In this document: in pieces, positions 1-48,773 of the stretch
How positions within the stretch are numbered: the stretch's first letter is position 1
How the letters are laid out: every line of letters starts with the position of its first letter
Source: Desulfobacteraceae bacterium 4572_123
GTDB lineage: Bacteria > Desulfobacterota > Desulfobacteria > Desulfobacterales > 4572-123
Direction: 5' to 3'
Assembly (NCBI GenBank): GCA_002084545.1
Contig: NBLJ01000027.1
Location: 1-48,773 of the forward strand
DNA length: 48,773 nucleotides
Notes under the pieces: model-generated
What the model was told of the DNA's origin: nothing
Database searches by the model: none
The model's input: only the letters and a program-made list of their open reading frames with translations
Program-made: the position numbers and the translations under genes

Positions 1-342
1 GAAAAATCGTTGTTGCATTATCTGCCGGAACCAGGCGTGCTGGACGAGTTGACGCATCAACTTATTATGTTTGGTTTTCTTTTTCTTTCGGCCGGTATTA
101 TCACCGGGGCCGTCTGGGCCAATTCCGCCTGGGGCCGTTACTGGGGATGGGATCCCAAGGAGACATGGTCTTTGATTACCTGGTTTGTGTATGCGATGCT
201 GCTGCATGCCAGGCTTATGCACGGCTGGCAGGGTAAAAGAATTGCCTGTCTTTCCATCTTCGGTTTCATGGCGGTTCTGTTTACCTATTTTGGTGTGAAT
301 CTGCTTCCCGGACTGCACAGCTACGGAGCATTGGGGCAGTGA
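1..342 (+). CDS. ccsA: Cytochrome c biogenesis protein CcsA/ResC-type, C-terminal part
   Basis: The reading frame is open from the first base of the window, so the gene starts upstream and only the last 113 residues are seen. The motif WGWDPKETW followed by membrane segments and a His in [10 protein letters not shown] is the haem-handling signature of CcsA/CcmC/ResC proteins. These present haem on the outer face of the cytoplasmic membrane for attachment to CXXCH motifs (system II maturation). The ending with Gly-Leu-His-Ser-Tyr is typical of the family C-terminus. It lies 141 bp before a multihaem cytochrome gene, which fits a maturation role. The family call is firm. The exact name (ccsA, resC or ccsB by nomenclature) is a convention. 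Confidence 0.85.
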
Positions 343-483
343 ATTTTCCTTGACAAAAATGCAATCTACAGGTAAAAATTTTGCGATTATTTTATTGTAT
401 TAACAAAAAAGGATATGGGGCATTTCATTAGCCGGTCACGCAATATTTGCAAGGCATGACAGCGTAACTATTTTTTCTTTTTT

Positions 484-1158
484 GTGACCACATTTGATGA
501 TAAAAACAAAATAGTTGCCGATGAAGCCGGAAACAGCAAACAGGCAGACACTGCAGGATATATTATCCTGTTCTTTTTTATCGGACTTGTTGCAAGTCTT
601 GTCCTTGGATGGGTAATTTACCCGAATCTGCTTTACTCCAAAAAGAGTCAGCCGATAGACTTCAATCATGCGCTGCACATGGAAGAGGTCGACAACGGGT
701 GTGAAAGTTGTCATTTTTTCCGCAAGGACGGTACTTTCTCCGGCGCTCCCACGCTCCAGCAGTGCATTGAATGCCATGAAGAGCCCATGGGAGAAACTAC
801 CGAAGAACTTAAATTCGTGGAAGAATATGTTTCAAAACAGCGTGAAGTGCCATGGCTGATTTATTCGAAACAGCCGGATTGCGTGTTTTTTTCGCATGCG
901 GCCCATGTTCTGGCGGGCAAAATGGATTGCGTTTTCTGTCATGGACATATCGGTGAATCAGAGAGTCTTAAACCCTATCAGGTAAACCGCATAACCGGAT
1001 ATAGCCGCGATATATGGGGAACCAATATCGGCGGTTTTAAAAAAAATTCATGGGACCGGATGAAAATGGATGACTGTTCCGAATGTCATGTCAGGGAAAA
1101 TGTCCGTCAAGCCAGCGTGCAGACGGAAAAGGGCGGGTGCTTTGTCTGCCATAAATAG
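484..1158 (+). CDS. qrcA: QrcA, membrane-anchored multihaem cytochrome c
   Basis: A 224-residue protein with one membrane segment near residues 26-46 and a periplasmic part with five canonical CXXCH haem motifs at about 73-77, 94-98, 149-153, 198-202 and 219-223. QrcA is the cytochrome subunit of the quinone reductase complex Qrc. It takes electrons from the periplasmic type I cytochrome c3 pool, reduced by hydrogenases and formate dehydrogenases. The family has been described as hexahaem in Desulfovibrio. Here I count five standard motifs plus a CVFFSH element at 133-138 that could be a non-standard attachment site. The start at 484 is GTG and no convincing ribosome binding site precedes it, so the exact N-terminus is uncertain. 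It is the first gene of qrcABCD. Confidence 0.88.
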   Translation: MTTFDDKNKIVADEAGNSKQADTAGYIILFFFIGLVASLVLGWVIYPNLLYSKKSQPIDFNHALHMEEVDNGCESCHFFRKDGTFSGAPTLQQCIECHEEPMGETTEELKFVEEYVSKQREVPWLIYSKQPDCVFFSHAAHVLAGKMDCVFCHGHIGESESLKPYQVNRITGYSRDIWGTNIGGFKKNSWDRMKMDDCSECHVRENVRQASVQTEKGGCFVCHK

Positions 1159-1284
1159 CACCGTATAGACGATTTGCTTTTTACCAGGGCCGGTCTCGAA
1201 TCTTAAACGTTTTAAAAATCGGTTCCGCATAAATTTAATACAGATGACAAGCTTGATCCTATTGCGTGTAAGGGGTGTATTTTT

Positions 1285-3510
1285 ATGAAAATAGACCGAA
1301 GAAGTTTTATGGCACTTATGGCTGGCGGGACTGCCGGTACGGCTCTTTCTCCGCTGCCCTGGAAACTCACCGACGATCTGTCTATCTGGACTCAGACATG
1401 GCCCTGGACGCCTGTGCCCGGGGGAGGGCCGGTCAGTACTGTTAATTCCGTGAGTACCCTCTGCTCCGGTGGATGTGGTATCTCGGTCCGCAAGATCGGG
1501 GAGCGGGCCGTCAAGATAGAGGGGATGAAAGGGTATCCCGGAAGTGACGGCGGAGTGTGCAACCTCTGTTTATCCGGACTTCAGCTTCTTTATGGCCCGA
1601 CCCGTATCAAGACGCCCCTGAAACGAACAGGAAAAAGGGGCCAGGGTAAATGGCAGGTAATTTCGTGGGATGAGGCCATTGCCGAAGTCGGCGGACAACT
1701 AGACAAGATTCGATCGGAAAGGCAGCCACATAAAATTGCCTGTATCAGCGGTTCGGGCCAGGGAACTGTGCCGCATCTGCTTCAAAGATTCATGAAAGTG
1801 TATGGATCGCCTAATTTCTTTTGCACACCCTCCATGGCAGATAGTTACCGGCTCACCCTGAAGATGATGCACGGTGTTCCGGCAACAGTCGGATTTGATA
1901 TTGAAAATGCGGATTTTGTGTTGAGTTTCGGCAGCGGAATCATTGACGGCTGGGGCCAATCTGCACGGATGTTCAAGGCTAAAAGCCGCCTGGAGGATAA
2001 TAAGGGGACGCTGATTCAGATCGAACCACGGCTTTCCAGTACGGCTGCCAAGGCGAATCAATGGATACCGGTGAACCCCGGTACGGAATCAATCCTGGCC
2101 CTTGGAATCGCCGGTGTGATCATCAATGAATCTCTGTATCATAAAAAATTTATAAAAAATTTTTCATCCGGGTTTGATCAATTCGGGCAGTATGTTACGG
2201 CCAATTTTGAAGCCGGTGATGTAGCCCTGCAAACCGGCGTTGAAAAATCGAAAATCATTGCGCTGGCAAGAAAGTTTGCGCGGGCCTCAAAACCCCTGGC
2301 TCTTTGCGGTAAGGGACAGGGAACAACACCCGGCGGTATGGGCGAGTTTGTCGCCACGCATGCCCTGAACGCCCTGGTCGGGAACATCAACAGGGATGGA
2401 GGGGTGTGGGCCGTGCCTGAACCGGACTACATTCAGTGGCCTACTCCCCAGATAGATGATATCGCCCGCAATGGATTAAAGCAGGGCCGGATCGATGGTG
2501 CGGGCAGCCGGGAATATCCCTATGCCGACAGTCTTCCGGACCGTCTTCCCGGGGTGCTCAACTCGGGTCCCGACGCCGCACTTGAAGTGCTGCTTGTTTC
2601 AGGGGCGGACCCTTATTATACAATGCCGTCCAGCCAGAAAGTCAAAGAGGCTTTTGGTAAAATTCCGTTGATTGTCAGTTTTTCGCCATGGATGAATGAA
2701 ACCGCGGCAAATTCCGATATCATTCTTCCGGATCATGCCCACCTTGAACGATATCTTGATATTCCAACGCCGCCGGGAGCCCACAAGCCTGTAGTCGGCC
2801 TTTCCAGACCCGTGGTCGCACCTATGTTTGATACCCGGCATGTCGGAGACGCTTTGATCATGCTGGCCAATGCAGTGGGCGGCCCTTTGGCCGATGCGTT
2901 TTCATGGGATGATTACCAGGCCTGCCTGAAGGACACCATGGCTGATAAATGGCAAGCCCTGGTTGAGAAAGGGTTTTGGTCGGATACTGATTACACGCCG
3001 CCTGCGTGGAAGCATTCCTTCAAGACCGATTCAAAAAAGTTTGAATTTGTCAGTGAAAAAATCAGTTTGAAATCACTGTTTGCAAGGATTGCGCCCGAAG
3101 GCGATAAAAAAGCATTTCCCCTGATCCTTATCCCGTATGATACCATGCGTCTTGCAAACGGTGCGATAGGTGATCCGCCATTTGTCATCAAAACAGTATC
3201 GGATACCATATTAAAGGGGCAGGATATTCTGGTTGAAATAAATCCTGCAACAGCCAAATCACTCGGCTTGTCCGAGGGGAAATATGCGAAGCTGAGCACG
3301 CCGGTGGGGCAGGTAAGGGTTAAAGTACATCTGTTTGACGGTATCATGCCGGAGCTGATTGCCATGCCCAGGGGGCTGGGACATACAGCTTATGATAACT
3401 ACCTGGCGAATAAAGGTGCAAATGTCAATGCTCTTATCGGTCCGATCGAGGATCCTGTTTCAGGCATGAATGCCGCCTGGGGAATACGCGCCAATCTGGT
3501 AAAAGCCTAA
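1285..3510 (+). CDS. qrcB: QrcB, molybdopterin-oxidoreductase-like subunit of Qrc
   Basis: A 741-residue protein of the molybdopterin oxidoreductase superfamily, with a twin-arginine type leader (MKIDRRSFMALM) that places it in the periplasm. Near the N-terminus C60-x3-C64 and C92-x2-C95 can supply a [4Fe-4S] cluster. The remaining sequence shows the usual family landmarks, such as the GNINRDGG region and the C-terminal dinucleotide-binding-like domain around IAMPRGLGHTAY. In characterised Qrc complexes this subunit lacks a bound molybdenum cofactor and serves as an electron-transfer and structural subunit. That is family knowledge and is not visible here. It lies between qrcA and qrcC with short spacing, in one operon. 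Confidence 0.88.
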   Translation: MKIDRRSFMALMAGGTAGTALSPLPWKLTDDLSIWTQTWPWTPVPGGGPVSTVNSVSTLCSGGCGISVRKIGERAVKIEGMKGYPGSDGGVCNLCLSGLQLLYGPTRIKTPLKRTGKRGQGKWQVISWDEAIAEVGGQLDKIRSERQPHKIACISGSGQGTVPHLLQRFMKVYGSPNFFCTPSMADSYRLTLKMMHGVPATVGFDIENADFVLSFGSGIIDGWGQSARMFKAKSRLEDNKGTLIQIEPRLSSTAAKANQWIPVNPGTESILALGIAGVIINESLYHKKFIKNFSSGFDQFGQYVTANFEAGDVALQTGVEKSKIIALARKFARASKPLALCGKGQGTTPGGMGEFVATHALNALVGNINRDGGVWAVPEPDYIQWPTPQIDDIARNGLKQGRIDGAGSREYPYADSLPDRLPGVLNSGPDAALEVLLVSGADPYYTMPSSQKVKEAFGKIPLIVSFSPWMNETAANSDIILPDHAHLERYLDIPTPPGAHKPVVGLSRPVVAPMFDTRHVGDALIMLANAVGGPLADAFSWDDYQACLKDTMADKWQALVEKGFWSDTDYTPPAWKHSFKTDSKKFEFVSEKISLKSLFARIAPEGDKKAFPLILIPYDTMRLANGAIGDPPFVIKTVSDTILKGQDILVEINPATAKSLGLSEGKYAKLSTPVGQVRVKVHLFDGIMPELIAMPRGLGHTAYDNYLANKGANVNALIGPIEDPVSGMNAAWGIRANLVKA

Positions 3511-3529
3511 CTTATGATATGAGGTTCTG

Positions 3530-4348
3530 ATGAAACAAGGACACGACCTGGTCAAAAAATATGGAATGGTCATCGATTTGGACAAATGCACCGGCTGCGG
3601 CGCCTGCATGGTTGCCTGTATGTCTGAAAATAATGTTCCTTTCAAGGAGGATGAATCCAATAAACTGGACAGCATTACCTGGATGCGGGTCTATAAGTTA
3701 ACCAATGGAAAAGCCTATCCGGACACCGAGATCTGCTATCTGCCGCGTCCCTGCCAGCATTGTGAAGGGCATCATGGGCATGCGCCCTGTGTGTCCGTCT
3801 GTCCGGCGACTGCCACGGATTATGACGGGGAGACCGGGATTGTGAGTCAGATCTATACCCGCTGCTTCGGTTGCCGGTACTGCATGGCTGCCTGTCCCTA
3901 TCATGCCCGTTATTTTAACTGGTGGGATCCGGTCTGGCCCGAGGGTATGGAAAAAAGCCTGAACCCCAATGTTTCGCCGCGAATGCGCGGTGTAGTGGAA
4001 AAATGCAGCCTCTGTTTTCACCGCTACCAGCAGGCCAGGGACAAAGCAATTTATGAGGGGCGGTCCGAGGTTGCGGAAGAGGAATATCAGACGGCCTGCA
4101 CGCAGGCCTGTCCCGCCGGTGCCATCACCTTCGGTGATCTGAACAACCCGAAGCATGCCGTACATAAGATCGTTTTGCCGGATAACAAACATGGCGGACG
4201 TCCAAAAAATCCGCACGCTTTCCGTCTCCTCGAAAAATTGGGTACCAACCCTAAAATTTATTATATGTCGAGTCGTGAATGGGTCAGGCGAGCCGGTGAT
4301 AATTATTTGGCCGGCGAGCCAGGCAAAAAGACGGCAAGTCACGGCTGA
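3530..4348 (+). CDS. qrcC: QrcC, iron-sulfur protein of Qrc
   Basis: A 272-residue protein of the NrfC/DmsB type with four cysteine clusters: C20/23/26/30, C75/78/87/91, C112/115/118/122 and C159/162/190/194. These would bind three to four iron-sulfur clusters that carry electrons from QrcA/QrcB to the membrane subunit. There is no signal peptide, so it would be exported together with Tat-dependent QrcB, as is usual for this family. It starts 19 bp after qrcB, with a GAGG-type ribosome binding site just before ATG, and is followed by qrcD. Both the cysteine pattern and the operon order match qrcC. Confidence 0.9.
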   Translation: MKQGHDLVKKYGMVIDLDKCTGCGACMVACMSENNVPFKEDESNKLDSITWMRVYKLTNGKAYPDTEICYLPRPCQHCEGHHGHAPCVSVCPATATDYDGETGIVSQIYTRCFGCRYCMAACPYHARYFNWWDPVWPEGMEKSLNPNVSPRMRGVVEKCSLCFHRYQQARDKAIYEGRSEVAEEEYQTACTQACPAGAITFGDLNNPKHAVHKIVLPDNKHGGRPKNPHAFRLLEKLGTNPKIYYMSSREWVRRAGDNYLAGEPGKKTASHG

Positions 4349-4404
4349 AAGCTATTTGTGGAAATATTTAAAAGCAATGAAACAGATTTAGGAGCATAAC
4401 GCAT

Positions 4405-5724
4405 ATGGATTCTGCATTAATACCCAGGGGGGTCAAACGTTGTCCTATATGGCAATTCGCATTAGGACTTGGTATAGCCGGCATCATACTGCTGTGGGGT
4501 GTCTATGCCATGCTGCTTTGCTGGTTCAAGGGTCTGAATCAGACCAATATGAATGATTATTATGGATTTGCCCTGTGGATCTGGGCTGATCTGGCGGTCA
4601 TTGCACTGGGTGGCGGGGCTTTTTTTACCGGTTTTTTAAGATATCTCGTCGGCAAGGATGAATTGAAAAACATCATCAATTTTACCGTTGTAATCGGTTT
4701 TATCTGCTATAGTTCTGCGCTTCTGATCCTGGCCATAGACGTGGGGCAGCCTCTGAGGAGCTGGTTTATTTTCTGGCACGCCAATGTACATTCCATGCTT
4801 ACGGAAGTGGCTTTTTGTCTCTCCTGCTATTTTGCCGTTCTGACAATCGAATATATTCCGCTTATTCTTGAAAACCGTCAGATCGACAAGGTACCGTTTT
4901 TTCACAACCTGGGGCACAATATGCATGAAATTATGGCGATATTTGCCGCCACGGGAGCTTTTTTGTCCTTTTTTCACCAAGGCTCTTTAGGAGGCGTCTC
5001 CGGCGTGCTTTTCGGCCGGCCCTTTGCCGTGAGGGAGGGGGTGCTGATCTGGCCCTGGACCTTCTTTTTATTTACCTGGTCGGCGGCTGCCTACGGCCCC
5101 TGTTTTACGTTGCTGGTTACCCGGATAACCGAAGTAATTTCCGGAAAAAAGCTGGTCAAGGAAAATGTCATTCAGTTGCTGGCGAAAATTTCCGGATGGA
5201 TGATCGGGACTTATATTCTTGCCAAAATCATCGATACCTGGTATTGGGCAACGGTTACAGCCCCGGCCAGGGGATTTTCGCTTATGGATTTCTATTCCAA
5301 TAACAGTCTTTACGGTATATGGATACTGGTTCTGGAAATAGTTGTATGCGGCATTGTGCCCGCGGCGATTCTCATGACCAGGGCCGGACGGCGTAATCCC
5401 ACGGCCAGACTGGCAGCCTTTGCTCTCGGTGTGATTGGAGTCAGCCTGAATCGATGGGTGATGGTTTTGCAGACCATGGCAGTCCCTGTTATGACCTTTG
5501 ATACCTGGCATCTTTACTATCCAAGCTGGCAGGAAGTGGCGACCACGATTTTACCGGTGGCCTATGGCGTTATCCTTATTATGATTTCTTTTCGCTATCT
5601 GCCCATATTTCCGCAGGAAGCCGAACTGAATCCTATTGTCACCCCGGATCATCAAACCGGGGAATCCGTTTCCGACCAAGTGCCGGCTGCTGCGGCACAG
5701 GACTTAAGCCCGGCTGAATCCTAA
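4405..5724 (+). CDS. qrcD: QrcD, NrfD/PsrC-type integral membrane subunit of Qrc
   Basis: A 439-residue, strongly hydrophobic protein with about ten predicted membrane spans, of the NrfD family. It holds the menaquinone site of the Qrc complex and couples quinone reduction to proton uptake. The N-terminal segment with GLGIAGIILLWGVYAML, the internal HNLGHNMHE region and the long C-terminal spans fit NrfD-like subunits. A polar Pro/Ala/Glu-rich tail ends the protein. The start at 4405 follows an AGGAGC ribosome binding site. It ends 24 bp before a small membrane protein gene, which probably belongs to the same transcript. Confidence 0.88.
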   Translation: MDSALIPRGVKRCPIWQFALGLGIAGIILLWGVYAMLLCWFKGLNQTNMNDYYGFALWIWADLAVIALGGGAFFTGFLRYLVGKDELKNIINFTVVIGFICYSSALLILAIDVGQPLRSWFIFWHANVHSMLTEVAFCLSCYFAVLTIEYIPLILENRQIDKVPFFHNLGHNMHEIMAIFAATGAFLSFFHQGSLGGVSGVLFGRPFAVREGVLIWPWTFFLFTWSAAAYGPCFTLLVTRITEVISGKKLVKENVIQLLAKISGWMIGTYILAKIIDTWYWATVTAPARGFSLMDFYSNNSLYGIWILVLEIVVCGIVPAAILMTRAGRRNPTARLAAFALGVIGVSLNRWVMVLQTMAVPVMTFDTWHLYYPSWQEVATTILPVAYGVILIMISFRYLPIFPQEAELNPIVTPDHQTGESVSDQVPAAAAQDLSPAES

Positions 5725-5748
5725 TCCGGCAGGCAGGGAGGACTTGAT

Positions 5749-5907
5749 ATGTTTCCGTTTTCGTTTGAGTGGATATGGGATATGAGTCACATGGTATTTC
5801 ATGGCGGTTTGTGGTACGCCCTTGGCATTATAGGACTCGGAATGACCTATTGTGTTATCAAGGCTGCAGTTGACACCGCCGGAGGAAAAGACGGCCGGCA
5901 TCACTGA
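5749..5907 (+). CDS. Small membrane protein (52 aa) in the qrc operon
   Basis: A short frame coding for 52 residues, starting with ATG at 5749 after a clear AGGGAGGA ribosome binding site. The protein begins MFPFSFEWIWDMSHMVFHGG, continues with one hydrophobic span (LWYALGIIGLGMTYCVI) and ends in a short polar tail with two histidines. It sits between qrcD and the operon terminator. The ribosome binding site, a compact membrane protein composition and the tight position all support a real gene. I do not recognise a named family. An accessory or assembly subunit of Qrc is an inference from position only. Confidence 0.65.
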   Translation: MFPFSFEWIWDMSHMVFHGGLWYALGIIGLGMTYCVIKAAVDTAGGKDGRHH

Positions 5908-5932
5908 TTGATTTGCCGGTTTTATTTTTTTT

Positions 5933-5975
5933 TAAGCGCCTGCCACATGACTTCATGGGGCGGCGCTTTTTATTT
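5933..5975 (+). terminator. Rho-independent terminator after the qrc operon
   Basis: A hairpin with outer arms AAGCGCC and GGCGCTT, extended by inner pairing around CATGACTTCATG, is followed by a T-rich run (ctttttatttt). It lies 27 bp after the small membrane protein gene and 70 bp before murA, so it separates the qrc transcript from murA. Confidence 0.8.
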
Positions 5976-6046
5976 TAACCGGTAAGGACAAACAAGATCA
6001 AAAATCATTTGATTAACCCCCATATACTACGAGAATTGTATCAATA

Positions 6047-7300
6047 ATGGATAAAATTATCGTTAAAGGCGGCCACAGGCTTTGCGGCAATGTGAAAATC
6101 AGCGGGGCCAAGAATGCAGCCTTGCCCATCATTATTGCATCTTTGCTTAACGATGGATGGAATACTTTTCACAATGTCCCGCAATTAATGGATATCGAAA
6201 GCACAAAGCTGCTTCTGGAGAACCTGGGCGCCCAGGTTGAAACCAGCGGCCATACGGTCCGCGTCAACGCCGCCGGCCTTTCCAGGCATGAGGCCCCGTA
6301 TGACCTGGTTCGAAAAATGCGTGCGTCAATCCTAGTCTTGGGCCCACTTCTGGCCCGTTTGAAAAAAACCAGGGTATCCCTGCCCGGCGGTTGTGCCATA
6401 GGCGCACGCCCCATAAACCTTCACTTAAAGGGGCTGGAGCATCTCGGTGCAAAAATTGGATTGGAGCACGGATATGTCGAAGCAGCAGCTCAAGAGTTAA
6501 TCGGTAATGAAATTTATTTTGATATGCCAAGTGTTACCGGCACTGAAAATCTTATGATGGCCGCTGTTCTGGCAAAGGGCGAAACCGTGCTGCGCAATGC
6601 TGCGCGGGAACCCGAAATTACCGCCCTGGCACAGGTTTTATGCATGATGGGCGCAAAAATTAAAGGGGCTGGAACGTCCATTATCACCATTTATGGGGTT
6701 GATTCCCTTGCACCGGTTACGGCGACCATTATCCCAGACCGTATCGAGGCCGGTACATTCATGGCCGCCGCGGCCATCACCGGTGGAGATGTTACCCTGA
6801 CCGATTGCCGGCCCGATCATGTGGGCGGCATCATCCATAAGCTGAAAATGACCGGTGCCGACATAACAGTGAGCGGGAACACCATTCACATCGTCGGACC
6901 CGAGCGAATTGGCAGCGTTGATCTCAAAACATTACCCTATCCGGGTTTTCCCACGGATATGCAGGCACAGTTCATGGTGCTGATGTCGGTAGCACGGGGG
7001 CTCAGTATTATTTCCGAAACCATATTTGAGAATCGCTTTATTCATGTCAGTGAACTCAGGCGCATGGGTGCCGACATCACCGTATCCGGCAATACCGCCA
7101 TGGTGAAGGGGGTTCCTTTACTTTCCGGTGCGCCGGTAATGGCTACCGATCTTCGTGCCAGTGCTTCTTTAATTCTTGCCGGTCTGGCAGCAGCCAATAC
7201 CACTGAAATCAACCGTGTGTATCATCTGGATCGAGGATATGAAGCCCTGGTGGAAAAATTTTCAGGTCTGGGTGCGAATATAAGGCGAGTTAAAAATTAA
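6047..7300 (+). CDS. murA: UDP-N-acetylglucosamine 1-carboxyvinyltransferase
   Basis: A 417-residue enzyme of full family length that transfers enolpyruvate from PEP to UDP-GlcNAc, the first committed step of peptidoglycan synthesis, in the cytoplasm. The N-terminal [10 protein letters not shown] motif (Lys22 and Asn23 type catalytic residues) and the loop [14 protein letters not shown] with the catalytic Cys at residue 116 are present. The two-domain inside-out barrel repeats (GADITVSGN appears twice) are also visible. It is the first gene after the qrc terminator and has its own upstream region. It is a housekeeping gene with no oddities. Confidence 0.95.
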
Positions 7301-7344
7301 GGAGATTTTCAAGGTCTCAAAAAGGTTTAAACAGAAACTTTTTC

Positions 7345-9807
7345 ATGATGACCGATAAAAAATATCATCGTCCCATCCTGCCGCTGCTGATCGCCATGAT
7401 GGCTGGGATATCGCTTGGAGCAGCCCTGCCCGGGCATGCAGTGATTGCCTGGACGGTCATCTCTGTTTGCATGGTCACAGTAGCGTGGATTTTTTTTTAT
7501 GCCGGAGGCAAACCGGGGCTGCCGGTGGTATCTGTTCCCGCCATTGCCACTGGCACCTCGCTGGTTCTTTTTCTTGCACTGGGGTATCTTGCCATCGGGC
7601 ACTGGACAGCGCCCGCATTTCCCGATAATCATGTCAAACATTTCAGTGATAATCATTATCGGCGGATTTCAGGTACCATAGTCAGTCGCCCGGTAATTCG
7701 TTCTTACGCAAGAAAATTTGTTTTATCAGCTCGATCTCTCACGAGAGACGACCGCTGTTTCCCGGTTACCGGAAAAATCAGGGTAACGGTAGGCGGACAT
7801 GGACCGGACCTGGCTGTCGGCGATATCATATCTTTTCGGGGAAAACTCAAATCCCTTCACAATTTTAACAATCCCGGTGGATTCAACTACCGGGGATATA
7901 TGGCTTTGCAAAAAATATGGTGCAGTACTTATACCCGCGGAAAAAATATTGTTCTGCTGGATACCGCCCCATCTCAAAGCGTAGGGTTGTCCCTTATCCG
8001 TATGCGCGAAAGACTTGCCCGGTTTATTGATGAATCGGTTCAGGAGCGTTCAGGGTCGATATTAAAGGCTCTGCTGATTGGAGATCGGTCAGGTATTACC
8101 GACACTGTCCGCAATATATTCAATCGGGCCGGCGTGGGGCACCTGCTGGCCATATCCGGCCTGCATATCGGTATTGTTGCAACTGTCGCCTTTTATCTTT
8201 TCAAGCACCTGCTATCTTTCTGGCCCTTTTTTCTTCGGCGTGCATGGACTAAAAAAGGTGCGGCACTGCTGTCCATGCTTCCGGTCATCGGTTATGCGCT
8301 AATTGCCGGAATGTCGCCCTCCACTCAGCGTGCCGTTATTATGATCTGCGTTTTTTTAATGACATTCTGGGTTGAACGTGAACAGGACCCGCTCAACACA
8401 CTGGCAATAGCAGCATGCCTGATTCTCATCTGTTTTCCGCCGGCCCTTTTTTCGATCTCGTTCCAGCTTTCTTTTACCGCCGTACTTGCCATCATACTGG
8501 GGTTGCCTTTTTTCAGGCTGCCCGAAACGGTGAATATCAGGCCCTGGTACCGGATTATGCGTAAAATGGCTGTTTTTTTCGGGGTTACCCTTATAGCAAT
8601 TCTCGGTACTTTGCCGTTGACCCTCTATTATTTTAACCAGGTATCCTTGATGGGGTTGCTTGCCAACTGGATCGCCGTTCCTTTGATTGGCTTTATGGTT
8701 GTGCCCCTGGGGTTGACGTCCCTTTGTTTTTATCCATTCACTCCCCAGATAGCCTCCATGGGAATAGATGCCGCCGGAATTATATTGGGAAAGGCCCTTT
8801 ATTTCCTTGAGTTGATTGCCGGGCTGCCCTTTGCCGCCGTCAGAACTATAACTCCATCGATAGTTGAGATCGGTTGTTATTATATTTTTTTTCTGGCTGT
8901 TTTCAACATGCGGTCGGGCAGGTGGGCCAAGGCAATGGCGATGATAGCTCTTTTCACTCTTGGAGCGGATATCACATATTGGGCCCATGAACGGTTTCGG
9001 CGAAATGATTTTAGAACGACAATCATCGATGTGGGTCAGGGCAGTGCGGCCTTGCTCGAGTTTCCCCGCGGCTATTGCATGCTGATAGATGGCGGAGGGT
9101 TCAGCGATAACAGCAGTTTTGATGTAGGTGAAAAAATAATCGCTCCTTTTTTATGGAGCCGGAAGATAAAAACCATAGAGACGATTGTACTCTCGCACCC
9201 CAATTCGGATCATTTAAACGGTTTATTGTATATCGCAGGGCAGTTTAATGTAAAGAATGTGTGGTCGAATCATCAGGCGGCAAAAACAATGGGATATGCG
9301 CGGTTCACGGAAATCATTGAAACCAATAGTATCCAGTGGCCTGATTTCGGGGATATCCCCCGCACAAGCATGGTGAACGGCGTAAAAGTTCAAATACTAT
9401 ACCCGCCCGAGGATTTTATGGATGACCGGCTCACCTGGAGAAATTTGAACAACAACTCACTTGTTCTGCGTTGCGCGTATGGATCAAAATCGATTCTTTT
9501 TCCAGGGGATATTGAAGCACCGGCCGAAAAAGAGTTGGTCGGGATTTATGGCGCAGACCTTGAGTCATCCGTCCTGGTGGCTCCTCATCACGGCAGTAAA
9601 ACTTCAAGTACCGACATGTTGCTTGTAAAAACAGATCCAGACGCCGTGGTGATATCGGCGGGATGGAACAATCGATTTCATTTTCCTCACCAAGCGGTCC
9701 TGAAAAAATATCAAACCCGCGGATGCAGAATTTATCGAACGGATCTAAACGGGGCCGTCACCATAACCACCGATGGCCGCATGCTCGATATTGATCCGTT
9801 TATTTGA
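7345..9807 (+). CDS. comEC: DNA internalization-related competence protein ComEC/Rec2
   Basis: An 820-residue three-part protein. The N-terminal region has membrane spans and an OB-like part (DUF4131 type, about residues 1-200). The central competence domain has many spans and the motif GVGHLLAISGLHIG (about 260-275). The C-terminal metallo-beta-lactamase-like domain (about 550-820) has SHPNSDHLNG and PHHGSK motifs. ComEC forms the inner-membrane channel for single-stranded DNA uptake. The nuclease-like C-terminal domain is thought to process the incoming strand. It starts 44 bp after murA and ends convergently, five bases from the stop codon of the next gene. Confidence 0.92.
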   Translation: MMTDKKYHRPILPLLIAMMAGISLGAALPGHAVIAWTVISVCMVTVAWIFFYAGGKPGLPVVSVPAIATGTSLVLFLALGYLAIGHWTAPAFPDNHVKHFSDNHYRRISGTIVSRPVIRSYARKFVLSARSLTRDDRCFPVTGKIRVTVGGHGPDLAVGDIISFRGKLKSLHNFNNPGGFNYRGYMALQKIWCSTYTRGKNIVLLDTAPSQSVGLSLIRMRERLARFIDESVQERSGSILKALLIGDRSGITDTVRNIFNRAGVGHLLAISGLHIGIVATVAFYLFKHLLSFWPFFLRRAWTKKGAALLSMLPVIGYALIAGMSPSTQRAVIMICVFLMTFWVEREQDPLNTLAIAACLILICFPPALFSISFQLSFTAVLAIILGLPFFRLPETVNIRPWYRIMRKMAVFFGVTLIAILGTLPLTLYYFNQVSLMGLLANWIAVPLIGFMVVPLGLTSLCFYPFTPQIASMGIDAAGIILGKALYFLELIAGLPFAAVRTITPSIVEIGCYYIFFLAVFNMRSGRWAKAMAMIALFTLGADITYWAHERFRRNDFRTTIIDVGQGSAALLEFPRGYCMLIDGGGFSDNSSFDVGEKIIAPFLWSRKIKTIETIVLSHPNSDHLNGLLYIAGQFNVKNVWSNHQAAKTMGYARFTEIIETNSIQWPDFGDIPRTSMVNGVKVQILYPPEDFMDDRLTWRNLNNNSLVLRCAYGSKSILFPGDIEAPAEKELVGIYGADLESSVLVAPHHGSKTSSTDMLLVKTDPDAVVISAGWNNRFHFPHQAVLKKYQTRGCRIYRTDLNGAVTITTDGRMLDIDPFI

Positions 9808-9812
9808 ATTGA

Positions 9813-10430
9813 CTATCGATAAGAGATGGCGATCAGGCGATATACCAGCATTCCAGCCAGCCAGGCAGCGTCTTCAGGGGATAGAATTTTTCCTACGATT
9901 TCATCAAATACAATATTTGCTTCCGCGGGGAACTCATCATCACCTTCCCATAAAATCAACTGCATCGGTGTTTTGGGTAAAATTGAAAATTCAAAACCGG
10001 CATCCCCGGTTTCAATGGTAGTGCCTTTCAGTGCCAGTGCCGGGTTGACAATTCCGGCGGCATTGGTGCCGAATATTTTTTTGACCGGATCGATGGCCCG
10101 TTTAACAAAAGCGCTGAAATAAAATGCGGCGCCGGGGATCTCCCGGTAAGAGATCCAGACGCCGGTAGCTTTTTGGGACCGGCATCCAATCATATAATGC
10201 AAAATCAGGACCTGTTCCTGGAGGGGAACCTCTTTGGAGTTTTTCGCTTCATCTTCAAAATCAAAGCCCGGGTATCTGATCCGGTAGGCCCGGTCAAGAA
10301 AATCAACGCGGAGGGTATCTTCATCAAGGAGTGTCAATCCTGAATTTTGAGCAATCGTTTTTAATTTGTAATTCTCAAGTTTTGCAACTGCTATTTTTTT
10401 TGCATTGCTGTAGTCATCGATGCGTGCCAT
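9813..10430 (-). CDS. DUF3786-like protein next to the acetyl-CoA synthase operon
   Basis: A 205-residue cytoplasmic protein without signal peptide or membrane span. It begins MARIDDYSNAKKIAVAKL and contains a central segment with QVLILHYMIGCRSQKATG, followed by a region rich in aromatic residues and a C-terminal domain ending in AWLAGMLVYRLIAISYR. From memory this pattern resembles DUF3786 proteins, which are found in anaerobes that carry corrinoid and CODH/ACS genes. The biochemical role is unknown. It lies downstream of acsE, but a strong terminator separates them, so it is probably transcribed on its own or by readthrough. Confidence 0.55.
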   Translation of the reverse strand: MARIDDYSNAKKIAVAKLENYKLKTIAQNSGLTLLDEDTLRVDFLDRAYRIRYPGFDFEDEAKNSKEVPLQEQVLILHYMIGCRSQKATGVWISYREIPGAAFYFSAFVKRAIDPVKKIFGTNAAGIVNPALALKGTTIETGDAGFEFSILPKTPMQLILWEGDDEFPAEANIVFDEIVGKILSPEDAAWLAGMLVYRLIAISYR

Positions 10431-10466
10431 GCCTGTTTTTTCCGCTCCTGATAATTATGCGTTTAT

Positions 10467-10503
10467 AAAAAAAGCCCCGCCCTTGAAAGGGGAGGGGCTT
10501 TTT
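10467..10503 (-). terminator. Strong terminator at the end of the CODH/ACS operon
   Basis: A GC-rich hairpin, AGCCCC with CCC facing GGGG with GGGGCT around a TTGAAA loop, is flanked by A-runs on the left and T-runs on the right. It can therefore act in both directions. On the minus strand it lies 17 bp after the acsE stop codon and ends in a run of seven T residues. Confidence 0.88.
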
Positions 10504-10519
10504 ATTCATTCAAGCGATT

Positions 10520-11410
10520 TTATAGTTCAAGATAGGAATCTGAGAAAAGGGTTTTGCCGAGAATTACATCGACGCTTTTTTTATAATCCTGCAACTCTTT
10601 GGAAAGGTCGGTCATATCCGGTTCATTACCGTCCATAACGCCGTACACCAGATCAATGATATCCTGCCGTTCACCACGCGCAATGCTGATCATCTGATCA
10701 TCCTTCGGATCTGCAATCACGGATTCCATACCGTATTTTTGGAGCATCACCGTGTAGGTTCTGTTTAGAATCGGACGCAGATGATCCGGGGGGCCGTTCG
10801 ATATGTTCGATACACCACAGGTGCTGCGCGCACCCGGCGCTATATCCTGAAGCATGCCCTGGAATTCCATCAGGCAGACGGCCTGTGGCTGCTGGATGTT
10901 GACCGGCGTGACAATGCCGTCCACCCAGATTTTTTCATTGGGAATGCCGGCCTCATTGGCGGCATAGAGCAGTTCCACGCAAAGGGCGGCCCGTTCGTTC
11001 TCATCCCTTGGAAGCCCATCCGGCCCCCACATCAAGGCCACGAAATCCGCATTGTATTTCGCAGCCAGCGGGATCATTTTTTCGTATCTTTCAGGACGGG
11101 CCATGATGGAGTTGATAATAGGAGGGGTGCCGCAGTCCTTCACGACTTTAAGGGCCGCTTCAATGGCATTGATATTGGAAGTGTCCAGAACCAGGGGTGT
11201 GTCATCCACGACCTCTTGAACTACCTGGACGACCCAGGGCATCAACTCATGCCCATCTTTTTTTGCAGGGCCCAGGTTGATGTCTATATAATCCATCCCT
11301 TTTCCCTTCTGGAAAAGGGCCTCTTCCTGAATCGGCTTGGGGTCTCTTTCCTTGAACGCCCTGCCGATTTTTGTAGATATTACATTTAAACTTTCCCCGA
11401 TGAGTAGCAT
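10520..11410 (-). CDS. acsE: Methyltetrahydrofolate:corrinoid/iron-sulfur protein methyltransferase
   Basis: A 296-residue pterin-binding TIM-barrel enzyme. It moves the methyl group between 5-methyltetrahydrofolate and the cobalt of the corrinoid iron-sulfur protein AcsCD. Family features include the N-terminal LLIGESLNVIS, the pterin-site region DYIDINLGPAKKDG, the LVLDTSNINAIEAAL strand and SNISNGPPDHLRPILNRTY. The start at 11410 is preferred over an in-frame upstream ATG because GGGAGG lies directly before it. It is the last gene of the minus-strand acs operon and is followed by the terminator. In a sulfate reducer it would mostly run toward methyl-THF and CO2 formation, or in reverse for acetyl-CoA synthesis. 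Confidence 0.92.
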   Translation of the reverse strand: MLLIGESLNVISTKIGRAFKERDPKPIQEEALFQKGKGMDYIDINLGPAKKDGHELMPWVVQVVQEVVDDTPLVLDTSNINAIEAALKVVKDCGTPPIINSIMARPERYEKMIPLAAKYNADFVALMWGPDGLPRDENERAALCVELLYAANEAGIPNEKIWVDGIVTPVNIQQPQAVCLMEFQGMLQDIAPGARSTCGVSNISNGPPDHLRPILNRTYTVMLQKYGMESVIADPKDDQMISIARGERQDIIDLVYGVMDGNEPDMTDLSKELQDYKKSVDVILGKTLFSDSYLEL

Positions 11411-11513
11411 ACAACCTCCCTTGAGTTTGAATGGTAATTGAAAACTTTGAATCAACTATTAATTATAATGAATTTAATTAATCGTCAATAAAAAGTCATT
11501 CAGAAGTTACAAA

Positions 11514-12854
11514 TCACCTGGCCCTGAGAAAACCGGGAATATGTGCAGCTTCACGCGGTCCCACGGTAATCGTCCAACCGGGCAGCTCTTCTTCGACATC
11601 ACCGGCAATGGCAGCGGCATAGCCGGGGATAATCAGTTCCTGGTGTTTGATTTTATCTATGATACCGCATTTTTTTACGAACATGCCCACATCATCGCCG
11701 GAGAATTTTCCGGCGGCCCAGGCAGTCAACACTGAAAGCCCCTCGGCATCCTTGATCAGCAGCCAGGCAGGAACCTTGCTCCCTTCAATTTCGCCGGATA
11801 CGATAAAATAGGTCAGGGCAAAATTGGTGGTTAGCATAACCGGTGAATTTTCATCAGGATTGTTGATCTCAAATATCCCTTCGGTGACGGTCATGGGACG
11901 CTGCGGGTCGGTAAAAATATTGAGTCTCTCGAGAAGCAGCGGAAACAGGCTTTCACCGGCAAAATCGGAAAGCACCGTAATGGCGCCGTATTTGGCAACA
12001 AAGGTTGCGGCCATAAGCGTTTCCATGTCAAGATTAGGCGCCATTTCGCAGGGGAACGTTATAGTTGGAAAACCAACGGAACGGTTTGTGTCCTTTAAGG
12101 CTGCACGCCGGATGGATAGCTGGTCTTCCAGGGCCTGCTTGAGTTCACGTGAACCCGGATCGATCACCAGATCCTTGAGTCCCATTTTCGTGAGTTTTTC
12201 GGTCAGAGGAATCAGTGCCTCGACAGAGTCGGCCTTCACGGCCAGGGGCAGATCATTTTCCTTTGCCATGGATCCGTATTCATCCGCATTATCCGCGGTA
12301 GCGGCATAAATCAGCGGGCGTTTAAAGCCGCACCTATCAATACCGGCTTTCATGACGCCCGTATCTTCACTCATCAGGATCAGGTTGAATTCCGATGTTT
12401 CGGCGATGGTTTTGGCGGCCTCTGCAAATGCATCCGCATCACCGGTCACATCCTTTAATGCTACCATTTCAGGGCGCAGGTTCAGCCCCACCCGTTCGTA
12501 TTGAAGTGCATTCCAGGCCTTGAGTTTGCCGGCCAGGTCGGCTTGCGGCATATCCGAAGCAATCAGGGCGGCAAGCCCGGTGGGGTTATAAAATGTTTTT
12601 TCATGTCTGTATTGAACAGTTTCGCCGCCTGTTGTAAGTTTGCGAACCCCTTTTCCGATAACCACAGGACGAATCGGCGGTGCCGAAGCTTCAGCCAGAT
12701 GGGCTTTGGCTTCTTCCGACACGTAGGGACAACTGTCCAGTTCAGCTTTCCCTGATGCCAGATTCATGGCAAATGCCAGGCAGGTGGGAACCCCGCATTC
12801 TTTACAGTTTGTTTTCGGCAGGAGTTTGAAAATTTGAATACCGGTTAATGCCAT
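11514..12854 (-). CDS. acsC: Corrinoid iron-sulfur protein large subunit
   Basis: A 446-residue protein (CdhE/AcsC family). The N-terminal [4Fe-4S] motif is C17-x2-C20-x4-C25-x16-C42 within NCKECGVPTCLAFAMN. This low-potential cluster reduces the cobalt of the corrinoid. The middle part is a TIM barrel and the C-terminal region binds cobamide. With AcsD it forms the methyl carrier between AcsE and the A-cluster of AcsB. It is placed after acsB with a 144-bp gap that holds an inverted repeat. A good AAGGAG ribosome binding site precedes the ATG. Confidence 0.93.
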   Translation of the reverse strand: MALTGIQIFKLLPKTNCKECGVPTCLAFAMNLASGKAELDSCPYVSEEAKAHLAEASAPPIRPVVIGKGVRKLTTGGETVQYRHEKTFYNPTGLAALIASDMPQADLAGKLKAWNALQYERVGLNLRPEMVALKDVTGDADAFAEAAKTIAETSEFNLILMSEDTGVMKAGIDRCGFKRPLIYAATADNADEYGSMAKENDLPLAVKADSVEALIPLTEKLTKMGLKDLVIDPGSRELKQALEDQLSIRRAALKDTNRSVGFPTITFPCEMAPNLDMETLMAATFVAKYGAITVLSDFAGESLFPLLLERLNIFTDPQRPMTVTEGIFEINNPDENSPVMLTTNFALTYFIVSGEIEGSKVPAWLLIKDAEGLSVLTAWAAGKFSGDDVGMFVKKCGIIDKIKHQELIIPGYAAAIAGDVEEELPGWTITVGPREAAHIPGFLRAR

Positions 12855-12944
12855 TTTTTTCTCCTTATTTCTATTTGACGCCTGAATACAGGCAAGTTCA
12901 ATTGATGTAAAATATCATCCGGTAAAAAAGATCATTTATAATTT

Positions 12945-12981
12945 CGTTACGGGAGCAAAATCTCCTGACGCTCCCGCAACG
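12945..12981 (-). other. Intercistronic hairpin between acsB and acsC
   Basis: Arms CGTTACGGGAGC and GCTCCCGCAACG form an almost perfect stem with a 13-base loop, within the 144-bp gap between the acsB stop and the acsC start. There is no T-run after it on the minus strand, so transcript stabilisation or partial attenuation is more likely than full termination. Confidence 0.6.
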
Positions 12982-12998
12982 ATTTTGAAAACTTTGAA

Positions 12999-15212
12999 TC
13001 AGCTAATCAATGGTTCCATGGAAAGGGCAGGATGTCCTTTTTCCTCGAGCCATGGCATAATCTCTTCTTCGGTGATACCGACGGTTTCGTCGGCGATTTT
13101 GTCGTAAAGATCCGGTATGCCTATTTCCTTGCCGCGTTGAAGGAGGCGTTCCTTGATCTCTTCCTTGAGTATCTTGGGCATCCAGACCATGCGGGCCAGT
13201 CCTCCGTCACCGACAAGAAATTTGCGCTGGGTGATATTGTATTTGGAATGGCCGACAAAACCAGGGGTAGAGGCTCCTCCGCCCATGACTCCGGCCAGGG
13301 TGGTGAACTTCATGCCGCATGGGGTCTCTCCCATATATTCACGGTTGACCGTCATGACGCCGTTGCAGCCCGGCAGCATGGCGGCGATGGATTCGCAGCA
13401 TCCGCAGGTGGTCATGGGATCGATAACCATGGAGTAGAAGTTATAATGGGTGACGGCGCCGCGGGAGGCCTTGTAAACAAAATCGTTCACTCCCTTCCAC
13501 TGGCCCAGCTTCGGATCCAGGCATTCACCCTTTTCAATAGGCTGGTTGGGGCCGGTCGGGTTGATTTCATAGGATGCCTTGCAGTCCATCCAGTTGTAGG
13601 CACCGCACAGACCGGTACGTTCGGGGCTGACGGTACATACATGGTTGGGTGCGAAACTCTGGCACAGGGTGCAGGAGTAGAATATGTCCGTTCCCTCGTC
13701 GGTCATGTTGTCCACCCGAGAATCGCGCAGTTTATAGGCGGCCCGCGCTTGCGCGGTGATCTTGTCTACGTCCTTCTTTTGGGTATAGAGAGTCACTTGG
13801 ACCTTGTCGAAGATTTTTGAAAAATCCTGATGGAATTTAGCATGCAGCACAACCCCGATATCCTTCAGGGTAAAGCCCTTGTCCACTGCCGCCTTACCAA
13901 CACGAACCCATGAAATATCTCTCTGGCCGATATGCATTATACCTTGGATGTAGTTGACCAGATGGTGGATCTGTCGTTCGAGGATCGGTTCAAAATCATC
14001 CTGAAATTCGCGCCCGGCCACCTGTACTAAAATAGCCAGTGGAAGCACGTCACCCTCTTTGATATCGCCGATATCCGGACCGACCACTATAACCTTGCCG
14101 TCCTCGATCTCGTTCATCTGGGCGGTTTTAACAAATTCCGTGCACTGGGTTTTGCCGCCGCCCATCTGGGAATGCAGGTCGGCGCCCCGGACCCGCTCAC
14201 CCTCGTAGGCCGGTCCGAATGCACAGGGGATCTCAATGTCGGAGACAAGAGTTTTCAAGCCCCTTACCTCCACGGATTTTGCACAGATTTCATCGTGGGC
14301 CACAGGGGAAACAACATGCTCGTAGGTACAGATACCCGTGGGCAGAATCTGGGTAATGTCTGTATCGGCCAGTGTCGGGAAACCCCAGTTTACACATCCG
14401 GCAGCGGCAACCCCCCACTCGGTGCCGACATCGCCCAGGGCATTGACAAAAGCAAACACGCGGTCCTTGTTGTACAGCAGAATTTTTTTGTAATCGCCCG
14501 GCTGCACCCCGCCAAAGGCCATGGCCACTCTGTTGGCAAATCCCAGAGCGAAAATGGCCGATGAGATGTCGGGGCCGAAGCATGCGATTCTGGTATTCCA
14601 GCCGATTTGTACACCGGCTTCGATGAGTTGTTCGGTCAAGGTGGTGCCGTTGTGATTGGCAGCCAGGAACATGTAAAGACCCCTTTGCTGGTAGTCCTCA
14701 ATGATCATTTTGGCTGTTTCCACATCTGGTGCCGCGCCTACTATGGCGGCAAATCCCGGAGCCGAGCCGTCAACAAATTCAACTCCTCTTTTCCTGAAGA
14801 TTGTATCGTCCGCGGCCCCAAGCCAGATTTTTCCCGCATCAATATCCGGATCTTCCGAATGCAGGTAAAAATCAGGCTCGTTAAGGTATCTGAGAGCCTC
14901 TATGATTTCATAAGATATGATGCCGGCCATACCTGCATCCAGCAGGGGGCCGAGGAAAGGAAGCCATGTTTTGTTTTTGATATGATGAGGCAGCAGACTC
15001 CGCGCTATGGTCATCGGCTCCTGCAGATCTTCAAGGGTTTCCACCTTGATGCCGAACAGTGAATAGATAACCGGCAGGTAATAGCCGGTATTGGGAAATC
15101 CAACCTTGGTATCAGCGTTATAGGTTTGAAGAGCTTTGTGTAAGGCGCCCTCGGCCTGTGCTACAACTTTATAGCCGCCCTGAATGGCTGCAAATGCGAT
15201 CAGTCTTGACAT
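12999..15212 (-). CDS. acsB: Acetyl-CoA synthase (CODH/ACS alpha subunit)
   Basis: A 737-residue protein, close to the length of bacterial acetyl-CoA synthases. It condenses CO, a methyl group and CoA to acetyl-CoA, or cleaves acetyl-CoA in the oxidative direction. The A-cluster ligands are visible: C514, C517, C526 and C536 for the cubane (CTLCQSFAPNHVC), and C603-Gly-C605 in MTTCGCCES for the nickel pair. The N-terminal domain that binds the CODH subunit is present, so this is the bacterial type and not the archaeal CdhC. A GAGGA ribosome binding site precedes the ATG. It lies directly downstream of the damaged CODH gene. Confidence 0.95.
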   Translation of the reverse strand: MSRLIAFAAIQGGYKVVAQAEGALHKALQTYNADTKVGFPNTGYYLPVIYSLFGIKVETLEDLQEPMTIARSLLPHHIKNKTWLPFLGPLLDAGMAGIISYEIIEALRYLNEPDFYLHSEDPDIDAGKIWLGAADDTIFRKRGVEFVDGSAPGFAAIVGAAPDVETAKMIIEDYQQRGLYMFLAANHNGTTLTEQLIEAGVQIGWNTRIACFGPDISSAIFALGFANRVAMAFGGVQPGDYKKILLYNKDRVFAFVNALGDVGTEWGVAAAGCVNWGFPTLADTDITQILPTGICTYEHVVSPVAHDEICAKSVEVRGLKTLVSDIEIPCAFGPAYEGERVRGADLHSQMGGGKTQCTEFVKTAQMNEIEDGKVIVVGPDIGDIKEGDVLPLAILVQVAGREFQDDFEPILERQIHHLVNYIQGIMHIGQRDISWVRVGKAAVDKGFTLKDIGVVLHAKFHQDFSKIFDKVQVTLYTQKKDVDKITAQARAAYKLRDSRVDNMTDEGTDIFYSCTLCQSFAPNHVCTVSPERTGLCGAYNWMDCKASYEINPTGPNQPIEKGECLDPKLGQWKGVNDFVYKASRGAVTHYNFYSMVIDPMTTCGCCESIAAMLPGCNGVMTVNREYMGETPCGMKFTTLAGVMGGGASTPGFVGHSKYNITQRKFLVGDGGLARMVWMPKILKEEIKERLLQRGKEIGIPDLYDKIADETVGITEEEIMPWLEEKGHPALSMEPLIS

Positions 15213-15264
15213 ATATTCCTCCTTCGTTGAGGATTTTTAGAATCCCTCGAATTTCGATTCAATG

Positions 15265-17225
15265 TTACGCCTCAAGTGCCTGGCGGGCCGCAAAGTCCAT
15301 CAAAACACGTTCACGAGCTTTATCAATGCCCAGTGCCGCACGTTTTTTGTCAATATGGTTGATCATTTTCCAAGCGTGCTTGATCGGATCAGACTCGAAA
15401 TCCCACATTCCGCCATAGAGTTCTTCCAGCCCCTTGAAAAGATAGCGCTGGAAAACCGGGGCACCGGCAGTGGGGAAGGTAACACCAAAAACCGTGTAGA
15501 CCCCGGAGACAACGAAATAGTGCCCGATGCTGATGGCTTTTTCGCTCATCCATTCAGGCGCGCTGCCGGCTACCGGCAGATCACTAATGTCATTGCCCAG
15601 TCCCCCGGCCTTGACCACTTCGGTGGCGGCCAGGAGGATTCGGCTGTTGTCCACGCAGGACCCCACATGCAGCACCGGTGGGATACCAACCGTCTCGCAC
15701 ACTTCGGCCAGTCCATCCCCGCAATATACGGCTGCCGATTCAGGTGTAAGCAGACCTGCCATGGCGCAGGCAATGGCGTTGCAGCCGGTAGTCAGAACGA
15801 TAACGTCGTTTTTAATCAATTCCTTGACAATTTCCACATGGCCTTCGTTATGGCGCGTCCGGGCATTGTTACACCCCACTACGCCGCCGATTCCGCGAAT
15901 CCGGCCGTTAATGATGTTATCATTGAGGGTGTAGTAGTCTCCCCGGAAGCTGCCGCCCAGATGATATTTTACAGATTCAACGCCAAAACCGGCGACCAGC
16001 GGTGCCTTCTGGCGGGGAATCATGACCTCGCTGCTTCGGTTGGCAAAATTATCTATGGCCATTTTAACGATTTTTGTGGCATCTTCCACGGCGTGATGTT
16101 CGTCAAATTCGATATGGATTACATTTTCCTGCTCCATTTTGGCAATCGGATGGGTGGTGATCAGCTTGGTGTGGAAGCAGTTGGCCACATTGGCCACATT
16201 CTGCATGATACACTGGATGTCCACCACCATGGCATCGCAGGCTCCGGTGATGATGGCCAGTTCCTGTTGCAGGAACGTACCACATAGAGGTACGCCGTGA
16301 CGCTGCAACAGCTCATTGGCGGTACAGCAGATGCCGGACAACTGGATGCCCCTGGCGCCCTTTTCCTTGGCATAATCGATCATTTCCTGGGTGTTGGCGA
16401 CCTGGACGATTACTTCGGAAAGTATTGGTTCATGGCCATGGATGACCAGGTTGACGTGATCCTCCTTCATTACTCCCAGGTTGGCCTCGGAGGCCAGTGG
16501 ATAAGGCGTGCCGAACAGGATATCCTGCAGGTCCGTGGCCAGCATGGAACCGCCCCAGCCGTCGGCAATGGCCGCGCGGCTGCCCTGTTTGATGAGATTT
16601 TTGTAATCCTGATCAACACATAACGCGGTTTCGGGGCACGCTTGGCATTAATCAGTTCGCCTTCGGGTTTCCCCCATTCACGGAGAGCTATCTCGGCCAC
16701 CTCGATGGCTATTTCGTCGGTATCGCGTTCCAGCATTTCACCGTCGACCTCCACGGTGGCAGCCACTCCCAGGGTGGGGGCCAGGTCTCTTAGTTTTTGG
16801 ACGTCTTTAATTTTATAGACATCGGTTTCCTTGCGGGCCGCGGACAGGAAGACCTCGGCCACGCCGCGCCCATGGTCGGAATGGGCAGAGGCCCCGCCGG
16901 CGATCATACGAACGAAGTTACGGGCGGCGATCGTGTTGGCGGTGGCACCGCAGATGCCCTTACGGGTATCGTTGGCCTCGTCGTAATCTCTTGGAAGCGG
17001 CAGCCGGCAGGGACCCATGCTGCAATTTTTGCAACAGGTACCCTGAACGCCGATATTACATGGTTTCATGGTGACGGCCCGGTCAAAGCACGTGTCAATG
17101 CCCAGATCCTGGGCCCTTTTGATCATTTGCTGGCTTGCGACATCAATGGTGGCGGCTACAGGATCGGCCACCTTCGGGGTTTTTTTAACCGTTTTAACAA
17201 CTTTTGTTATTTTTTCTTCTGTCAT
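15265..17225 (-). pseudogene. acsA: Carbon monoxide dehydrogenase catalytic subunit, frameshifted with internal deletion
   Basis: Two minus-strand frames together spell an Ni-Fe CODH. The first (17225 to about 16623) has the D- and B-cluster cysteines C56, C64, C65, C68, C73 and C92. The second (about 16617 to 15265) starts within VDQDYKNLIKQGSR and carries the C-cluster region IHGHEPILSE, ICCTANE, GCNNARTRHN and GSCVDNSR. At the joint near 16620 the frame shifts, and about 28 residues that the family has between the two parts are absent (compared from memory with Carboxydothermus CooSII). The known metal ligands lie outside the gap. The start at 17225 follows GAGGAGG. Either the gene is inactivated or the window carries a sequence or assembly error, because CODH is essential to the surrounding operon. 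Confidence 0.85.
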
Positions 17226-17295
17226 ACGAGGTTCCTCCTCATAATTTATGTAAATACAATTACCTCGGCAAATCAATTTGTCGATACAGCGGTCG

Positions 17296-18849
17296 TTACC
17301 GCTTGTGAATCCATTTGAGATTATCGATCAACCGGTCGGCAATGGATCGTTGAACGGCGGCAGGTGTCATGGATTTTTTACCGGCCGCGCTCCTGGCTCC
17401 AGCCTGTTTTTGCATCCGTGCCTCACGTTCTTCGGCTCTCTTCCGGCGAAGATCTTCAACTTCGGCGTCGGCTTTGGCCTTGGCCTCTGCCTTTGCCCTG
17501 GCGTCTGCTTCCGCCTTTGCCTTTGCCTTGGCGTCTGCTTCTGCTTTTGCTTTGGCCTTGGCTTCAGCTTCCGCCTTTGCCTGGGCTTCTGCTTTTGCTT
17601 GGGTCTCTGCCTTGGCCTTTGCGTCCGCTTCCGCCTTTGCCTTGGCTTCAGCTTCCGCATCTACCTTTGGCTTGGGTTTTGCTTCAGCTTTGGGGGCAGC
17701 CTTCTTTTTTGGTGCGGGAGCGGCTTTCTTTTCAGCAGCGGGTTTGGGTGCCGCCTTTTTGGATGGTGCCGCCTTCTTAGCTGGTGCCGCCTTTTTGCTT
17801 TTTTCCTCTTCAATGGTCAGGTCGGGCTCCGGGGCTATGGCCGCCAGATCGATGTTTACATCGTCGAGTTCTTTTTTGATACCTGCAACCTCGTCGGCCG
17901 AGCCTCCGTCTACAAGCAGATCGATATAGGATTTCACCATGCGAATGGATTCCGGATGCCGCATGATCAAAACGTCAGAGCCTCCCAGCAGATAGGTGAC
18001 GGCCCCCACGGCTTCCATGAGAATGCCCCGTTTTTCAGGATCACCCAGATTGGGTTCCTCTTCAGCCGACAGTTTTGCTTCCTTGCACTTCCACACCTCA
18101 TTGCCCAGGTTGTTGATGATCGGCAGTTGAAGTTTGTCATCACCCTGGTTGAGGGCGGCCATGCGAAGTCTTTCCATAACCGAATAACTGTATTCCATAC
18201 CATATCCCAATCCGCCTGTGGTGGGATCAATTATGACACGATCCATGGGCATGCCCAGATTTTCAAGCAGAATATTGACCTGTTTGGCCAGATTGACATC
18301 AATGGGGGAGGATGAAATAATTGTGTGACCGAATCCCATGGCTGCGGCCCCGATACCCTTGTGGTTCTTGTCTTCCACCGGCCCGATGATCAGATCGGCG
18401 CCCTGGCATTCCTCGGAAATCTTTTTTAATACGATTTCATCTTTTTCTACATTGGCGGTTCCCCAGATAATCAGGGGAACGTCTATGGCATCAAGCACCT
18501 TTTTGACCGTGGCCGCGGCCTCCTCCGGGGAGGCATCCTTGTCGTTGGGATCCGTACTTTTGAGCTGCAGTACGATCATTTCGGCGCCATATTCCACCAC
18601 GCATTTTTTTGCCCAGGCTGCCGGGTCCGAAAGAACCTCCTTGAAAGGCTCGATAACGGCTTGCGGCCATTCTTCGGGTTCAGTATCCCAGATTTCCATC
18701 GCAATTCTGGGTTTGTTGGGCATTTCGCCTTCGAATTGATAGAAAGGATAGCATGTTTCACCGCCAACAGTAACGGCTTTGTCGCCCTTGCCTAGGACAA
18801 TTTCCTTTACACTGCCGGCATAAGATTCTTTATAAAATTCAAAGCCCAA
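17296..18849 (-). CDS. acsD: Corrinoid iron-sulfur protein small subunit with long Lys/Ala/Glu-rich tail
   Basis: A 517-residue protein. Residues 1 to about 340 match the CdhD/AcsD TIM-barrel subunit (GADLIIGPVEDKNHKGIG, VIIDPTTGGLGYGMEYSYS), which is normally a little over 300 residues long. Residues 350-465 are a low-complexity stretch: first KKAAP/APKKK repeats, then about ten AKAKAEAD-type units likely to form a charged helix. A basic end of about 50 residues (MTPAAVQRSIADRLIDNLKW) follows. The start is TTG at 18849, just after GGAGG. It is the first gene of the acs operon. The tail resembles TolA- or histone-H1-like linkers, is unusual for this family and has no assigned role. Confidence 0.88.
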   Translation of the reverse strand: MGFEFYKESYAGSVKEIVLGKGDKAVTVGGETCYPFYQFEGEMPNKPRIAMEIWDTEPEEWPQAVIEPFKEVLSDPAAWAKKCVVEYGAEMIVLQLKSTDPNDKDASPEEAAATVKKVLDAIDVPLIIWGTANVEKDEIVLKKISEECQGADLIIGPVEDKNHKGIGAAAMGFGHTIISSSPIDVNLAKQVNILLENLGMPMDRVIIDPTTGGLGYGMEYSYSVMERLRMAALNQGDDKLQLPIINNLGNEVWKCKEAKLSAEEEPNLGDPEKRGILMEAVGAVTYLLGGSDVLIMRHPESIRMVKSYIDLLVDGGSADEVAGIKKELDDVNIDLAAIAPEPDLTIEEEKSKKAAPAKKAAPSKKAAPKPAAEKKAAPAPKKKAAPKAEAKPKPKVDAEAEAKAKAEADAKAKAETQAKAEAQAKAEAEAKAKAKAEADAKAKAKAEADARAKAEAKAKADAEVEDLRRKRAEEREARMQKQAGARSAAGKKSMTPAAVQRSIADRLIDNLKWIHKR

Positions 18850-19424
18850 TGTTACCTCCTTCTGGATAAAAAGTTATTATAAAAATTAAAATTTTTTGTA
18901 TTAATAAATAGCTGCGGGCAATAAAAAAATTGCCGGTTACAGATCACCTCCCTTTTTTAATCAATTGTTTTTTTATCGTAATCACATTATCGTTAAAATC
19001 GAATAAATTTGCTTAAAATATCGTCTTGACGATTATGTGTATGGTACTGTCATATAAGAGGGGTTGTGCAAAAATAAAATAACGTTTTAAGCATCAGGAT
19101 TTTGGTCGGATTTGTCTGATTTTAAAAATGGAAAACCAAAATTAATAAACTTTCAAATCAATAATGTGGCCATGACAGCCTTAAAAAACAAAATATTTTT
19201 AAGGAAAATCAGGATGCCGGTTGCTGTGATATAGTATACGGATCACAGATAATTTATTTTTATGTAACGTTAAATTAATTTTTAAATTTCAAACAATATC
19301 TCATATCGTGGTGCACTGCGTTTGTCAAGAGAGGATGCCGCCTGAACAATAATTAATGTTTTGATTCAATTTATTTTTTTAATGCATTGCCATCAATGAT
19401 ACGGGTAGGGAAATTCGGTCGTGG
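18850..19424. other. Gene-free AT-rich region upstream of acsD
   Basis: 575 bp without a credible gene on either strand. It should contain the promoter and leader of the acs operon (minus strand), but I could not pick a convincing -35/-10 pair. One clear inverted repeat is present: CTGTGAT at 19224-19230 and ATCACAG at 19242-19248, with an 11-bp spacer, about 375 bp before the acsD start. It could be a regulator site. The rest shows nothing recognisable. Confidence 0.5.
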
Positions 19425-19739
19425 CTATTTATCAAGTTTATCAAAGCTGCAGGATAGAGCTACGAAATCTTCGTCAAAAGTTGTTTTTAAGAAAATTCTA
19501 CCCAGTCCCTTACCCTGAAATTTTTTGTTGATTGAAAATGCAACTTCCGCGATATTTCTGGACGGATCAAGGAGATATTCTCCAACGCCGACTACTTGAC
19601 CGAATCCGAAATCCCCCGCCAGCGCGAGCATGGTCAGATCTTTTATATAGTCAATTTGAAATATTCCCTCTATATCTTCACGCCCGAAGCTTACTTTTTC
19701 ATGAAAAAATCGAGCATGCCGATAATACCGGAAAAATTG
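19425..19739 (-). pseudogene. GNAT acetyltransferase remnant
   Basis: An open minus-strand frame of about 104 codons, with no good start. It includes HARFFHEKVSFGRED, then IDYIKDLTMLALAG, GVGEYLLDPS and EVAFSINKKFQGKGLGRIFL. These correspond to the acetyl-CoA-binding core of GNAT domains of the type fused to acyl-CoA synthetases or found in protein acetyltransferases. After GRIFLK the similarity stops and the frame ends within about 20 residues. Upstream a stop codon cuts it off. It is best read as a decayed gene fragment. Confidence 0.5.
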
Positions 19740-19916
19740 TTATACGGCAATGCATCGGCAGTTGTCAGCCCGGTAAGTGTCTGTTGCCATATGGTCCCCT
19801 GTAACGTGAACAATGGGAATTGAAAACTTGTGGTATCTCTCCTGCCCGCCGTTGCTCTTGCTCAGGCGAGGCGGGCGGATCGCTTCGTTTTTTTATAAAT
19901 ATAGCGGTGTTGATAA

Positions 19917-19953
19917 ACAAAAAAGGCATTGCCGGATATGCTCCCGCAATGCC
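19917..19953 (-). terminator. Terminator of the cold-shock gene
   Basis: A perfect 8-bp stem, GGCATTGC (19925-19932) with GCAATGCC (19946-19953), is followed on the minus strand by a run of six T residues. It begins 22 bp after the stop codon of the cold-shock gene. Confidence 0.85.
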
Positions 19954-19975
19954 CATGGTTTTTTTATGAAGAATT

Positions 19976-20176
19976 CTAAACGACAGTGACGTTAGTGGCG
20001 GCAGGCCCTTTCTGGCCATCCTCAATTTCGAAACTGACCCGGTCGCCTTCGTTTAAAGATTTGAATCCAGCGGCATTGATGCCTGAATGGTGAACGAAAA
20101 CATCCGGTCCGTCTTCTCTTTCGATAAATCCGTAGCCTTTGCTGTCGTTAAACCATTTTACGATACCTGTTTCCAT
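19976..20176 (-). CDS. cspA: Cold-shock protein, CspA family
   Basis: A 66-residue single OB-fold RNA chaperone. RNP1-like KGYGFIE and RNP2-like VFVHHS motifs bind single-stranded nucleic acids. The sequence [19 protein letters not shown] is the classical N-terminus, which fixes the start at 20176 after AAGGAG, rather than at an upstream ATG. The gene has a 170-bp leader region and its own terminator. It is monocistronic and unrelated to the flanking metabolic genes. The exact csp paralogue cannot be told from sequence. Confidence 0.93.
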
Positions 20177-20346
20177 AATAGCAGTCTCCTTTTCTTTAAC
20201 AATTTTCAACATTCCACACTCAAAGCTGCCATTTCATAAAATGGGTCTTGCCTGCGGAATAAAAATGGTTCATTTGAAAATGAACCTTACCTATAATATG
20301 TATGATAACCTGTTTTTTAAGGAAATCAAGGTTTTTTTATTCATGG

Positions 20347-20982
20347 TCAAAAGATGTGTTTTTTTATAAGCTCGGCAAAATGGTCAATATGGCGTTTCAT
20401 GATGTTTTTTGCTTCAGATGAATCGCCATTGCTCATGGCATTGTAAAGCAATTCCAGCTCTTCAAACTGTTCCTGGAATTCGCTAGCTGAAAAACCAACC
20501 TGGAACCAGTACATTGTCATCTTATCCAGAAGTGTTCTTATGATGTGAATAAGTTGATCATTTCCCGCGATGCTGTATATCATCTCGTGAATTTTCCCAT
20601 CGATTTCCGACATTGTTATCAGTGCCTCGGAATCGCTGGTATCAATATTTTCGGCATCCATCAAAAGTTGCCTGAATTCGTCAAGTTGGTTTGGTGCGAT
20701 ATTCCGGGTAGCCAGTTCGGCGGCAAGTCCTTCCAGCTCTTTCCGCAACTGTACTGTTTCGCGTAACATTTTCAGATCCATGCTGACGACTTTGGTTCCG
20801 AGTTTGGGAAGTATCTCTATCAGACCATCCCTCTGCAGCTCGTGAAATATTTCGCGTAAGGGAGTTCTTCCAATGCCGTACTCCCGCATCAACTCTTTCT
20901 CGTATAACTGCTGTCCGGCATGCAGGTCGTTTGTAATGATACGGCGCTTAAGGCTTTCGTAAATTTTTTGTTTAAATGTCAT
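20347..20982 (-). CDS. GntR-family transcriptional regulator, FadR/FCD subfamily
   Basis: A 211-residue regulator. The N-terminal winged helix (residues about 1-70) has the pattern GQQLYEKELMREYGIGRTPLREIFHELQRDGLIE, typical of GntR proteins. The C-terminal all-helical FCD domain (about 75-205) contains the Asp/His positions that often bind a metal and a carboxylate effector (DGKIHEMI and MKRHIDHFAELI). The start at 20982 is chosen because GGGA lies upstream at a usable distance. It is divergently oriented to the hut-like operon with 263 bp between them, so it is the likely regulator of that operon. The effector is unknown. Confidence 0.88.
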   Translation of the reverse strand: MTFKQKIYESLKRRIITNDLHAGQQLYEKELMREYGIGRTPLREIFHELQRDGLIEILPKLGTKVVSMDLKMLRETVQLRKELEGLAAELATRNIAPNQLDEFRQLLMDAENIDTSDSEALITMSEIDGKIHEMIYSIAGNDQLIHIIRTLLDKMTMYWFQVGFSASEFQEQFEELELLYNAMSNGDSSEAKNIMKRHIDHFAELIKKHIF

Positions 20983-21153
20983 GTGAATTGTTCCCATTGT
21001 CTGATTTTGCGCATTTAAAACTATGTGGATAGTATTTATAAAAGCGCATTGGCTCCTTTTAACACACGGTTGCTGATATATCCAGAGACACCATCGGAAA
21101 ATCCGTATTCACCGATCAGGCAGGATAAAATTAATTTTATTTATAAAAAAGGC

Positions 21154-21192
21154 TTGACAATTTGTTGAATACATAAAATATATAACACAAAT
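21154..21192 (+). promoter_or_regulatory. Candidate promoter and operator of the hut/mttB operon
   Basis: A TTGACA element at 21154-21159 is followed by an AT-rich stretch that offers several TATA-like -10 elements, none of them at exactly 17 bp. Overlapping it is an inverted repeat, ATTTGT (21160-21165) and ACAAAT (21187-21192). This position suits repression by the divergent GntR regulator. The repeat arms are short and the region is AT-rich, so the operator part is tentative. Confidence 0.45.
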
Positions 21193-21245
21193 ATTACAAT
21201 CGTGCAATATATAATCCATTACTAAAAATTTAGGTGTCTCTTTTC

Positions 21246-21824
21246 ATGGAAAATAAAATCAAATCGTTTCTGCGGGTACTTGATGCCTCTGACAACTCCA
21301 CCGGCGGTGGTACAGCTTCGTGCGTGGCCGGCGCAATGGCGGCCGGGCTGATTGGCATGGTCGCCCGACTGTCCATGGGCAAAGACGGCCTGGAGCCGGC
21401 AGAGCACTATGAACAAATCGCGGTGCATGCCCAGAAATTGGCCCATGTACTGTTTGACGGAGGGCGGATCGACTCAGAAGCGTTCGCGGTCGTCAGTTCG
21501 GCCTATAAGATGCCCAAGAATACCCCGGAACAAAAGCAAGAAAGAATCGCGGCTATTCAAAAAGGGATGGAACATTGCGCTGAGGTACCGCTATCCAACG
21601 CCCGGTTATGTCGTGAAGTTTTGAGTTTAGCCGGCGAGTTGGCCCGAAATTTCAACACCAACGCAACCTCTGATCTTCAGTGTGCGCAATATCTGGCCAA
21701 AGCCGGTTTGTCCGGTTGCGCTGCAAATGTCCGTATCAATCTCCCCCACATAAAGGATAGGATGGTTGCCGAGAGAATTGAGGGGGAATTGGAGGCGGTA
21801 CTTTTAGAAACCGAAGCTGTCTGA
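21246..21824 (+). CDS. Formimidoyltetrahydrofolate cyclodeaminase-like protein
   Basis: A 192-residue helical protein of the FTCD_C (cyclodeaminase / methenyl-THF cyclohydrolase FchA) family. It has the N-terminal TGGGTASCVAGAMAAGLIGMVARLS motif region and the central VPLSNARLCREVL segment with the NTNATSDLQCA folate-site pattern. The reaction converts 5-formimino-THF to 5,10-methenyl-THF and ammonia. The ATG at 21246 follows AGGTG. A GTG at 21234 is an alternative. It is the first gene of the operon and is separate from the formimidoyltransferase, as is common in bacteria. This step feeds the carbon from the imidazole ring into the folate pool. Confidence 0.9.
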   Translation: MENKIKSFLRVLDASDNSTGGGTASCVAGAMAAGLIGMVARLSMGKDGLEPAEHYEQIAVHAQKLAHVLFDGGRIDSEAFAVVSSAYKMPKNTPEQKQERIAAIQKGMEHCAEVPLSNARLCREVLSLAGELARNFNTNATSDLQCAQYLAKAGLSGCAANVRINLPHIKDRMVAERIEGELEAVLLETEAV

Positions 21825-21840
21825 TCTAAGGAGAATAAAA

Positions 21841-22746
21841 ATGAAAGCCCTGATGTGTGTACCCAATATCAGTGAAGGGACTGATCTTTCGGTGGTTGAG
21901 CAGGTAGTGGATACCGTGAGAAACGCTCCGGGTGTAATGTTGCTGGATTATTCATCCGATGCGGATCACAATCGTTCGGTAATTTCCTATATCGGCCGGC
22001 CGGAATCAGTTGTAGAGGCTACCAAAAATTTGGCAAAAACCGCTTTGGACCGTATTGATATGACCGGACATAAAGGATCCCATCCCCGTCAAGGCGCCGT
22101 TGACGTGGTTCCCTTTATCCCGATTCGCGGTATCCCGGAGGAAGAGGCTGTGAAAATTGCCAGGGATTTTGGCCGTTATGTAGGCAAAGAACTTGAGGTG
22201 CCGGTATATTTTTACGAAGACGCCGCCACCCGACCCGAGCGACGAAATCTGGTCAAGGTGAGAAAAGGGCAATACGAAGCTCTGGCGGAAAAAATAAAGG
22301 ATCCCCAATGGGCACCGGATGAAGGCCCGGCTGAGTTTATCCCCAAAAGCGGCTCCATGCAGGTCTCCTCACGCTTTCCCCTTGTGGCATTGAACATCAA
22401 CCTGGCCACTGCCAATCTGGAAATCGCCCAGCGCATTGCCAAAAGCGTTCGCTTTATTAATGGCGGTTTCCGGTTTGTTCGAGCGATCGGGCTCTCCCTT
22501 GAGAAAGAGGGCCTGGTGCAGGTTTCAATGAATCTCGTTCAGTATGAAAAAACACCGATCCCCATGGTAATGGAGGCCGTCAAACGGGAAGCACAGAGTT
22601 ATGGTGTGAATGTAACGGGCAGTGAACTGGTGGGGCCCGTTCCTCTCGGGGCGATGGGGCAGGTGCTTTCCTATTACCTGCAGGCACACAATTTTTCCAT
22701 GGACCAGATCATTGAAAATTCATTGATCGGATGGTCAGGTGAGTAA
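21841..22746 (+). CDS. ftcD: Glutamate formimidoyltransferase
   Basis: A 301-residue protein equal to the N-terminal part of eukaryotic FTCD. It transfers the formimino group from N-formimino-L-glutamate to tetrahydrofolate and releases glutamate. Family motifs are present and look canonical: CVPNISEG, SDADHNRSV, HKGSHPRQGAVDVVPFIP with the catalytic His, ATRPERRNL, WAPDEGPAEF and VQVSMNLVQYEKTP. It starts 16 bp after the cyclodeaminase gene, behind an AAGGAGAA ribosome binding site. Unlike the neighbouring ring-processing enzymes, it shows no loss of key residues. This indicates that the pathway ends in formiminoglutamate or a close analogue. Confidence 0.93.
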   Translation: MKALMCVPNISEGTDLSVVEQVVDTVRNAPGVMLLDYSSDADHNRSVISYIGRPESVVEATKNLAKTALDRIDMTGHKGSHPRQGAVDVVPFIPIRGIPEEEAVKIARDFGRYVGKELEVPVYFYEDAATRPERRNLVKVRKGQYEALAEKIKDPQWAPDEGPAEFIPKSGSMQVSSRFPLVALNINLATANLEIAQRIAKSVRFINGGFRFVRAIGLSLEKEGLVQVSMNLVQYEKTPIPMVMEAVKREAQSYGVNVTGSELVGPVPLGAMGQVLSYYLQAHNFSMDQIIENSLIGWSGE

Positions 22747-22761
22747 AAAAGAGAGAAAGTC

Positions 22762-24015
22762 ATGAAATCCAAAGCGGAAACCTATATCGACGGCGCCCGG
22801 GAAATCATCACCTGCGATTCCATGCGGAGTGACGCACTGGGCCGAATTCCCAACGGGATTATAGCTATTGCGAATGGAGATATTCTCGCCGCCGGTCCCC
22901 CGGAAGAAGTGGCGAAAACCGCGGATCTGTCAAATGCCCGGCGCATTGATGCCGGCGGCAAAATCGTGGCACCGGGGTTTGTGGACTGTCATACGCATTT
23001 GGTATTCGGACGCTCAAGGGCCGAAGAGTATGCCCTGAAAATGACAAAGAGCGTGAGAGAAATTGAAGCCATGGGGATCGAAACCGGGATACCGGCCTCT
23101 ATCCGCATGACACGGGAGGAAAATGAAGAAAGCCTTTTCAACGATGCATTGGATCGCATCGGACGCATGCTTCGATATGGAACCACAACAGTAGAGAGCA
23201 AGAGCGGCTACGGAATTCGATTGGAAGACGAATTAAAGCAGTTGCGTGTAAACAGCAGGTTGGACTTGGACCAGCCTGTTGATGTGGTTTCCACGTTTTT
23301 AGGCGCACATGACTTTCCGCCGGAAATTGACCGCAATAACCCGAAAGATAGAAAAGCCTACATAAGAGAACTCACTGAAAAAATGATCCCCCGGGTAACT
23401 GAAGAAAAACTTGCTGAATTCTGCGATATCTACTGTGATACAGGCTATTATACCCGGGAGGAAGCACATAAAATACTTCGTGCCGGTATTGATCACGGAT
23501 TGCTCCCCAGAATTCATACCGACGCCTATGCAAATGTGGGCGGCAGTACCCTGGCGGCGGAACTTCCCGCGGTATCCGCCGACCATCTCAATTATACCAG
23601 TAAAACAGAGATGCATCTTTTAGCCGAAGCAGGAGTTGTGGGAGTTGTGCTGCCCGCACTTGATTTTGCCGTGGCCCATCCGGATCCATTCAACGCGCGG
23701 GCCATGCTGGAAGCTGGAATGACATTGGCCCTGGGTACGAATATTAACCCGGGAAACTGGACCGAATCGATGCAGATGGTCATGCAGCTCGCCTGTCGCA
23801 ACCATGGCATGTCTCCGGAAGAGGCCATGCTGGCGGCTACCACCGGTGCCGCAAAAGCGATCCGGAGAGAAGATCGGATTGGGCGCCTTGCGAAAGGGTA
23901 TTCCGCCGATATCCAGATCTGGGACCTTCCGAGTTTTGAAGACAGCATCTATCGTATTGGTAATAATGCGGTATGCATGGTGATAAAGAATGGAACGGTG
24001 GTTTTTCAAATCTAA
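22762..24015 (+). CDS. hutI: Imidazolonepropionase-like amidohydrolase
   Basis: A 417-residue metal-dependent amidohydrolase of the HutI type, which opens the imidazolone ring to give formiminoglutamate. The metal motif CHTHLVFG, SGYGIRLEDELK, FLGAHDFPPE, IHTDAYANVGGS and SADHLNYTS follow the family order. At the place of the conserved Asp metal ligand (TDxNPG in classical HutI) it has LGTNINPGN, so Asp is replaced by Asn. The LHADQ/E segment is also changed to IHTDAY. It starts 15 bp after ftcD. The family is certain. The altered ligand suggests a different substrate form or metal chemistry. Confidence 0.85.
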   Translation: MKSKAETYIDGAREIITCDSMRSDALGRIPNGIIAIANGDILAAGPPEEVAKTADLSNARRIDAGGKIVAPGFVDCHTHLVFGRSRAEEYALKMTKSVREIEAMGIETGIPASIRMTREENEESLFNDALDRIGRMLRYGTTTVESKSGYGIRLEDELKQLRVNSRLDLDQPVDVVSTFLGAHDFPPEIDRNNPKDRKAYIRELTEKMIPRVTEEKLAEFCDIYCDTGYYTREEAHKILRAGIDHGLLPRIHTDAYANVGGSTLAAELPAVSADHLNYTSKTEMHLLAEAGVVGVVLPALDFAVAHPDPFNARAMLEAGMTLALGTNINPGNWTESMQMVMQLACRNHGMSPEEAMLAATTGAAKAIRREDRIGRLAKGYSADIQIWDLPSFEDSIYRIGNNAVCMVIKNGTVVFQI

Positions 24016-24037
24016 ATTAGACAGGGAGAATATAACT

Positions 24038-25585
24038 ATGCCGGCAGTTGAAATTACCGGAAAGCGGTTGACGATAGAGGAAGTCGTCGCCGTGGCATAC
24101 GAGAAAAAAAGTGTTCAAGTCCTTTCCGATGAAACAAGAAAGCAGATGGAAACCACCCAGAAATGGCTTCAGAATGCCATTGAAAAGAAAGATGCTGTTT
24201 TTTACGGCATCAATACGGGATTTGGTTCCCATGCCAGTCAATCCATCAGTTCCGAGGATGCGGGCAAGCTTTCAAGAAATGTGATCCTCTCGGATGTTGC
24301 CGCGGTGGGAGAGCCCCTTGCCAAAGAGGTGGTCAGGGCCATGATGGTGATTCGGGCCAATACCATGGCAGGCGGCCCTTCGGCTATCCGTCCCATTGTG
24401 GTGGATACCCTGATTGAGATGCTCAACAAGGATGTGACCCCCTATGTCCCCAGGAAAGGATCCCTGGGTGCCAGCGGTGATCTGGTGCTTCTGGCGGCCA
24501 TCGCCGTTGTGGCGACATGCGATGCCGATGGAGGCGGGTACAGTGGAAAAGCCTGGTACAAAGGCGAACTTATGAGTGGTGACGAGGCCATGAAAAAGGC
24601 CGGGATTCCCCGTCTCAATCTCATCGCCAAAGAGGGCAATTCCATGATCAACGGAACCTCTTTCATGGCAGCCATGGGATGTCTGGCCATTGCAAAATGC
24701 GAAAGCCTTATCAAACACGCGGAGATTGCCGCGGCTCTGACCCTGGAGGCCATGCTTGCCGTTTCCTCGGCATTCCATCCGGCCATGCATGAGGCCTCGA
24801 ATCAGAAAGGTCAGGTTACAGTTGCCGGTAACCTCAGAAAGCTGTTCATGGGCAGCCGGCTGCTGGATTCCACTGATCGTGTTCAGGACGCCTACTCCTG
24901 CAGATGCATTCCCCAGGTACTGGGTCCGGTGAGAGATACTATCGAATTTGCCCGGGGGTACTTTCTAAGAACTCTGAATGCCGGTATTGATAATCCGCTG
25001 GTTTTCGAGTCGGATGGAGAAGAGCCGTTTTTTTGTATATCCGGTGGTAATTTCCATGGAGAGGGGCTGGCTTTTATGATGGATTTTCTTTCCATCGCCA
25101 TGTCGGAAATAGCCAATTTTTCCGACAGACGTTCCTTCAGCCTGCTTACTCCGGGACTCAACGCCGGTCTTCCTTCAATGCTCATTTCGGCAACCGGGCT
25201 CAATACCGGGTTGATGGTTGCCCAGTATGCTGCTGCGGCCCTTGTTTCGGATAATAAAACCCTGGCCCACCCGGACAGCGTGGATTCGGTACCTACCAGC
25301 GCCAATCAGGAAGATCACGTGAGCATGGGCGCCAACGGGGCCAGGCATCTGTGGGAGATCCTGGAAAACGTCACCCACGTGATCGCCGTTGAACTTCTCT
25401 GCGCCGCACAGGCCGTTGATTTTCGTAAAAATGGCTCCGAGCGCCTGGGGGCCGGAACCAAAATCGCGTATGAACTGATCAGGGAACAGGTTGCCTTTTT
25501 TGAGAATGACAAGGAACTGACGCCGGATATCGAAAATCTGGCCGCACTCATTAAAAGCGGTCGAATGATCGAAGCCATTAGCTGA
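24038..25585 (+). CDS. hutH: Histidine ammonia-lyase-like enzyme 1 (divergent)
   Basis: A 515-residue MIO-type lyase. The Ala145-Ser-Gly147 triad that cyclises to the MIO electrophile is intact in GSLGASGDL, as are FYGINTGFG, the VQDAYSCRC segment, GGNFHGEG and PTSANQEDHVSMG. The His of the classical LSHAAG motif, which lines the imidazole pocket, is Asp86 here (LSDVAAVG). The usual RPHxGQ motif reads ASNQKGQ. Start 24038 follows AGGGAGA. The gene lies between hutI and hutU. The changes suggest that the substrate is not plain histidine, or that this is a poorly known HAL clade. A second, more classical HutH is encoded at 44480. Confidence 0.82.
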   Translation: MPAVEITGKRLTIEEVVAVAYEKKSVQVLSDETRKQMETTQKWLQNAIEKKDAVFYGINTGFGSHASQSISSEDAGKLSRNVILSDVAAVGEPLAKEVVRAMMVIRANTMAGGPSAIRPIVVDTLIEMLNKDVTPYVPRKGSLGASGDLVLLAAIAVVATCDADGGGYSGKAWYKGELMSGDEAMKKAGIPRLNLIAKEGNSMINGTSFMAAMGCLAIAKCESLIKHAEIAAALTLEAMLAVSSAFHPAMHEASNQKGQVTVAGNLRKLFMGSRLLDSTDRVQDAYSCRCIPQVLGPVRDTIEFARGYFLRTLNAGIDNPLVFESDGEEPFFCISGGNFHGEGLAFMMDFLSIAMSEIANFSDRRSFSLLTPGLNAGLPSMLISATGLNTGLMVAQYAAAALVSDNKTLAHPDSVDSVPTSANQEDHVSMGANGARHLWEILENVTHVIAVELLCAAQAVDFRKNGSERLGAGTKIAYELIREQVAFFENDKELTPDIENLAALIKSGRMIEAIS

Positions 25586-25786
25586 ACAGCAAAAGACCGC
25601 TGCCGGATAAATCAATATGCGGTTATCCAGAAAGCCCAAGTACCGTTACAAACCGAATATCGGTAGGCCGTTTCAAATAGGGAACTTGAGCTTCATAAAT
25701 AACCGTAAATCAATAAATAGCTTTAGAATCTAAAATCGCAAACCAAGGTTGATGTAATTCCAAAAACAGCAAGGAGGGAAAATATT

Positions 25787-27523
25787 ATGAAACCCGAAAT
25801 ATTATACGAAGTCAAGGCTCAGCGCGGCAATACCCTTCGCTGCAAGGGGTGGAAGCAGGAGACCATATTGAGAATGCTTGAAAACAATATGGAAAATGCC
25901 GAGGCACCGGAATACCTGGTCATTTACGGTGGTATCGGAAAATGTGCCAGAAACTGGGAATCCTATCACGCCATCGTGGACTCTTTGAAAAATCTTGAAA
26001 ATGATGAAACCCTGGTTATGCAGTCGGGCATGCCCGTGGCGATCTTTAAAACACACAAATTCGCCCCGACAGTGGTGATGGCAACCACCAATATCATGAA
26101 AGCGGACTGGCCTACCTTTTACGATTTGCAGGACAAAAACCTGACCATTTTTGCCCAGTACACGGCTGCTCCATGGGAATATATCGGTACCCAGGGCGTG
26201 ATTCAGGGGACCTTCGAGACCCTCGGCGCCATTGCCGATCGGCATTTCGACGGCTCCATGACCGGACGCATTCTGCTTACCGCCGGTCACGGAGGCATGG
26301 GGGCCAATCAGCCCCGTGCCATGAACATGCACGGGGGCGTGTGCATCGATGTGGATGTGCAGGAAGATATTATCGACAAGCGCATAAAAATCGGCTTTAC
26401 CGATGTTAAAGCCGGGAATCTGGACGAAGCCATTGAGATGGCTGAAAAGGCGGCATCGGAAGGTAAAAAACTGGCCATCGGTGTTGTGGGTAATGCGGCC
26501 ACACTTTTCTGGGAAGCCTATGACAAGGGGTTCGAACCGGATGTGGTTACCGAAATGTGCCCATGCCATGATCCGCTCTCATACATTCCCGAAGGCTACT
26601 CGGCCCAGGAAGCCGAAGAACTGCGTCTTAAAGATCGCGATCTTTATTTTCAGAAAGCTCGTGAATCGATGGTTAAACAACTGCGCGCAATGAATGCTTT
26701 TTCAAAAAAACCAAATGTCCATGTTTTTGAATACGGGACATCCATCCGAAAGGAGTGTCGGGATGCCGGTATGCCCGAAGAAGAGGCCATGATGATACCC
26801 GGATTTGTTGCCGAATATATCCGGCCGCTTTTCTGCGAAGGCCGCGGGCCGTTCCGCTGGACCTGTGTTTCGGGTGAAGCAGGCGATCTGGCGCGGCTGG
26901 ATGATCTGGTTCTTGAAATGTTTCCGGAAGACAAACTCACGGTTAAATGGATCAACCTTGCCCGTGAGAATCTACCCATCGAAGCACTTCCCGCCCGCGT
27001 CTGCTATCTGGGTTTCGGAGAAAGAAAAGCCTTTGCCCTGAAAGTCAATGAATTGATCAAAAAGGGTGAAATCAAAGGGCCGGTTGCATTTTCCCGGGAC
27101 AACCTGGATTCGGGTTCCATTGTCAATCCCACCTTCGAGTCTGAGAAAATGAAGGACGGCGGTGATCTGATTTCCGACTGGCCCATGCTGAACGCCCTTT
27201 TGAACTGTGCGGCCATGTGCGACCTCATTGCCATACAGGCCAATTACTCAATGGGCGAAGCGGTGCATACCGGTGTCACCATGATTGCCGACGGCAGCGA
27301 GGAAGCCGGCTTCAGACTGGAAGCCTCCATGACAACGGATTCGGGTATCGGCGTAGTCCGCCATGCCCAGGCCGGCTATGAAACGGCCCGCGAAGTGGCT
27401 GAAGGGCGCGGCAAACTCACCGGCGACAGCATCAAAATTCCGCTCTGGTGGAGCCCGAAGGCCACCTTCGGTCCTGAAGGCGGGCGTCAATTGCGCCGCG
27501 GATCTCACACAAAGGAAGACTGA
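25787..27523 (+). CDS. hutU: Urocanase-like hydratase (divergent)
   Basis: A 578-residue NAD-dependent hydratase of the urocanase family, which adds water across the urocanate side chain and ring to give imidazolonepropionate. The NAD-site motif GHGGMGANQPRAM, the N-terminal FYDLQDKNLTIFAQ and the C-terminal TTDSGIGVVRHAQAGYE are recognisable. The near-invariant HHGGGVGMGYS motif is replaced by IQANYSMGEAVH. TSAHDPL reads CPCHDPL, and GRDHLDCGS reads SRDNLDSGS. A 201-bp gap with no clear terminator precedes it, then an AAGGAGGG ribosome binding site. It belongs to the urocanase superfamily. Activity on a substituted urocanate is a reasonable alternative to plain urocanate. Confidence 0.82.
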   Translation: MKPEILYEVKAQRGNTLRCKGWKQETILRMLENNMENAEAPEYLVIYGGIGKCARNWESYHAIVDSLKNLENDETLVMQSGMPVAIFKTHKFAPTVVMATTNIMKADWPTFYDLQDKNLTIFAQYTAAPWEYIGTQGVIQGTFETLGAIADRHFDGSMTGRILLTAGHGGMGANQPRAMNMHGGVCIDVDVQEDIIDKRIKIGFTDVKAGNLDEAIEMAEKAASEGKKLAIGVVGNAATLFWEAYDKGFEPDVVTEMCPCHDPLSYIPEGYSAQEAEELRLKDRDLYFQKARESMVKQLRAMNAFSKKPNVHVFEYGTSIRKECRDAGMPEEEAMMIPGFVAEYIRPLFCEGRGPFRWTCVSGEAGDLARLDDLVLEMFPEDKLTVKWINLARENLPIEALPARVCYLGFGERKAFALKVNELIKKGEIKGPVAFSRDNLDSGSIVNPTFESEKMKDGGDLISDWPMLNALLNCAAMCDLIAIQANYSMGEAVHTGVTMIADGSEEAGFRLEASMTTDSGIGVVRHAQAGYETAREVAEGRGKLTGDSIKIPLWWSPKATFGPEGGRQLRRGSHTKED

Positions 27524-27548
27524 TAAAAGCGTATCAAGGAGAAAAATG

Positions 27549-28997
27549 ATGTCAAACAGCACACGACTTCGATTTTTGACTGAAAGCGAAATAAGCCTCA
27601 TGCATGATCGATGTTTCAAAATATTGACTGAAAAAGGGGTGCGGGTGGAATATGCCAAGGCATTGAAACTGCTTGAGAAGGCAGGGGCCATCGTGGACTG
27701 GGGCTCGGAAAATGTCCGGTTCCCCACAGCCCTCATCGAAGAAGCGCTTAAAACAGCCCCCAAATCGTTCACTGTCAAGGGCAGCCATGAAAAACATGAC
27801 CTTGCACTGCCGCATCCAGGCGGCTCATTTTATACCAGCACCTGTGTACAGAGCATGCAATACCATGATCCTGTAACCAACCGGTTTGAGGACGTGACTA
27901 CCGGGCGCATGGCTGAATGGAACCAGATTGCCGAGGTACTGCCCAATATTCATAAAGTAGCAATCCAGACACCCATGGATGTGCCGCGTGAGACGGCGGA
28001 TGTCCACGGCCTTAAAGTTCAGCTTGAGAATACGTCAAAACCCCTGATGATCCTGGCCTATTGCCCGGAAACCGTGGGATATATGTTTGAACTGATGCTG
28101 GCCAAGGCCGGCAGTGTTGAGACTTTGAGAGATCGGCCCATGGTGCTCACTTATCCCACATCGCTGTCTCCTCTGAAATTCAAACCCATGGACATGGAAA
28201 CTATTTTACAATCCTGTCATTACGGGGTGCCCATGGCGGTCAATTCCCTGGCCATTTCCGGTGCTACCGCACCGGTGACCCTTGCCGGAACCGCACTGTT
28301 GGCAAGCGTGGAGATACTGGCCATGGTAGTGATGGCCCAGATATTCAAACCCGGTATCCCGGTGGTTGCCTCTGTTTATACCACCACCATGGATATGGCC
28401 ACCGGGAATGCCCTTTTAGGGAATACGGAAAGCATGCTCAGCCGCGCGGCGGCCACTCAGTTCATCAAGGAATCGTTCAACCTGCCGGTGGAAACGTTTT
28501 CCTTTATGAGTGATTCGTACCTGTCAGACGGGCAGACCATGGTGGAAAAATCGCTCATGCCCGCGATGCTCGATCTGGCAGGCAGTGATATCCAGTATGG
28601 CTGCGGCCGTTTGGGCGGGCCTACCGCAGCCAGTCCGGTCCAGATGATCATCGATGACCAAATTTTTTCCATCATTGAAAAAAGCAATGGGAAGATACCT
28701 GTGAATGAAGACACCCTGGCTCTGGAAGAGATTCTTGAAAACGCACCGGACGGCGAGTTTGTCTCCACACAGCACACATTGAAATATTGTCGGGATAACA
28801 TCAGGCCCGATCTTTTTGTGGCCAATACCATGGACCAGTGGGAAGCAAAGGGCCGCAAGAGTCTTTATGAAAGGGCTGTGGAAAAATATAATGAGCTGAA
28901 GAAGAACCTTCAACCGCAGGTGCTTTCGGAAGAAGTCAAGCGGGAGATGGCCCGGATAGTTAAACATGCCGATGAAAAACTTGCCGGCAGACCGTGA
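27549..28997 (+). CDS. MttB-superfamily methyltransferase 1, non-pyrrolysine
   Basis: A 482-residue TIM-barrel protein of the trimethylamine methyltransferase (MttB) superfamily. It has LTESEISLMHDRCFKIL at the N-terminus, ISGATAPVTLAGTAL in the core and DDQIFSIIEK near the C-terminus. No in-frame amber codon interrupts it, so it lacks pyrrolysine. Characterised enzymes of this branch demethylate quaternary amines such as glycine betaine, proline betaine and carnitine, passing the methyl to a corrinoid protein. It starts 25 bp after hutU behind AAGGAGAA, with ATG at 27546 as an alternative start, so it shares the hut transcript. It is the most divergent of the four paralogues here. The substrate is unknown. 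Confidence 0.85.
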   Translation: MSNSTRLRFLTESEISLMHDRCFKILTEKGVRVEYAKALKLLEKAGAIVDWGSENVRFPTALIEEALKTAPKSFTVKGSHEKHDLALPHPGGSFYTSTCVQSMQYHDPVTNRFEDVTTGRMAEWNQIAEVLPNIHKVAIQTPMDVPRETADVHGLKVQLENTSKPLMILAYCPETVGYMFELMLAKAGSVETLRDRPMVLTYPTSLSPLKFKPMDMETILQSCHYGVPMAVNSLAISGATAPVTLAGTALLASVEILAMVVMAQIFKPGIPVVASVYTTTMDMATGNALLGNTESMLSRAAATQFIKESFNLPVETFSFMSDSYLSDGQTMVEKSLMPAMLDLAGSDIQYGCGRLGGPTAASPVQMIIDDQIFSIIEKSNGKIPVNEDTLALEEILENAPDGEFVSTQHTLKYCRDNIRPDLFVANTMDQWEAKGRKSLYERAVEKYNELKKNLQPQVLSEEVKREMARIVKHADEKLAGRP

Positions 28998-29016
28998 AGA
29001 TAAGGAGAAACCAGAT

Positions 29017-30387
29017 ATGAAAACCGGATTCAAGTCCCAGTGTGTTCCGGAGTACCGTCTTCTGACGGAGGAGCAGATCAAGGAGATCCATCGGGCCACA
29101 CTCAGGCTTCTCGAAACCACGGGCGTAAAGATCATGCATGACGGCGCTCTTGATATGCTTAAAGCTGCCGGATGCGGCATTCGGGAAAACCTTGAAGGGC
29201 GTAATGTATATTACGGTCTGGGCACGGATCTTCTCCAGACATGGGACATAAAAACAGGAGAATTGAGAAAATCATGTCTCCAGGATGTCATCAATTCGGC
29301 AATCGTTGGTGATTATTGCAAGAATATCGATTTTATTGCATCCAACGCCTTTCCCCTCGATGTCCCCGGAAACATGGCGTTTATCATTGAAATTAAAGAG
29401 TTGATGACGCATTCACCAAAACCCATCTATTGCACGGCCGGAGGCCCCGATGACCTGAAGGTTATCCTTGATATTGCCGCTACCGTTAAAGGCGGGGCGG
29501 ACCGGTTAAAGGAGAAGCCCTTTATCATCCATTATGCCGAACCTATCAGCCCGCTGCTTCACTCTTCCGGTGCCGTGGAAAAGCTGCTGATGTGTGCCAA
29601 AGCAGGGGTCCCCCTCAATTATGTTCCGGCACTTCTTTCCGGAGGCAGTGGTCCGGTTACTCTGGCCGGCGCCATTATTACCGCCAATGCCGAAGCCCTG
29701 AGCGGGCTGGTAATGCAGCAACTGCATGCGAAAGGATCACCGGCGGTCACCGGATTCAGTGCTACCCCCATGGATCTTCGTACCGGGACAACCGTGTACG
29801 CCGGTCCGGATGAACGGCTGACACATTCGGCCTGCTGCGATCTGTATCACTGGTATGGGCTTCCCGTATGGGGCGAGGCAGGTTGCAGCGACTCCAAAAG
29901 TCTTGACGAACAGGCCGCCATGGAGTCGATGGCTTCCATCATGATGGCGGCACTGGACGGATGTAATCTGGTTCATGACGTCGGTTACCTGGGACAGGGG
30001 CTCATCGGCTCACCGGCTTCCATTGTCATGTGCGATGAGATCATCAGCTATGTCAAGCGCATCATGAGAGGATTTGATATCTCTCCCGAGCACCTGGGAC
30101 TGGATGTCATCGACGAGATCGGACCCGGCGGCAATTTTCTCTCTCATGAACATACCCTGAAACATTTTAAGGAAGAGCACTGGGTGCCGAAACAGATTAA
30201 TCGCCAAAATCCGGAAACCTGGCTGCAGAAGGGCGGTGAGCGGTACAGCGAGACCGTCATTAACAAAACGCTTGATATTCTTGAAAGGCATAAGCCGGAT
30301 AAACTCACCAAAGAGATGGAGAATAAACTGGATGAAATTATCCACAAGGCCGAAAAGGGATTGTCTGAAAAGCTGTTATCCGTTTAA
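29017..30387 (+). CDS. MttB-superfamily methyltransferase 2, non-pyrrolysine, with internal gap
   Basis: A 456-residue MttB homologue. Its start TGFKSQCVPEYRLLT is nearly the same as that of the paralogue encoded at 39338-40813, which allows a direct comparison. After about residue 50 this copy passes from GIREN straight to LEGRNVYYG, missing about 32 residues that the paralogue has (from IVRIPNYLVEE to MGEEAML) without a change of frame. The core LLSGGSGPVTLAGAI and the C-terminal IGPGGNFLSHEHT are intact. No amber codon is present. Start 29017 follows AAGGAGAAA, 19 bp after the previous gene. It may still fold, since the gap is in an N-terminal outer segment, but activity is uncertain. Confidence 0.82.
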   Translation: MKTGFKSQCVPEYRLLTEEQIKEIHRATLRLLETTGVKIMHDGALDMLKAAGCGIRENLEGRNVYYGLGTDLLQTWDIKTGELRKSCLQDVINSAIVGDYCKNIDFIASNAFPLDVPGNMAFIIEIKELMTHSPKPIYCTAGGPDDLKVILDIAATVKGGADRLKEKPFIIHYAEPISPLLHSSGAVEKLLMCAKAGVPLNYVPALLSGGSGPVTLAGAIITANAEALSGLVMQQLHAKGSPAVTGFSATPMDLRTGTTVYAGPDERLTHSACCDLYHWYGLPVWGEAGCSDSKSLDEQAAMESMASIMMAALDGCNLVHDVGYLGQGLIGSPASIVMCDEIISYVKRIMRGFDISPEHLGLDVIDEIGPGGNFLSHEHTLKHFKEEHWVPKQINRQNPETWLQKGGERYSETVINKTLDILERHKPDKLTKEMENKLDEIIHKAEKGLSEKLLSV

Positions 30388-30417
30388 CCCGTATCTATCC
30401 GGAAATAGGAGGATTTT

Positions 30418-31890
30418 GTGGTTGAATTGAACTTGAAAGTACTCGGGGATCGGAAGATTGAGAAGATCCATCGCACCACCTTGAAGGTACTGGAAGATAC
30501 CGGGGTAAAGGTTTGCCTGCCCCGGGCGGTTGAAATGCTGAAAAAAGCCGGTGCCAAGGTGGGAAAATCGGATCAGGTGCATATTCCGGCAAAACTGGTG
30601 GAAAATGCCGTTGCCGCGTCTCCGAAATCCATGACGATTTTTAATCGAAATGGCGAGGAGGCCATGTGCCTGGAGGATGACCGCACCTATTACGGCACAG
30701 GCCCTACCGTGCCAATGGTGCTGGACCCCTTCAGTGGTGAGCGCCGTGAAAGCTGCCGGGGCGACATCGAAAAAGCAGCACTGCTCTGTGATGCCCTGAA
30801 AAATATTGATTATGTGATGAGCATGGGACTCAGCGGCGGCAGCGATCCCAGGCGCCATGGACTGCATCCGGAGTTTACCGACCGGTTGGACTTTGAGGCC
30901 ATGCTGCGTCATACCGTAAAGCCGATTATTTTTTCGGCCTGGTCCCTGCAGGGCCTGCGGGACATTTATGACATGGCCGCGGTAGTGGCCGGTGGAAATC
31001 AATCCCTGGCCGCCAGGCCGTCGGCCATACATTATGCCGAGCCCACCTCGCCTTTGGTGCACAGCCCCGCTTCTCTGGAAAAGCTGCTTTTTTGCGCGGA
31101 CAAACGTATGCCGTTTTTGTACATGGGCGGCCCCCTGGCCGGAGGCACCGCACCGGTTACCCTGGCCGGCCAACTGGTGCTGTCCAATGCTGAATGCTTA
31201 AGCGGCCTGGTGCTGCACCAGCTTTGCTCTCCGGGGGCGCCTTTTATCTATGGTGTGGGCAGCAACCCCATGGACATGCGCACTACTCTGGCTGCCTACT
31301 GCGGCCCTGACGCTTACCTTAGTTGTATCGCCGGCAAAGAACTGTCGGATTATTACGGGCTGCCGGATTTCAATTTCGGGGGAGTGAGTGACTCCAATGC
31401 CATGGACGGGCAGATGACCTGGGAGGCCGGCTTTTCTCTTCTGCAGGCCGAACTTTGCGGCAGTAATCTGGTCCATGATGTGGGCTATTTAGAGTCGGGT
31501 ATGACCGCCTGCCTCGAGTTGATTGTCTTTTGCGATGAAGTAATCGACGAATTACGTCATTTTAAAAACGGCCTTACGGTAAACGAAGACCATCTTGCCG
31601 CCGAGGTTATCGACCAGATCGGTCCAGGTGGCTCCTACCTGGGGCATGACCATACCTTTAAACATTTTCGGGAAATCTGGTATCCTGCTTTGCGCAATCG
31701 GGATCGCTTTGAGAACTGGCAAAAAGCCGGCGGGTTAAGTCTGGAGAAAAAACTTAACGCCAGAGTGCGCCATATTCTGGAAACTCATCATCCCGAGCCC
31801 CTGTCGCCCGGGAGTGAATCCAAAATAAAAGCGATTATGCAAAAAGCTGCCGAAAGATACGGCCGGCCCGGACATAGGAGTCAGGCATGA
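30418..31890 (+). CDS. MttB-superfamily methyltransferase 3, non-pyrrolysine
   Basis: A 490-residue, full-length MttB homologue. Landmarks are KIEKIHRTTLKVLEDTGVKV, AAVEASPKS-like AAS PKSMTIFNRNGEEAM, PLAGGTAPVTLAGQL, SDSNAMDGQMTWE and IGPGGSYLGHDHT. There is no internal amber codon, so no pyrrolysine. It starts with GTG at 30418 after an AGGAGG site. Its stop overlaps the next start (ATGA), which suggests translational coupling to the MmgE/PrpD gene. As with its neighbours, a quaternary amine substrate and transfer to a corrinoid protein are expected from the family. The corrinoid protein encoded at 42442-43074 is the only candidate in the window. Confidence 0.87.
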   Translation: MVELNLKVLGDRKIEKIHRTTLKVLEDTGVKVCLPRAVEMLKKAGAKVGKSDQVHIPAKLVENAVAASPKSMTIFNRNGEEAMCLEDDRTYYGTGPTVPMVLDPFSGERRESCRGDIEKAALLCDALKNIDYVMSMGLSGGSDPRRHGLHPEFTDRLDFEAMLRHTVKPIIFSAWSLQGLRDIYDMAAVVAGGNQSLAARPSAIHYAEPTSPLVHSPASLEKLLFCADKRMPFLYMGGPLAGGTAPVTLAGQLVLSNAECLSGLVLHQLCSPGAPFIYGVGSNPMDMRTTLAAYCGPDAYLSCIAGKELSDYYGLPDFNFGGVSDSNAMDGQMTWEAGFSLLQAELCGSNLVHDVGYLESGMTACLELIVFCDEVIDELRHFKNGLTVNEDHLAAEVIDQIGPGGSYLGHDHTFKHFREIWYPALRNRDRFENWQKAGGLSLEKKLNARVRHILETHHPEPLSPGSESKIKAIMQKAAERYGRPGHRSQA

Positions 31891-33233
31891 ACGGAAATCA
31901 GATAGCAGCTCGTTTTATCAAGGAAACCACCTGGAAAAAGCTGCCTTCAGCAGTGCGTCAAAAGGCAAAAACCTGCCTTCTGGACAACTTGGGTTGTATG
32001 ATTGCCGGCAGCAGGAGCATTATCACCGGTATTTGCCGCGATTATGCAGACACTGTCTGGCCCCGGGGGGACGAGGCTGCCATGGTGATGCAAAACCGTA
32101 AATCCAGCCTCCTTGGAGCGGCTTTTGTCAATGCCAACACGGCCAACGCGACGGATATGGATGACGACGGTCTTTACTGCGACGGTCATCCGGGAGCCCA
32201 GCTGGTTCCGGTCACCCTGGCCCTGGCCGAGAAGTACCGTCTCAGCGGCATGGAACTGCTGAGTGCCCTGGTGGTGGGCTATGAGGTGGCTCACCGTGCC
32301 GGGGGATGCTGGCACGATTATCATGAGGTTTATCAGGCGTGCGGATCCTGGGGCTCCATGGCCAATGCTGCGGTGGCGGCCAGGGTGATGGGGCTGGATG
32401 AAAATCAGATACAGCACACCCTTGGCATCGCAGAGTATCACGCAGGCAATCTGCCCATGATGCGGGATATCGACCATCCAGCCATGGTTAAACACGGCCT
32501 GGGCTGGGCCGCAATTACCGGGATGATGGCAGCCGGATTAGCCGCCAAAGGGTTTACCGGCATTCCCAGTCTGCTTGGTTTTGAGAAATACCGGCACTGG
32601 TCGGAAAGTTTCGGACGGGAGTACATCATGGTGCGCGGGGTGAGTTTTAAACGCTATTCTTCCTGCCTGTGGAGCCATCCGGCCGTTGTGGCCTGCCGGG
32701 ATGTGATTTCGGCAAATAACCTGGCTCTGGACCGGATCGAAAAAATTGTGGTACACGGCTTTCACGAGATGAAGCGGCTTGGAGACCGCCTCCCACGCAC
32801 AGAGGAAGAGGCAGTATTCAATGTAGCCTGGCCCCTGGCGGTTTATCTTTTAAATGGTGAGATCGAACCTCACCACATGCTGCATGGGAACCTTTCTGAT
32901 GAGGGCACCATGGCAATGGCCCGGAAGATTAAAGTTGTTGAATCGGATGAGATCAACCAGGCCCACCGCCCGGACAGTTACCCGTGCCGGGTGGAGATAT
33001 TCCTGTCGGACGGGCAATGTCTGGATTCGGGCCTTGTCCATTATGAACACAGCAGCACCGGTGATACGGAAACATCTTGTGGTGACTACACGCGCCATGA
33101 AGATGTTGCCGCCAAATTTTTACACATTACCGGGCCGGTAATCGGCAGCCGGTCCGGTCAAAAGCTTCTGGAGACGGTGGAAAATCTGGACCATCTGGAT
33201 GATCTGTCTCCTTTCATAGCCCTATGGTCATGA
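31887..33233 (+). CDS. MmgE/PrpD family protein
   Basis: A 448-residue protein of the MmgE/PrpD family, all-helical domain plus lid. It has VGYEVAHRAG, GSWGSMANAAVAARVMGL, KHGLGWAAITGMMAAGLAAKGFTG and a C-terminal SDGQ segment. Family members include 2-methylcitrate dehydratase, aconitate decarboxylase and iminodisuccinate epimerase, so the chemistry is dehydration, decarboxylation or epimerisation of small carboxylates. Here it is translationally coupled to an mttB gene at the end of the hut-like operon, not near a methylcitrate cycle. The role in this pathway is unknown. Epimerisation or water elimination on an amino-acid derivative is a guess. Confidence 0.85.
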   Translation: MNGNQIAARFIKETTWKKLPSAVRQKAKTCLLDNLGCMIAGSRSIITGICRDYADTVWPRGDEAAMVMQNRKSSLLGAAFVNANTANATDMDDDGLYCDGHPGAQLVPVTLALAEKYRLSGMELLSALVVGYEVAHRAGGCWHDYHEVYQACGSWGSMANAAVAARVMGLDENQIQHTLGIAEYHAGNLPMMRDIDHPAMVKHGLGWAAITGMMAAGLAAKGFTGIPSLLGFEKYRHWSESFGREYIMVRGVSFKRYSSCLWSHPAVVACRDVISANNLALDRIEKIVVHGFHEMKRLGDRLPRTEEEAVFNVAWPLAVYLLNGEIEPHHMLHGNLSDEGTMAMARKIKVVESDEINQAHRPDSYPCRVEIFLSDGQCLDSGLVHYEHSSTGDTETSCGDYTRHEDVAAKFLHITGPVIGSRSGQKLLETVENLDHLDDLSPFIALWS

Positions 33234-33464
33234 TTTATAGATGCATTAGAGCAGGCGTTTTACGACCTGCTTGAAGCCGGCAGTATCAAAGGGGCGGGCT
33301 TTGACCTGCTGCAGGAAGATTCACCCATTATCAAGTCGGACAAGGTGATTTTATCTCCCGGTGTGGCCTGGCTAACCGAGGAATGCCTGGAACGGTTGTT
33401 TGATACTGTTTACAATAATGTAAAAAGCTGTGTGGATGGAGCTCCGGTTAATACGGTGATCTGA
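33234..33464 (+). pseudogene. C-terminal fragment of a D-2-hydroxyacid dehydrogenase
   Basis: Directly after the MmgE/PrpD stop codon, a frame without a start codon spells 76 residues. They look like the last part of a D-isomer-specific 2-hydroxyacid dehydrogenase (glycerate/hydroxypyruvate reductase type): ALEQAFYDLLEAGSIKGAGFD, then KVILSPGVAW, LTEECLERLFDTVYNNV and DGAPVN. The catalytic His in the usual PHxAW motif is Val here (PGVAW). The nucleotide-binding domain and substrate domain are absent. It is a remnant, not a working gene, and suggests that a dehydrogenase once followed prpD. Confidence 0.7.
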
Positions 33465-33478
33465 AGGTCTCGGAATCC

Positions 33479-34357
33479 TTACCCTCTTGCCAGTCGATCT
33501 TCAAGCTTCTGGATCAGGACGGAGCAGGGCAGGGTGAGCATGAGGTACATGACGGTCACCGTTATCCATATTTCCATGGTGAGCAGGGTCCCGGTCATCA
33601 GTTCATTGGCCCTGAAAGAGAGTTCTGGTATGGAAATAACCGAAACAATGGAGGAGTCCTTGATCAGGGAGATGAACTGGCCCGCCAGGGGCGGTAGAAT
33701 ACGCTGGAAAGCCTGTGGGAGGATGATGTATCTCATCTGCTGGTATTTTGTCATGCCCAGGGAGTGGGCCGCTTCCCACTGGCCTTTCCGAATGGACTGG
33801 ATCCCGGCTCTGACGATTTCAGTGATATAGGCACCCTCGAAAATTGCCAGGGTAAACAGGGCGGACAGAAAGGTCGTGAGGTGCTCCGGGGGGGCCAGGC
33901 AGAAGGTCACAATGGATACCAGGAGGTTGTCCCTGCCCTGGAGTGCATCGCCTATGCCGCTGTATGGCAAAAGGTTGTTTCCGATGAAAAAATATACGAT
34001 AAATATGATTACCAGCGGCGGCAGGTTGCGCATGGTTTCAACATATGTTCCGCTGACCAGCCTGAGGAACACCACCTTGGAGGAGCGGCAGATCCCCATG
34101 ATCGTACCTATAATAACGGCCAGAATGGTGCCGAAGATACTGAGACGGATGGTGTTGAAAAGGCCCCACATCAATACATTGGAGACCCATTTCCCGCTTT
34201 CCTCATCAAAGCGGTACAGGAATTGAGGGATTTGCCCCCAGTTCCACTTGTAGTTAAGTCCGATTTCCACCCGGTAATAGATGACCACGCCGATGAGCAG
34301 GAAAATGGCACCCACGATAATGTCTGATTTTTTTAATGGTATATTTTTTTTGTACAT
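33479..34357 (-). CDS. Polar amino-acid ABC transporter permease
   Basis: A 292-residue inner-membrane protein of the HisM/GlnP family with a leading span and the usual five-span core. The conserved EAA-type loop is seen in ITEIVRAGIQSIRKGQWEAAHSLGMTKYQQMRYIILPQAF, which contacts the ATPase. Start 34357 follows AGGAAG and is preferred over an upstream ATG. It is the last gene of the minus-strand operon and lies behind a hairpin. The two permeases of this system would form a heterodimer. Substrate cannot be read from the permease. Confidence 0.88.
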   Translation of the reverse strand: MYKKNIPLKKSDIIVGAIFLLIGVVIYYRVEIGLNYKWNWGQIPQFLYRFDEESGKWVSNVLMWGLFNTIRLSIFGTILAVIIGTIMGICRSSKVVFLRLVSGTYVETMRNLPPLVIIFIVYFFIGNNLLPYSGIGDALQGRDNLLVSIVTFCLAPPEHLTTFLSALFTLAIFEGAYITEIVRAGIQSIRKGQWEAAHSLGMTKYQQMRYIILPQAFQRILPPLAGQFISLIKDSSIVSVISIPELSFRANELMTGTLLTMEIWITVTVMYLMLTLPCSVLIQKLEDRLARG

Positions 34358-34384
34358 GGAACTTCCTGAAGCTTGCTTACAAAA

Positions 34385-34424
34385 GTGTAATGATGCCGGC
34401 ATAACCTGCCGGCACCATTACACA
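34385..34424 (-). other. Hairpin between binding-protein and permease genes
   Basis: A long inverted repeat, GTGTAATG with GCCGGC facing GCCGGC with CATTACAC, lies in the 83-bp gap between the binding-protein stop and the permease start. Such structures behind a binding-protein gene often protect the upstream message and reduce readthrough. On the minus strand it is not followed by a T-run. Confidence 0.65.
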
Positions 34425-34440
34425 TTTTTTATCTGGAATT

Positions 34441-35289
34441 TTATTGAAGCAGTGCTTCCCATTCCAGGCTCTTCCACCAGTAGTCGACCTTCTTTTGGAT
34501 GAAACCGTTGTTACGCACAACGGTAATCCAGTTGTTCAGATAAAACAGCGTATCCGGATCGCCCTTGGGGACGCCCATGCAGATAGGCTGCTGCTCGAGA
34601 TTTTTGTCCAGAAACATCAGAGTATCGGGATATTTGGCAGCCAACTGGGCCGGCTGGGGAGCTGTACCCAGAAAAGCCGTTGCCTTGGCGTTCAGGAGTT
34701 CCTGAATCATGGGGCCTTCGTCGGGGAACAGTCTCACTTTGGCATTTTTGTAGGTTTCCTTGGCCAGCGCAGCGCCGGTGGTGCCCAACCGTGCAATAAT
34801 GGTGTTGCCTTTTTTGTCCAGATCCATATAGTCGGAGACTCCCGCTGCAAAATCTTTGTGAACCACGATATTCATGCCTGCGTAATCGTAGGGAGTCGTG
34901 AAGTTGATTTTCAAGGCCCGCTGGGGCGTTCCGGTCATACCGGCGATAATCAGGTCAAATTTGTTCGTCAACAGCGATGGGATGAGGCCTTCCCACTTGG
35001 TGGGTACAAATTCAATCTTGACCCCCATGTCTTTGGCCAGTTGTTTGGCGACATCGATTTCGAATCCGACCCATTCACCCTTTTTGTCCTGCATGGCCCA
35101 GGGCACGAATGAGGATAGGCCGATTCGCAGCGTCCCTTTGCGCATCACCTTGTCGATAATACTGGATTTAGCGAGTTGTTTATTGATGTCATCGGCAGAC
35201 ACAGGCCCAGCAAGGCAGAACATCAGCGTCATCAAAACAGCCGTTGTAATCGCCAACACACGTCTTTTCCCCGTCATCTTTTTTTTCAT
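34441..35289 (-). CDS. Periplasmic amino-acid-binding protein of an ABC transporter
   Basis: A 282-residue family 3 solute-binding protein. An N-terminal signal peptide with basic start, hydrophobic core and a likely cut after VSA (residue 32) sends it to the periplasm. The mature part follows the pattern of glutamine/histidine/lysine-binding proteins: LRIGLSSFVPWAMQDKKGEW, GFEIDVAKQLAKDMGVK, WEGLIPSLLTNKFDLIIAGM, and the ligand-contact region TPQRALKINFTTPYDYAG. Its start follows AGGAG. Its position in an operon with mttB, mtmB and hut-linked control suggests a histidine derivative or betaine as ligand. This is inference and needs a binding assay. Confidence 0.9.
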   Translation of the reverse strand: MKKKMTGKRRVLAITTAVLMTLMFCLAGPVSADDINKQLAKSSIIDKVMRKGTLRIGLSSFVPWAMQDKKGEWVGFEIDVAKQLAKDMGVKIEFVPTKWEGLIPSLLTNKFDLIIAGMTGTPQRALKINFTTPYDYAGMNIVVHKDFAAGVSDYMDLDKKGNTIIARLGTTGAALAKETYKNAKVRLFPDEGPMIQELLNAKATAFLGTAPQPAQLAAKYPDTLMFLDKNLEQQPICMGVPKGDPDTLFYLNNWITVVRNNGFIQKKVDYWWKSLEWEALLQ

Positions 35290-35474
35290 TTTCTTTGTCT
35301 CCTTTGTTGTGGGTGATAGTTTGGAAAATTGCTCCCGGTTTCCGCTTTTCTATGGTGAGCGTGCTGATTCCCAGAGAGCCGTTCCTGAAAAAGCGTTGAT
35401 TTGTTTTTTCCTTTCCGTCCGGCCCCGCGAGAAACAATTCGTCCTGTGTTACGACAAGCAGCGGGGAGTTTGTA

Positions 35475-36227
35475 TTAAAGGATTTGGCTGAGAAAAAGTT
35501 TTGTACGATCTTCTTTCGGACTGGTAAAAAAGTGATCCGCCGTGCCTTCCTCCACCTTCATGCCATCCTCCATGAAAATAACCCAGTCACTGACTTCCTT
35601 GGCAAACCCCATTTCGTGGGTAACGACGACCATGGTCATACCCTCGACAGCCAAATTTTTCATCACCTCAAGAACTTCTCCGATCATCTCCGGGTCCAGG
35701 GCACTGGTTGCCTCATCGAACATCATGACTTTCGGGTTCAGCGCCAGCGCTCTGGCAATGGCCACCCGCTGCTGCTGTCCGCCGCTGAGCTGGCTTGGAA
35801 AGCTGGCGGCTTTATCTGCTATGTTCACCTTGTTCAGCAGGTGCATGGCCTCCTCTTCGGCTTCACGCCTGGATCGCTTGCGTACGAGCATCTGTGCTAT
35901 CGTGATGTTTCTAAGAACCGTCAGGTGCGGGAAGAGATTGAAGTGCTGAAACACCATGCCCACTTCCCTTCGAATTTCCAGGCGGTTTTTTTTATCGTCG
36001 TCAAGCGGAATACCGTCAATGGTGATCGATCCTGAATCGATCTCCTCCAGCCCGTTCAGACATCGCAGGAATGTCGATTTCCCGGAACCGGACGGCCCGA
36101 TGAGGACCACAACTTCACTACGGCGAATGTCGGTGGAAAAATTCTTCAATGCCACCACACCGTTGGAAAAAGTTTTGCCGATGCGGTCAACATGGATAAT
36201 ATCATCCCCAAATTGTTTGGCGCTCAT
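35475..36227 (-). CDS. Polar amino-acid ABC transporter ATP-binding protein
   Basis: A 250-residue ATPase with Walker [11 protein letters not shown]-loop [13 protein letters not shown], signature [15 protein letters not shown], Walker [14 protein letters not shown] and the switch His in VTHEMGFA. It energises uptake through the two permeases. Start 36227 follows GAGGT, while upstream ATG codons have no ribosome binding site. The gene lies after one permease gene and before the binding-protein gene. Confidence 0.92.
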
Positions 36228-36313
36228 TCGGTTACCTCGATTTTTAATAAAATCGCCGTGCGATTTGTTTGGAATCAACTCCGTCTGCATTTTAAGAGCA
36301 GCGGTGAGCAATG

Positions 36314-37132
36314 TTAAGACAATACCCTGTAGCGTTTTTCAAAATAGGCCACGACCTGTGACAGTATAAGCGTCAGCGCCAGATAAATTGCCGCGATGGT
36401 AAAATATATCTCAAATACCAGGAATGTCTCCGAGGCGATTTCATTGGCGTACATGGTCATTTCGTATATGGCAATGATACTGACCAGGGACGAATCCTTG
36501 ATCAGGGACACTGCCTGGCTTGTCAAAGGCGGAACAATACGCCGTATGGCCTGCGGCAGAATAATATAACAATAGTTATGAAACGTGCCCAATCCCAGGG
36601 CGTAGGAGGCTTCCCATTGTCCTTTGTTTACGGCCACGATGCCGGATCGGTAAATTTCCGAGGCATAGGCCCCTTCAAAAAGGCTCAGGGCCAGGATTCC
36701 TGCGGTGAATCGATCGATATCCAGTATGGGGGCCACGACGAAATACATAAAGAATATTTGTACCAGTAACGGTGTGTTGCGTGTGATTTCGAGATAGATG
36801 CGGGCAATACCCCTTGCCAGCAACGAGTTGGAGAGCCGCATCAAGGCGGTAACCAGCCCGATAATATAGGTCAGGATGAGGCTCATCCAGGTGATGTTCA
36901 GTGTAACCTTGAGTCCTTCCAGAATAGGGCCGGCAATAAATCGACCGTCGTCAAATTGATAAAGGTACTTGGGAATTTGAAACCACTGCCAGTAATATCC
37001 CTGATCTTCAGCGCCATGGAGGAGAAGGAGCACACCCCCGGTCATCAGAGCCAGATATGCCGCAATATCAAAAAGATAATTTCGTTTACAAAATTGAATG
37101 ATTGAAATTTTCATAGGAATAATTTTTATCAT
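36314..37132 (-). CDS. Polar amino-acid ABC transporter permease
   Basis: A 272-residue membrane protein of the same family as the permease encoded at 33479-34357. It has the loop [43 protein letters not shown]. Both permeases share an extended N-terminal periplasmic segment ([15 protein letters not shown] here and GQIPQFLYRFDEESG in the other), indicating that they arose by duplication and work as a pair. The start is uncertain (37132 or 37114), and neither candidate has a clear ribosome binding site. Confidence 0.88.
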
Positions 37133-37204
37133 TTTACGATAAATCCGTCAATTTAATTTCTTTCCAGAAACAGGACACGTGAACGACTCTGGAATATCAA
37201 GAAC

Positions 37205-39322
37205 CTAACCGGACATTATTGATTCCGGCTGGATCTTTTCTAACCTGACGACAACGTGTTTCAGATTCGGGAATCCTGATATGGGGTCCACATCGGTATC
37301 GTCGGTCAATAAATTTACATTGCCCTGATCCCAGCCATGACCGACCTGAAGTATACCGGGCAACACTTCGTCTGCTTTGAGAATTTTTGCTGAAAGCATC
37401 AGCTCGCCGGTCTTGCTGACAATGCGGACTTTTTCATCATTGGAAATGCTTAAACGCTCGGCGTCCATGGCGTTGATTTCCACTACCGGATCGGGGTTCC
37501 GCCTTTTAAAACGAACAATGTTGCGGTATCTGGAATGGTAATAAAACGGACTTCGTGCACCGGTGGCCAGCAAAAAGAGATTTCTTTTACCGCAGGGATG
37601 ATGGCGGGGAGGAATGTATTCGGGGAGTGACGGCAAGTCCCTGAATAATGTTACATCCGACGTCAGTTCGATTCTCCCACTGGGGGTGGGAAAGGGTATA
37701 CTTTCAAACTTACGGCGCCGTAAAGGCGCGTATTCAATACCTTGTGTGCTTTTTTCCAGTGCCTTGAAATCAATGCCGCTGCCTTCAAGAATCCATTGAT
37801 TGACCGCCGTTTCATCGGGCCAGGGAAAATATCGCATGCCAAATCCCAGTTCATCGGCCAGATCCTTCCAGAAATCGTATTCGTTGCGGATTCCCTTGAA
37901 CTCAATTACCTTGCGGGATAAGGCGGCAAGGTGTTTATATGGATAGTAGTGCAGTTCACTACGTTCCAGGAATGAGGCAGCCGGAATGATGTAATGGGCC
38001 AGTTTGGCGGTTTCGGTGATAAACAGATCTTTGACCACCAAAAGATCCAGACTGCTCAACGCCTGCTTCACTTTGGCGGCGTTGGGATTGGTCAGCACCG
38101 GGTTGGCCCCGGAAATAATACAGCCGCGGAGTGGATAATTCCCTTTTCCCAGCATGTAATCCATGGCAGCCAATGATGAACATTGCTTCCGGAATTGATA
38201 CAGCAGGGGAAACCGGTCCGCCCCGATGGGTTGAAAATCACTTAGCGGCAGATGATCGTAAAGCGCCAGGCTCCGGACATTCGGATATTCCGGCCATGGG
38301 CTGCCGCCGGGAATATCGGCGGAGCCGCAAATGTTTCCCAGTGATACCATCGCCCTGATGACGTTTACACCGTTGACCTGGTGTTCCAGTGAAATGCCCA
38401 CATATTGAGATATGCCGGGAACATTTGCGGCGATCAATTCGGCCAGTTGCCTGATCGTATCGATTGAAACACCGGTCTCACGGGATACGTACGCCGTATC
38501 GAATTTTTTCGCGTAGGCCCTGAAATCATCAAAACCGACCGTGTATTGCCTGACAAAGTCCGCGTCGTATGCGTCCTCCTGAATCAAATGGTTGATCAGC
38601 CCCCAGACCAGGGCACCATCGGTACCGGGGATGATTCTGACCGCCATTTCGGCATATCTTTCGGTTTTGGTTTTCCGGGGATCGATGACGACGATCTTTG
38701 CGCCCTTTTGCCGGCCTTTCAGAACTTCCTGCATAAAAGGCGGGTGCGTGATGTCAAGGTTTGCCCCCCAGATCAGGATGACATTTGAGTCGGAGTAATC
38801 CTCGCAGGCGGGATAGTATCCCTGAACAAGGTGATAGGCGATGTGGCGCGCGGCGTAGCAGACCGAATCGGCAGAGAAGTAATTGGGAGAACCAAGCGCG
38901 TGAATAAATCTTCTGGCATACTCTTCCTGCTGAAGAAAACCGAGGGCCTCACCCGTCCAGGCGCCGACGGATCTGGCTCCCAGTTCGTCCTTGATTTTAG
39001 ATATTTTATCTGCAATTTCAGCAATTGCCCGGTCGTAGGGAATCGGTTCGAACTTCCCGTTTTGCATTCGTTTGAGGGGCGTCAATATTCTGTCGCGATG
39101 ATAAATCATCTCCAGGGCGGCAGTGCCCTTGGGACAGATTTTGCCACGGCCGACGGGATGACTTTTGTCACCGGTTATTTTTGTCAGCCTGCCGTTTTCG
39201 ACCTGGACATTGATGCCGCAATGCATATCACACTGCCTGCACAAAGTAGATATAACACCATTTTTAAGGTCGGTTTCAGATCTCACTGTATCACCAATTG
39301 TTGGATCCGGTACGTACGGCAA
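37205..39322 (-). CDS. Molybdopterin-dependent oxidoreductase, cytoplasmic, unknown substrate
   Basis: A 705-residue protein of the DMSO-reductase superfamily. An N-terminal [4Fe-4S] site is seen as C28-x2-C31-x3-C35-x27-C63 (CRQCDMHC to CPKG). Cys155 in ADSVCYAAR is placed where the protein ligand to molybdenum or tungsten sits. There is no Tat leader, so it is cytoplasmic. No electron-transfer subunit is adjacent. The start is TTG at 39322 behind GGGAA, 16 bp after mttB4. Members of this branch include hydratases and transhydroxylases as well as redox enzymes, so a non-redox hydration or an oxidation of a ring intermediate are both possible. Its place between mttB4 and the transporter suggests a catabolic role on the imported compound. 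Confidence 0.83.
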   Translation of the reverse strand: MPYVPDPTIGDTVRSETDLKNGVISTLCRQCDMHCGINVQVENGRLTKITGDKSHPVGRGKICPKGTAALEMIYHRDRILTPLKRMQNGKFEPIPYDRAIAEIADKISKIKDELGARSVGAWTGEALGFLQQEEYARRFIHALGSPNYFSADSVCYAARHIAYHLVQGYYPACEDYSDSNVILIWGANLDITHPPFMQEVLKGRQKGAKIVVIDPRKTKTERYAEMAVRIIPGTDGALVWGLINHLIQEDAYDADFVRQYTVGFDDFRAYAKKFDTAYVSRETGVSIDTIRQLAELIAANVPGISQYVGISLEHQVNGVNVIRAMVSLGNICGSADIPGGSPWPEYPNVRSLALYDHLPLSDFQPIGADRFPLLYQFRKQCSSLAAMDYMLGKGNYPLRGCIISGANPVLTNPNAAKVKQALSSLDLLVVKDLFITETAKLAHYIIPAASFLERSELHYYPYKHLAALSRKVIEFKGIRNEYDFWKDLADELGFGMRYFPWPDETAVNQWILEGSGIDFKALEKSTQGIEYAPLRRRKFESIPFPTPSGRIELTSDVTLFRDLPSLPEYIPPRHHPCGKRNLFLLATGARSPFYYHSRYRNIVRFKRRNPDPVVEINAMDAERLSISNDEKVRIVSKTGELMLSAKILKADEVLPGILQVGHGWDQGNVNLLTDDTDVDPISGFPNLKHVVVRLEKIQPESIMSG

Positions 39323-39337
39323 TTGTAATATTCCCGG

Positions 39338-40813
39338 TTAGGCTTCAAACTGTTTACCATCAAGGTCGGTAAGGGCTCCGGCACGAATTGCATCGAGGGC
39401 TTCCTGAATCTTTTCGGGCAATGGTTCCGGTTTGTGGTTATGCAGGATATTAATGGCTTTTTGGGCGGCATTATCACCCCAGGTTTTACTGCCCATTTTT
39501 TCCCATAAATCGGGGTTGGTACGATTACAGAGCCGGGGCTGCCAATGTTCCTGTTTGAAAAATTTCATGGTATGCCCGGTGGAGATAAAAGCCCCCTGGG
39601 GCCCAACCTCCCTGATAACATCCATGCCGATATGTTCCGGGTCGATATCAAATCCCTTGATAACCCGTCGGACATAACTGATTATTTCGGCATTCATTAC
39701 CAGCGCCGCAGGGGAGCCCACCAGGCCTTGCCCCATATAGGCAATGTCATGAACGAGGTTGGCCCCGTCCAGGCCCGCCATGAGCAAAGACATGGCCCAT
39801 TCCATGCCGGCCTGCTGGTCGATGCAGTTGGAGTCGCTTGCACCGGCGGTGCCCCACATGGGAATACCGTAATAATGATACAGATCGCAGCAGGCTGAAA
39901 GTGCCAATCGGTATTCCGGGCAGCCATAGCTGCAGGTGGATGTTTTCATGTCCAGGGTAGACATGCCAAAGCCGGAGATGATCGGTGCACCCTTGGCTCT
40001 GAGCTGGTGCAGTACCACGCCGCTCAGGGCCTCGGCGTTTCCGACGGTAACGGCTCCGGCCAGGGTGACCGGGGCGCTGGCACCGGACATCATCCCGGGG
40101 GTATAATTGACCGGAGCGGCGTTGTCGGCGCAGAAAAAGAGCTTTTGAATGGCGCCCGAAGAATGCAGAAGGGGAGTCAGGGGCTCGGCATAATGAATGT
40201 GGATCGGTTTTTCCCGCAATGCCTTTTTGCCGCCCATAACCGCCGCGGCCATGTCATTGATGATTTTAATATCCTCCATGCCGGCGGCAGTGTAAAATAT
40301 GGGTTTGGTTGAATTTTCAAGTTGTGCTTTGAAAGAATCGATATACATCAGGTTTGTCGGTGAATCATAGGGAAGGGCATAGGAGCCCAAAAAATCGATT
40401 TCTTCCAGATCATCGGCGATTCTGGCGGCATTGGCGACATCTGAAAGTCTTGAGTCTCGAAGAACCCCGGTTTCAACGTCCCAGGTTTTGATAAGATCGG
40501 TGCCCATGCCGAAATAAGTTTTATTACCCTCGAGAAGCATGGCTTCTTCACCCATCCGGTTATACAGGGTAATTCTGGAAGGGGCGCTGCGGATACACTC
40601 TTCCACCAGATAATTGGGGATCCGAACGATATTGTCTTTTTTTATCCGGCAGCCGGCATCGGCCATCATGTCAATGGCTTCCGCATCCATTACCTTGACA
40701 CCGATCGTCTCGAGAAGTTCGAGAGTAGCATAATGGATGGTATTGATTTGGTTTTGAGTTAGAATCCGGTAGGTGGGTACGCATTGCGATTTGAAGCCGG
40801 TATTCATTGCCAT
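39338..40813 (-). CDS. MttB-superfamily methyltransferase 4, non-pyrrolysine
   Basis: A 491-residue full-length MttB homologue beginning MAMNTGFKSQCVPTYRILT. The start at 40813 follows GAGGA. Core motifs are MMSGASAPVTLAGAV, GASDSNCIDQQAG and VGPQGAFISTGHT. No amber codon occurs in the frame. It is the closest relative of the copy at 29017-30387 and shows the about 32-residue N-terminal segment that the other lacks. It follows mtmB on the same strand after a 207-bp gap with a strong hairpin. Family knowledge points to a quaternary amine as substrate and the corrinoid protein encoded at 42442-43074 as methyl acceptor. Confidence 0.88.
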   Translation of the reverse strand: MAMNTGFKSQCVPTYRILTQNQINTIHYATLELLETIGVKVMDAEAIDMMADAGCRIKKDNIVRIPNYLVEECIRSAPSRITLYNRMGEEAMLLEGNKTYFGMGTDLIKTWDVETGVLRDSRLSDVANAARIADDLEEIDFLGSYALPYDSPTNLMYIDSFKAQLENSTKPIFYTAAGMEDIKIINDMAAAVMGGKKALREKPIHIHYAEPLTPLLHSSGAIQKLFFCADNAAPVNYTPGMMSGASAPVTLAGAVTVGNAEALSGVVLHQLRAKGAPIISGFGMSTLDMKTSTCSYGCPEYRLALSACCDLYHYYGIPMWGTAGASDSNCIDQQAGMEWAMSLLMAGLDGANLVHDIAYMGQGLVGSPAALVMNAEIISYVRRVIKGFDIDPEHIGMDVIREVGPQGAFISTGHTMKFFKQEHWQPRLCNRTNPDLWEKMGSKTWGDNAAQKAINILHNHKPEPLPEKIQEALDAIRAGALTDLDGKQFEA

Positions 40814-40963
40814 ATGGTTGTCCTCATTTTTCAACTCAGGTCGGCATGGTTTTTCAAATACTCAGAATCGGGCGCCGGTAAAAGGATGTCTTTCTAACGA
40901 TATTTTTCAGAACAGGCTGAAAATAGTTTATGCTTTTCCGAAATGGAGTGTATTGTTGAATTA

Positions 40964-40997
40964 ACACCGGTGCCGGGACAACGCCCGGCACCGGTGT
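40964..40997 (-). other. Perfect 14-bp hairpin between mtmB and mttB4
   Basis: Arms ACACCGGTGCCGGG and CCCGGCACCGGTGT are perfectly complementary, with a six-base loop. It begins 23 bp after the mtmB stop codon on the minus strand. There is no clear T-run afterwards, so it may be a weak terminator or attenuator, or a 3'-end stabiliser that sets different levels of mtmB and mttB4. Confidence 0.75.
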
Positions 40998-41020
40998 GGT
41001 ATTAACGGGCCTGATTGAAT

Positions 41021-42403
41021 TTAAAAGAGAAACTCCACGCCCATTTCAGCAATTTCATCCTTGACTTTTTTGAACATGTCAAGATGTTCGGATGTGGGAA
41101 CGGCTTTGTCCACGTCATAACATTCCTGGTATTGACTGCCCATGGGGGCCGTAGCGGCCTGGTCTTCATATTTGGCCAGAAGCTTGTTCGCTATTTCGTT
41201 TGCTTTTTCTCTTGTCATTCCCTGCCGGGCAACGGCATGGCCGACTTCAGCGCCCATTCTTGCTTCCAGCGGTGTTGCCCTGTTGCGATATTTGTTTCGG
41301 GTGGAGGCCATTTCCCAGAGATGCCAGCCGGATACGGTGCTGACAAGGGCATGGCAGGCGGTTTCATAAAAAAGCATTTCCGTCATGGGGCCGGCGTTTG
41401 CAAACCCGTTGGAGGTGTATAACAGGTTGCTGTTGCGGGCCATTGCCTGACCTGCCATTGAGATCGGCCACAAAAGTTCCCGGGTGGTGTTGGACCCCCA
41501 GTTAAGGTGAAAGGGAAAGTGCTGGTTAAACATGGCGCCGTAGATGCACAATCCATTGAGGCTGTACGCCACGAGTGCCACGGCAACACCTTCCGATCCG
41601 CCGCACCAGCCGCCGTAAATGGGACCTGTCAGGTTGCCGGTAAAGCAGCCGTACTGAGCGCAGTGAACCACTCGGTTGAGCAGGGTATCCGCGGTTTTAA
41701 ACTCGGTAAGAGTCCCGAGAATACGGGTGTCGGTGGTGCGAACGCCCCATTCGTTATTTGAAACGGCAATCTGGCCGCTGTCATGCTCCGCGGTTCCCAC
41801 GGCAACGAAAAAAGTGCCCGGACGGCCGGTCTGTTTGGCAGCCAGTCTGAGGTTATAGATATGCTGGGTGCAGCCGTTGATTTCTGTTGGGCCCGCGGAT
41901 CGAATTTTCTGACCCATGGAATCTTCCAGGATCGGGGCGCAGAAACCGTCCAGAAGGGGCTCTTTGAGATAAGCCAGACATTGTGAATAGTGCAGGCTTT
42001 CATCACAGGTGGCATCGCCCGAGTAGATGCAGAAAGGAGGCAGCGTATCTTCCACCTTACGGTGCTGCCACAGCACGGCATCCTTTCCCGCTCCGACCCA
42101 GTACTGCCCCCTGGCCATGTAGAGCGCTTCTTTTATTTCATCATCCGTTACTTTGATAATGCGGTGGGTATCCGTATTATAAAGTCCAACCTCTCGAAAA
42201 AGTTCCCATCCGGCCTTCCATATCCGGTCGGCCATCTCGTCGTCCACCGGGACGGGATTGCCGTGGTCGCATTTGATCTCATATTTTTTAACAATTTCCT
42301 GCAGTTTGGGCGTAAACAGTTTGGGAAGAAAATCATCTTCATCCATCTGCGGGCCGGTATTGGATCGATCCTGTATTTCCCAAAGACGATATGCGGTTGT
42401 CAT
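41021..42403 (-). CDS. MtmB-family monomethylamine methyltransferase homologue without pyrrolysine
   Basis: A 460-residue protein of the length and pattern of MtmB. The C-terminal half is very typical: TPLEARMGAEVGHAVARQGMTREKANEIANKLL, then QYQECYDVDKAVPTSEHLDMF. In methanogen MtmB an in-frame UAG near residue 202 encodes pyrrolysine. Here the frame reads through the matching region (about residues 200-212, VAVGTAEHDSGQ) with ordinary codons and no amber codon occurs anywhere. The methyl acceptor would be the corrinoid protein encoded 38 bp upstream in the same transcript. The start follows AAGGAGG. The substrate is therefore unlikely to be handled by the classical pyrrolysine chemistry. Confidence 0.85.
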   Translation of the reverse strand: MTTAYRLWEIQDRSNTGPQMDEDDFLPKLFTPKLQEIVKKYEIKCDHGNPVPVDDEMADRIWKAGWELFREVGLYNTDTHRIIKVTDDEIKEALYMARGQYWVGAGKDAVLWQHRKVEDTLPPFCIYSGDATCDESLHYSQCLAYLKEPLLDGFCAPILEDSMGQKIRSAGPTEINGCTQHIYNLRLAAKQTGRPGTFFVAVGTAEHDSGQIAVSNNEWGVRTTDTRILGTLTEFKTADTLLNRVVHCAQYGCFTGNLTGPIYGGWCGGSEGVAVALVAYSLNGLCIYGAMFNQHFPFHLNWGSNTTRELLWPISMAGQAMARNSNLLYTSNGFANAGPMTEMLFYETACHALVSTVSGWHLWEMASTRNKYRNRATPLEARMGAEVGHAVARQGMTREKANEIANKLLAKYEDQAATAPMGSQYQECYDVDKAVPTSEHLDMFKKVKDEIAEMGVEFLF

Positions 42404-42441
42404 TATGTTGCCTCCTTAAAATTTGGTTCGCTACTCAACAA

Positions 42442-43074
42442 TTATTCATTCAACAGTCCGGCCATCAGACTCGGTGCGGAGCCCGCGTCATAGCAGTAAA
42501 GATCGGCACCGATTTCATCAGCCCAATCCTGCGTGGTCGGCGCGCCGCCGATAACCACTTTATACTTATCTCTCAACCCTTTGTCCTTCAAGAGATCGAT
42601 AATTTCCTTCTGGTGCGGCATCGTTGTGGACATCAAAGAGGAGGCGGCGATAAAATCAGCTCCCATCTCTTCGGCGGTTTTTATAAAAATCAGAGGATCA
42701 ACATCATATCCAACATCCTTTACCTGAAAACCATTGGCTTCCAGCATCAGCTTCAAGATGTTCTTGCCGATCTCATGCAGATCACCCTTGACGGTCCCCA
42801 CGATCACCTTGCCCTTGTTTTCGACAACGGCACCCTCAAGCATTTTGGAACGGCACAGTTCAACCGCAGCCGCCATTGCCTCGCCGGCCTGCATCATTTC
42901 CGGAAGAAATATCTCCAGTTTTGCAAATCGCTCCCCCACCTCGCCCATTGCATCGGTAAGGGAGGATATGATCTTCATCGGATCAGTGCCGTCACCTATA
43001 AGTTTTTCAGTTAACGCTACGCTTTCATCTTTGTTGCCGGATGATACAAACCGACATAGATTGTCCAACGACAT
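42442..43074 (-). CDS. Corrinoid methyl-carrier protein (MttC/MtmC type)
   Basis: A 210-residue protein with an N-terminal four-helix cap domain (about 1-85) and a C-terminal B12-binding Rossmann domain (about 88-210). The base-off cobalamin motif DLHEIG has its ligand His at residue 100, and SSLMSTTM and VIGGAPTT complete the pattern. It carries the methyl group from the MttB/MtmB-type enzymes to a folate-linked second methyltransferase, which is not encoded in this window. Start 43074 follows AGGAGG. It is the first gene of the minus-strand operon, behind a promoter with a HutC-like operator. It is the only free-standing corrinoid protein here for five methyltransferases. Confidence 0.93.
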   Translation of the reverse strand: MSLDNLCRFVSSGNKDESVALTEKLIGDGTDPMKIISSLTDAMGEVGERFAKLEIFLPEMMQAGEAMAAAVELCRSKMLEGAVVENKGKVIVGTVKGDLHEIGKNILKLMLEANGFQVKDVGYDVDPLIFIKTAEEMGADFIAASSLMSTTMPHQKEIIDLLKDKGLRDKYKVVIGGAPTTQDWADEIGADLYCYDAGSAPSLMAGLLNE

Positions 43075-43214
43075 GGTTATGCCTCCTTGTTTATTTTCAG
43101 TGGTATAGACTGTCACATATTGAACTTCACTGCGTTATCGGTCGTCGGCGTATTACAATACAGCCTCCTCCCTCTATCCTTGTGCAATTTAATATGTGAC
43201 GGCCTATAGTTTGG

Positions 43215-43265
43215 TTGTATATACAGGTTGTTTAATCTTTTAAGCTGAAGTTTAAACCTTGTCAA
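43215..43265 (-). promoter_or_regulatory. Promoter with HutC-like operator for the corrinoid/mtmB operon
   Basis: Read on the minus strand: TTGACA (43265-43260), a 17-bp spacer, TAAAAG (43242-43237) as -10, then after 10 bp the palindrome-like site that reads TTGTATATACAG on the plus strand (43226-43215). The site therefore covers the expected transcription start, a repression position. The core matches the TTGTATATACAA-type operators of HutC/GntR regulators. The same layout precedes the second hutH gene. Confidence 0.78.
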
Positions 43266-43335
43266 GGATTTTTTTAAAAAAATTGACCGGGGAGCTAAAA
43301 AATGCTTGATGTCGCCGTTTTCATAGGCATATCCG

Positions 43336-44073
43336 CTACTCGCCATTTCTTGTAAAATCGGAATTATCAAGCATGGGGGTGAATGTGTCCATGAAAGCCA
43401 TCTCTCCCCTCATGAAATATTCAACATAGGTAACCGGTTTTTCAAATGAGTACTGGACGCGCTGAATACGGAAGACCGGATACCCCGGATCTACCTGAAA
43501 AAGCCTGGCCGTTTCTTTTTCCAGGACAATGGCCGTCATGCTCTGGCTGACCCGGGTGAGGGGAAGATGATATTTGTTTATCAGGATGTCATGGATCGAT
43601 CTGCCTTGAAGATTTTCCCATAGTATGCCTGCGCACATGTCGGCTCGCAGGTAGCGGATCGCGTAACGAACCGGTTTTTTATCAAAGAACCAGAGTTGGC
43701 GAATGAGCACCACCTGGCCATTGTGGTCCAGCATTTTATCAATATTTTCAGGCGGATCAATAACCTGCGATTCAAGTATTTCGGATGTGATCTCAACATT
43801 GAGATCTTCCGCCCATTTCCGAAAAGGGCGTATTTTGAAAAAACCAGACGTATAATAATTTTTTTTCTTAACAAACGTCCCCTTACCGGGAATACGCTCA
43901 ATAAATCCCTGTTCTACTATTTTGTCCAGTGCTTTTCGGGCGGTCATGCGGCTTACGCTGAATGTTTTTGCAAGCTGGTTTTCAGACGGGATGGCGTGGG
44001 TAAAATTTTTTGATTCTATCCCCTGTATGATGTAATCTCTGATTTTTTCATATTTCGGGTAATTTTTGGCCAT
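43336..44073 (-). CDS. GntR-family regulator, HutC (UTRA) subfamily
   Basis: A 245-residue regulator. Residues about 1-70 form the winged helix, with IPSENQLAKTFSVSRMTARKALDKIVEQGFIERIPGKGTFV. Residues about 95-240 form a UTRA effector domain with RYLRADMCAGILWENLQGRSIHDIL and a C-terminal PVTYVEYFMRGE. HutC proteins repress histidine-use genes and respond to urocanate. Whether this one senses urocanate or a methylated analogue is unknown. The gene lies between two operons that both carry TTGTATATACA-type sites, so it very likely controls both. It is transcribed on the minus strand toward the corrinoid operon. Confidence 0.9.
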   Translation of the reverse strand: MAKNYPKYEKIRDYIIQGIESKNFTHAIPSENQLAKTFSVSRMTARKALDKIVEQGFIERIPGKGTFVKKKNYYTSGFFKIRPFRKWAEDLNVEITSEILESQVIDPPENIDKMLDHNGQVVLIRQLWFFDKKPVRYAIRYLRADMCAGILWENLQGRSIHDILINKYHLPLTRVSQSMTAIVLEKETARLFQVDPGYPVFRIQRVQYSFEKPVTYVEYFMRGEMAFMDTFTPMLDNSDFTRNGE

Positions 44074-44233
44074 TTCACGGTTTCCAGGTTTAACAACACG
44101 GTATTTCAGACGATACGGAACCGGATAATCCTGTAACGTGGAAGCATATGCCGTAGTTCAATTTTCCCATAATCGGCGGTAAATCCATATTCCGGTTGAT
44201 TACAATAATTTTTAAAATTTATTTCTTAACATC

Positions 44234-44324
44234 TTGTATTACAGGTTGTTGAATAATGTCGAGAAATTTTTTTCTTGACAGGATCGGCAGATGATTTTAC
44301 CCTTTAGCAACGTTGTATATACAA
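44234..44324 (+). promoter_or_regulatory. Promoter with HutC-like operators for the second hutH
   Basis: TTGACA at 44275-44280, a 17-bp spacer and a weak -10 (TACCCT, 44298-44303) are followed after 9 bp by the perfect palindrome TTGTATATACAA (44313-44324). A second, imperfect copy, TTGTATTACAGG, lies at 44234-44245 upstream of the -35 and may serve autoregulation of the divergent regulator gene. Geometry matches the promoter at 43215-43265. Confidence 0.78.
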
Positions 44325-44479
44325 TCATGATTTTACAGATGTTTACCGTTTACAAATCCAAAAATTCAGGGCTCGCGCGTTTTGTTAAATTTTTGATGAC
44401 AGACATGCTTTTACGAATAAAGTGAGGGCGGGTGACGCTCTGCGATGTAAATTTTTTTCCTAATATGGAGAGTACAAAA

Positions 44480-46033
44480 ATGAAGCAGGTACTGCTGGAT
44501 AAAGGTCGGCTGTCGATTGACGATATCGTGGCGGTTGCCCGTTATGGTGCGCCGGTTGGAATCACGAATGCGGGTGAGCAAAGGGTCGAGCGCACCCGGA
44601 AGCTGATCGCCAAGTGGGTCAGAGAGGAGAAAAATATTTACGGCATTACCACCGGGTTCGGGGCTTTGTGCAATGTTTCCATTTCAGAATCCGATACCCG
44701 TGCATTGCAGCAGAAAATTATTATGAGCCATGCCGCCGGAGTCGGCAATCCGCTTCCTGAAGAAGTTGTGCGGGCCATTATGGCCATTCGTGTGCATGAC
44801 CTTGCCATGGGCCATTCCGGATGCCGCATCAAAACCCTCCGTCATTTGCTGGCATTTTTAAATGACGGCGTTACGCCGGTGATTCCGGAAAAGGGTTCGG
44901 TGGGCGCCAGCGGCGACCTGGCACCCACGGCGCATATGGGCCTTGTTCTCATCGGTATGGGGGAAGCGTTCTACAAAGGACAAAAGATCTCCGGAGCCCT
45001 GGCCCTGGAGAAAACAGGGCTGACGCCCCTGGTTCTTGAAGCCGGTGAAGGCCTGGCCCTGATAAACGGTACCCAGGTCATGACCGCGATTGCTTCGCTG
45101 GTGGTTCGTGATGCGGTTCGGCTTTCAAAGCTGGCCGATATTGCCTGCGCCATGAGTCTTGAAGTCCTTATGGGCAGCAACAGTGAATTTGATCCAAGAA
45201 TCCACCAGGTCCGTCCCCATCCGGGTCAGATCGCATCGGCGGACAATATGCTTCGGCTGACTGAAGAAAGCCGGATTATTCTTTCCCATGTCGGCTGTGC
45301 ACGGGTTCAGGATGCTTATACCCTGCGCTGTTCGCCCCAGATCCATGGCGCGAGTAAAGACGCGGTTACACATGCACAGCGTGTCGTTGATATCGAAATT
45401 AATTCCACAACTACAAACCCGCTGATCTTCCCGGATACCGAAGAGATCCGGCTTGGAGGAAATTTTCACGGCCAGCCCATTGCCATGGCGGCCGATTATC
45501 TTTCCATGGGGATTGCCGAACTGGGTAATGTGTCGGAACGTCGAATTGAACGGCTGGTCAATCCGCAACTGAGTGAACTGCCGGCTTTTCTGGTAAAAAA
45601 CGGCGGCCTTAATTCCGGATTTATGATTGCCCAGTATGCCGCTGCGGCCCTGGTGTCCGAAAACAAGGTGCTGGCACATCCGGCCTGTGTGGATTCTATC
45701 CCTACTTCGGCCAACAAGGAAGACCATGTGAGCATGGGTACCATTGCCATTCGTCAGTGCCGTGAGATCCTGAACAATGTCGAGCATGTTATCGCGGTTG
45801 AGTTGATGTGCGCGGCCCAGGCCTATGATCTTATCGCCGAGAACAATCCCATTGAAGCCGGCCGGGGAACCATGGAAGCCTACCGGGTGATTCGGGAGGA
45901 GATATCGTACCTGGCGGAAGACCGGGTTATCTCGGAAGATATTGAAGCCATGGTGGCCCTTATTCGCAGCAACCGGATTGTTGAAGCCGTTGAAAAAAAA
46001 GTGGGCCCGATAAAATGCTGCACCCAGGATTAA
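44480..46033 (+). CDS. hutH: Histidine ammonia-lyase 2 (classical type)
   Basis: A 517-residue MIO lyase, with Ala143-Ser-Gly145 in GSVGASGDLAP, IYGITTGFG, His84 in MSHAAGVG, RPHPGQ, RVQDAYTLRCSPQ and LGGNFHGQP. These classical pocket features, lost in the copy at 24038-25585, indicate action on histidine or a side-chain N-substituted histidine. One change is notable: PTSANKEDH has Lys413 where HAL enzymes usually have Gln. The ATG at 44480 follows GGAGAG and is preferred to an upstream GTG. It is controlled by a HutC-like operator. The product would be urocanate plus ammonia, or a methylamine if the amino group is methylated. Confidence 0.88.
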   Translation: MKQVLLDKGRLSIDDIVAVARYGAPVGITNAGEQRVERTRKLIAKWVREEKNIYGITTGFGALCNVSISESDTRALQQKIIMSHAAGVGNPLPEEVVRAIMAIRVHDLAMGHSGCRIKTLRHLLAFLNDGVTPVIPEKGSVGASGDLAPTAHMGLVLIGMGEAFYKGQKISGALALEKTGLTPLVLEAGEGLALINGTQVMTAIASLVVRDAVRLSKLADIACAMSLEVLMGSNSEFDPRIHQVRPHPGQIASADNMLRLTEESRIILSHVGCARVQDAYTLRCSPQIHGASKDAVTHAQRVVDIEINSTTTNPLIFPDTEEIRLGGNFHGQPIAMAADYLSMGIAELGNVSERRIERLVNPQLSELPAFLVKNGGLNSGFMIAQYAAAALVSENKVLAHPACVDSIPTSANKEDHVSMGTIAIRQCREILNNVEHVIAVELMCAAQAYDLIAENNPIEAGRGTMEAYRVIREEISYLAEDRVISEDIEAMVALIRSNRIVEAVEKKVGPIKCCTQD

Positions 46034-46158
46034 AGGCATATCGGATTTTACCGCCTGCCACGCCCATGGGAGGTGGTTTGACGAAGTCCCCTTCGAAGGG
46101 AGGGCTGAATTCCATTAATTGTCATTTAATATCAACGGCATCGCAGTTTTGAAAGACC

Positions 46159-48333
46159 ATGAATGATCACTGCCCGGTTAAACAAAATATTGATATTCTC
46201 CTTGAAGCCGAAGCCGCTCAAACCGTACTGGATCCCGAACCGCGCCGGCATATGACCGGTCTGCTCCATCTGCTGGAGGAGATTGCCGCAGGCCGGGCGG
46301 CGATGGGGCATTTGGATGCCCTTGCCGCCATGGCAGACAGACTGGCCGCGGCCCGGGAAACCGCGGCTGCAGCTTTGGGCCGAAAGTTTCTGAATACTCT
46401 GGCAGGTGAACGGGAAGTTTTTCAAAGCCATATTGAGAGCCGCAACTGTCCCACGGGCGAATGTGACCTGCTTGCTCCGGCCCCCTGTCAAATGGCCTGC
46501 CCGGCCGGGATTGATGTGGCCTGCTATGTGAGTCTGATCGGTCAGGGGCGCTATGCCGAAGCCGTGGACGTGATCCGCCTGGACAATCCTTTCCCGTGGG
46601 TCTGCGGGTTGATTTGTGTGCACCCCTGTGAAACCGAGTGCCTCCGCCAACGTCTGGATACGCCGATAGCCATTCGCGATTTGAAAGCCTTTGCCGCCCG
46701 GCAGGCCATGTCAGCCGGGCTTTGGCGATTGGCGCAGGTACCGGCTCCCGCCAACGGCCAACGGGTTGCGGTCATCGGGGCCGGTCCGGCAGGGCTTTCG
46801 GCCGCCTATCATCTGGCATTAAACGGCTATGCGGTGACCGTGTTCGAGAAACTGCCCATGGCCGGTGGTATGATGGCAGTGGGTATTCCACCTTACCGGC
46901 TGCCCCGGGAGCTGCTGACGGCCGAAGTCGAGCTGATTCAGAGTCTGGGGGTGGAGATTCGAACGGAGGTCGCCTTTGGCAGGGATGTTACCCTGGAAAG
47001 GCTGCGTGCCGATGGCTATGGCGCCTTTTTCGTGGCCACCGGTCTGCACCTCAGCGGGCGTTTGAACGTTCCCGGCGAAGACCTGTCCGGGGTACTCAAA
47101 GGAGTGGATTTTTTACGGGAGGTCTCTCTGGGCCGGTCGGTATCGCTGGGCCGTCGGGTGATCGTCATCGGGGGCGGCAATGTGGCTATTGATGTGGCCC
47201 GCTCGGCCCTGCGGGCGGGGGCCGGGACGGTATCCCTGGTATGCCTTGAAAAGCGGGAAGAGATGCCGGCCTGGGAAGATGAAATCAAGGAGGCCCTTGA
47301 AGAAGGGGTCGGACTGACCAACTGCTTCGGACCCAGCCGGTTTATTGAAGAAAACGGCCGTGTGGCCGGGTTGGAATTCAAACACTGTACCTCTGTATTC
47401 GACGAGGATCGGCGCTTCAACCCCTGCTACGATGAATGTGTATTGAATTTAATGAAAGCCGATAATATTATTGTTGCCATTGGTCAGGCCGGGGATGTGG
47501 AATTTGCCAGGACCGAAGGCATGGCCCTGACCTCCCGGCATGGTTTGGCCGCGAATGCCGTAACCTATCAGACGCCGGTGACAGACGTATTTGCCGGCGG
47601 TGATGCGGTTTACGGGCCCCGCTCGGTGATCGAGGCCATCGGAGCCGGCAAGGCGGCGGCCCGCAGCATCCATTGCTACCTTCAGGGGCTGCCGCTGCCT
47701 CGAATGGCGGCACTTCCCGTGCGGCGCATGCAAACAGAGGTTTTCGAAATGTCGGCCATGCGCAAAATGGAACTGCGGCGTCCCAGGCTTCCGGCGGCCG
47801 ATCCGATTCTGCGCCGCCGTACCTTTGAACGCCTGGAAACCGAACTGTCCCCAGCCCAGGCCCGGGATGAAGCCCGGCGCTGCCTGCGCTGTGATATCTG
47901 CAAGCGCTGCGGCCAGTGTGCATCGGTCTGCAGGGAGAAAATGGGCCTGGACGCCCTGCCTTTCAATAATTTTGACTCGCCTGATCCGCCTGCCGGTGAT
48001 TTCAGGGTGACCACCGACAATTGCGTGCTGTGCGGGGCCTGCACCGAAAACTGCCCCACCGGCGCTATCCGGATTGAGACGCATAACGGGGAGTGCCGAC
48101 TGAGTTTTTGCGGCACCGTGCTGTGCCGGGACCAGATGGAATACTGCCGGGAGTGCGGCGCCGAACTGGGGGCCACACGCTATCTGGACCATGTTCATCA
48201 CCGTATGCAGGGAATTGATCCTCTGCAGCCCCGGCGGCTTCTGTGTGCGGATTGTATCCGAAAAGATCTTGAAGACCGTTATCTGGCGATTCCGGCAGGC
48301 CGGCGGTCACCGGTCATCCATCTGGATGATTGA
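46159..48333 (+). CDS. GltD-like FAD/NAD(P) oxidoreductase with extra iron-sulfur domains
   Basis: A 724-residue fusion. Residues 1-105 look like a decayed NuoF-type iron-sulfur tail (EVFQSHIESRNCPTGEC) in which the usual CGLGQ cysteine site is lost (AAAALGRK). Residues 110-180 carry the GltD N-terminal cluster (CQMACPAGID, CGLICVHPCETEC). FAD-binding VIGAGPAG begins near 205 and NAD(P)-binding VIGGGNVAIDVA follows. Two ferredoxin-like clusters end the protein (CDICKRCGQCASVC and CVLCGACTENCPTGAI). It lies 125 bp after hutH2, probably in the same transcript. It could pass electrons between NAD(P)H and ferredoxin-level carriers, for example to keep the corrinoid reduced. This role is inferred from context only. 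The start has no strong ribosome binding site. Confidence 0.82.
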   Translation: MNDHCPVKQNIDILLEAEAAQTVLDPEPRRHMTGLLHLLEEIAAGRAAMGHLDALAAMADRLAAARETAAAALGRKFLNTLAGEREVFQSHIESRNCPTGECDLLAPAPCQMACPAGIDVACYVSLIGQGRYAEAVDVIRLDNPFPWVCGLICVHPCETECLRQRLDTPIAIRDLKAFAARQAMSAGLWRLAQVPAPANGQRVAVIGAGPAGLSAAYHLALNGYAVTVFEKLPMAGGMMAVGIPPYRLPRELLTAEVELIQSLGVEIRTEVAFGRDVTLERLRADGYGAFFVATGLHLSGRLNVPGEDLSGVLKGVDFLREVSLGRSVSLGRRVIVIGGGNVAIDVARSALRAGAGTVSLVCLEKREEMPAWEDEIKEALEEGVGLTNCFGPSRFIEENGRVAGLEFKHCTSVFDEDRRFNPCYDECVLNLMKADNIIVAIGQAGDVEFARTEGMALTSRHGLAANAVTYQTPVTDVFAGGDAVYGPRSVIEAIGAGKAAARSIHCYLQGLPLPRMAALPVRRMQTEVFEMSAMRKMELRRPRLPAADPILRRRTFERLETELSPAQARDEARRCLRCDICKRCGQCASVCREKMGLDALPFNNFDSPDPPAGDFRVTTDNCVLCGACTENCPTGAIRIETHNGECRLSFCGTVLCRDQMEYCRECGAELGATRYLDHVHHRMQGIDPLQPRRLLCADCIRKDLEDRYLAIPAGRRSPVIHLDD

Positions 48334-48773
48334 TACATTGACCCCGAATTAAAGGCAATACTATCGTATTTAGATAATATAAGTTTTATCTGTAAAGGAT
48401 AAATAAATTCGGAATTCTTAAGATTTTTGGTAGGCGTTAAGAGGTTCAATGCTCCCCAGTTCAAAGGTTCGGTTGGTTTTAACTTCAGCCTTATTACCGC
48501 AAATACGGCAGCACATCGGACAAAATAAATCCATCATTCGGAAACTTATCAAACCCATTTTTCACTGTTTCCTGCAACAAGCTTTTTCGTTACTGTCACA
48601 CGGTATTCGAAGCCGCCGGAGCTGATAACAATCTCCAAATCGCCAAATTTGCAGACACTAACCATACCTCGGATGATTAAAAGTCAGTGTCATCATTTAT
48701 ACATTTTTGAATATTCAATTTACTTCCGGATTTGCCTGGCTAAGTTATCCGGATTTAACAAACCAGCTTACTG
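48334..48773. other. Downstream region without a confident gene
   Basis: 440 bp after the GltD-like gene. No terminator hairpin with T-run was found. On the minus strand two short overlapping frames look somewhat coding. One is at 48549-48665 (38 residues, MVSVCKFGDLEIVISSGG onward). The other is at 48418-48558 (46 residues, with CPMCCRICG reminiscent of a zinc ribbon). Its ATG overlaps the stop of the first. Neither is recognised and either may be a decayed gene. Confidence 0.3.

Follow-up and report, generated by a model that had tools for sequence, protein, structure and literature searches.

The substrates of most members of the MttB superfamily, and of many altered urocanases, are not established, and we know of no characterised MttB member linked to hut genes. 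A pathway for the degradation of N-tau-methylhistidine was reportedly described by Beliaeva, Atac and Seebeck in 2022, and may overlap with the one considered here. Histidine ammonia-lyase (HAL) has been reported to act on N-tau-methylhistidine (PMC11432326). The characterised non-pyrrolysine MttB proteins (MtgB, MtpB, MtcB, MtyB and MthB) act on quaternary amines with a carboxylate (PMC12155760). As for ergothioneine, ergothionase has no MIO cofactor (PMC13405746), the sulfur transfer of metallopterin ergothioneine synthase is reversible (PMC9516567), and in gut catabolism a Mo enzyme cleaves the C-S bond reductively (PMC12771579).

Here we analysed a window of 48,773 nt (contig NBLJ01000027.1) from the sulfate reducer Desulfobacteraceae bacterium 4572_123, in which hut-like and mttB genes share an operon. 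Judged by its sequence, this is not an ordinary hut operon. We tentatively interpret it, with a likelihood somewhat short of even, as dedicated to the catabolism of a ring-modified histidine derivative, most likely a ring-N-methylated one, with a corrinoid branch for methyl salvage.

Organization of the locus

Nine genes follow one another on the + strand at 21246-33233, in the order FTCD_C, FtcD, HutI, HAL2, HutU, three mttB and mmgE/prpD. The families given to them in an earlier sequence-only reading agreed with the Pfam and NCBIfam matches (Table 1). When start codons were picked beside a Shine-Dalgarno-like sequence (ATG 27546 for MttB1 and ATG 29017 for MttB2), the successive gaps were 16, 15, 22, 201, about 22, about 19, 30 and -4 bp. 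This bore out the tight spacing and the single ATGA overlap described in that reading, the overlap being the -4 bp junction of mttB3 and mmgE/prpD. A consensus scan likewise found no terminator-like site on the + strand in the 201-bp gap before hutU. The operon had been given as 21246-33464; its genes end at 33233, and 33234-33464 held a short orphan frame that matched nothing in Pfam.

The nine genes had been listed correctly, and the rest of the locus (33479-46033) had been overlooked. Its - strand genes (33479-43116) encode an ABC transporter, a Mo/W protein, a fourth MttB, an MtmB homolog without pyrrolysine and a corrinoid protein. Also passed over were a regulator resembling HutC and another HAL that looks canonical. 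The GntR/FCD regulator has orthologs in the same place in L065/G709 and in G614.

Table 1. Features of the window and the matches that identify them
Feature	Position	Strand	Matches and remarks
Wood-Ljungdahl CODH/ACS cluster	9813..18849	-	Pfam CdhC, CdhD, Prismane, Pterin_bind
GntR/FCD regulator	20347..20997	-	Pfam FCD + GntR; divergent from operon
FTCD_C, formimino-THF cyclodeaminase / methenyl-THF cyclohydrolase-like	21246..21824	+	PF04961 168.7 bits
FtcD, glutamate formimidoyltransferase	21841..22746	+	TIGR02024 415.9 bits, cut-off 221.25
HutI2, imidazolonepropionase-like	22762..24015	+	TIGR01224 370.9 bits, over family cut-off
HAL2, MIO-type histidine ammonia-lyase	24038..25585	+	NF006871 566.6 bits
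HutU2, divergent urocanase	25787..27523	+	NCBIfam best S-methyl thiourocanate hydratase 652.7; hutU 633.5
MttB1, non-pyrrolysine MttB superfamily	27546..28997	+	PF06253; Met at Pyl position
MttB2, non-pyrrolysine MttB	29017..30387	+	PF06253; internal deletion of ~33 aa
MttB3, non-pyrrolysine MttB	30418..31890	+	PF06253 275.5 bits
MmgE/PrpD family protein	31887..33233	+	PF03972 + PF19305; 4-bp overlap with mttB3
Polar amino acid-type ABC transporter	33479..37132	-	permease 33479-34402, SBP 34441-35289, ATPase 35475-36311, permease 36314-37132
Mo/W-bisMGD protein, DMSO reductase family	37205..39322	-	best solved match acetylene hydratase
MttB4, non-pyrrolysine MttB	39338..40834	-	PF06253 334 bits
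MtmB homolog without pyrrolysine	41021..42403	-	PF05369 307 bits
MtxC, cognate corrinoid protein (MtbC/MtgC-like)	42442..43116	-	NF041607 193 bits, TIGR02370 190.9 bits
HutC-like GntR/UTRA regulator	43336..44073	-	TIGR02018 125 bits
HAL1, canonical-looking histidine ammonia-lyase	44432..46033	+	NF006871 682.7 bits; His83 kept

Altered Hut enzymes in a genome with canonical copies

The same genome carries a canonical hutU-hutI-ftcD locus (ftcD fusion) on contig C25, separate from the operon, and a canonical hutH on contig C31. HAL2, HutU2 and HutI2 of the window form clades of their own, changed at positions that are otherwise invariant. The canonical genes elsewhere and the unique changes in the ring-acting enzymes together suggested that this pathway differs from plain histidine degradation.

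In the alignment, HAL2 retains the MIO triad (A142, S143 and G144) as well as Y53, N195, Y280, R283 and E414. It was found in six loci, with the catalytic residues conserved. His83 (P. putida numbering), which faces the imidazole ring, is Asp in five loci and Cys in G697, and is present in 33 of the 33 other lyases aligned. Matches to HAL2 at 34-47% (Paenibacillus, Thorarchaeota, Clostridia and others) were rejected as pathway relatives; they have His83 and no mttB.

HutU2 scored above the cut-off for canonical urocanase (TIGR01228, 633.5 vs 375 bits) but lacks residues that canonical urocanases keep. Arg450 is replaced by Phe, RDHLD by RDNLD, DQTSA by EMCPC, and HGGG by QANY. Counted over the sites that do not vary among short and long urocanases, 36 were clade-specific against 58 urocanases, and the main signature is identical in every clade sequence covering it. 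The scores with the S-methyl thiourocanate and thiourocanate hydratase models were below cut-off (652.7 and 601.7 vs 880 and 930). In the tree, HutU2 was sister to 7ned and 8q9v, which we take to be thiourocanate-type hydratases, with a support of 0.93, these being the only two such sequences included. Looser HutU matches across the phylum (canonical short urocanases, 42-47% identity) were assigned to another family, as those checked keep the canonical residues.

In HutI2, alignment with 2bb0 placed Asn (N327) at the catalytic/metal Asp (324 in B. subtilis), and Asn occupies this site in all seven clade members that cover it. The HADE motif reads HTDA. Across the positions that 23 canonical FtcD share, FtcD showed just two clade-specific changes, both conservative.

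That HAL2, HutU2 and HutI2, which all act on the ring, are changed suggests a modification on the imidazole ring, and argues against hercynine alone. The view of the sequence-only reading that this Hut-like set serves a non-standard substrate gains from these changes and from the canonical copies elsewhere; hercynine, one of its candidates, does not when taken as the sole substrate.

Distribution of HutU2 and MttB1

The HutU2 signature was found in ten Desulfobacterales genomes (this one and nine others), and a second urocanase in nine of the ten. MttB1 was found in 5 of the 389 genomes of the order, and all five carry HutU2 (hypergeometric 3.5e-9, with genomes that are not independent). Wherever the contig continues, in four genera, MttB1 lies directly behind hutU. 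This confinement and this position support the link between Hut and MttB. The pairing proposed from one genome thus recurs in others, and is both conserved and specific.

The MttB1 ortholog was absent from five of the ten HutU2 genomes, the genomes compared being mostly fragmented assemblies. With half of them lacking it, demethylation looks like an addition to a core HutU2 pathway. The MttB-free loci also weakened the notion, which we rejected, that the altered urocanase proves a methylated substrate tied to MttB. An MttB2-like gene is conserved in other HutU2 loci as well; MttB3 and MmgE/PrpD were seen in none of these. G697 has a compact HutU2-FTCD_C-FtcD-HutI2-HAL2 set with no additional enzyme. 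G623 has HutU2, HutI2, FtcD and FTCD_C without HAL, alongside a TRAP transporter, an aconitase X-type dehydratase and a LarA-like racemase.

Methyl transfer, transport and the Mo/W protein

The three mttB genes of the operon are above the PF06253 cut-off, in open frames with no in-frame TAG, and about 25-30 mttB genes, counting fragments, occur in the genome. Among solved structures, MttB1 was nearer to trimethylamine MttB 7xcl than to the glycine betaine enzyme 9yce. MttB2 is 68% identical to its L065 ortholog, which has the ~33-residue segment. The best PDB match of MttB4 was 2qne, followed by glycine betaine methyltransferase 9yce. The MtmB homolog is an open frame without TAG, with Val aligned to the Pyl of MtmB 1l2q.

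Methyl transfer via a corrinoid protein had been proposed before, and as far as gene content goes such a protein is encoded within the window. Corrinoid-activase family genes are present in the genome, in which no MtrH-type methyltransferase was found. The Pterin_bind protein at 10520-11455 is a candidate for the methyl step from corrinoid to THF, and methyl- and methenyl-THF may drain into the CODH/ACS cluster.

The substrate-binding protein (SBP) of the transporter lacks the Asp that binds the alpha-ammonium group (GRADAMVTD aligned with AKATAFLGT here). The transporter is linked to MttB1 in G685, G709, G736 and G614, and the Mo/W protein adjoins mttB in G685, G709 and G614. Asp13 of acetylene hydratase is kept in the Mo/W protein of the window and G685, and is Ala in G614. 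The protein (705 aa) has no cysteine desulfurase domain, unlike the fused metallopterin ergothioneine synthase. It was rejected as a formate dehydrogenase, scoring 334.1 with Fdh-alpha vs a cut-off of 666.25, with the metal Cys followed by Tyr/Phe and not His.

Proposed pathway and its rivals

The substrate would first be taken up. Deamination at the alpha position by HAL2 would yield a modified urocanate for HutU2 to hydrate, and ring opening by HutI2 would then lead to a formiminoglutamate, N-methylated or not, whose ring carbon FtcD and FTCD_C would hand to methenyl-THF. We infer that MttB1, aided by MttB2/4 and perhaps also by the MtmB homolog, would act at this point in the order and transfer the methyl to the corrinoid protein, from which it would pass to THF and the adjacent Wood-Ljungdahl pathway.

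An N-methyl group appears to fit the ring modification best. The compact set of G697 would suit N-methyl and not 2-thio, as it has no extra enzyme, and the window's corrinoid protein and CODH/ACS cluster, with the activase genes, point to a methyl branch. On the other hand, half of the HutU2 genomes lack MttB1, the known non-pyrrolysine MttB substrates are quaternary amines (PMC12155760), and the altered SBP would be unexpected if the ligand were an amino acid whose amine is free. The scheme leaves the Mo/W protein without a function, the unchanged FtcD would need to take an N-methylated substrate, and HutU2 groups with thiourocanate hydratases, just two of which were compared.

The last of these points bears on a serious, if rather unlikely, rival, the anaerobic catabolism of ergothioneine (or 2-thiohistidine). 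MttB would demethylate the trimethylated alpha-amine, HAL2 would form thiourocanate for HutU2 to hydrate, and the Mo/W protein would strip the sulfur reductively and so let HutI2 and FtcD act. Besides the tree position and best NCBIfam model of HutU2, this would account for the SBP; ergothioneine is a quaternary amine with a carboxylate, like the MttB substrates (PMC12155760), and acetylene hydratase, the best solved match of the Mo/W protein, is a relative of metallopterin ergothioneine synthase. However, no such Mo protein lies near the MttB-free HutU2 loci of G697, G623 and G663, Asp13 is lost in G614, and FtcD requires C2-H. The intact MIO triad, unlike ergothionase (PMC13405746), excluded HAL2 as a plain ergothionase, so the alpha-methyls would need to be removed first. 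Hercynine (alpha-N-trimethylhistidine), demethylated by MttB to histidine for the normal Hut route, also offers a quaternary amine with a carboxylate (PMC12155760), several methyls for several mttB genes and a fit to the SBP. We consider it improbable. Since HAL takes off the alpha-amine that carries its methyls, there would be no call for changes in HutU or HutI. The changes of HAL2, HutU2 and HutI2 are left unexplained, the product would be plain histidine, already served by canonical enzymes in this genome, and the same HutU2 occurs without MttB1.

There is little chance that this is merely a divergent second operon for ordinary histidine, with mttB adjacent by accident. The abundance of mttB in the genome and the scores of HutI2 and FtcD would allow it, but MttB1 is confined to HutU2 genomes, right after hutU in four genera, and invariant urocanase sites are swapped for the same residues clade-wide. 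Equally slight is the prospect that the true substrate is a ring-modified acid of the urocanate or imidazole-lactate type, with the HAL step optional. This would be in line with the HAL-free G623 locus and its neighbours, the SBP without the amine-binding Asp and the dehydratase-family MmgE/PrpD gene; the conservation of HAL2, catalytic residues included, in six loci speaks against it.

The recurrence of the altered set in nine other genomes suggests that a modified histidine is broken down by an anaerobic route not described so far. We give an even chance to the broader proposal that sulfate reducers have a corrinoid methyltransferase system dedicated to ring-modified histidine (or ergothioneine) and coupled to a specialised Hut pathway. 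Ring and methyl carbons would both enter THF and the Wood-Ljungdahl pathway, and MttB1 would be the first member of its superfamily with a histidine-derived substrate. If this is true, methylated or thiolated histidines (from muscle, anserine or ergothioneine) would gain an anaerobic degradation route, and sulfate reducers a C1 source. With one particular MttB tied to one particular altered Hut set in a conserved locus, the substrate search narrows to histidine derivatives, and few proteins suffice to test the idea.

Comparison with known systems

The operon shares with the canonical Hut pathway ending in FtcD/cyclodeaminase the same five enzyme families, the same chemical order and a near-canonical FtcD. 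It differs in the invariant sites changed in HAL2, HutU2 and HutI2, in coexisting with canonical copies, and in the linked mttB. The likeness to N-tau-methylhistidine degradation lies in a HAL acting on a ring-methylated histidine. Ergothioneine catabolism (ergothionase, thiourocanate hydratase and the gut thiourocanate desulfhydrase) offers the grouping of HutU2 with 7ned and 8q9v and a precedent for Mo-dependent C-S cleavage, whereas the operon has no ergothionase-type lyase and has an FtcD branch and MttB. The Mo protein of the window belongs to the DMSO reductase family, not to the xanthine oxidase family.

The window MttB proteins resemble the non-pyrrolysine MttB superfamily (PMC12155760) in family, length, absence of Pyl and a corrinoid protein nearby, and differ in the linkage to hut genes. 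Like MtqB, a non-pyrrolysine MtmB homolog (PMC13044021), the MtmB homolog lacks Pyl and lies beside an MtbC-like corrinoid protein, but it is bacterial and near Hut genes.

The Hut-MttB operon and its surroundings

All nine Hut, mttB and MmgE/PrpD genes that the sequence-only reading had joined in one operon were present, on one strand and in the order described. After start refinement, the gaps between them were 16, 15, 22, 201, about 22, about 19, 30 and -4 bp, and a plus-strand scan of the 201-bp gap before hutU found no terminator-like site, as had been claimed. The end had been placed too far downstream, at 33464. The operon stopped at 33233, and the final 231 bp, outside it, held a short orphan frame. 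A Pfam search of this frame gave no match; its end, judged by eye, was like the C-terminus of a D-2-hydroxyacid dehydrogenase. Compared with its ortholog in locus L065 and with MttB4, MttB2 lacked an in-frame segment of about 33 residues; it may be inactive.

The source assembly (3.18 Mb, 88% complete; window contig 48.8 kb) also contained canonical genes for a long-form HutU, HutI and a fused FtcD-cyclodeaminase on one contig (C25) and for HutH on another (C31). The window HutU was 32% identical to this long form and 42-47% identical to canonical short forms. We interpreted the window operon to be a second, specialised Hut set.

Downstream, on the opposite strand, were a polar amino acid-type ABC transporter, a Mo/W-bisMGD protein, a fourth MttB, a non-pyrrolysine MtmB homolog and a corrinoid protein. 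Beyond these lay the gene for a HutC-like regulator and, on the plus strand, another HAL gene of canonical appearance. A Wood-Ljungdahl CODH/ACS cluster lay upstream. Its CODH (Prismane) gene was split into two overlapping frames matching different parts of PF03063, which points to a frameshift, either real or assembly-derived.

Features of the window and of a related locus
Feature	Position	Strand
CODH gene	15265-17276	-
Cold-shock domain protein (PF00313), between CODH cluster and gntR	19978-20180	-
Hut-MttB operon	21246-33233	+
MttB2	28966-30387	+
Orphan frame after mmgE/prpD	33234-33464	
MtmB homolog (bacterial), adjoining corrinoid protein gene	41021-42403	-
HAL-less HutU2 locus of G623 (positions on L099)	1671-9022	

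The genome carried corrinoid-activase family genes. Its mttB genes or fragments numbered about 25-30, and in-frame TAG occurred in some of them, a pattern known from marine Deltaproteobacteria using pyrrolysine (PMC8318568). Those on contigs C150, C100, C129 and C144 had a single in-frame TAG each and are likely to contain pyrrolysine.

Association of MttB1 with HutU2

A scan with HAL2, the window-type lyase, gave two loci, L064 (Desulfobacula sp.) and L065 (a deltaproteobacterium). A genome search gave nine, of which those in G720 and G709 had contigs matching L064 and L065 in length and gene order and were counted once. The altered urocanase, HutU2, was found in 10 of 389 genomes of the order, at 78-91% identity, and nine of the ten had an additional urocanase.

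In G709 the order was gntR(FCD)-FTCD_C-ftcD-hutI-HAL2-hutU-mttB1-ABC, divergent from a Mo protein gene and mttB; in G685, hutU-mttB1-Mo protein-ABC; in G736, hutU-mttB1-ABC. In G614 the locus was divided between two contigs, one with its left half and the other with mttB1-ABC, and each broke off at the hutU/mttB1 side. There was no mttB in G697 (permease-hutU-FTCD_C-ftcD-hutI-HAL2) or in G623 and G663 (hutU-hutI-ftcD-FTCD_C). The G623 locus lay next to genes for a TRAP transporter, an aconitase X-type dehydratase and a LarA-like racemase; alternative entry via a hydroxy acid is possible there.

Of the gene order whose search had been proposed as a check, the hutU-mttB1 junction recurred: mttB1 immediately followed hutU in all four cases with a continuing contig, in four genera. 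Across the order, MttB1 occurred in 5/389 genomes, every one a HutU2 carrier (P = 3.5e-9 if genomes were independent, which these related genomes are not). This suggested that the MttB1-HutU2 link is specific.

Residue changes in the Hut enzymes

The roles that we assume for HutU, HutI and SBP residues are partly taken from published structures. HutU2 differed from 58 other urocanases at 36 positions that were at least 90% conserved in them. Examples are Arg450 to Phe, His439 to Asn, DQTSA to EMCPC and HGGG to QANY, and the main changes were identical in all HutU2 sequences covering those sites. Position 450 was hydrophobic in 7ned too, and 8q9u and 8q9v differed there. In HutI2, the catalytic Asp was Asn and the HADE-motif Glu/Gln was Ala. 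FtcD had two changes, both conservative.

HAL2 kept the MIO triad and the residues holding the alpha-amine and carboxylate. His83, which faces the imidazole ring (its substrate contact is discussed in PMC11432326), was replaced by Asp in five loci and by Cys in G697; 33/33 other lyases compared had His. Stem lengths (substitutions per site) ranked HutU2 (0.98), HutI2 (0.68), HAL2 (0.56) and FtcD (0.32), a ranking that is only suggestive because the families differ in rate; support for the HutI2 node was low (0.31).

Candidate substrates

The candidate substrates were judged from the sequences. HAL removes the alpha-amine, and therefore modification of the amine only cannot account for the changes in HutU and HutI. 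Hercynine as the only substrate, one of the earlier proposals, is disfavoured for this reason. The modification is probably on the ring, retained until ring opening. FtcD moves the formimino group, so C2 should bear hydrogen at that stage. Ring-N-methyl histidine, in keeping with the ring-methylated substrate also proposed, would agree with both points without any additional enzyme, as the compact gene set of G697 would suggest. Plain histidine is disfavoured because of the canonical hut copies elsewhere in the genome and the specific link to MttB1.

The main rival is ergothioneine or 2-thiohistidine. HutU2 grouped in the tree (support 0.93) with 7ned and 8q9v, which we take to be thiourocanate-type hydratases, and the NCBIfam names that it matched agreed with this assignment. 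The SBP lacked the alpha-ammonium-binding Asp, which would suit a betaine, and the best solved match of the Mo/W protein was acetylene hydratase, a relative of the metallopterin ergothioneine synthase, an enzyme that exchanges sulfur reversibly (PMC9516567). However, C2 would have to be desulfurised ahead of FtcD, no Mo/W-type protein was found near the MttB-free HutU2 loci, and HAL2 was not an ergothionase by comparison with PMC13405746.

With ring-N-methyl histidine as substrate, the methyl group would be collected by MttB1 and its partners. Such a pathway may overlap with a route for degrading N-tau-methylhistidine that is already in the literature (cited in PMC11432326). For the bacterial MtmB homolog of the window, the only characterised non-pyrrolysine MtmB-type relative found was the archaeal MtqB (PMC13044021).

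Follow-up and report, generated by a model that had tools for sequence, protein, structure and literature searches.

A pyrrolysine-free MtmB-family methyltransferase beside histidine-utilisation genes in a Desulfobacteraceae bacterium, with N-methylated histidine as a possible substrate

The window, that is the whole 48,773-nucleotide stretch analysed here (contig NBLJ01000027.1 of Desulfobacteraceae bacterium 4572_123), carries methyltransferase, transport and histidine-degradation genes in a single island (Table 1). On the minus strand, the set from 33479 to 43074 comprises two permeases, an ATPase, a solute-binding protein, a molybdopterin oxidoreductase (MoOx), the MttB homologue d, an MtmB-family protein and a corrinoid protein. 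On the plus strand, the order from 21234 to 33233 is an FchA-like protein, FtcD, HutI, HutH2 and HutU2, directly followed by the MttB homologues a, b and c and then by a PrpD-family protein. The MttB a ORF overlaps the HutU2 gene and its true start is probably later. HutH, HutU, HutI and FtcD all score above their curated cut-offs, as expected of a histidine utilisation pathway. The gene adjoining mtmB (42442-43074) provides the cognate corrinoid protein of a three-component methyltransferase. The best NCBIfam match of this corrinoid protein is MtbC, at 193 bits (below the cut-off of 350).

Table 1 Features of the window, in order of position
Feature	Position	Strand	Evidence and remarks
CODH/ACS cluster and pterin-binding methyltransferase	10520..18849	-	possible methyl-group sink
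GntR/FCD regulator	20347..20997	-	profile match
Cyclodeaminase / methenyl-THF cyclohydrolase-like (FchA-like)	21234..21824	+	PF04961; FchA 146 bits, below cut-off 275
Glutamate formimidoyltransferase FtcD	21841..22746	+	TIGR02024 416 bits, above cut-off
Imidazolonepropionase HutI	22762..24015	+	TIGR01224 371 bits, above cut-off
Variant histidine ammonia-lyase 2 (HutH2)	23990..25585	+	TIGR01225 548 bits, cut-off 539; Asp at His83 position
Variant urocanase 2 (HutU2)	25787..27523	+	TIGR01228 634 bits, above cut-off
MttB homologue a, non-Pyl (Met)	27363..28997	+	PF06253 match from residue 51
MttB homologue b, non-Pyl (Cys at Pyl column)	28966..30387	+	
MttB homologue c, non-Pyl (Val at Pyl column)	30418..31890	+	
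MmgE/PrpD-family protein	31887..33233	+	end of hut-MttB operon
Second ABC permease	33479..34402	-	profile match
Family-3 solute-binding protein	34441..35289	-	carboxylate-site Arg kept, amino-site Asp replaced by Thr
ABC ATPase	35475..36311	-	profile matches
Polar amino-acid-type ABC permease	36314..37132	-	profile matches
Molybdopterin oxidoreductase (MoOx), formate-dehydrogenase-like	37205..39322	-	Pfam; TIGR01591 334 bits, below cut-off 666
MttB homologue d, non-Pyl (Ala at Pyl column)	39338..40834	-	PF06253 334 bits
MtmB-family methyltransferase without pyrrolysine, 460 aa	41021..42403	-	PF05369; TAA stop; Val200 at Pyl202 column
Cognate corrinoid protein, 210 aa from ATG behind AAGGAGG (alternative GTG at 43116)	42442..43074	-	B12-binding and B12-binding_2
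GntR/UTRA regulator, HutC-like	43336..44073	-	TIGR02018 125 bits, below cut-off 220
Histidine ammonia-lyase 1 (HutH1)	44432..46033	+	TIGR01225 665 bits, above cut-off 539
FAD/Fe-S oxidoreductase, GltD-like	46159..48333	+	relative (45%) beside mtmB in locus L147 only

The mtmB ORF starts at an ATG behind AAGGAGG, ends at TAA and contains neither an internal stop nor an in-frame TAG. In a Pfam search the protein matches PF05369 at 307.3 bits (cut-off 25; E 2.3e-91) over positions 4-449 of the 450 of the profile, and it aligns with M. barkeri MtmB1 (PDB 1l2q/1nth) at 201 bits over residues 5-458. In the NCBIfam search, no model matched it at E 0.001. An alignment of 89 rows places Val200 in the column of Pyl202 of M. 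barkeri MtmB. The run around this site is GRPG-TFFVAVG in the window protein versus GRPG-MGVXGPE in the M. barkeri enzyme. The protein thus lacks the in-frame UAG that marks Pyl-type MtmB. An earlier sequence-only reading had described a full-length MtmB homologue without internal amber codon, with the region of about residues 200-212 coded normally, and both statements are borne out here. Our genome collection contains 12 relatives at 73-81% identity; the match covers residues 1-460 in 11 of them and 1-457 in the other, so that the ORF is not due to chance. An alignment of 14 rows shows many invariant columns, and the genomes of the relatives span several phyla. Judged from its sequence, the protein is real, intact and functional-looking. 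An AlphaFold model computed on the 14-row alignment (pLDDT 44, pTM 0.30) was set aside. A plasmid search gave no match.

The assembly (3.18 Mb in 168 contigs, 88.3% complete, 7.5% contaminated) encodes pyrrolysine machinery. Contig C3 carries pylSc, pylB, pylC, pylD and pylSn, all of which exceed the curated cut-offs of their profiles, and any idea that the genome is without pyl genes has to be dropped. The order at this locus (L013 350-6045) is pylSc, a thioesterase-like ORF (assigned by eye), pylB, pylC, pylD and pylSn, then a methyl-THF methyltransferase. A PylC-like Pfam model had no match in the assembly, where the TIGR PylC model exceeded its cut-off. tRNA-Pyl was found neither by ARAGORN in eight contig stretches nor by Rfam in two stretches and the window, which we do not read as absence. 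Five diverse MttB homologues (L015-L019, on contigs C150, C100, C129, C144 and C124) have one in-frame TAG each, always in the same alignment column; this column holds Met, Cys, Val and Ala in MttB a, b, c and d of the window. One organism, or a mixed bin, would thus carry many Pyl-MttBs. Since both the pyl genes and the five TAG-containing mttBs are in the assembly, the absence of Pyl from the window MtmB does not result from missing machinery. Unless the pyl and TAG contigs are contamination, the organism uses Pyl elsewhere but not in this protein.

A search of the assembly for the MtmB family found three stretches: besides the window gene, there are two fragments of a disrupted copy on contig C29. 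TAG occurs in none of the three. A pyl operon accompanied by a second, UAG-containing mtmB had been named beforehand as the combination that would speak against a new substrate class; the operon is present, and no TAG-containing mtmB was found in this 88%-complete assembly. The C29 copy (L014 2770-3770) is shortened, broken into two frames and has Asn at the Pyl column. It is adjoined by an intact corrinoid gene (L014 3831-4484). Among the 12 genomes that contain the close relatives of the window MtmB, 2 have a PylSn match, which indicates that the clade does not need Pyl.

MtmB-family matches were found in 41 of 389 genomes of the class. These 68 matches include 3 with TAG, 2 with TAA and 63 without any stop. 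In the phylum of genome G399, which is titled Anaerolineae and contains locus L031, 7 of 301 genomes have matches and none has TAG. The Pyl-free protein is therefore the ordinary form of MtmB in these bacteria. A tree was built from 138 hits, reduced to 88 rows by leaving out rows shorter than 350 aa and near-identical copies, plus M. barkeri MtmB. The window protein lies within a clade of 28 rows (SH-aLRT 100, stem of 1.24 changes per column), and between this clade and the Pyl rows lie branches with SH-aLRT 97, 95 and 87; the tree is a quick one in which SH-aLRT is the only support and long branches meet, including that of M. barkeri MtmB, so that the clade is tight and its deep neighbours are unsure. 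Its members come from genomes titled Desulfobacterales (many), Desulfobulbaceae, Anaerolineae, Spirochaetaceae and Deltaproteobacteria.

The clade differs from Pyl-MtmB in the pocket. E229, E259, Q333 and Y335, which we take to be the residues contacting Pyl in MtmB, are present in M. barkeri MtmB and in all three TAG rows but in none of the 28 clade rows. All 28 have Val at the Pyl position, Ile or Leu at 229, Leu at 259, Asn at 333 and Phe at 335, with I, L, N and F at the four columns in the window protein. In a protein this strongly conserved, so uniform a change of the pocket points to a substrate that is both fixed and different. From the sequences, the substrate of the clade likely differs from that of Pyl-MtmB.

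Two further observations concern the family. A far PF05369 branch found in G034, G165, G088, G190 and G177 (L038, L041, L043-L045, L116-L118, L120, L122) has a gap at the Y335 column, and G034 and G165 each hold several copies. At L024 (2499-8383), two divergent corrinoid/MtmB pairs belonging to different clades surround an MttB gene.

A new substrate class had been proposed for this protein from the sequence alone. The pocket makes a different substrate likely; the general idea is not novel, a Pyl-free MtmB with another substrate being already in print (PMC9768040, in its accessible part; PMC13044021). A role beyond methylamine for non-Pyl MtmB was suggested in 2022, and the non-Pyl MtmB superfamily protein Ga0180325_111810 of strain DCMF was more abundant on dichloromethane (both from the accessible part of PMC9768040). 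In 2026, MtqB, a non-Pyl MtmB of Methanococcoides methylutens Q3c, was shown to act on tetramethylammonium and choline, and a tree of 1,061 MtmB sequences left the remaining non-Pyl members without known function (PMC13044021). The window protein resembles MtqB in its family, in its lack of Pyl, in the corrinoid gene next door and, as we infer, in having a substrate other than methylamine. Unlike the window protein, MtqB is archaeal, is coupled to coenzyme M and is reported near the Pyl clade (compared by description); its pocket signature is Met/Cys. Ga0180325_111810 also lacks Pyl and, going by its description in the accessible part of the source, can be likened to the window protein. M. barkeri MtmB1 (1L2Q, 1NTH) shares homology over its full length, with Pyl202 replaced by Val200 and E229/E259/Q333/Y335 by I/L/N/F. 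The non-Pyl MttB superfamily (MtgB and others) follows the same logic as the window MtmB, namely a Pyl-free enzyme, a corrinoid partner and a quaternary amine, and four of its members lie in the window itself. MttB and MtmB have no significant sequence homology according to the accessible part of PMC9842639, which, with that of PMC6855144, gives the background on MttB.

The neighbours of mtmB were surveyed at the 27 other clade loci (one very short), with flanks of up to 14.8 kb. As many contigs are short, the following are minimum counts. A corrinoid gene adjoins mtmB in 25 of the 27. Relatives of MttB d (66-82% identity) and an MtbA-type UroD gene are each found near mtmB at 14 loci, a GntR/UTRA regulator and a molybdopterin oxidoreductase each at 12, a solute-binding protein at 8 and an ABC ATPase at 7. 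A RACo gene occurs in L142; within the window, neither RACo nor a UroD/MtbA-type gene adjoins mtmB. HutU lies beside mtmB at three loci, L166, L142 and L148 (in the last as a 300-base fragment at the contig end), and HutH at L166 and L142. In all three, the hut gene adjoins the HutC-like regulator. Random placement would give 0.07 loci with HutU in the clade flanks versus the 3 observed, a rough figure that assumes independent loci. The three loci and the window occupy separate branches of the clade. At the other 24 loci no hut gene was seen beside mtmB, and G010 and G276, each assembled into a single contig, have their hut genes far from mtmB. HutU had no match in G276, G389, G391, G398 and G400, and HutH none in G329, G389, G391, G394, G398 and G400, with only fragments in G392 and G399. 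Histidine can therefore not be the end product throughout the clade unless other routes exist.

HutH2 and HutU2 of the window (23990-27523) represent a recurrent anaerobic hut variant. The position of His83 of P. putida HAL is occupied by Asp in five of six HutH2-type rows (window, G328, G228, G386 and G341) and by Cys in the sixth (G313), while the canonical HutHs compared keep His. HutH1 has a canonical pocket with His83 and Glu414. An assignment of HutH1 as an ergothionase was rejected, with 426 bits to a solved HAL versus 225 to ergothionase. For HutU2, S-methyl thiourocanate hydratase (NF058531) is the best hit at 653 bits, but this is below the cut-off of 880 and the assignment was not retained.

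The variant hut module recurs together with MttB a and/or b in G328, G228, G301 and G357, all four of which have a clade mtmB. The transporter, too, is seen in G328, G301 and G357, the ATPase and permease being 84-87% and the binding protein 84-94% identical. In G301 the contigs with the hut module and with mtmB both break off within a binding-protein gene, the former containing its residues 1-171 and the latter residues 214-282 (91%). This makes it probable that the module and mtmB adjoin each other in G301 as they do in the window. HutU2 is present at 78% identity or more in 11 of the 389 genomes (one a fragment). A clade mtmB, according to a list compiled by hand, occurs in 5 of these 11 and in 15 of the 378 others (Fisher p 8e-5, kinship ignored). 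In all five, MttB adjoins HutU2 or its operon. The six other HutU2 genomes lack a clade mtmB, and MttB is visible only in G235 (38%); in three of the six the contigs are short. Thus, HutH2/HutU2 are not strictly tied to demethylation.

The transporter gives a further hint. In LAO/HisJ-type binding proteins an Arg holds the carboxylate of the ligand and an Asp its ammonium group. In all eight distinct readable rows of our solute-binding proteins the Arg is kept and the Asp is replaced by Thr, Ser or Ala. For comparison, 3k4u and AncCDT-1 keep both residues, and the relative 9e2b has Ser for Asp. The loss of the Asp fits a ligand methylated at the alpha nitrogen.

From the family, the lack of Pyl, the changed pocket residues, the order and recurrence of the genes and the altered binding-protein site, all of which are observed, we infer catalysis, substrate, order of demethylation and methyl acceptor. 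The best explanation, which we put forward tentatively, is a Pyl-independent MtmB-family methyltransferase acting on N-methylated histidine within a route of import, demethylation and hut degradation. The substrate would be imported by the co-oriented ABC transporter. MtmB would take a methyl group from it, most likely from an alpha-N-methylated form (histidine betaine, also called hercynine, or a partly demethylated form), and pass it to the corrinoid protein encoded next door. By analogy with MttB/MtgB and MtqB, the methyl transfer may be of the SN2 type, with the enzyme positioning a quaternary (or lower) amine close to the Co(I) corrinoid. The MttB homologues would remove the remaining methyl groups. 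All the methyl groups would be passed on to tetrahydrofolate and into the Wood-Ljungdahl pathway, and the island's own hut enzymes would degrade the histidine set free. The methylhistidine hint of the sequence-only reading fits this gene neighbourhood.

With some reservation, the proposal may extend to the whole branch (Desulfobacterales, Anaerolineae, Spirochaetaceae and Deltaproteobacteria), which would demethylate N-methylated histidine without Pyl, along an anaerobic route in which histidine betaine loses its methyl groups one by one to corrinoid, the histidine is degraded and the methyl carbon is fed into the Wood-Ljungdahl pathway. Literature searches on histidine, hercynine or methylhistidine in combination with MttB, corrinoid or anaerobic demethylation found no relevant report, and as far as they reach the link of this MtmB clade to histidine is new; it is also testable. 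Histidine betaines are made by fungi and cyanobacteria. If the proposal is true, these compounds have an anaerobic sink in sediments, for which no assignment was found in the literature searched, and a further class of pyrrolysine-independent substrates is added to the MtmB family. The clade offers a conserved, testable gene set pointing to a substrate. As pyl genes and five TAG-containing mttBs stand beside a Pyl-free MtmB, the question of which methyl donors need Pyl becomes testable in one genome.

Four other readings were weighed. It is rather unlikely, though worth keeping in mind, that the substrate is an N-methyl amino acid or some other betaine of an amino acid (glycine betaine, proline betaine or an aromatic betaine) and that hut genes were recruited in some members only. 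The hut linkage is indeed confined to a minority of loci, and the amino-acid-type ABC transporter, MttB and MoOx recur without it. The neighbour at L021/L152 is a ferredoxin-type 2-oxoacid oxidoreductase, read as IorA-like from its sequence and not from a family search. However, hut genes stand beside the clade mtmB on separate branches, in the window and at L166, L142 and L148. Less probable still is an MtqB-like methyltransferase for choline or tetramethylammonium with incidental hut surroundings. MtqB is the only non-Pyl MtmB of shown function (PMC13044021), and its corrinoid partner is annotated MtbC-like, MtbC being also the best match of the window corrinoid protein. Choline does not agree, though, with an importer of the amino-acid type or with hut genes, and MtqB is placed near the Pyl-MtmBs (PMC13044021, Figure 6 legend; set apart by description), from which the branches named above separate our clade.

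Also improbable, to a slightly greater degree, is a substrate in which a ring nitrogen of histidine is methylated (N-tau or N-pi), with the variant HutH2 and HutU2 acting alongside MtmB. His83 is an imidazole-side residue, which gives its replacement by Asp some weight here, and a bacterial breakdown of N-tau-methylhistidine has been published (Beliaeva 2022, as cited in the accessible parts of PMC11432326 and PMC9960084). However, the Asp that would hold a free alpha-amino group is missing from the binding protein, and G386 and G341, whose short contigs show no MttB, have Asp83 as well. An inactive relic, or a methylamine enzyme working without Pyl, is very improbable: MtqB has slight methylamine activity (PMC13044021), but the frame is intact with a ribosome site, close relatives with many invariant columns persist in several phyla, and the pocket residues are replaced uniformly and not at random.

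Genes for a possible methyl sink are also present. Methyl-THF methyltransferase-type genes are found at L013 5248-6045 and in the window at 10520-11455. In the neighbouring CODH/ACS cluster of the window, a CODH-type (Prismane) gene (15265-17276) is split over two overlapping frames, perhaps by a frameshift or an assembly error.
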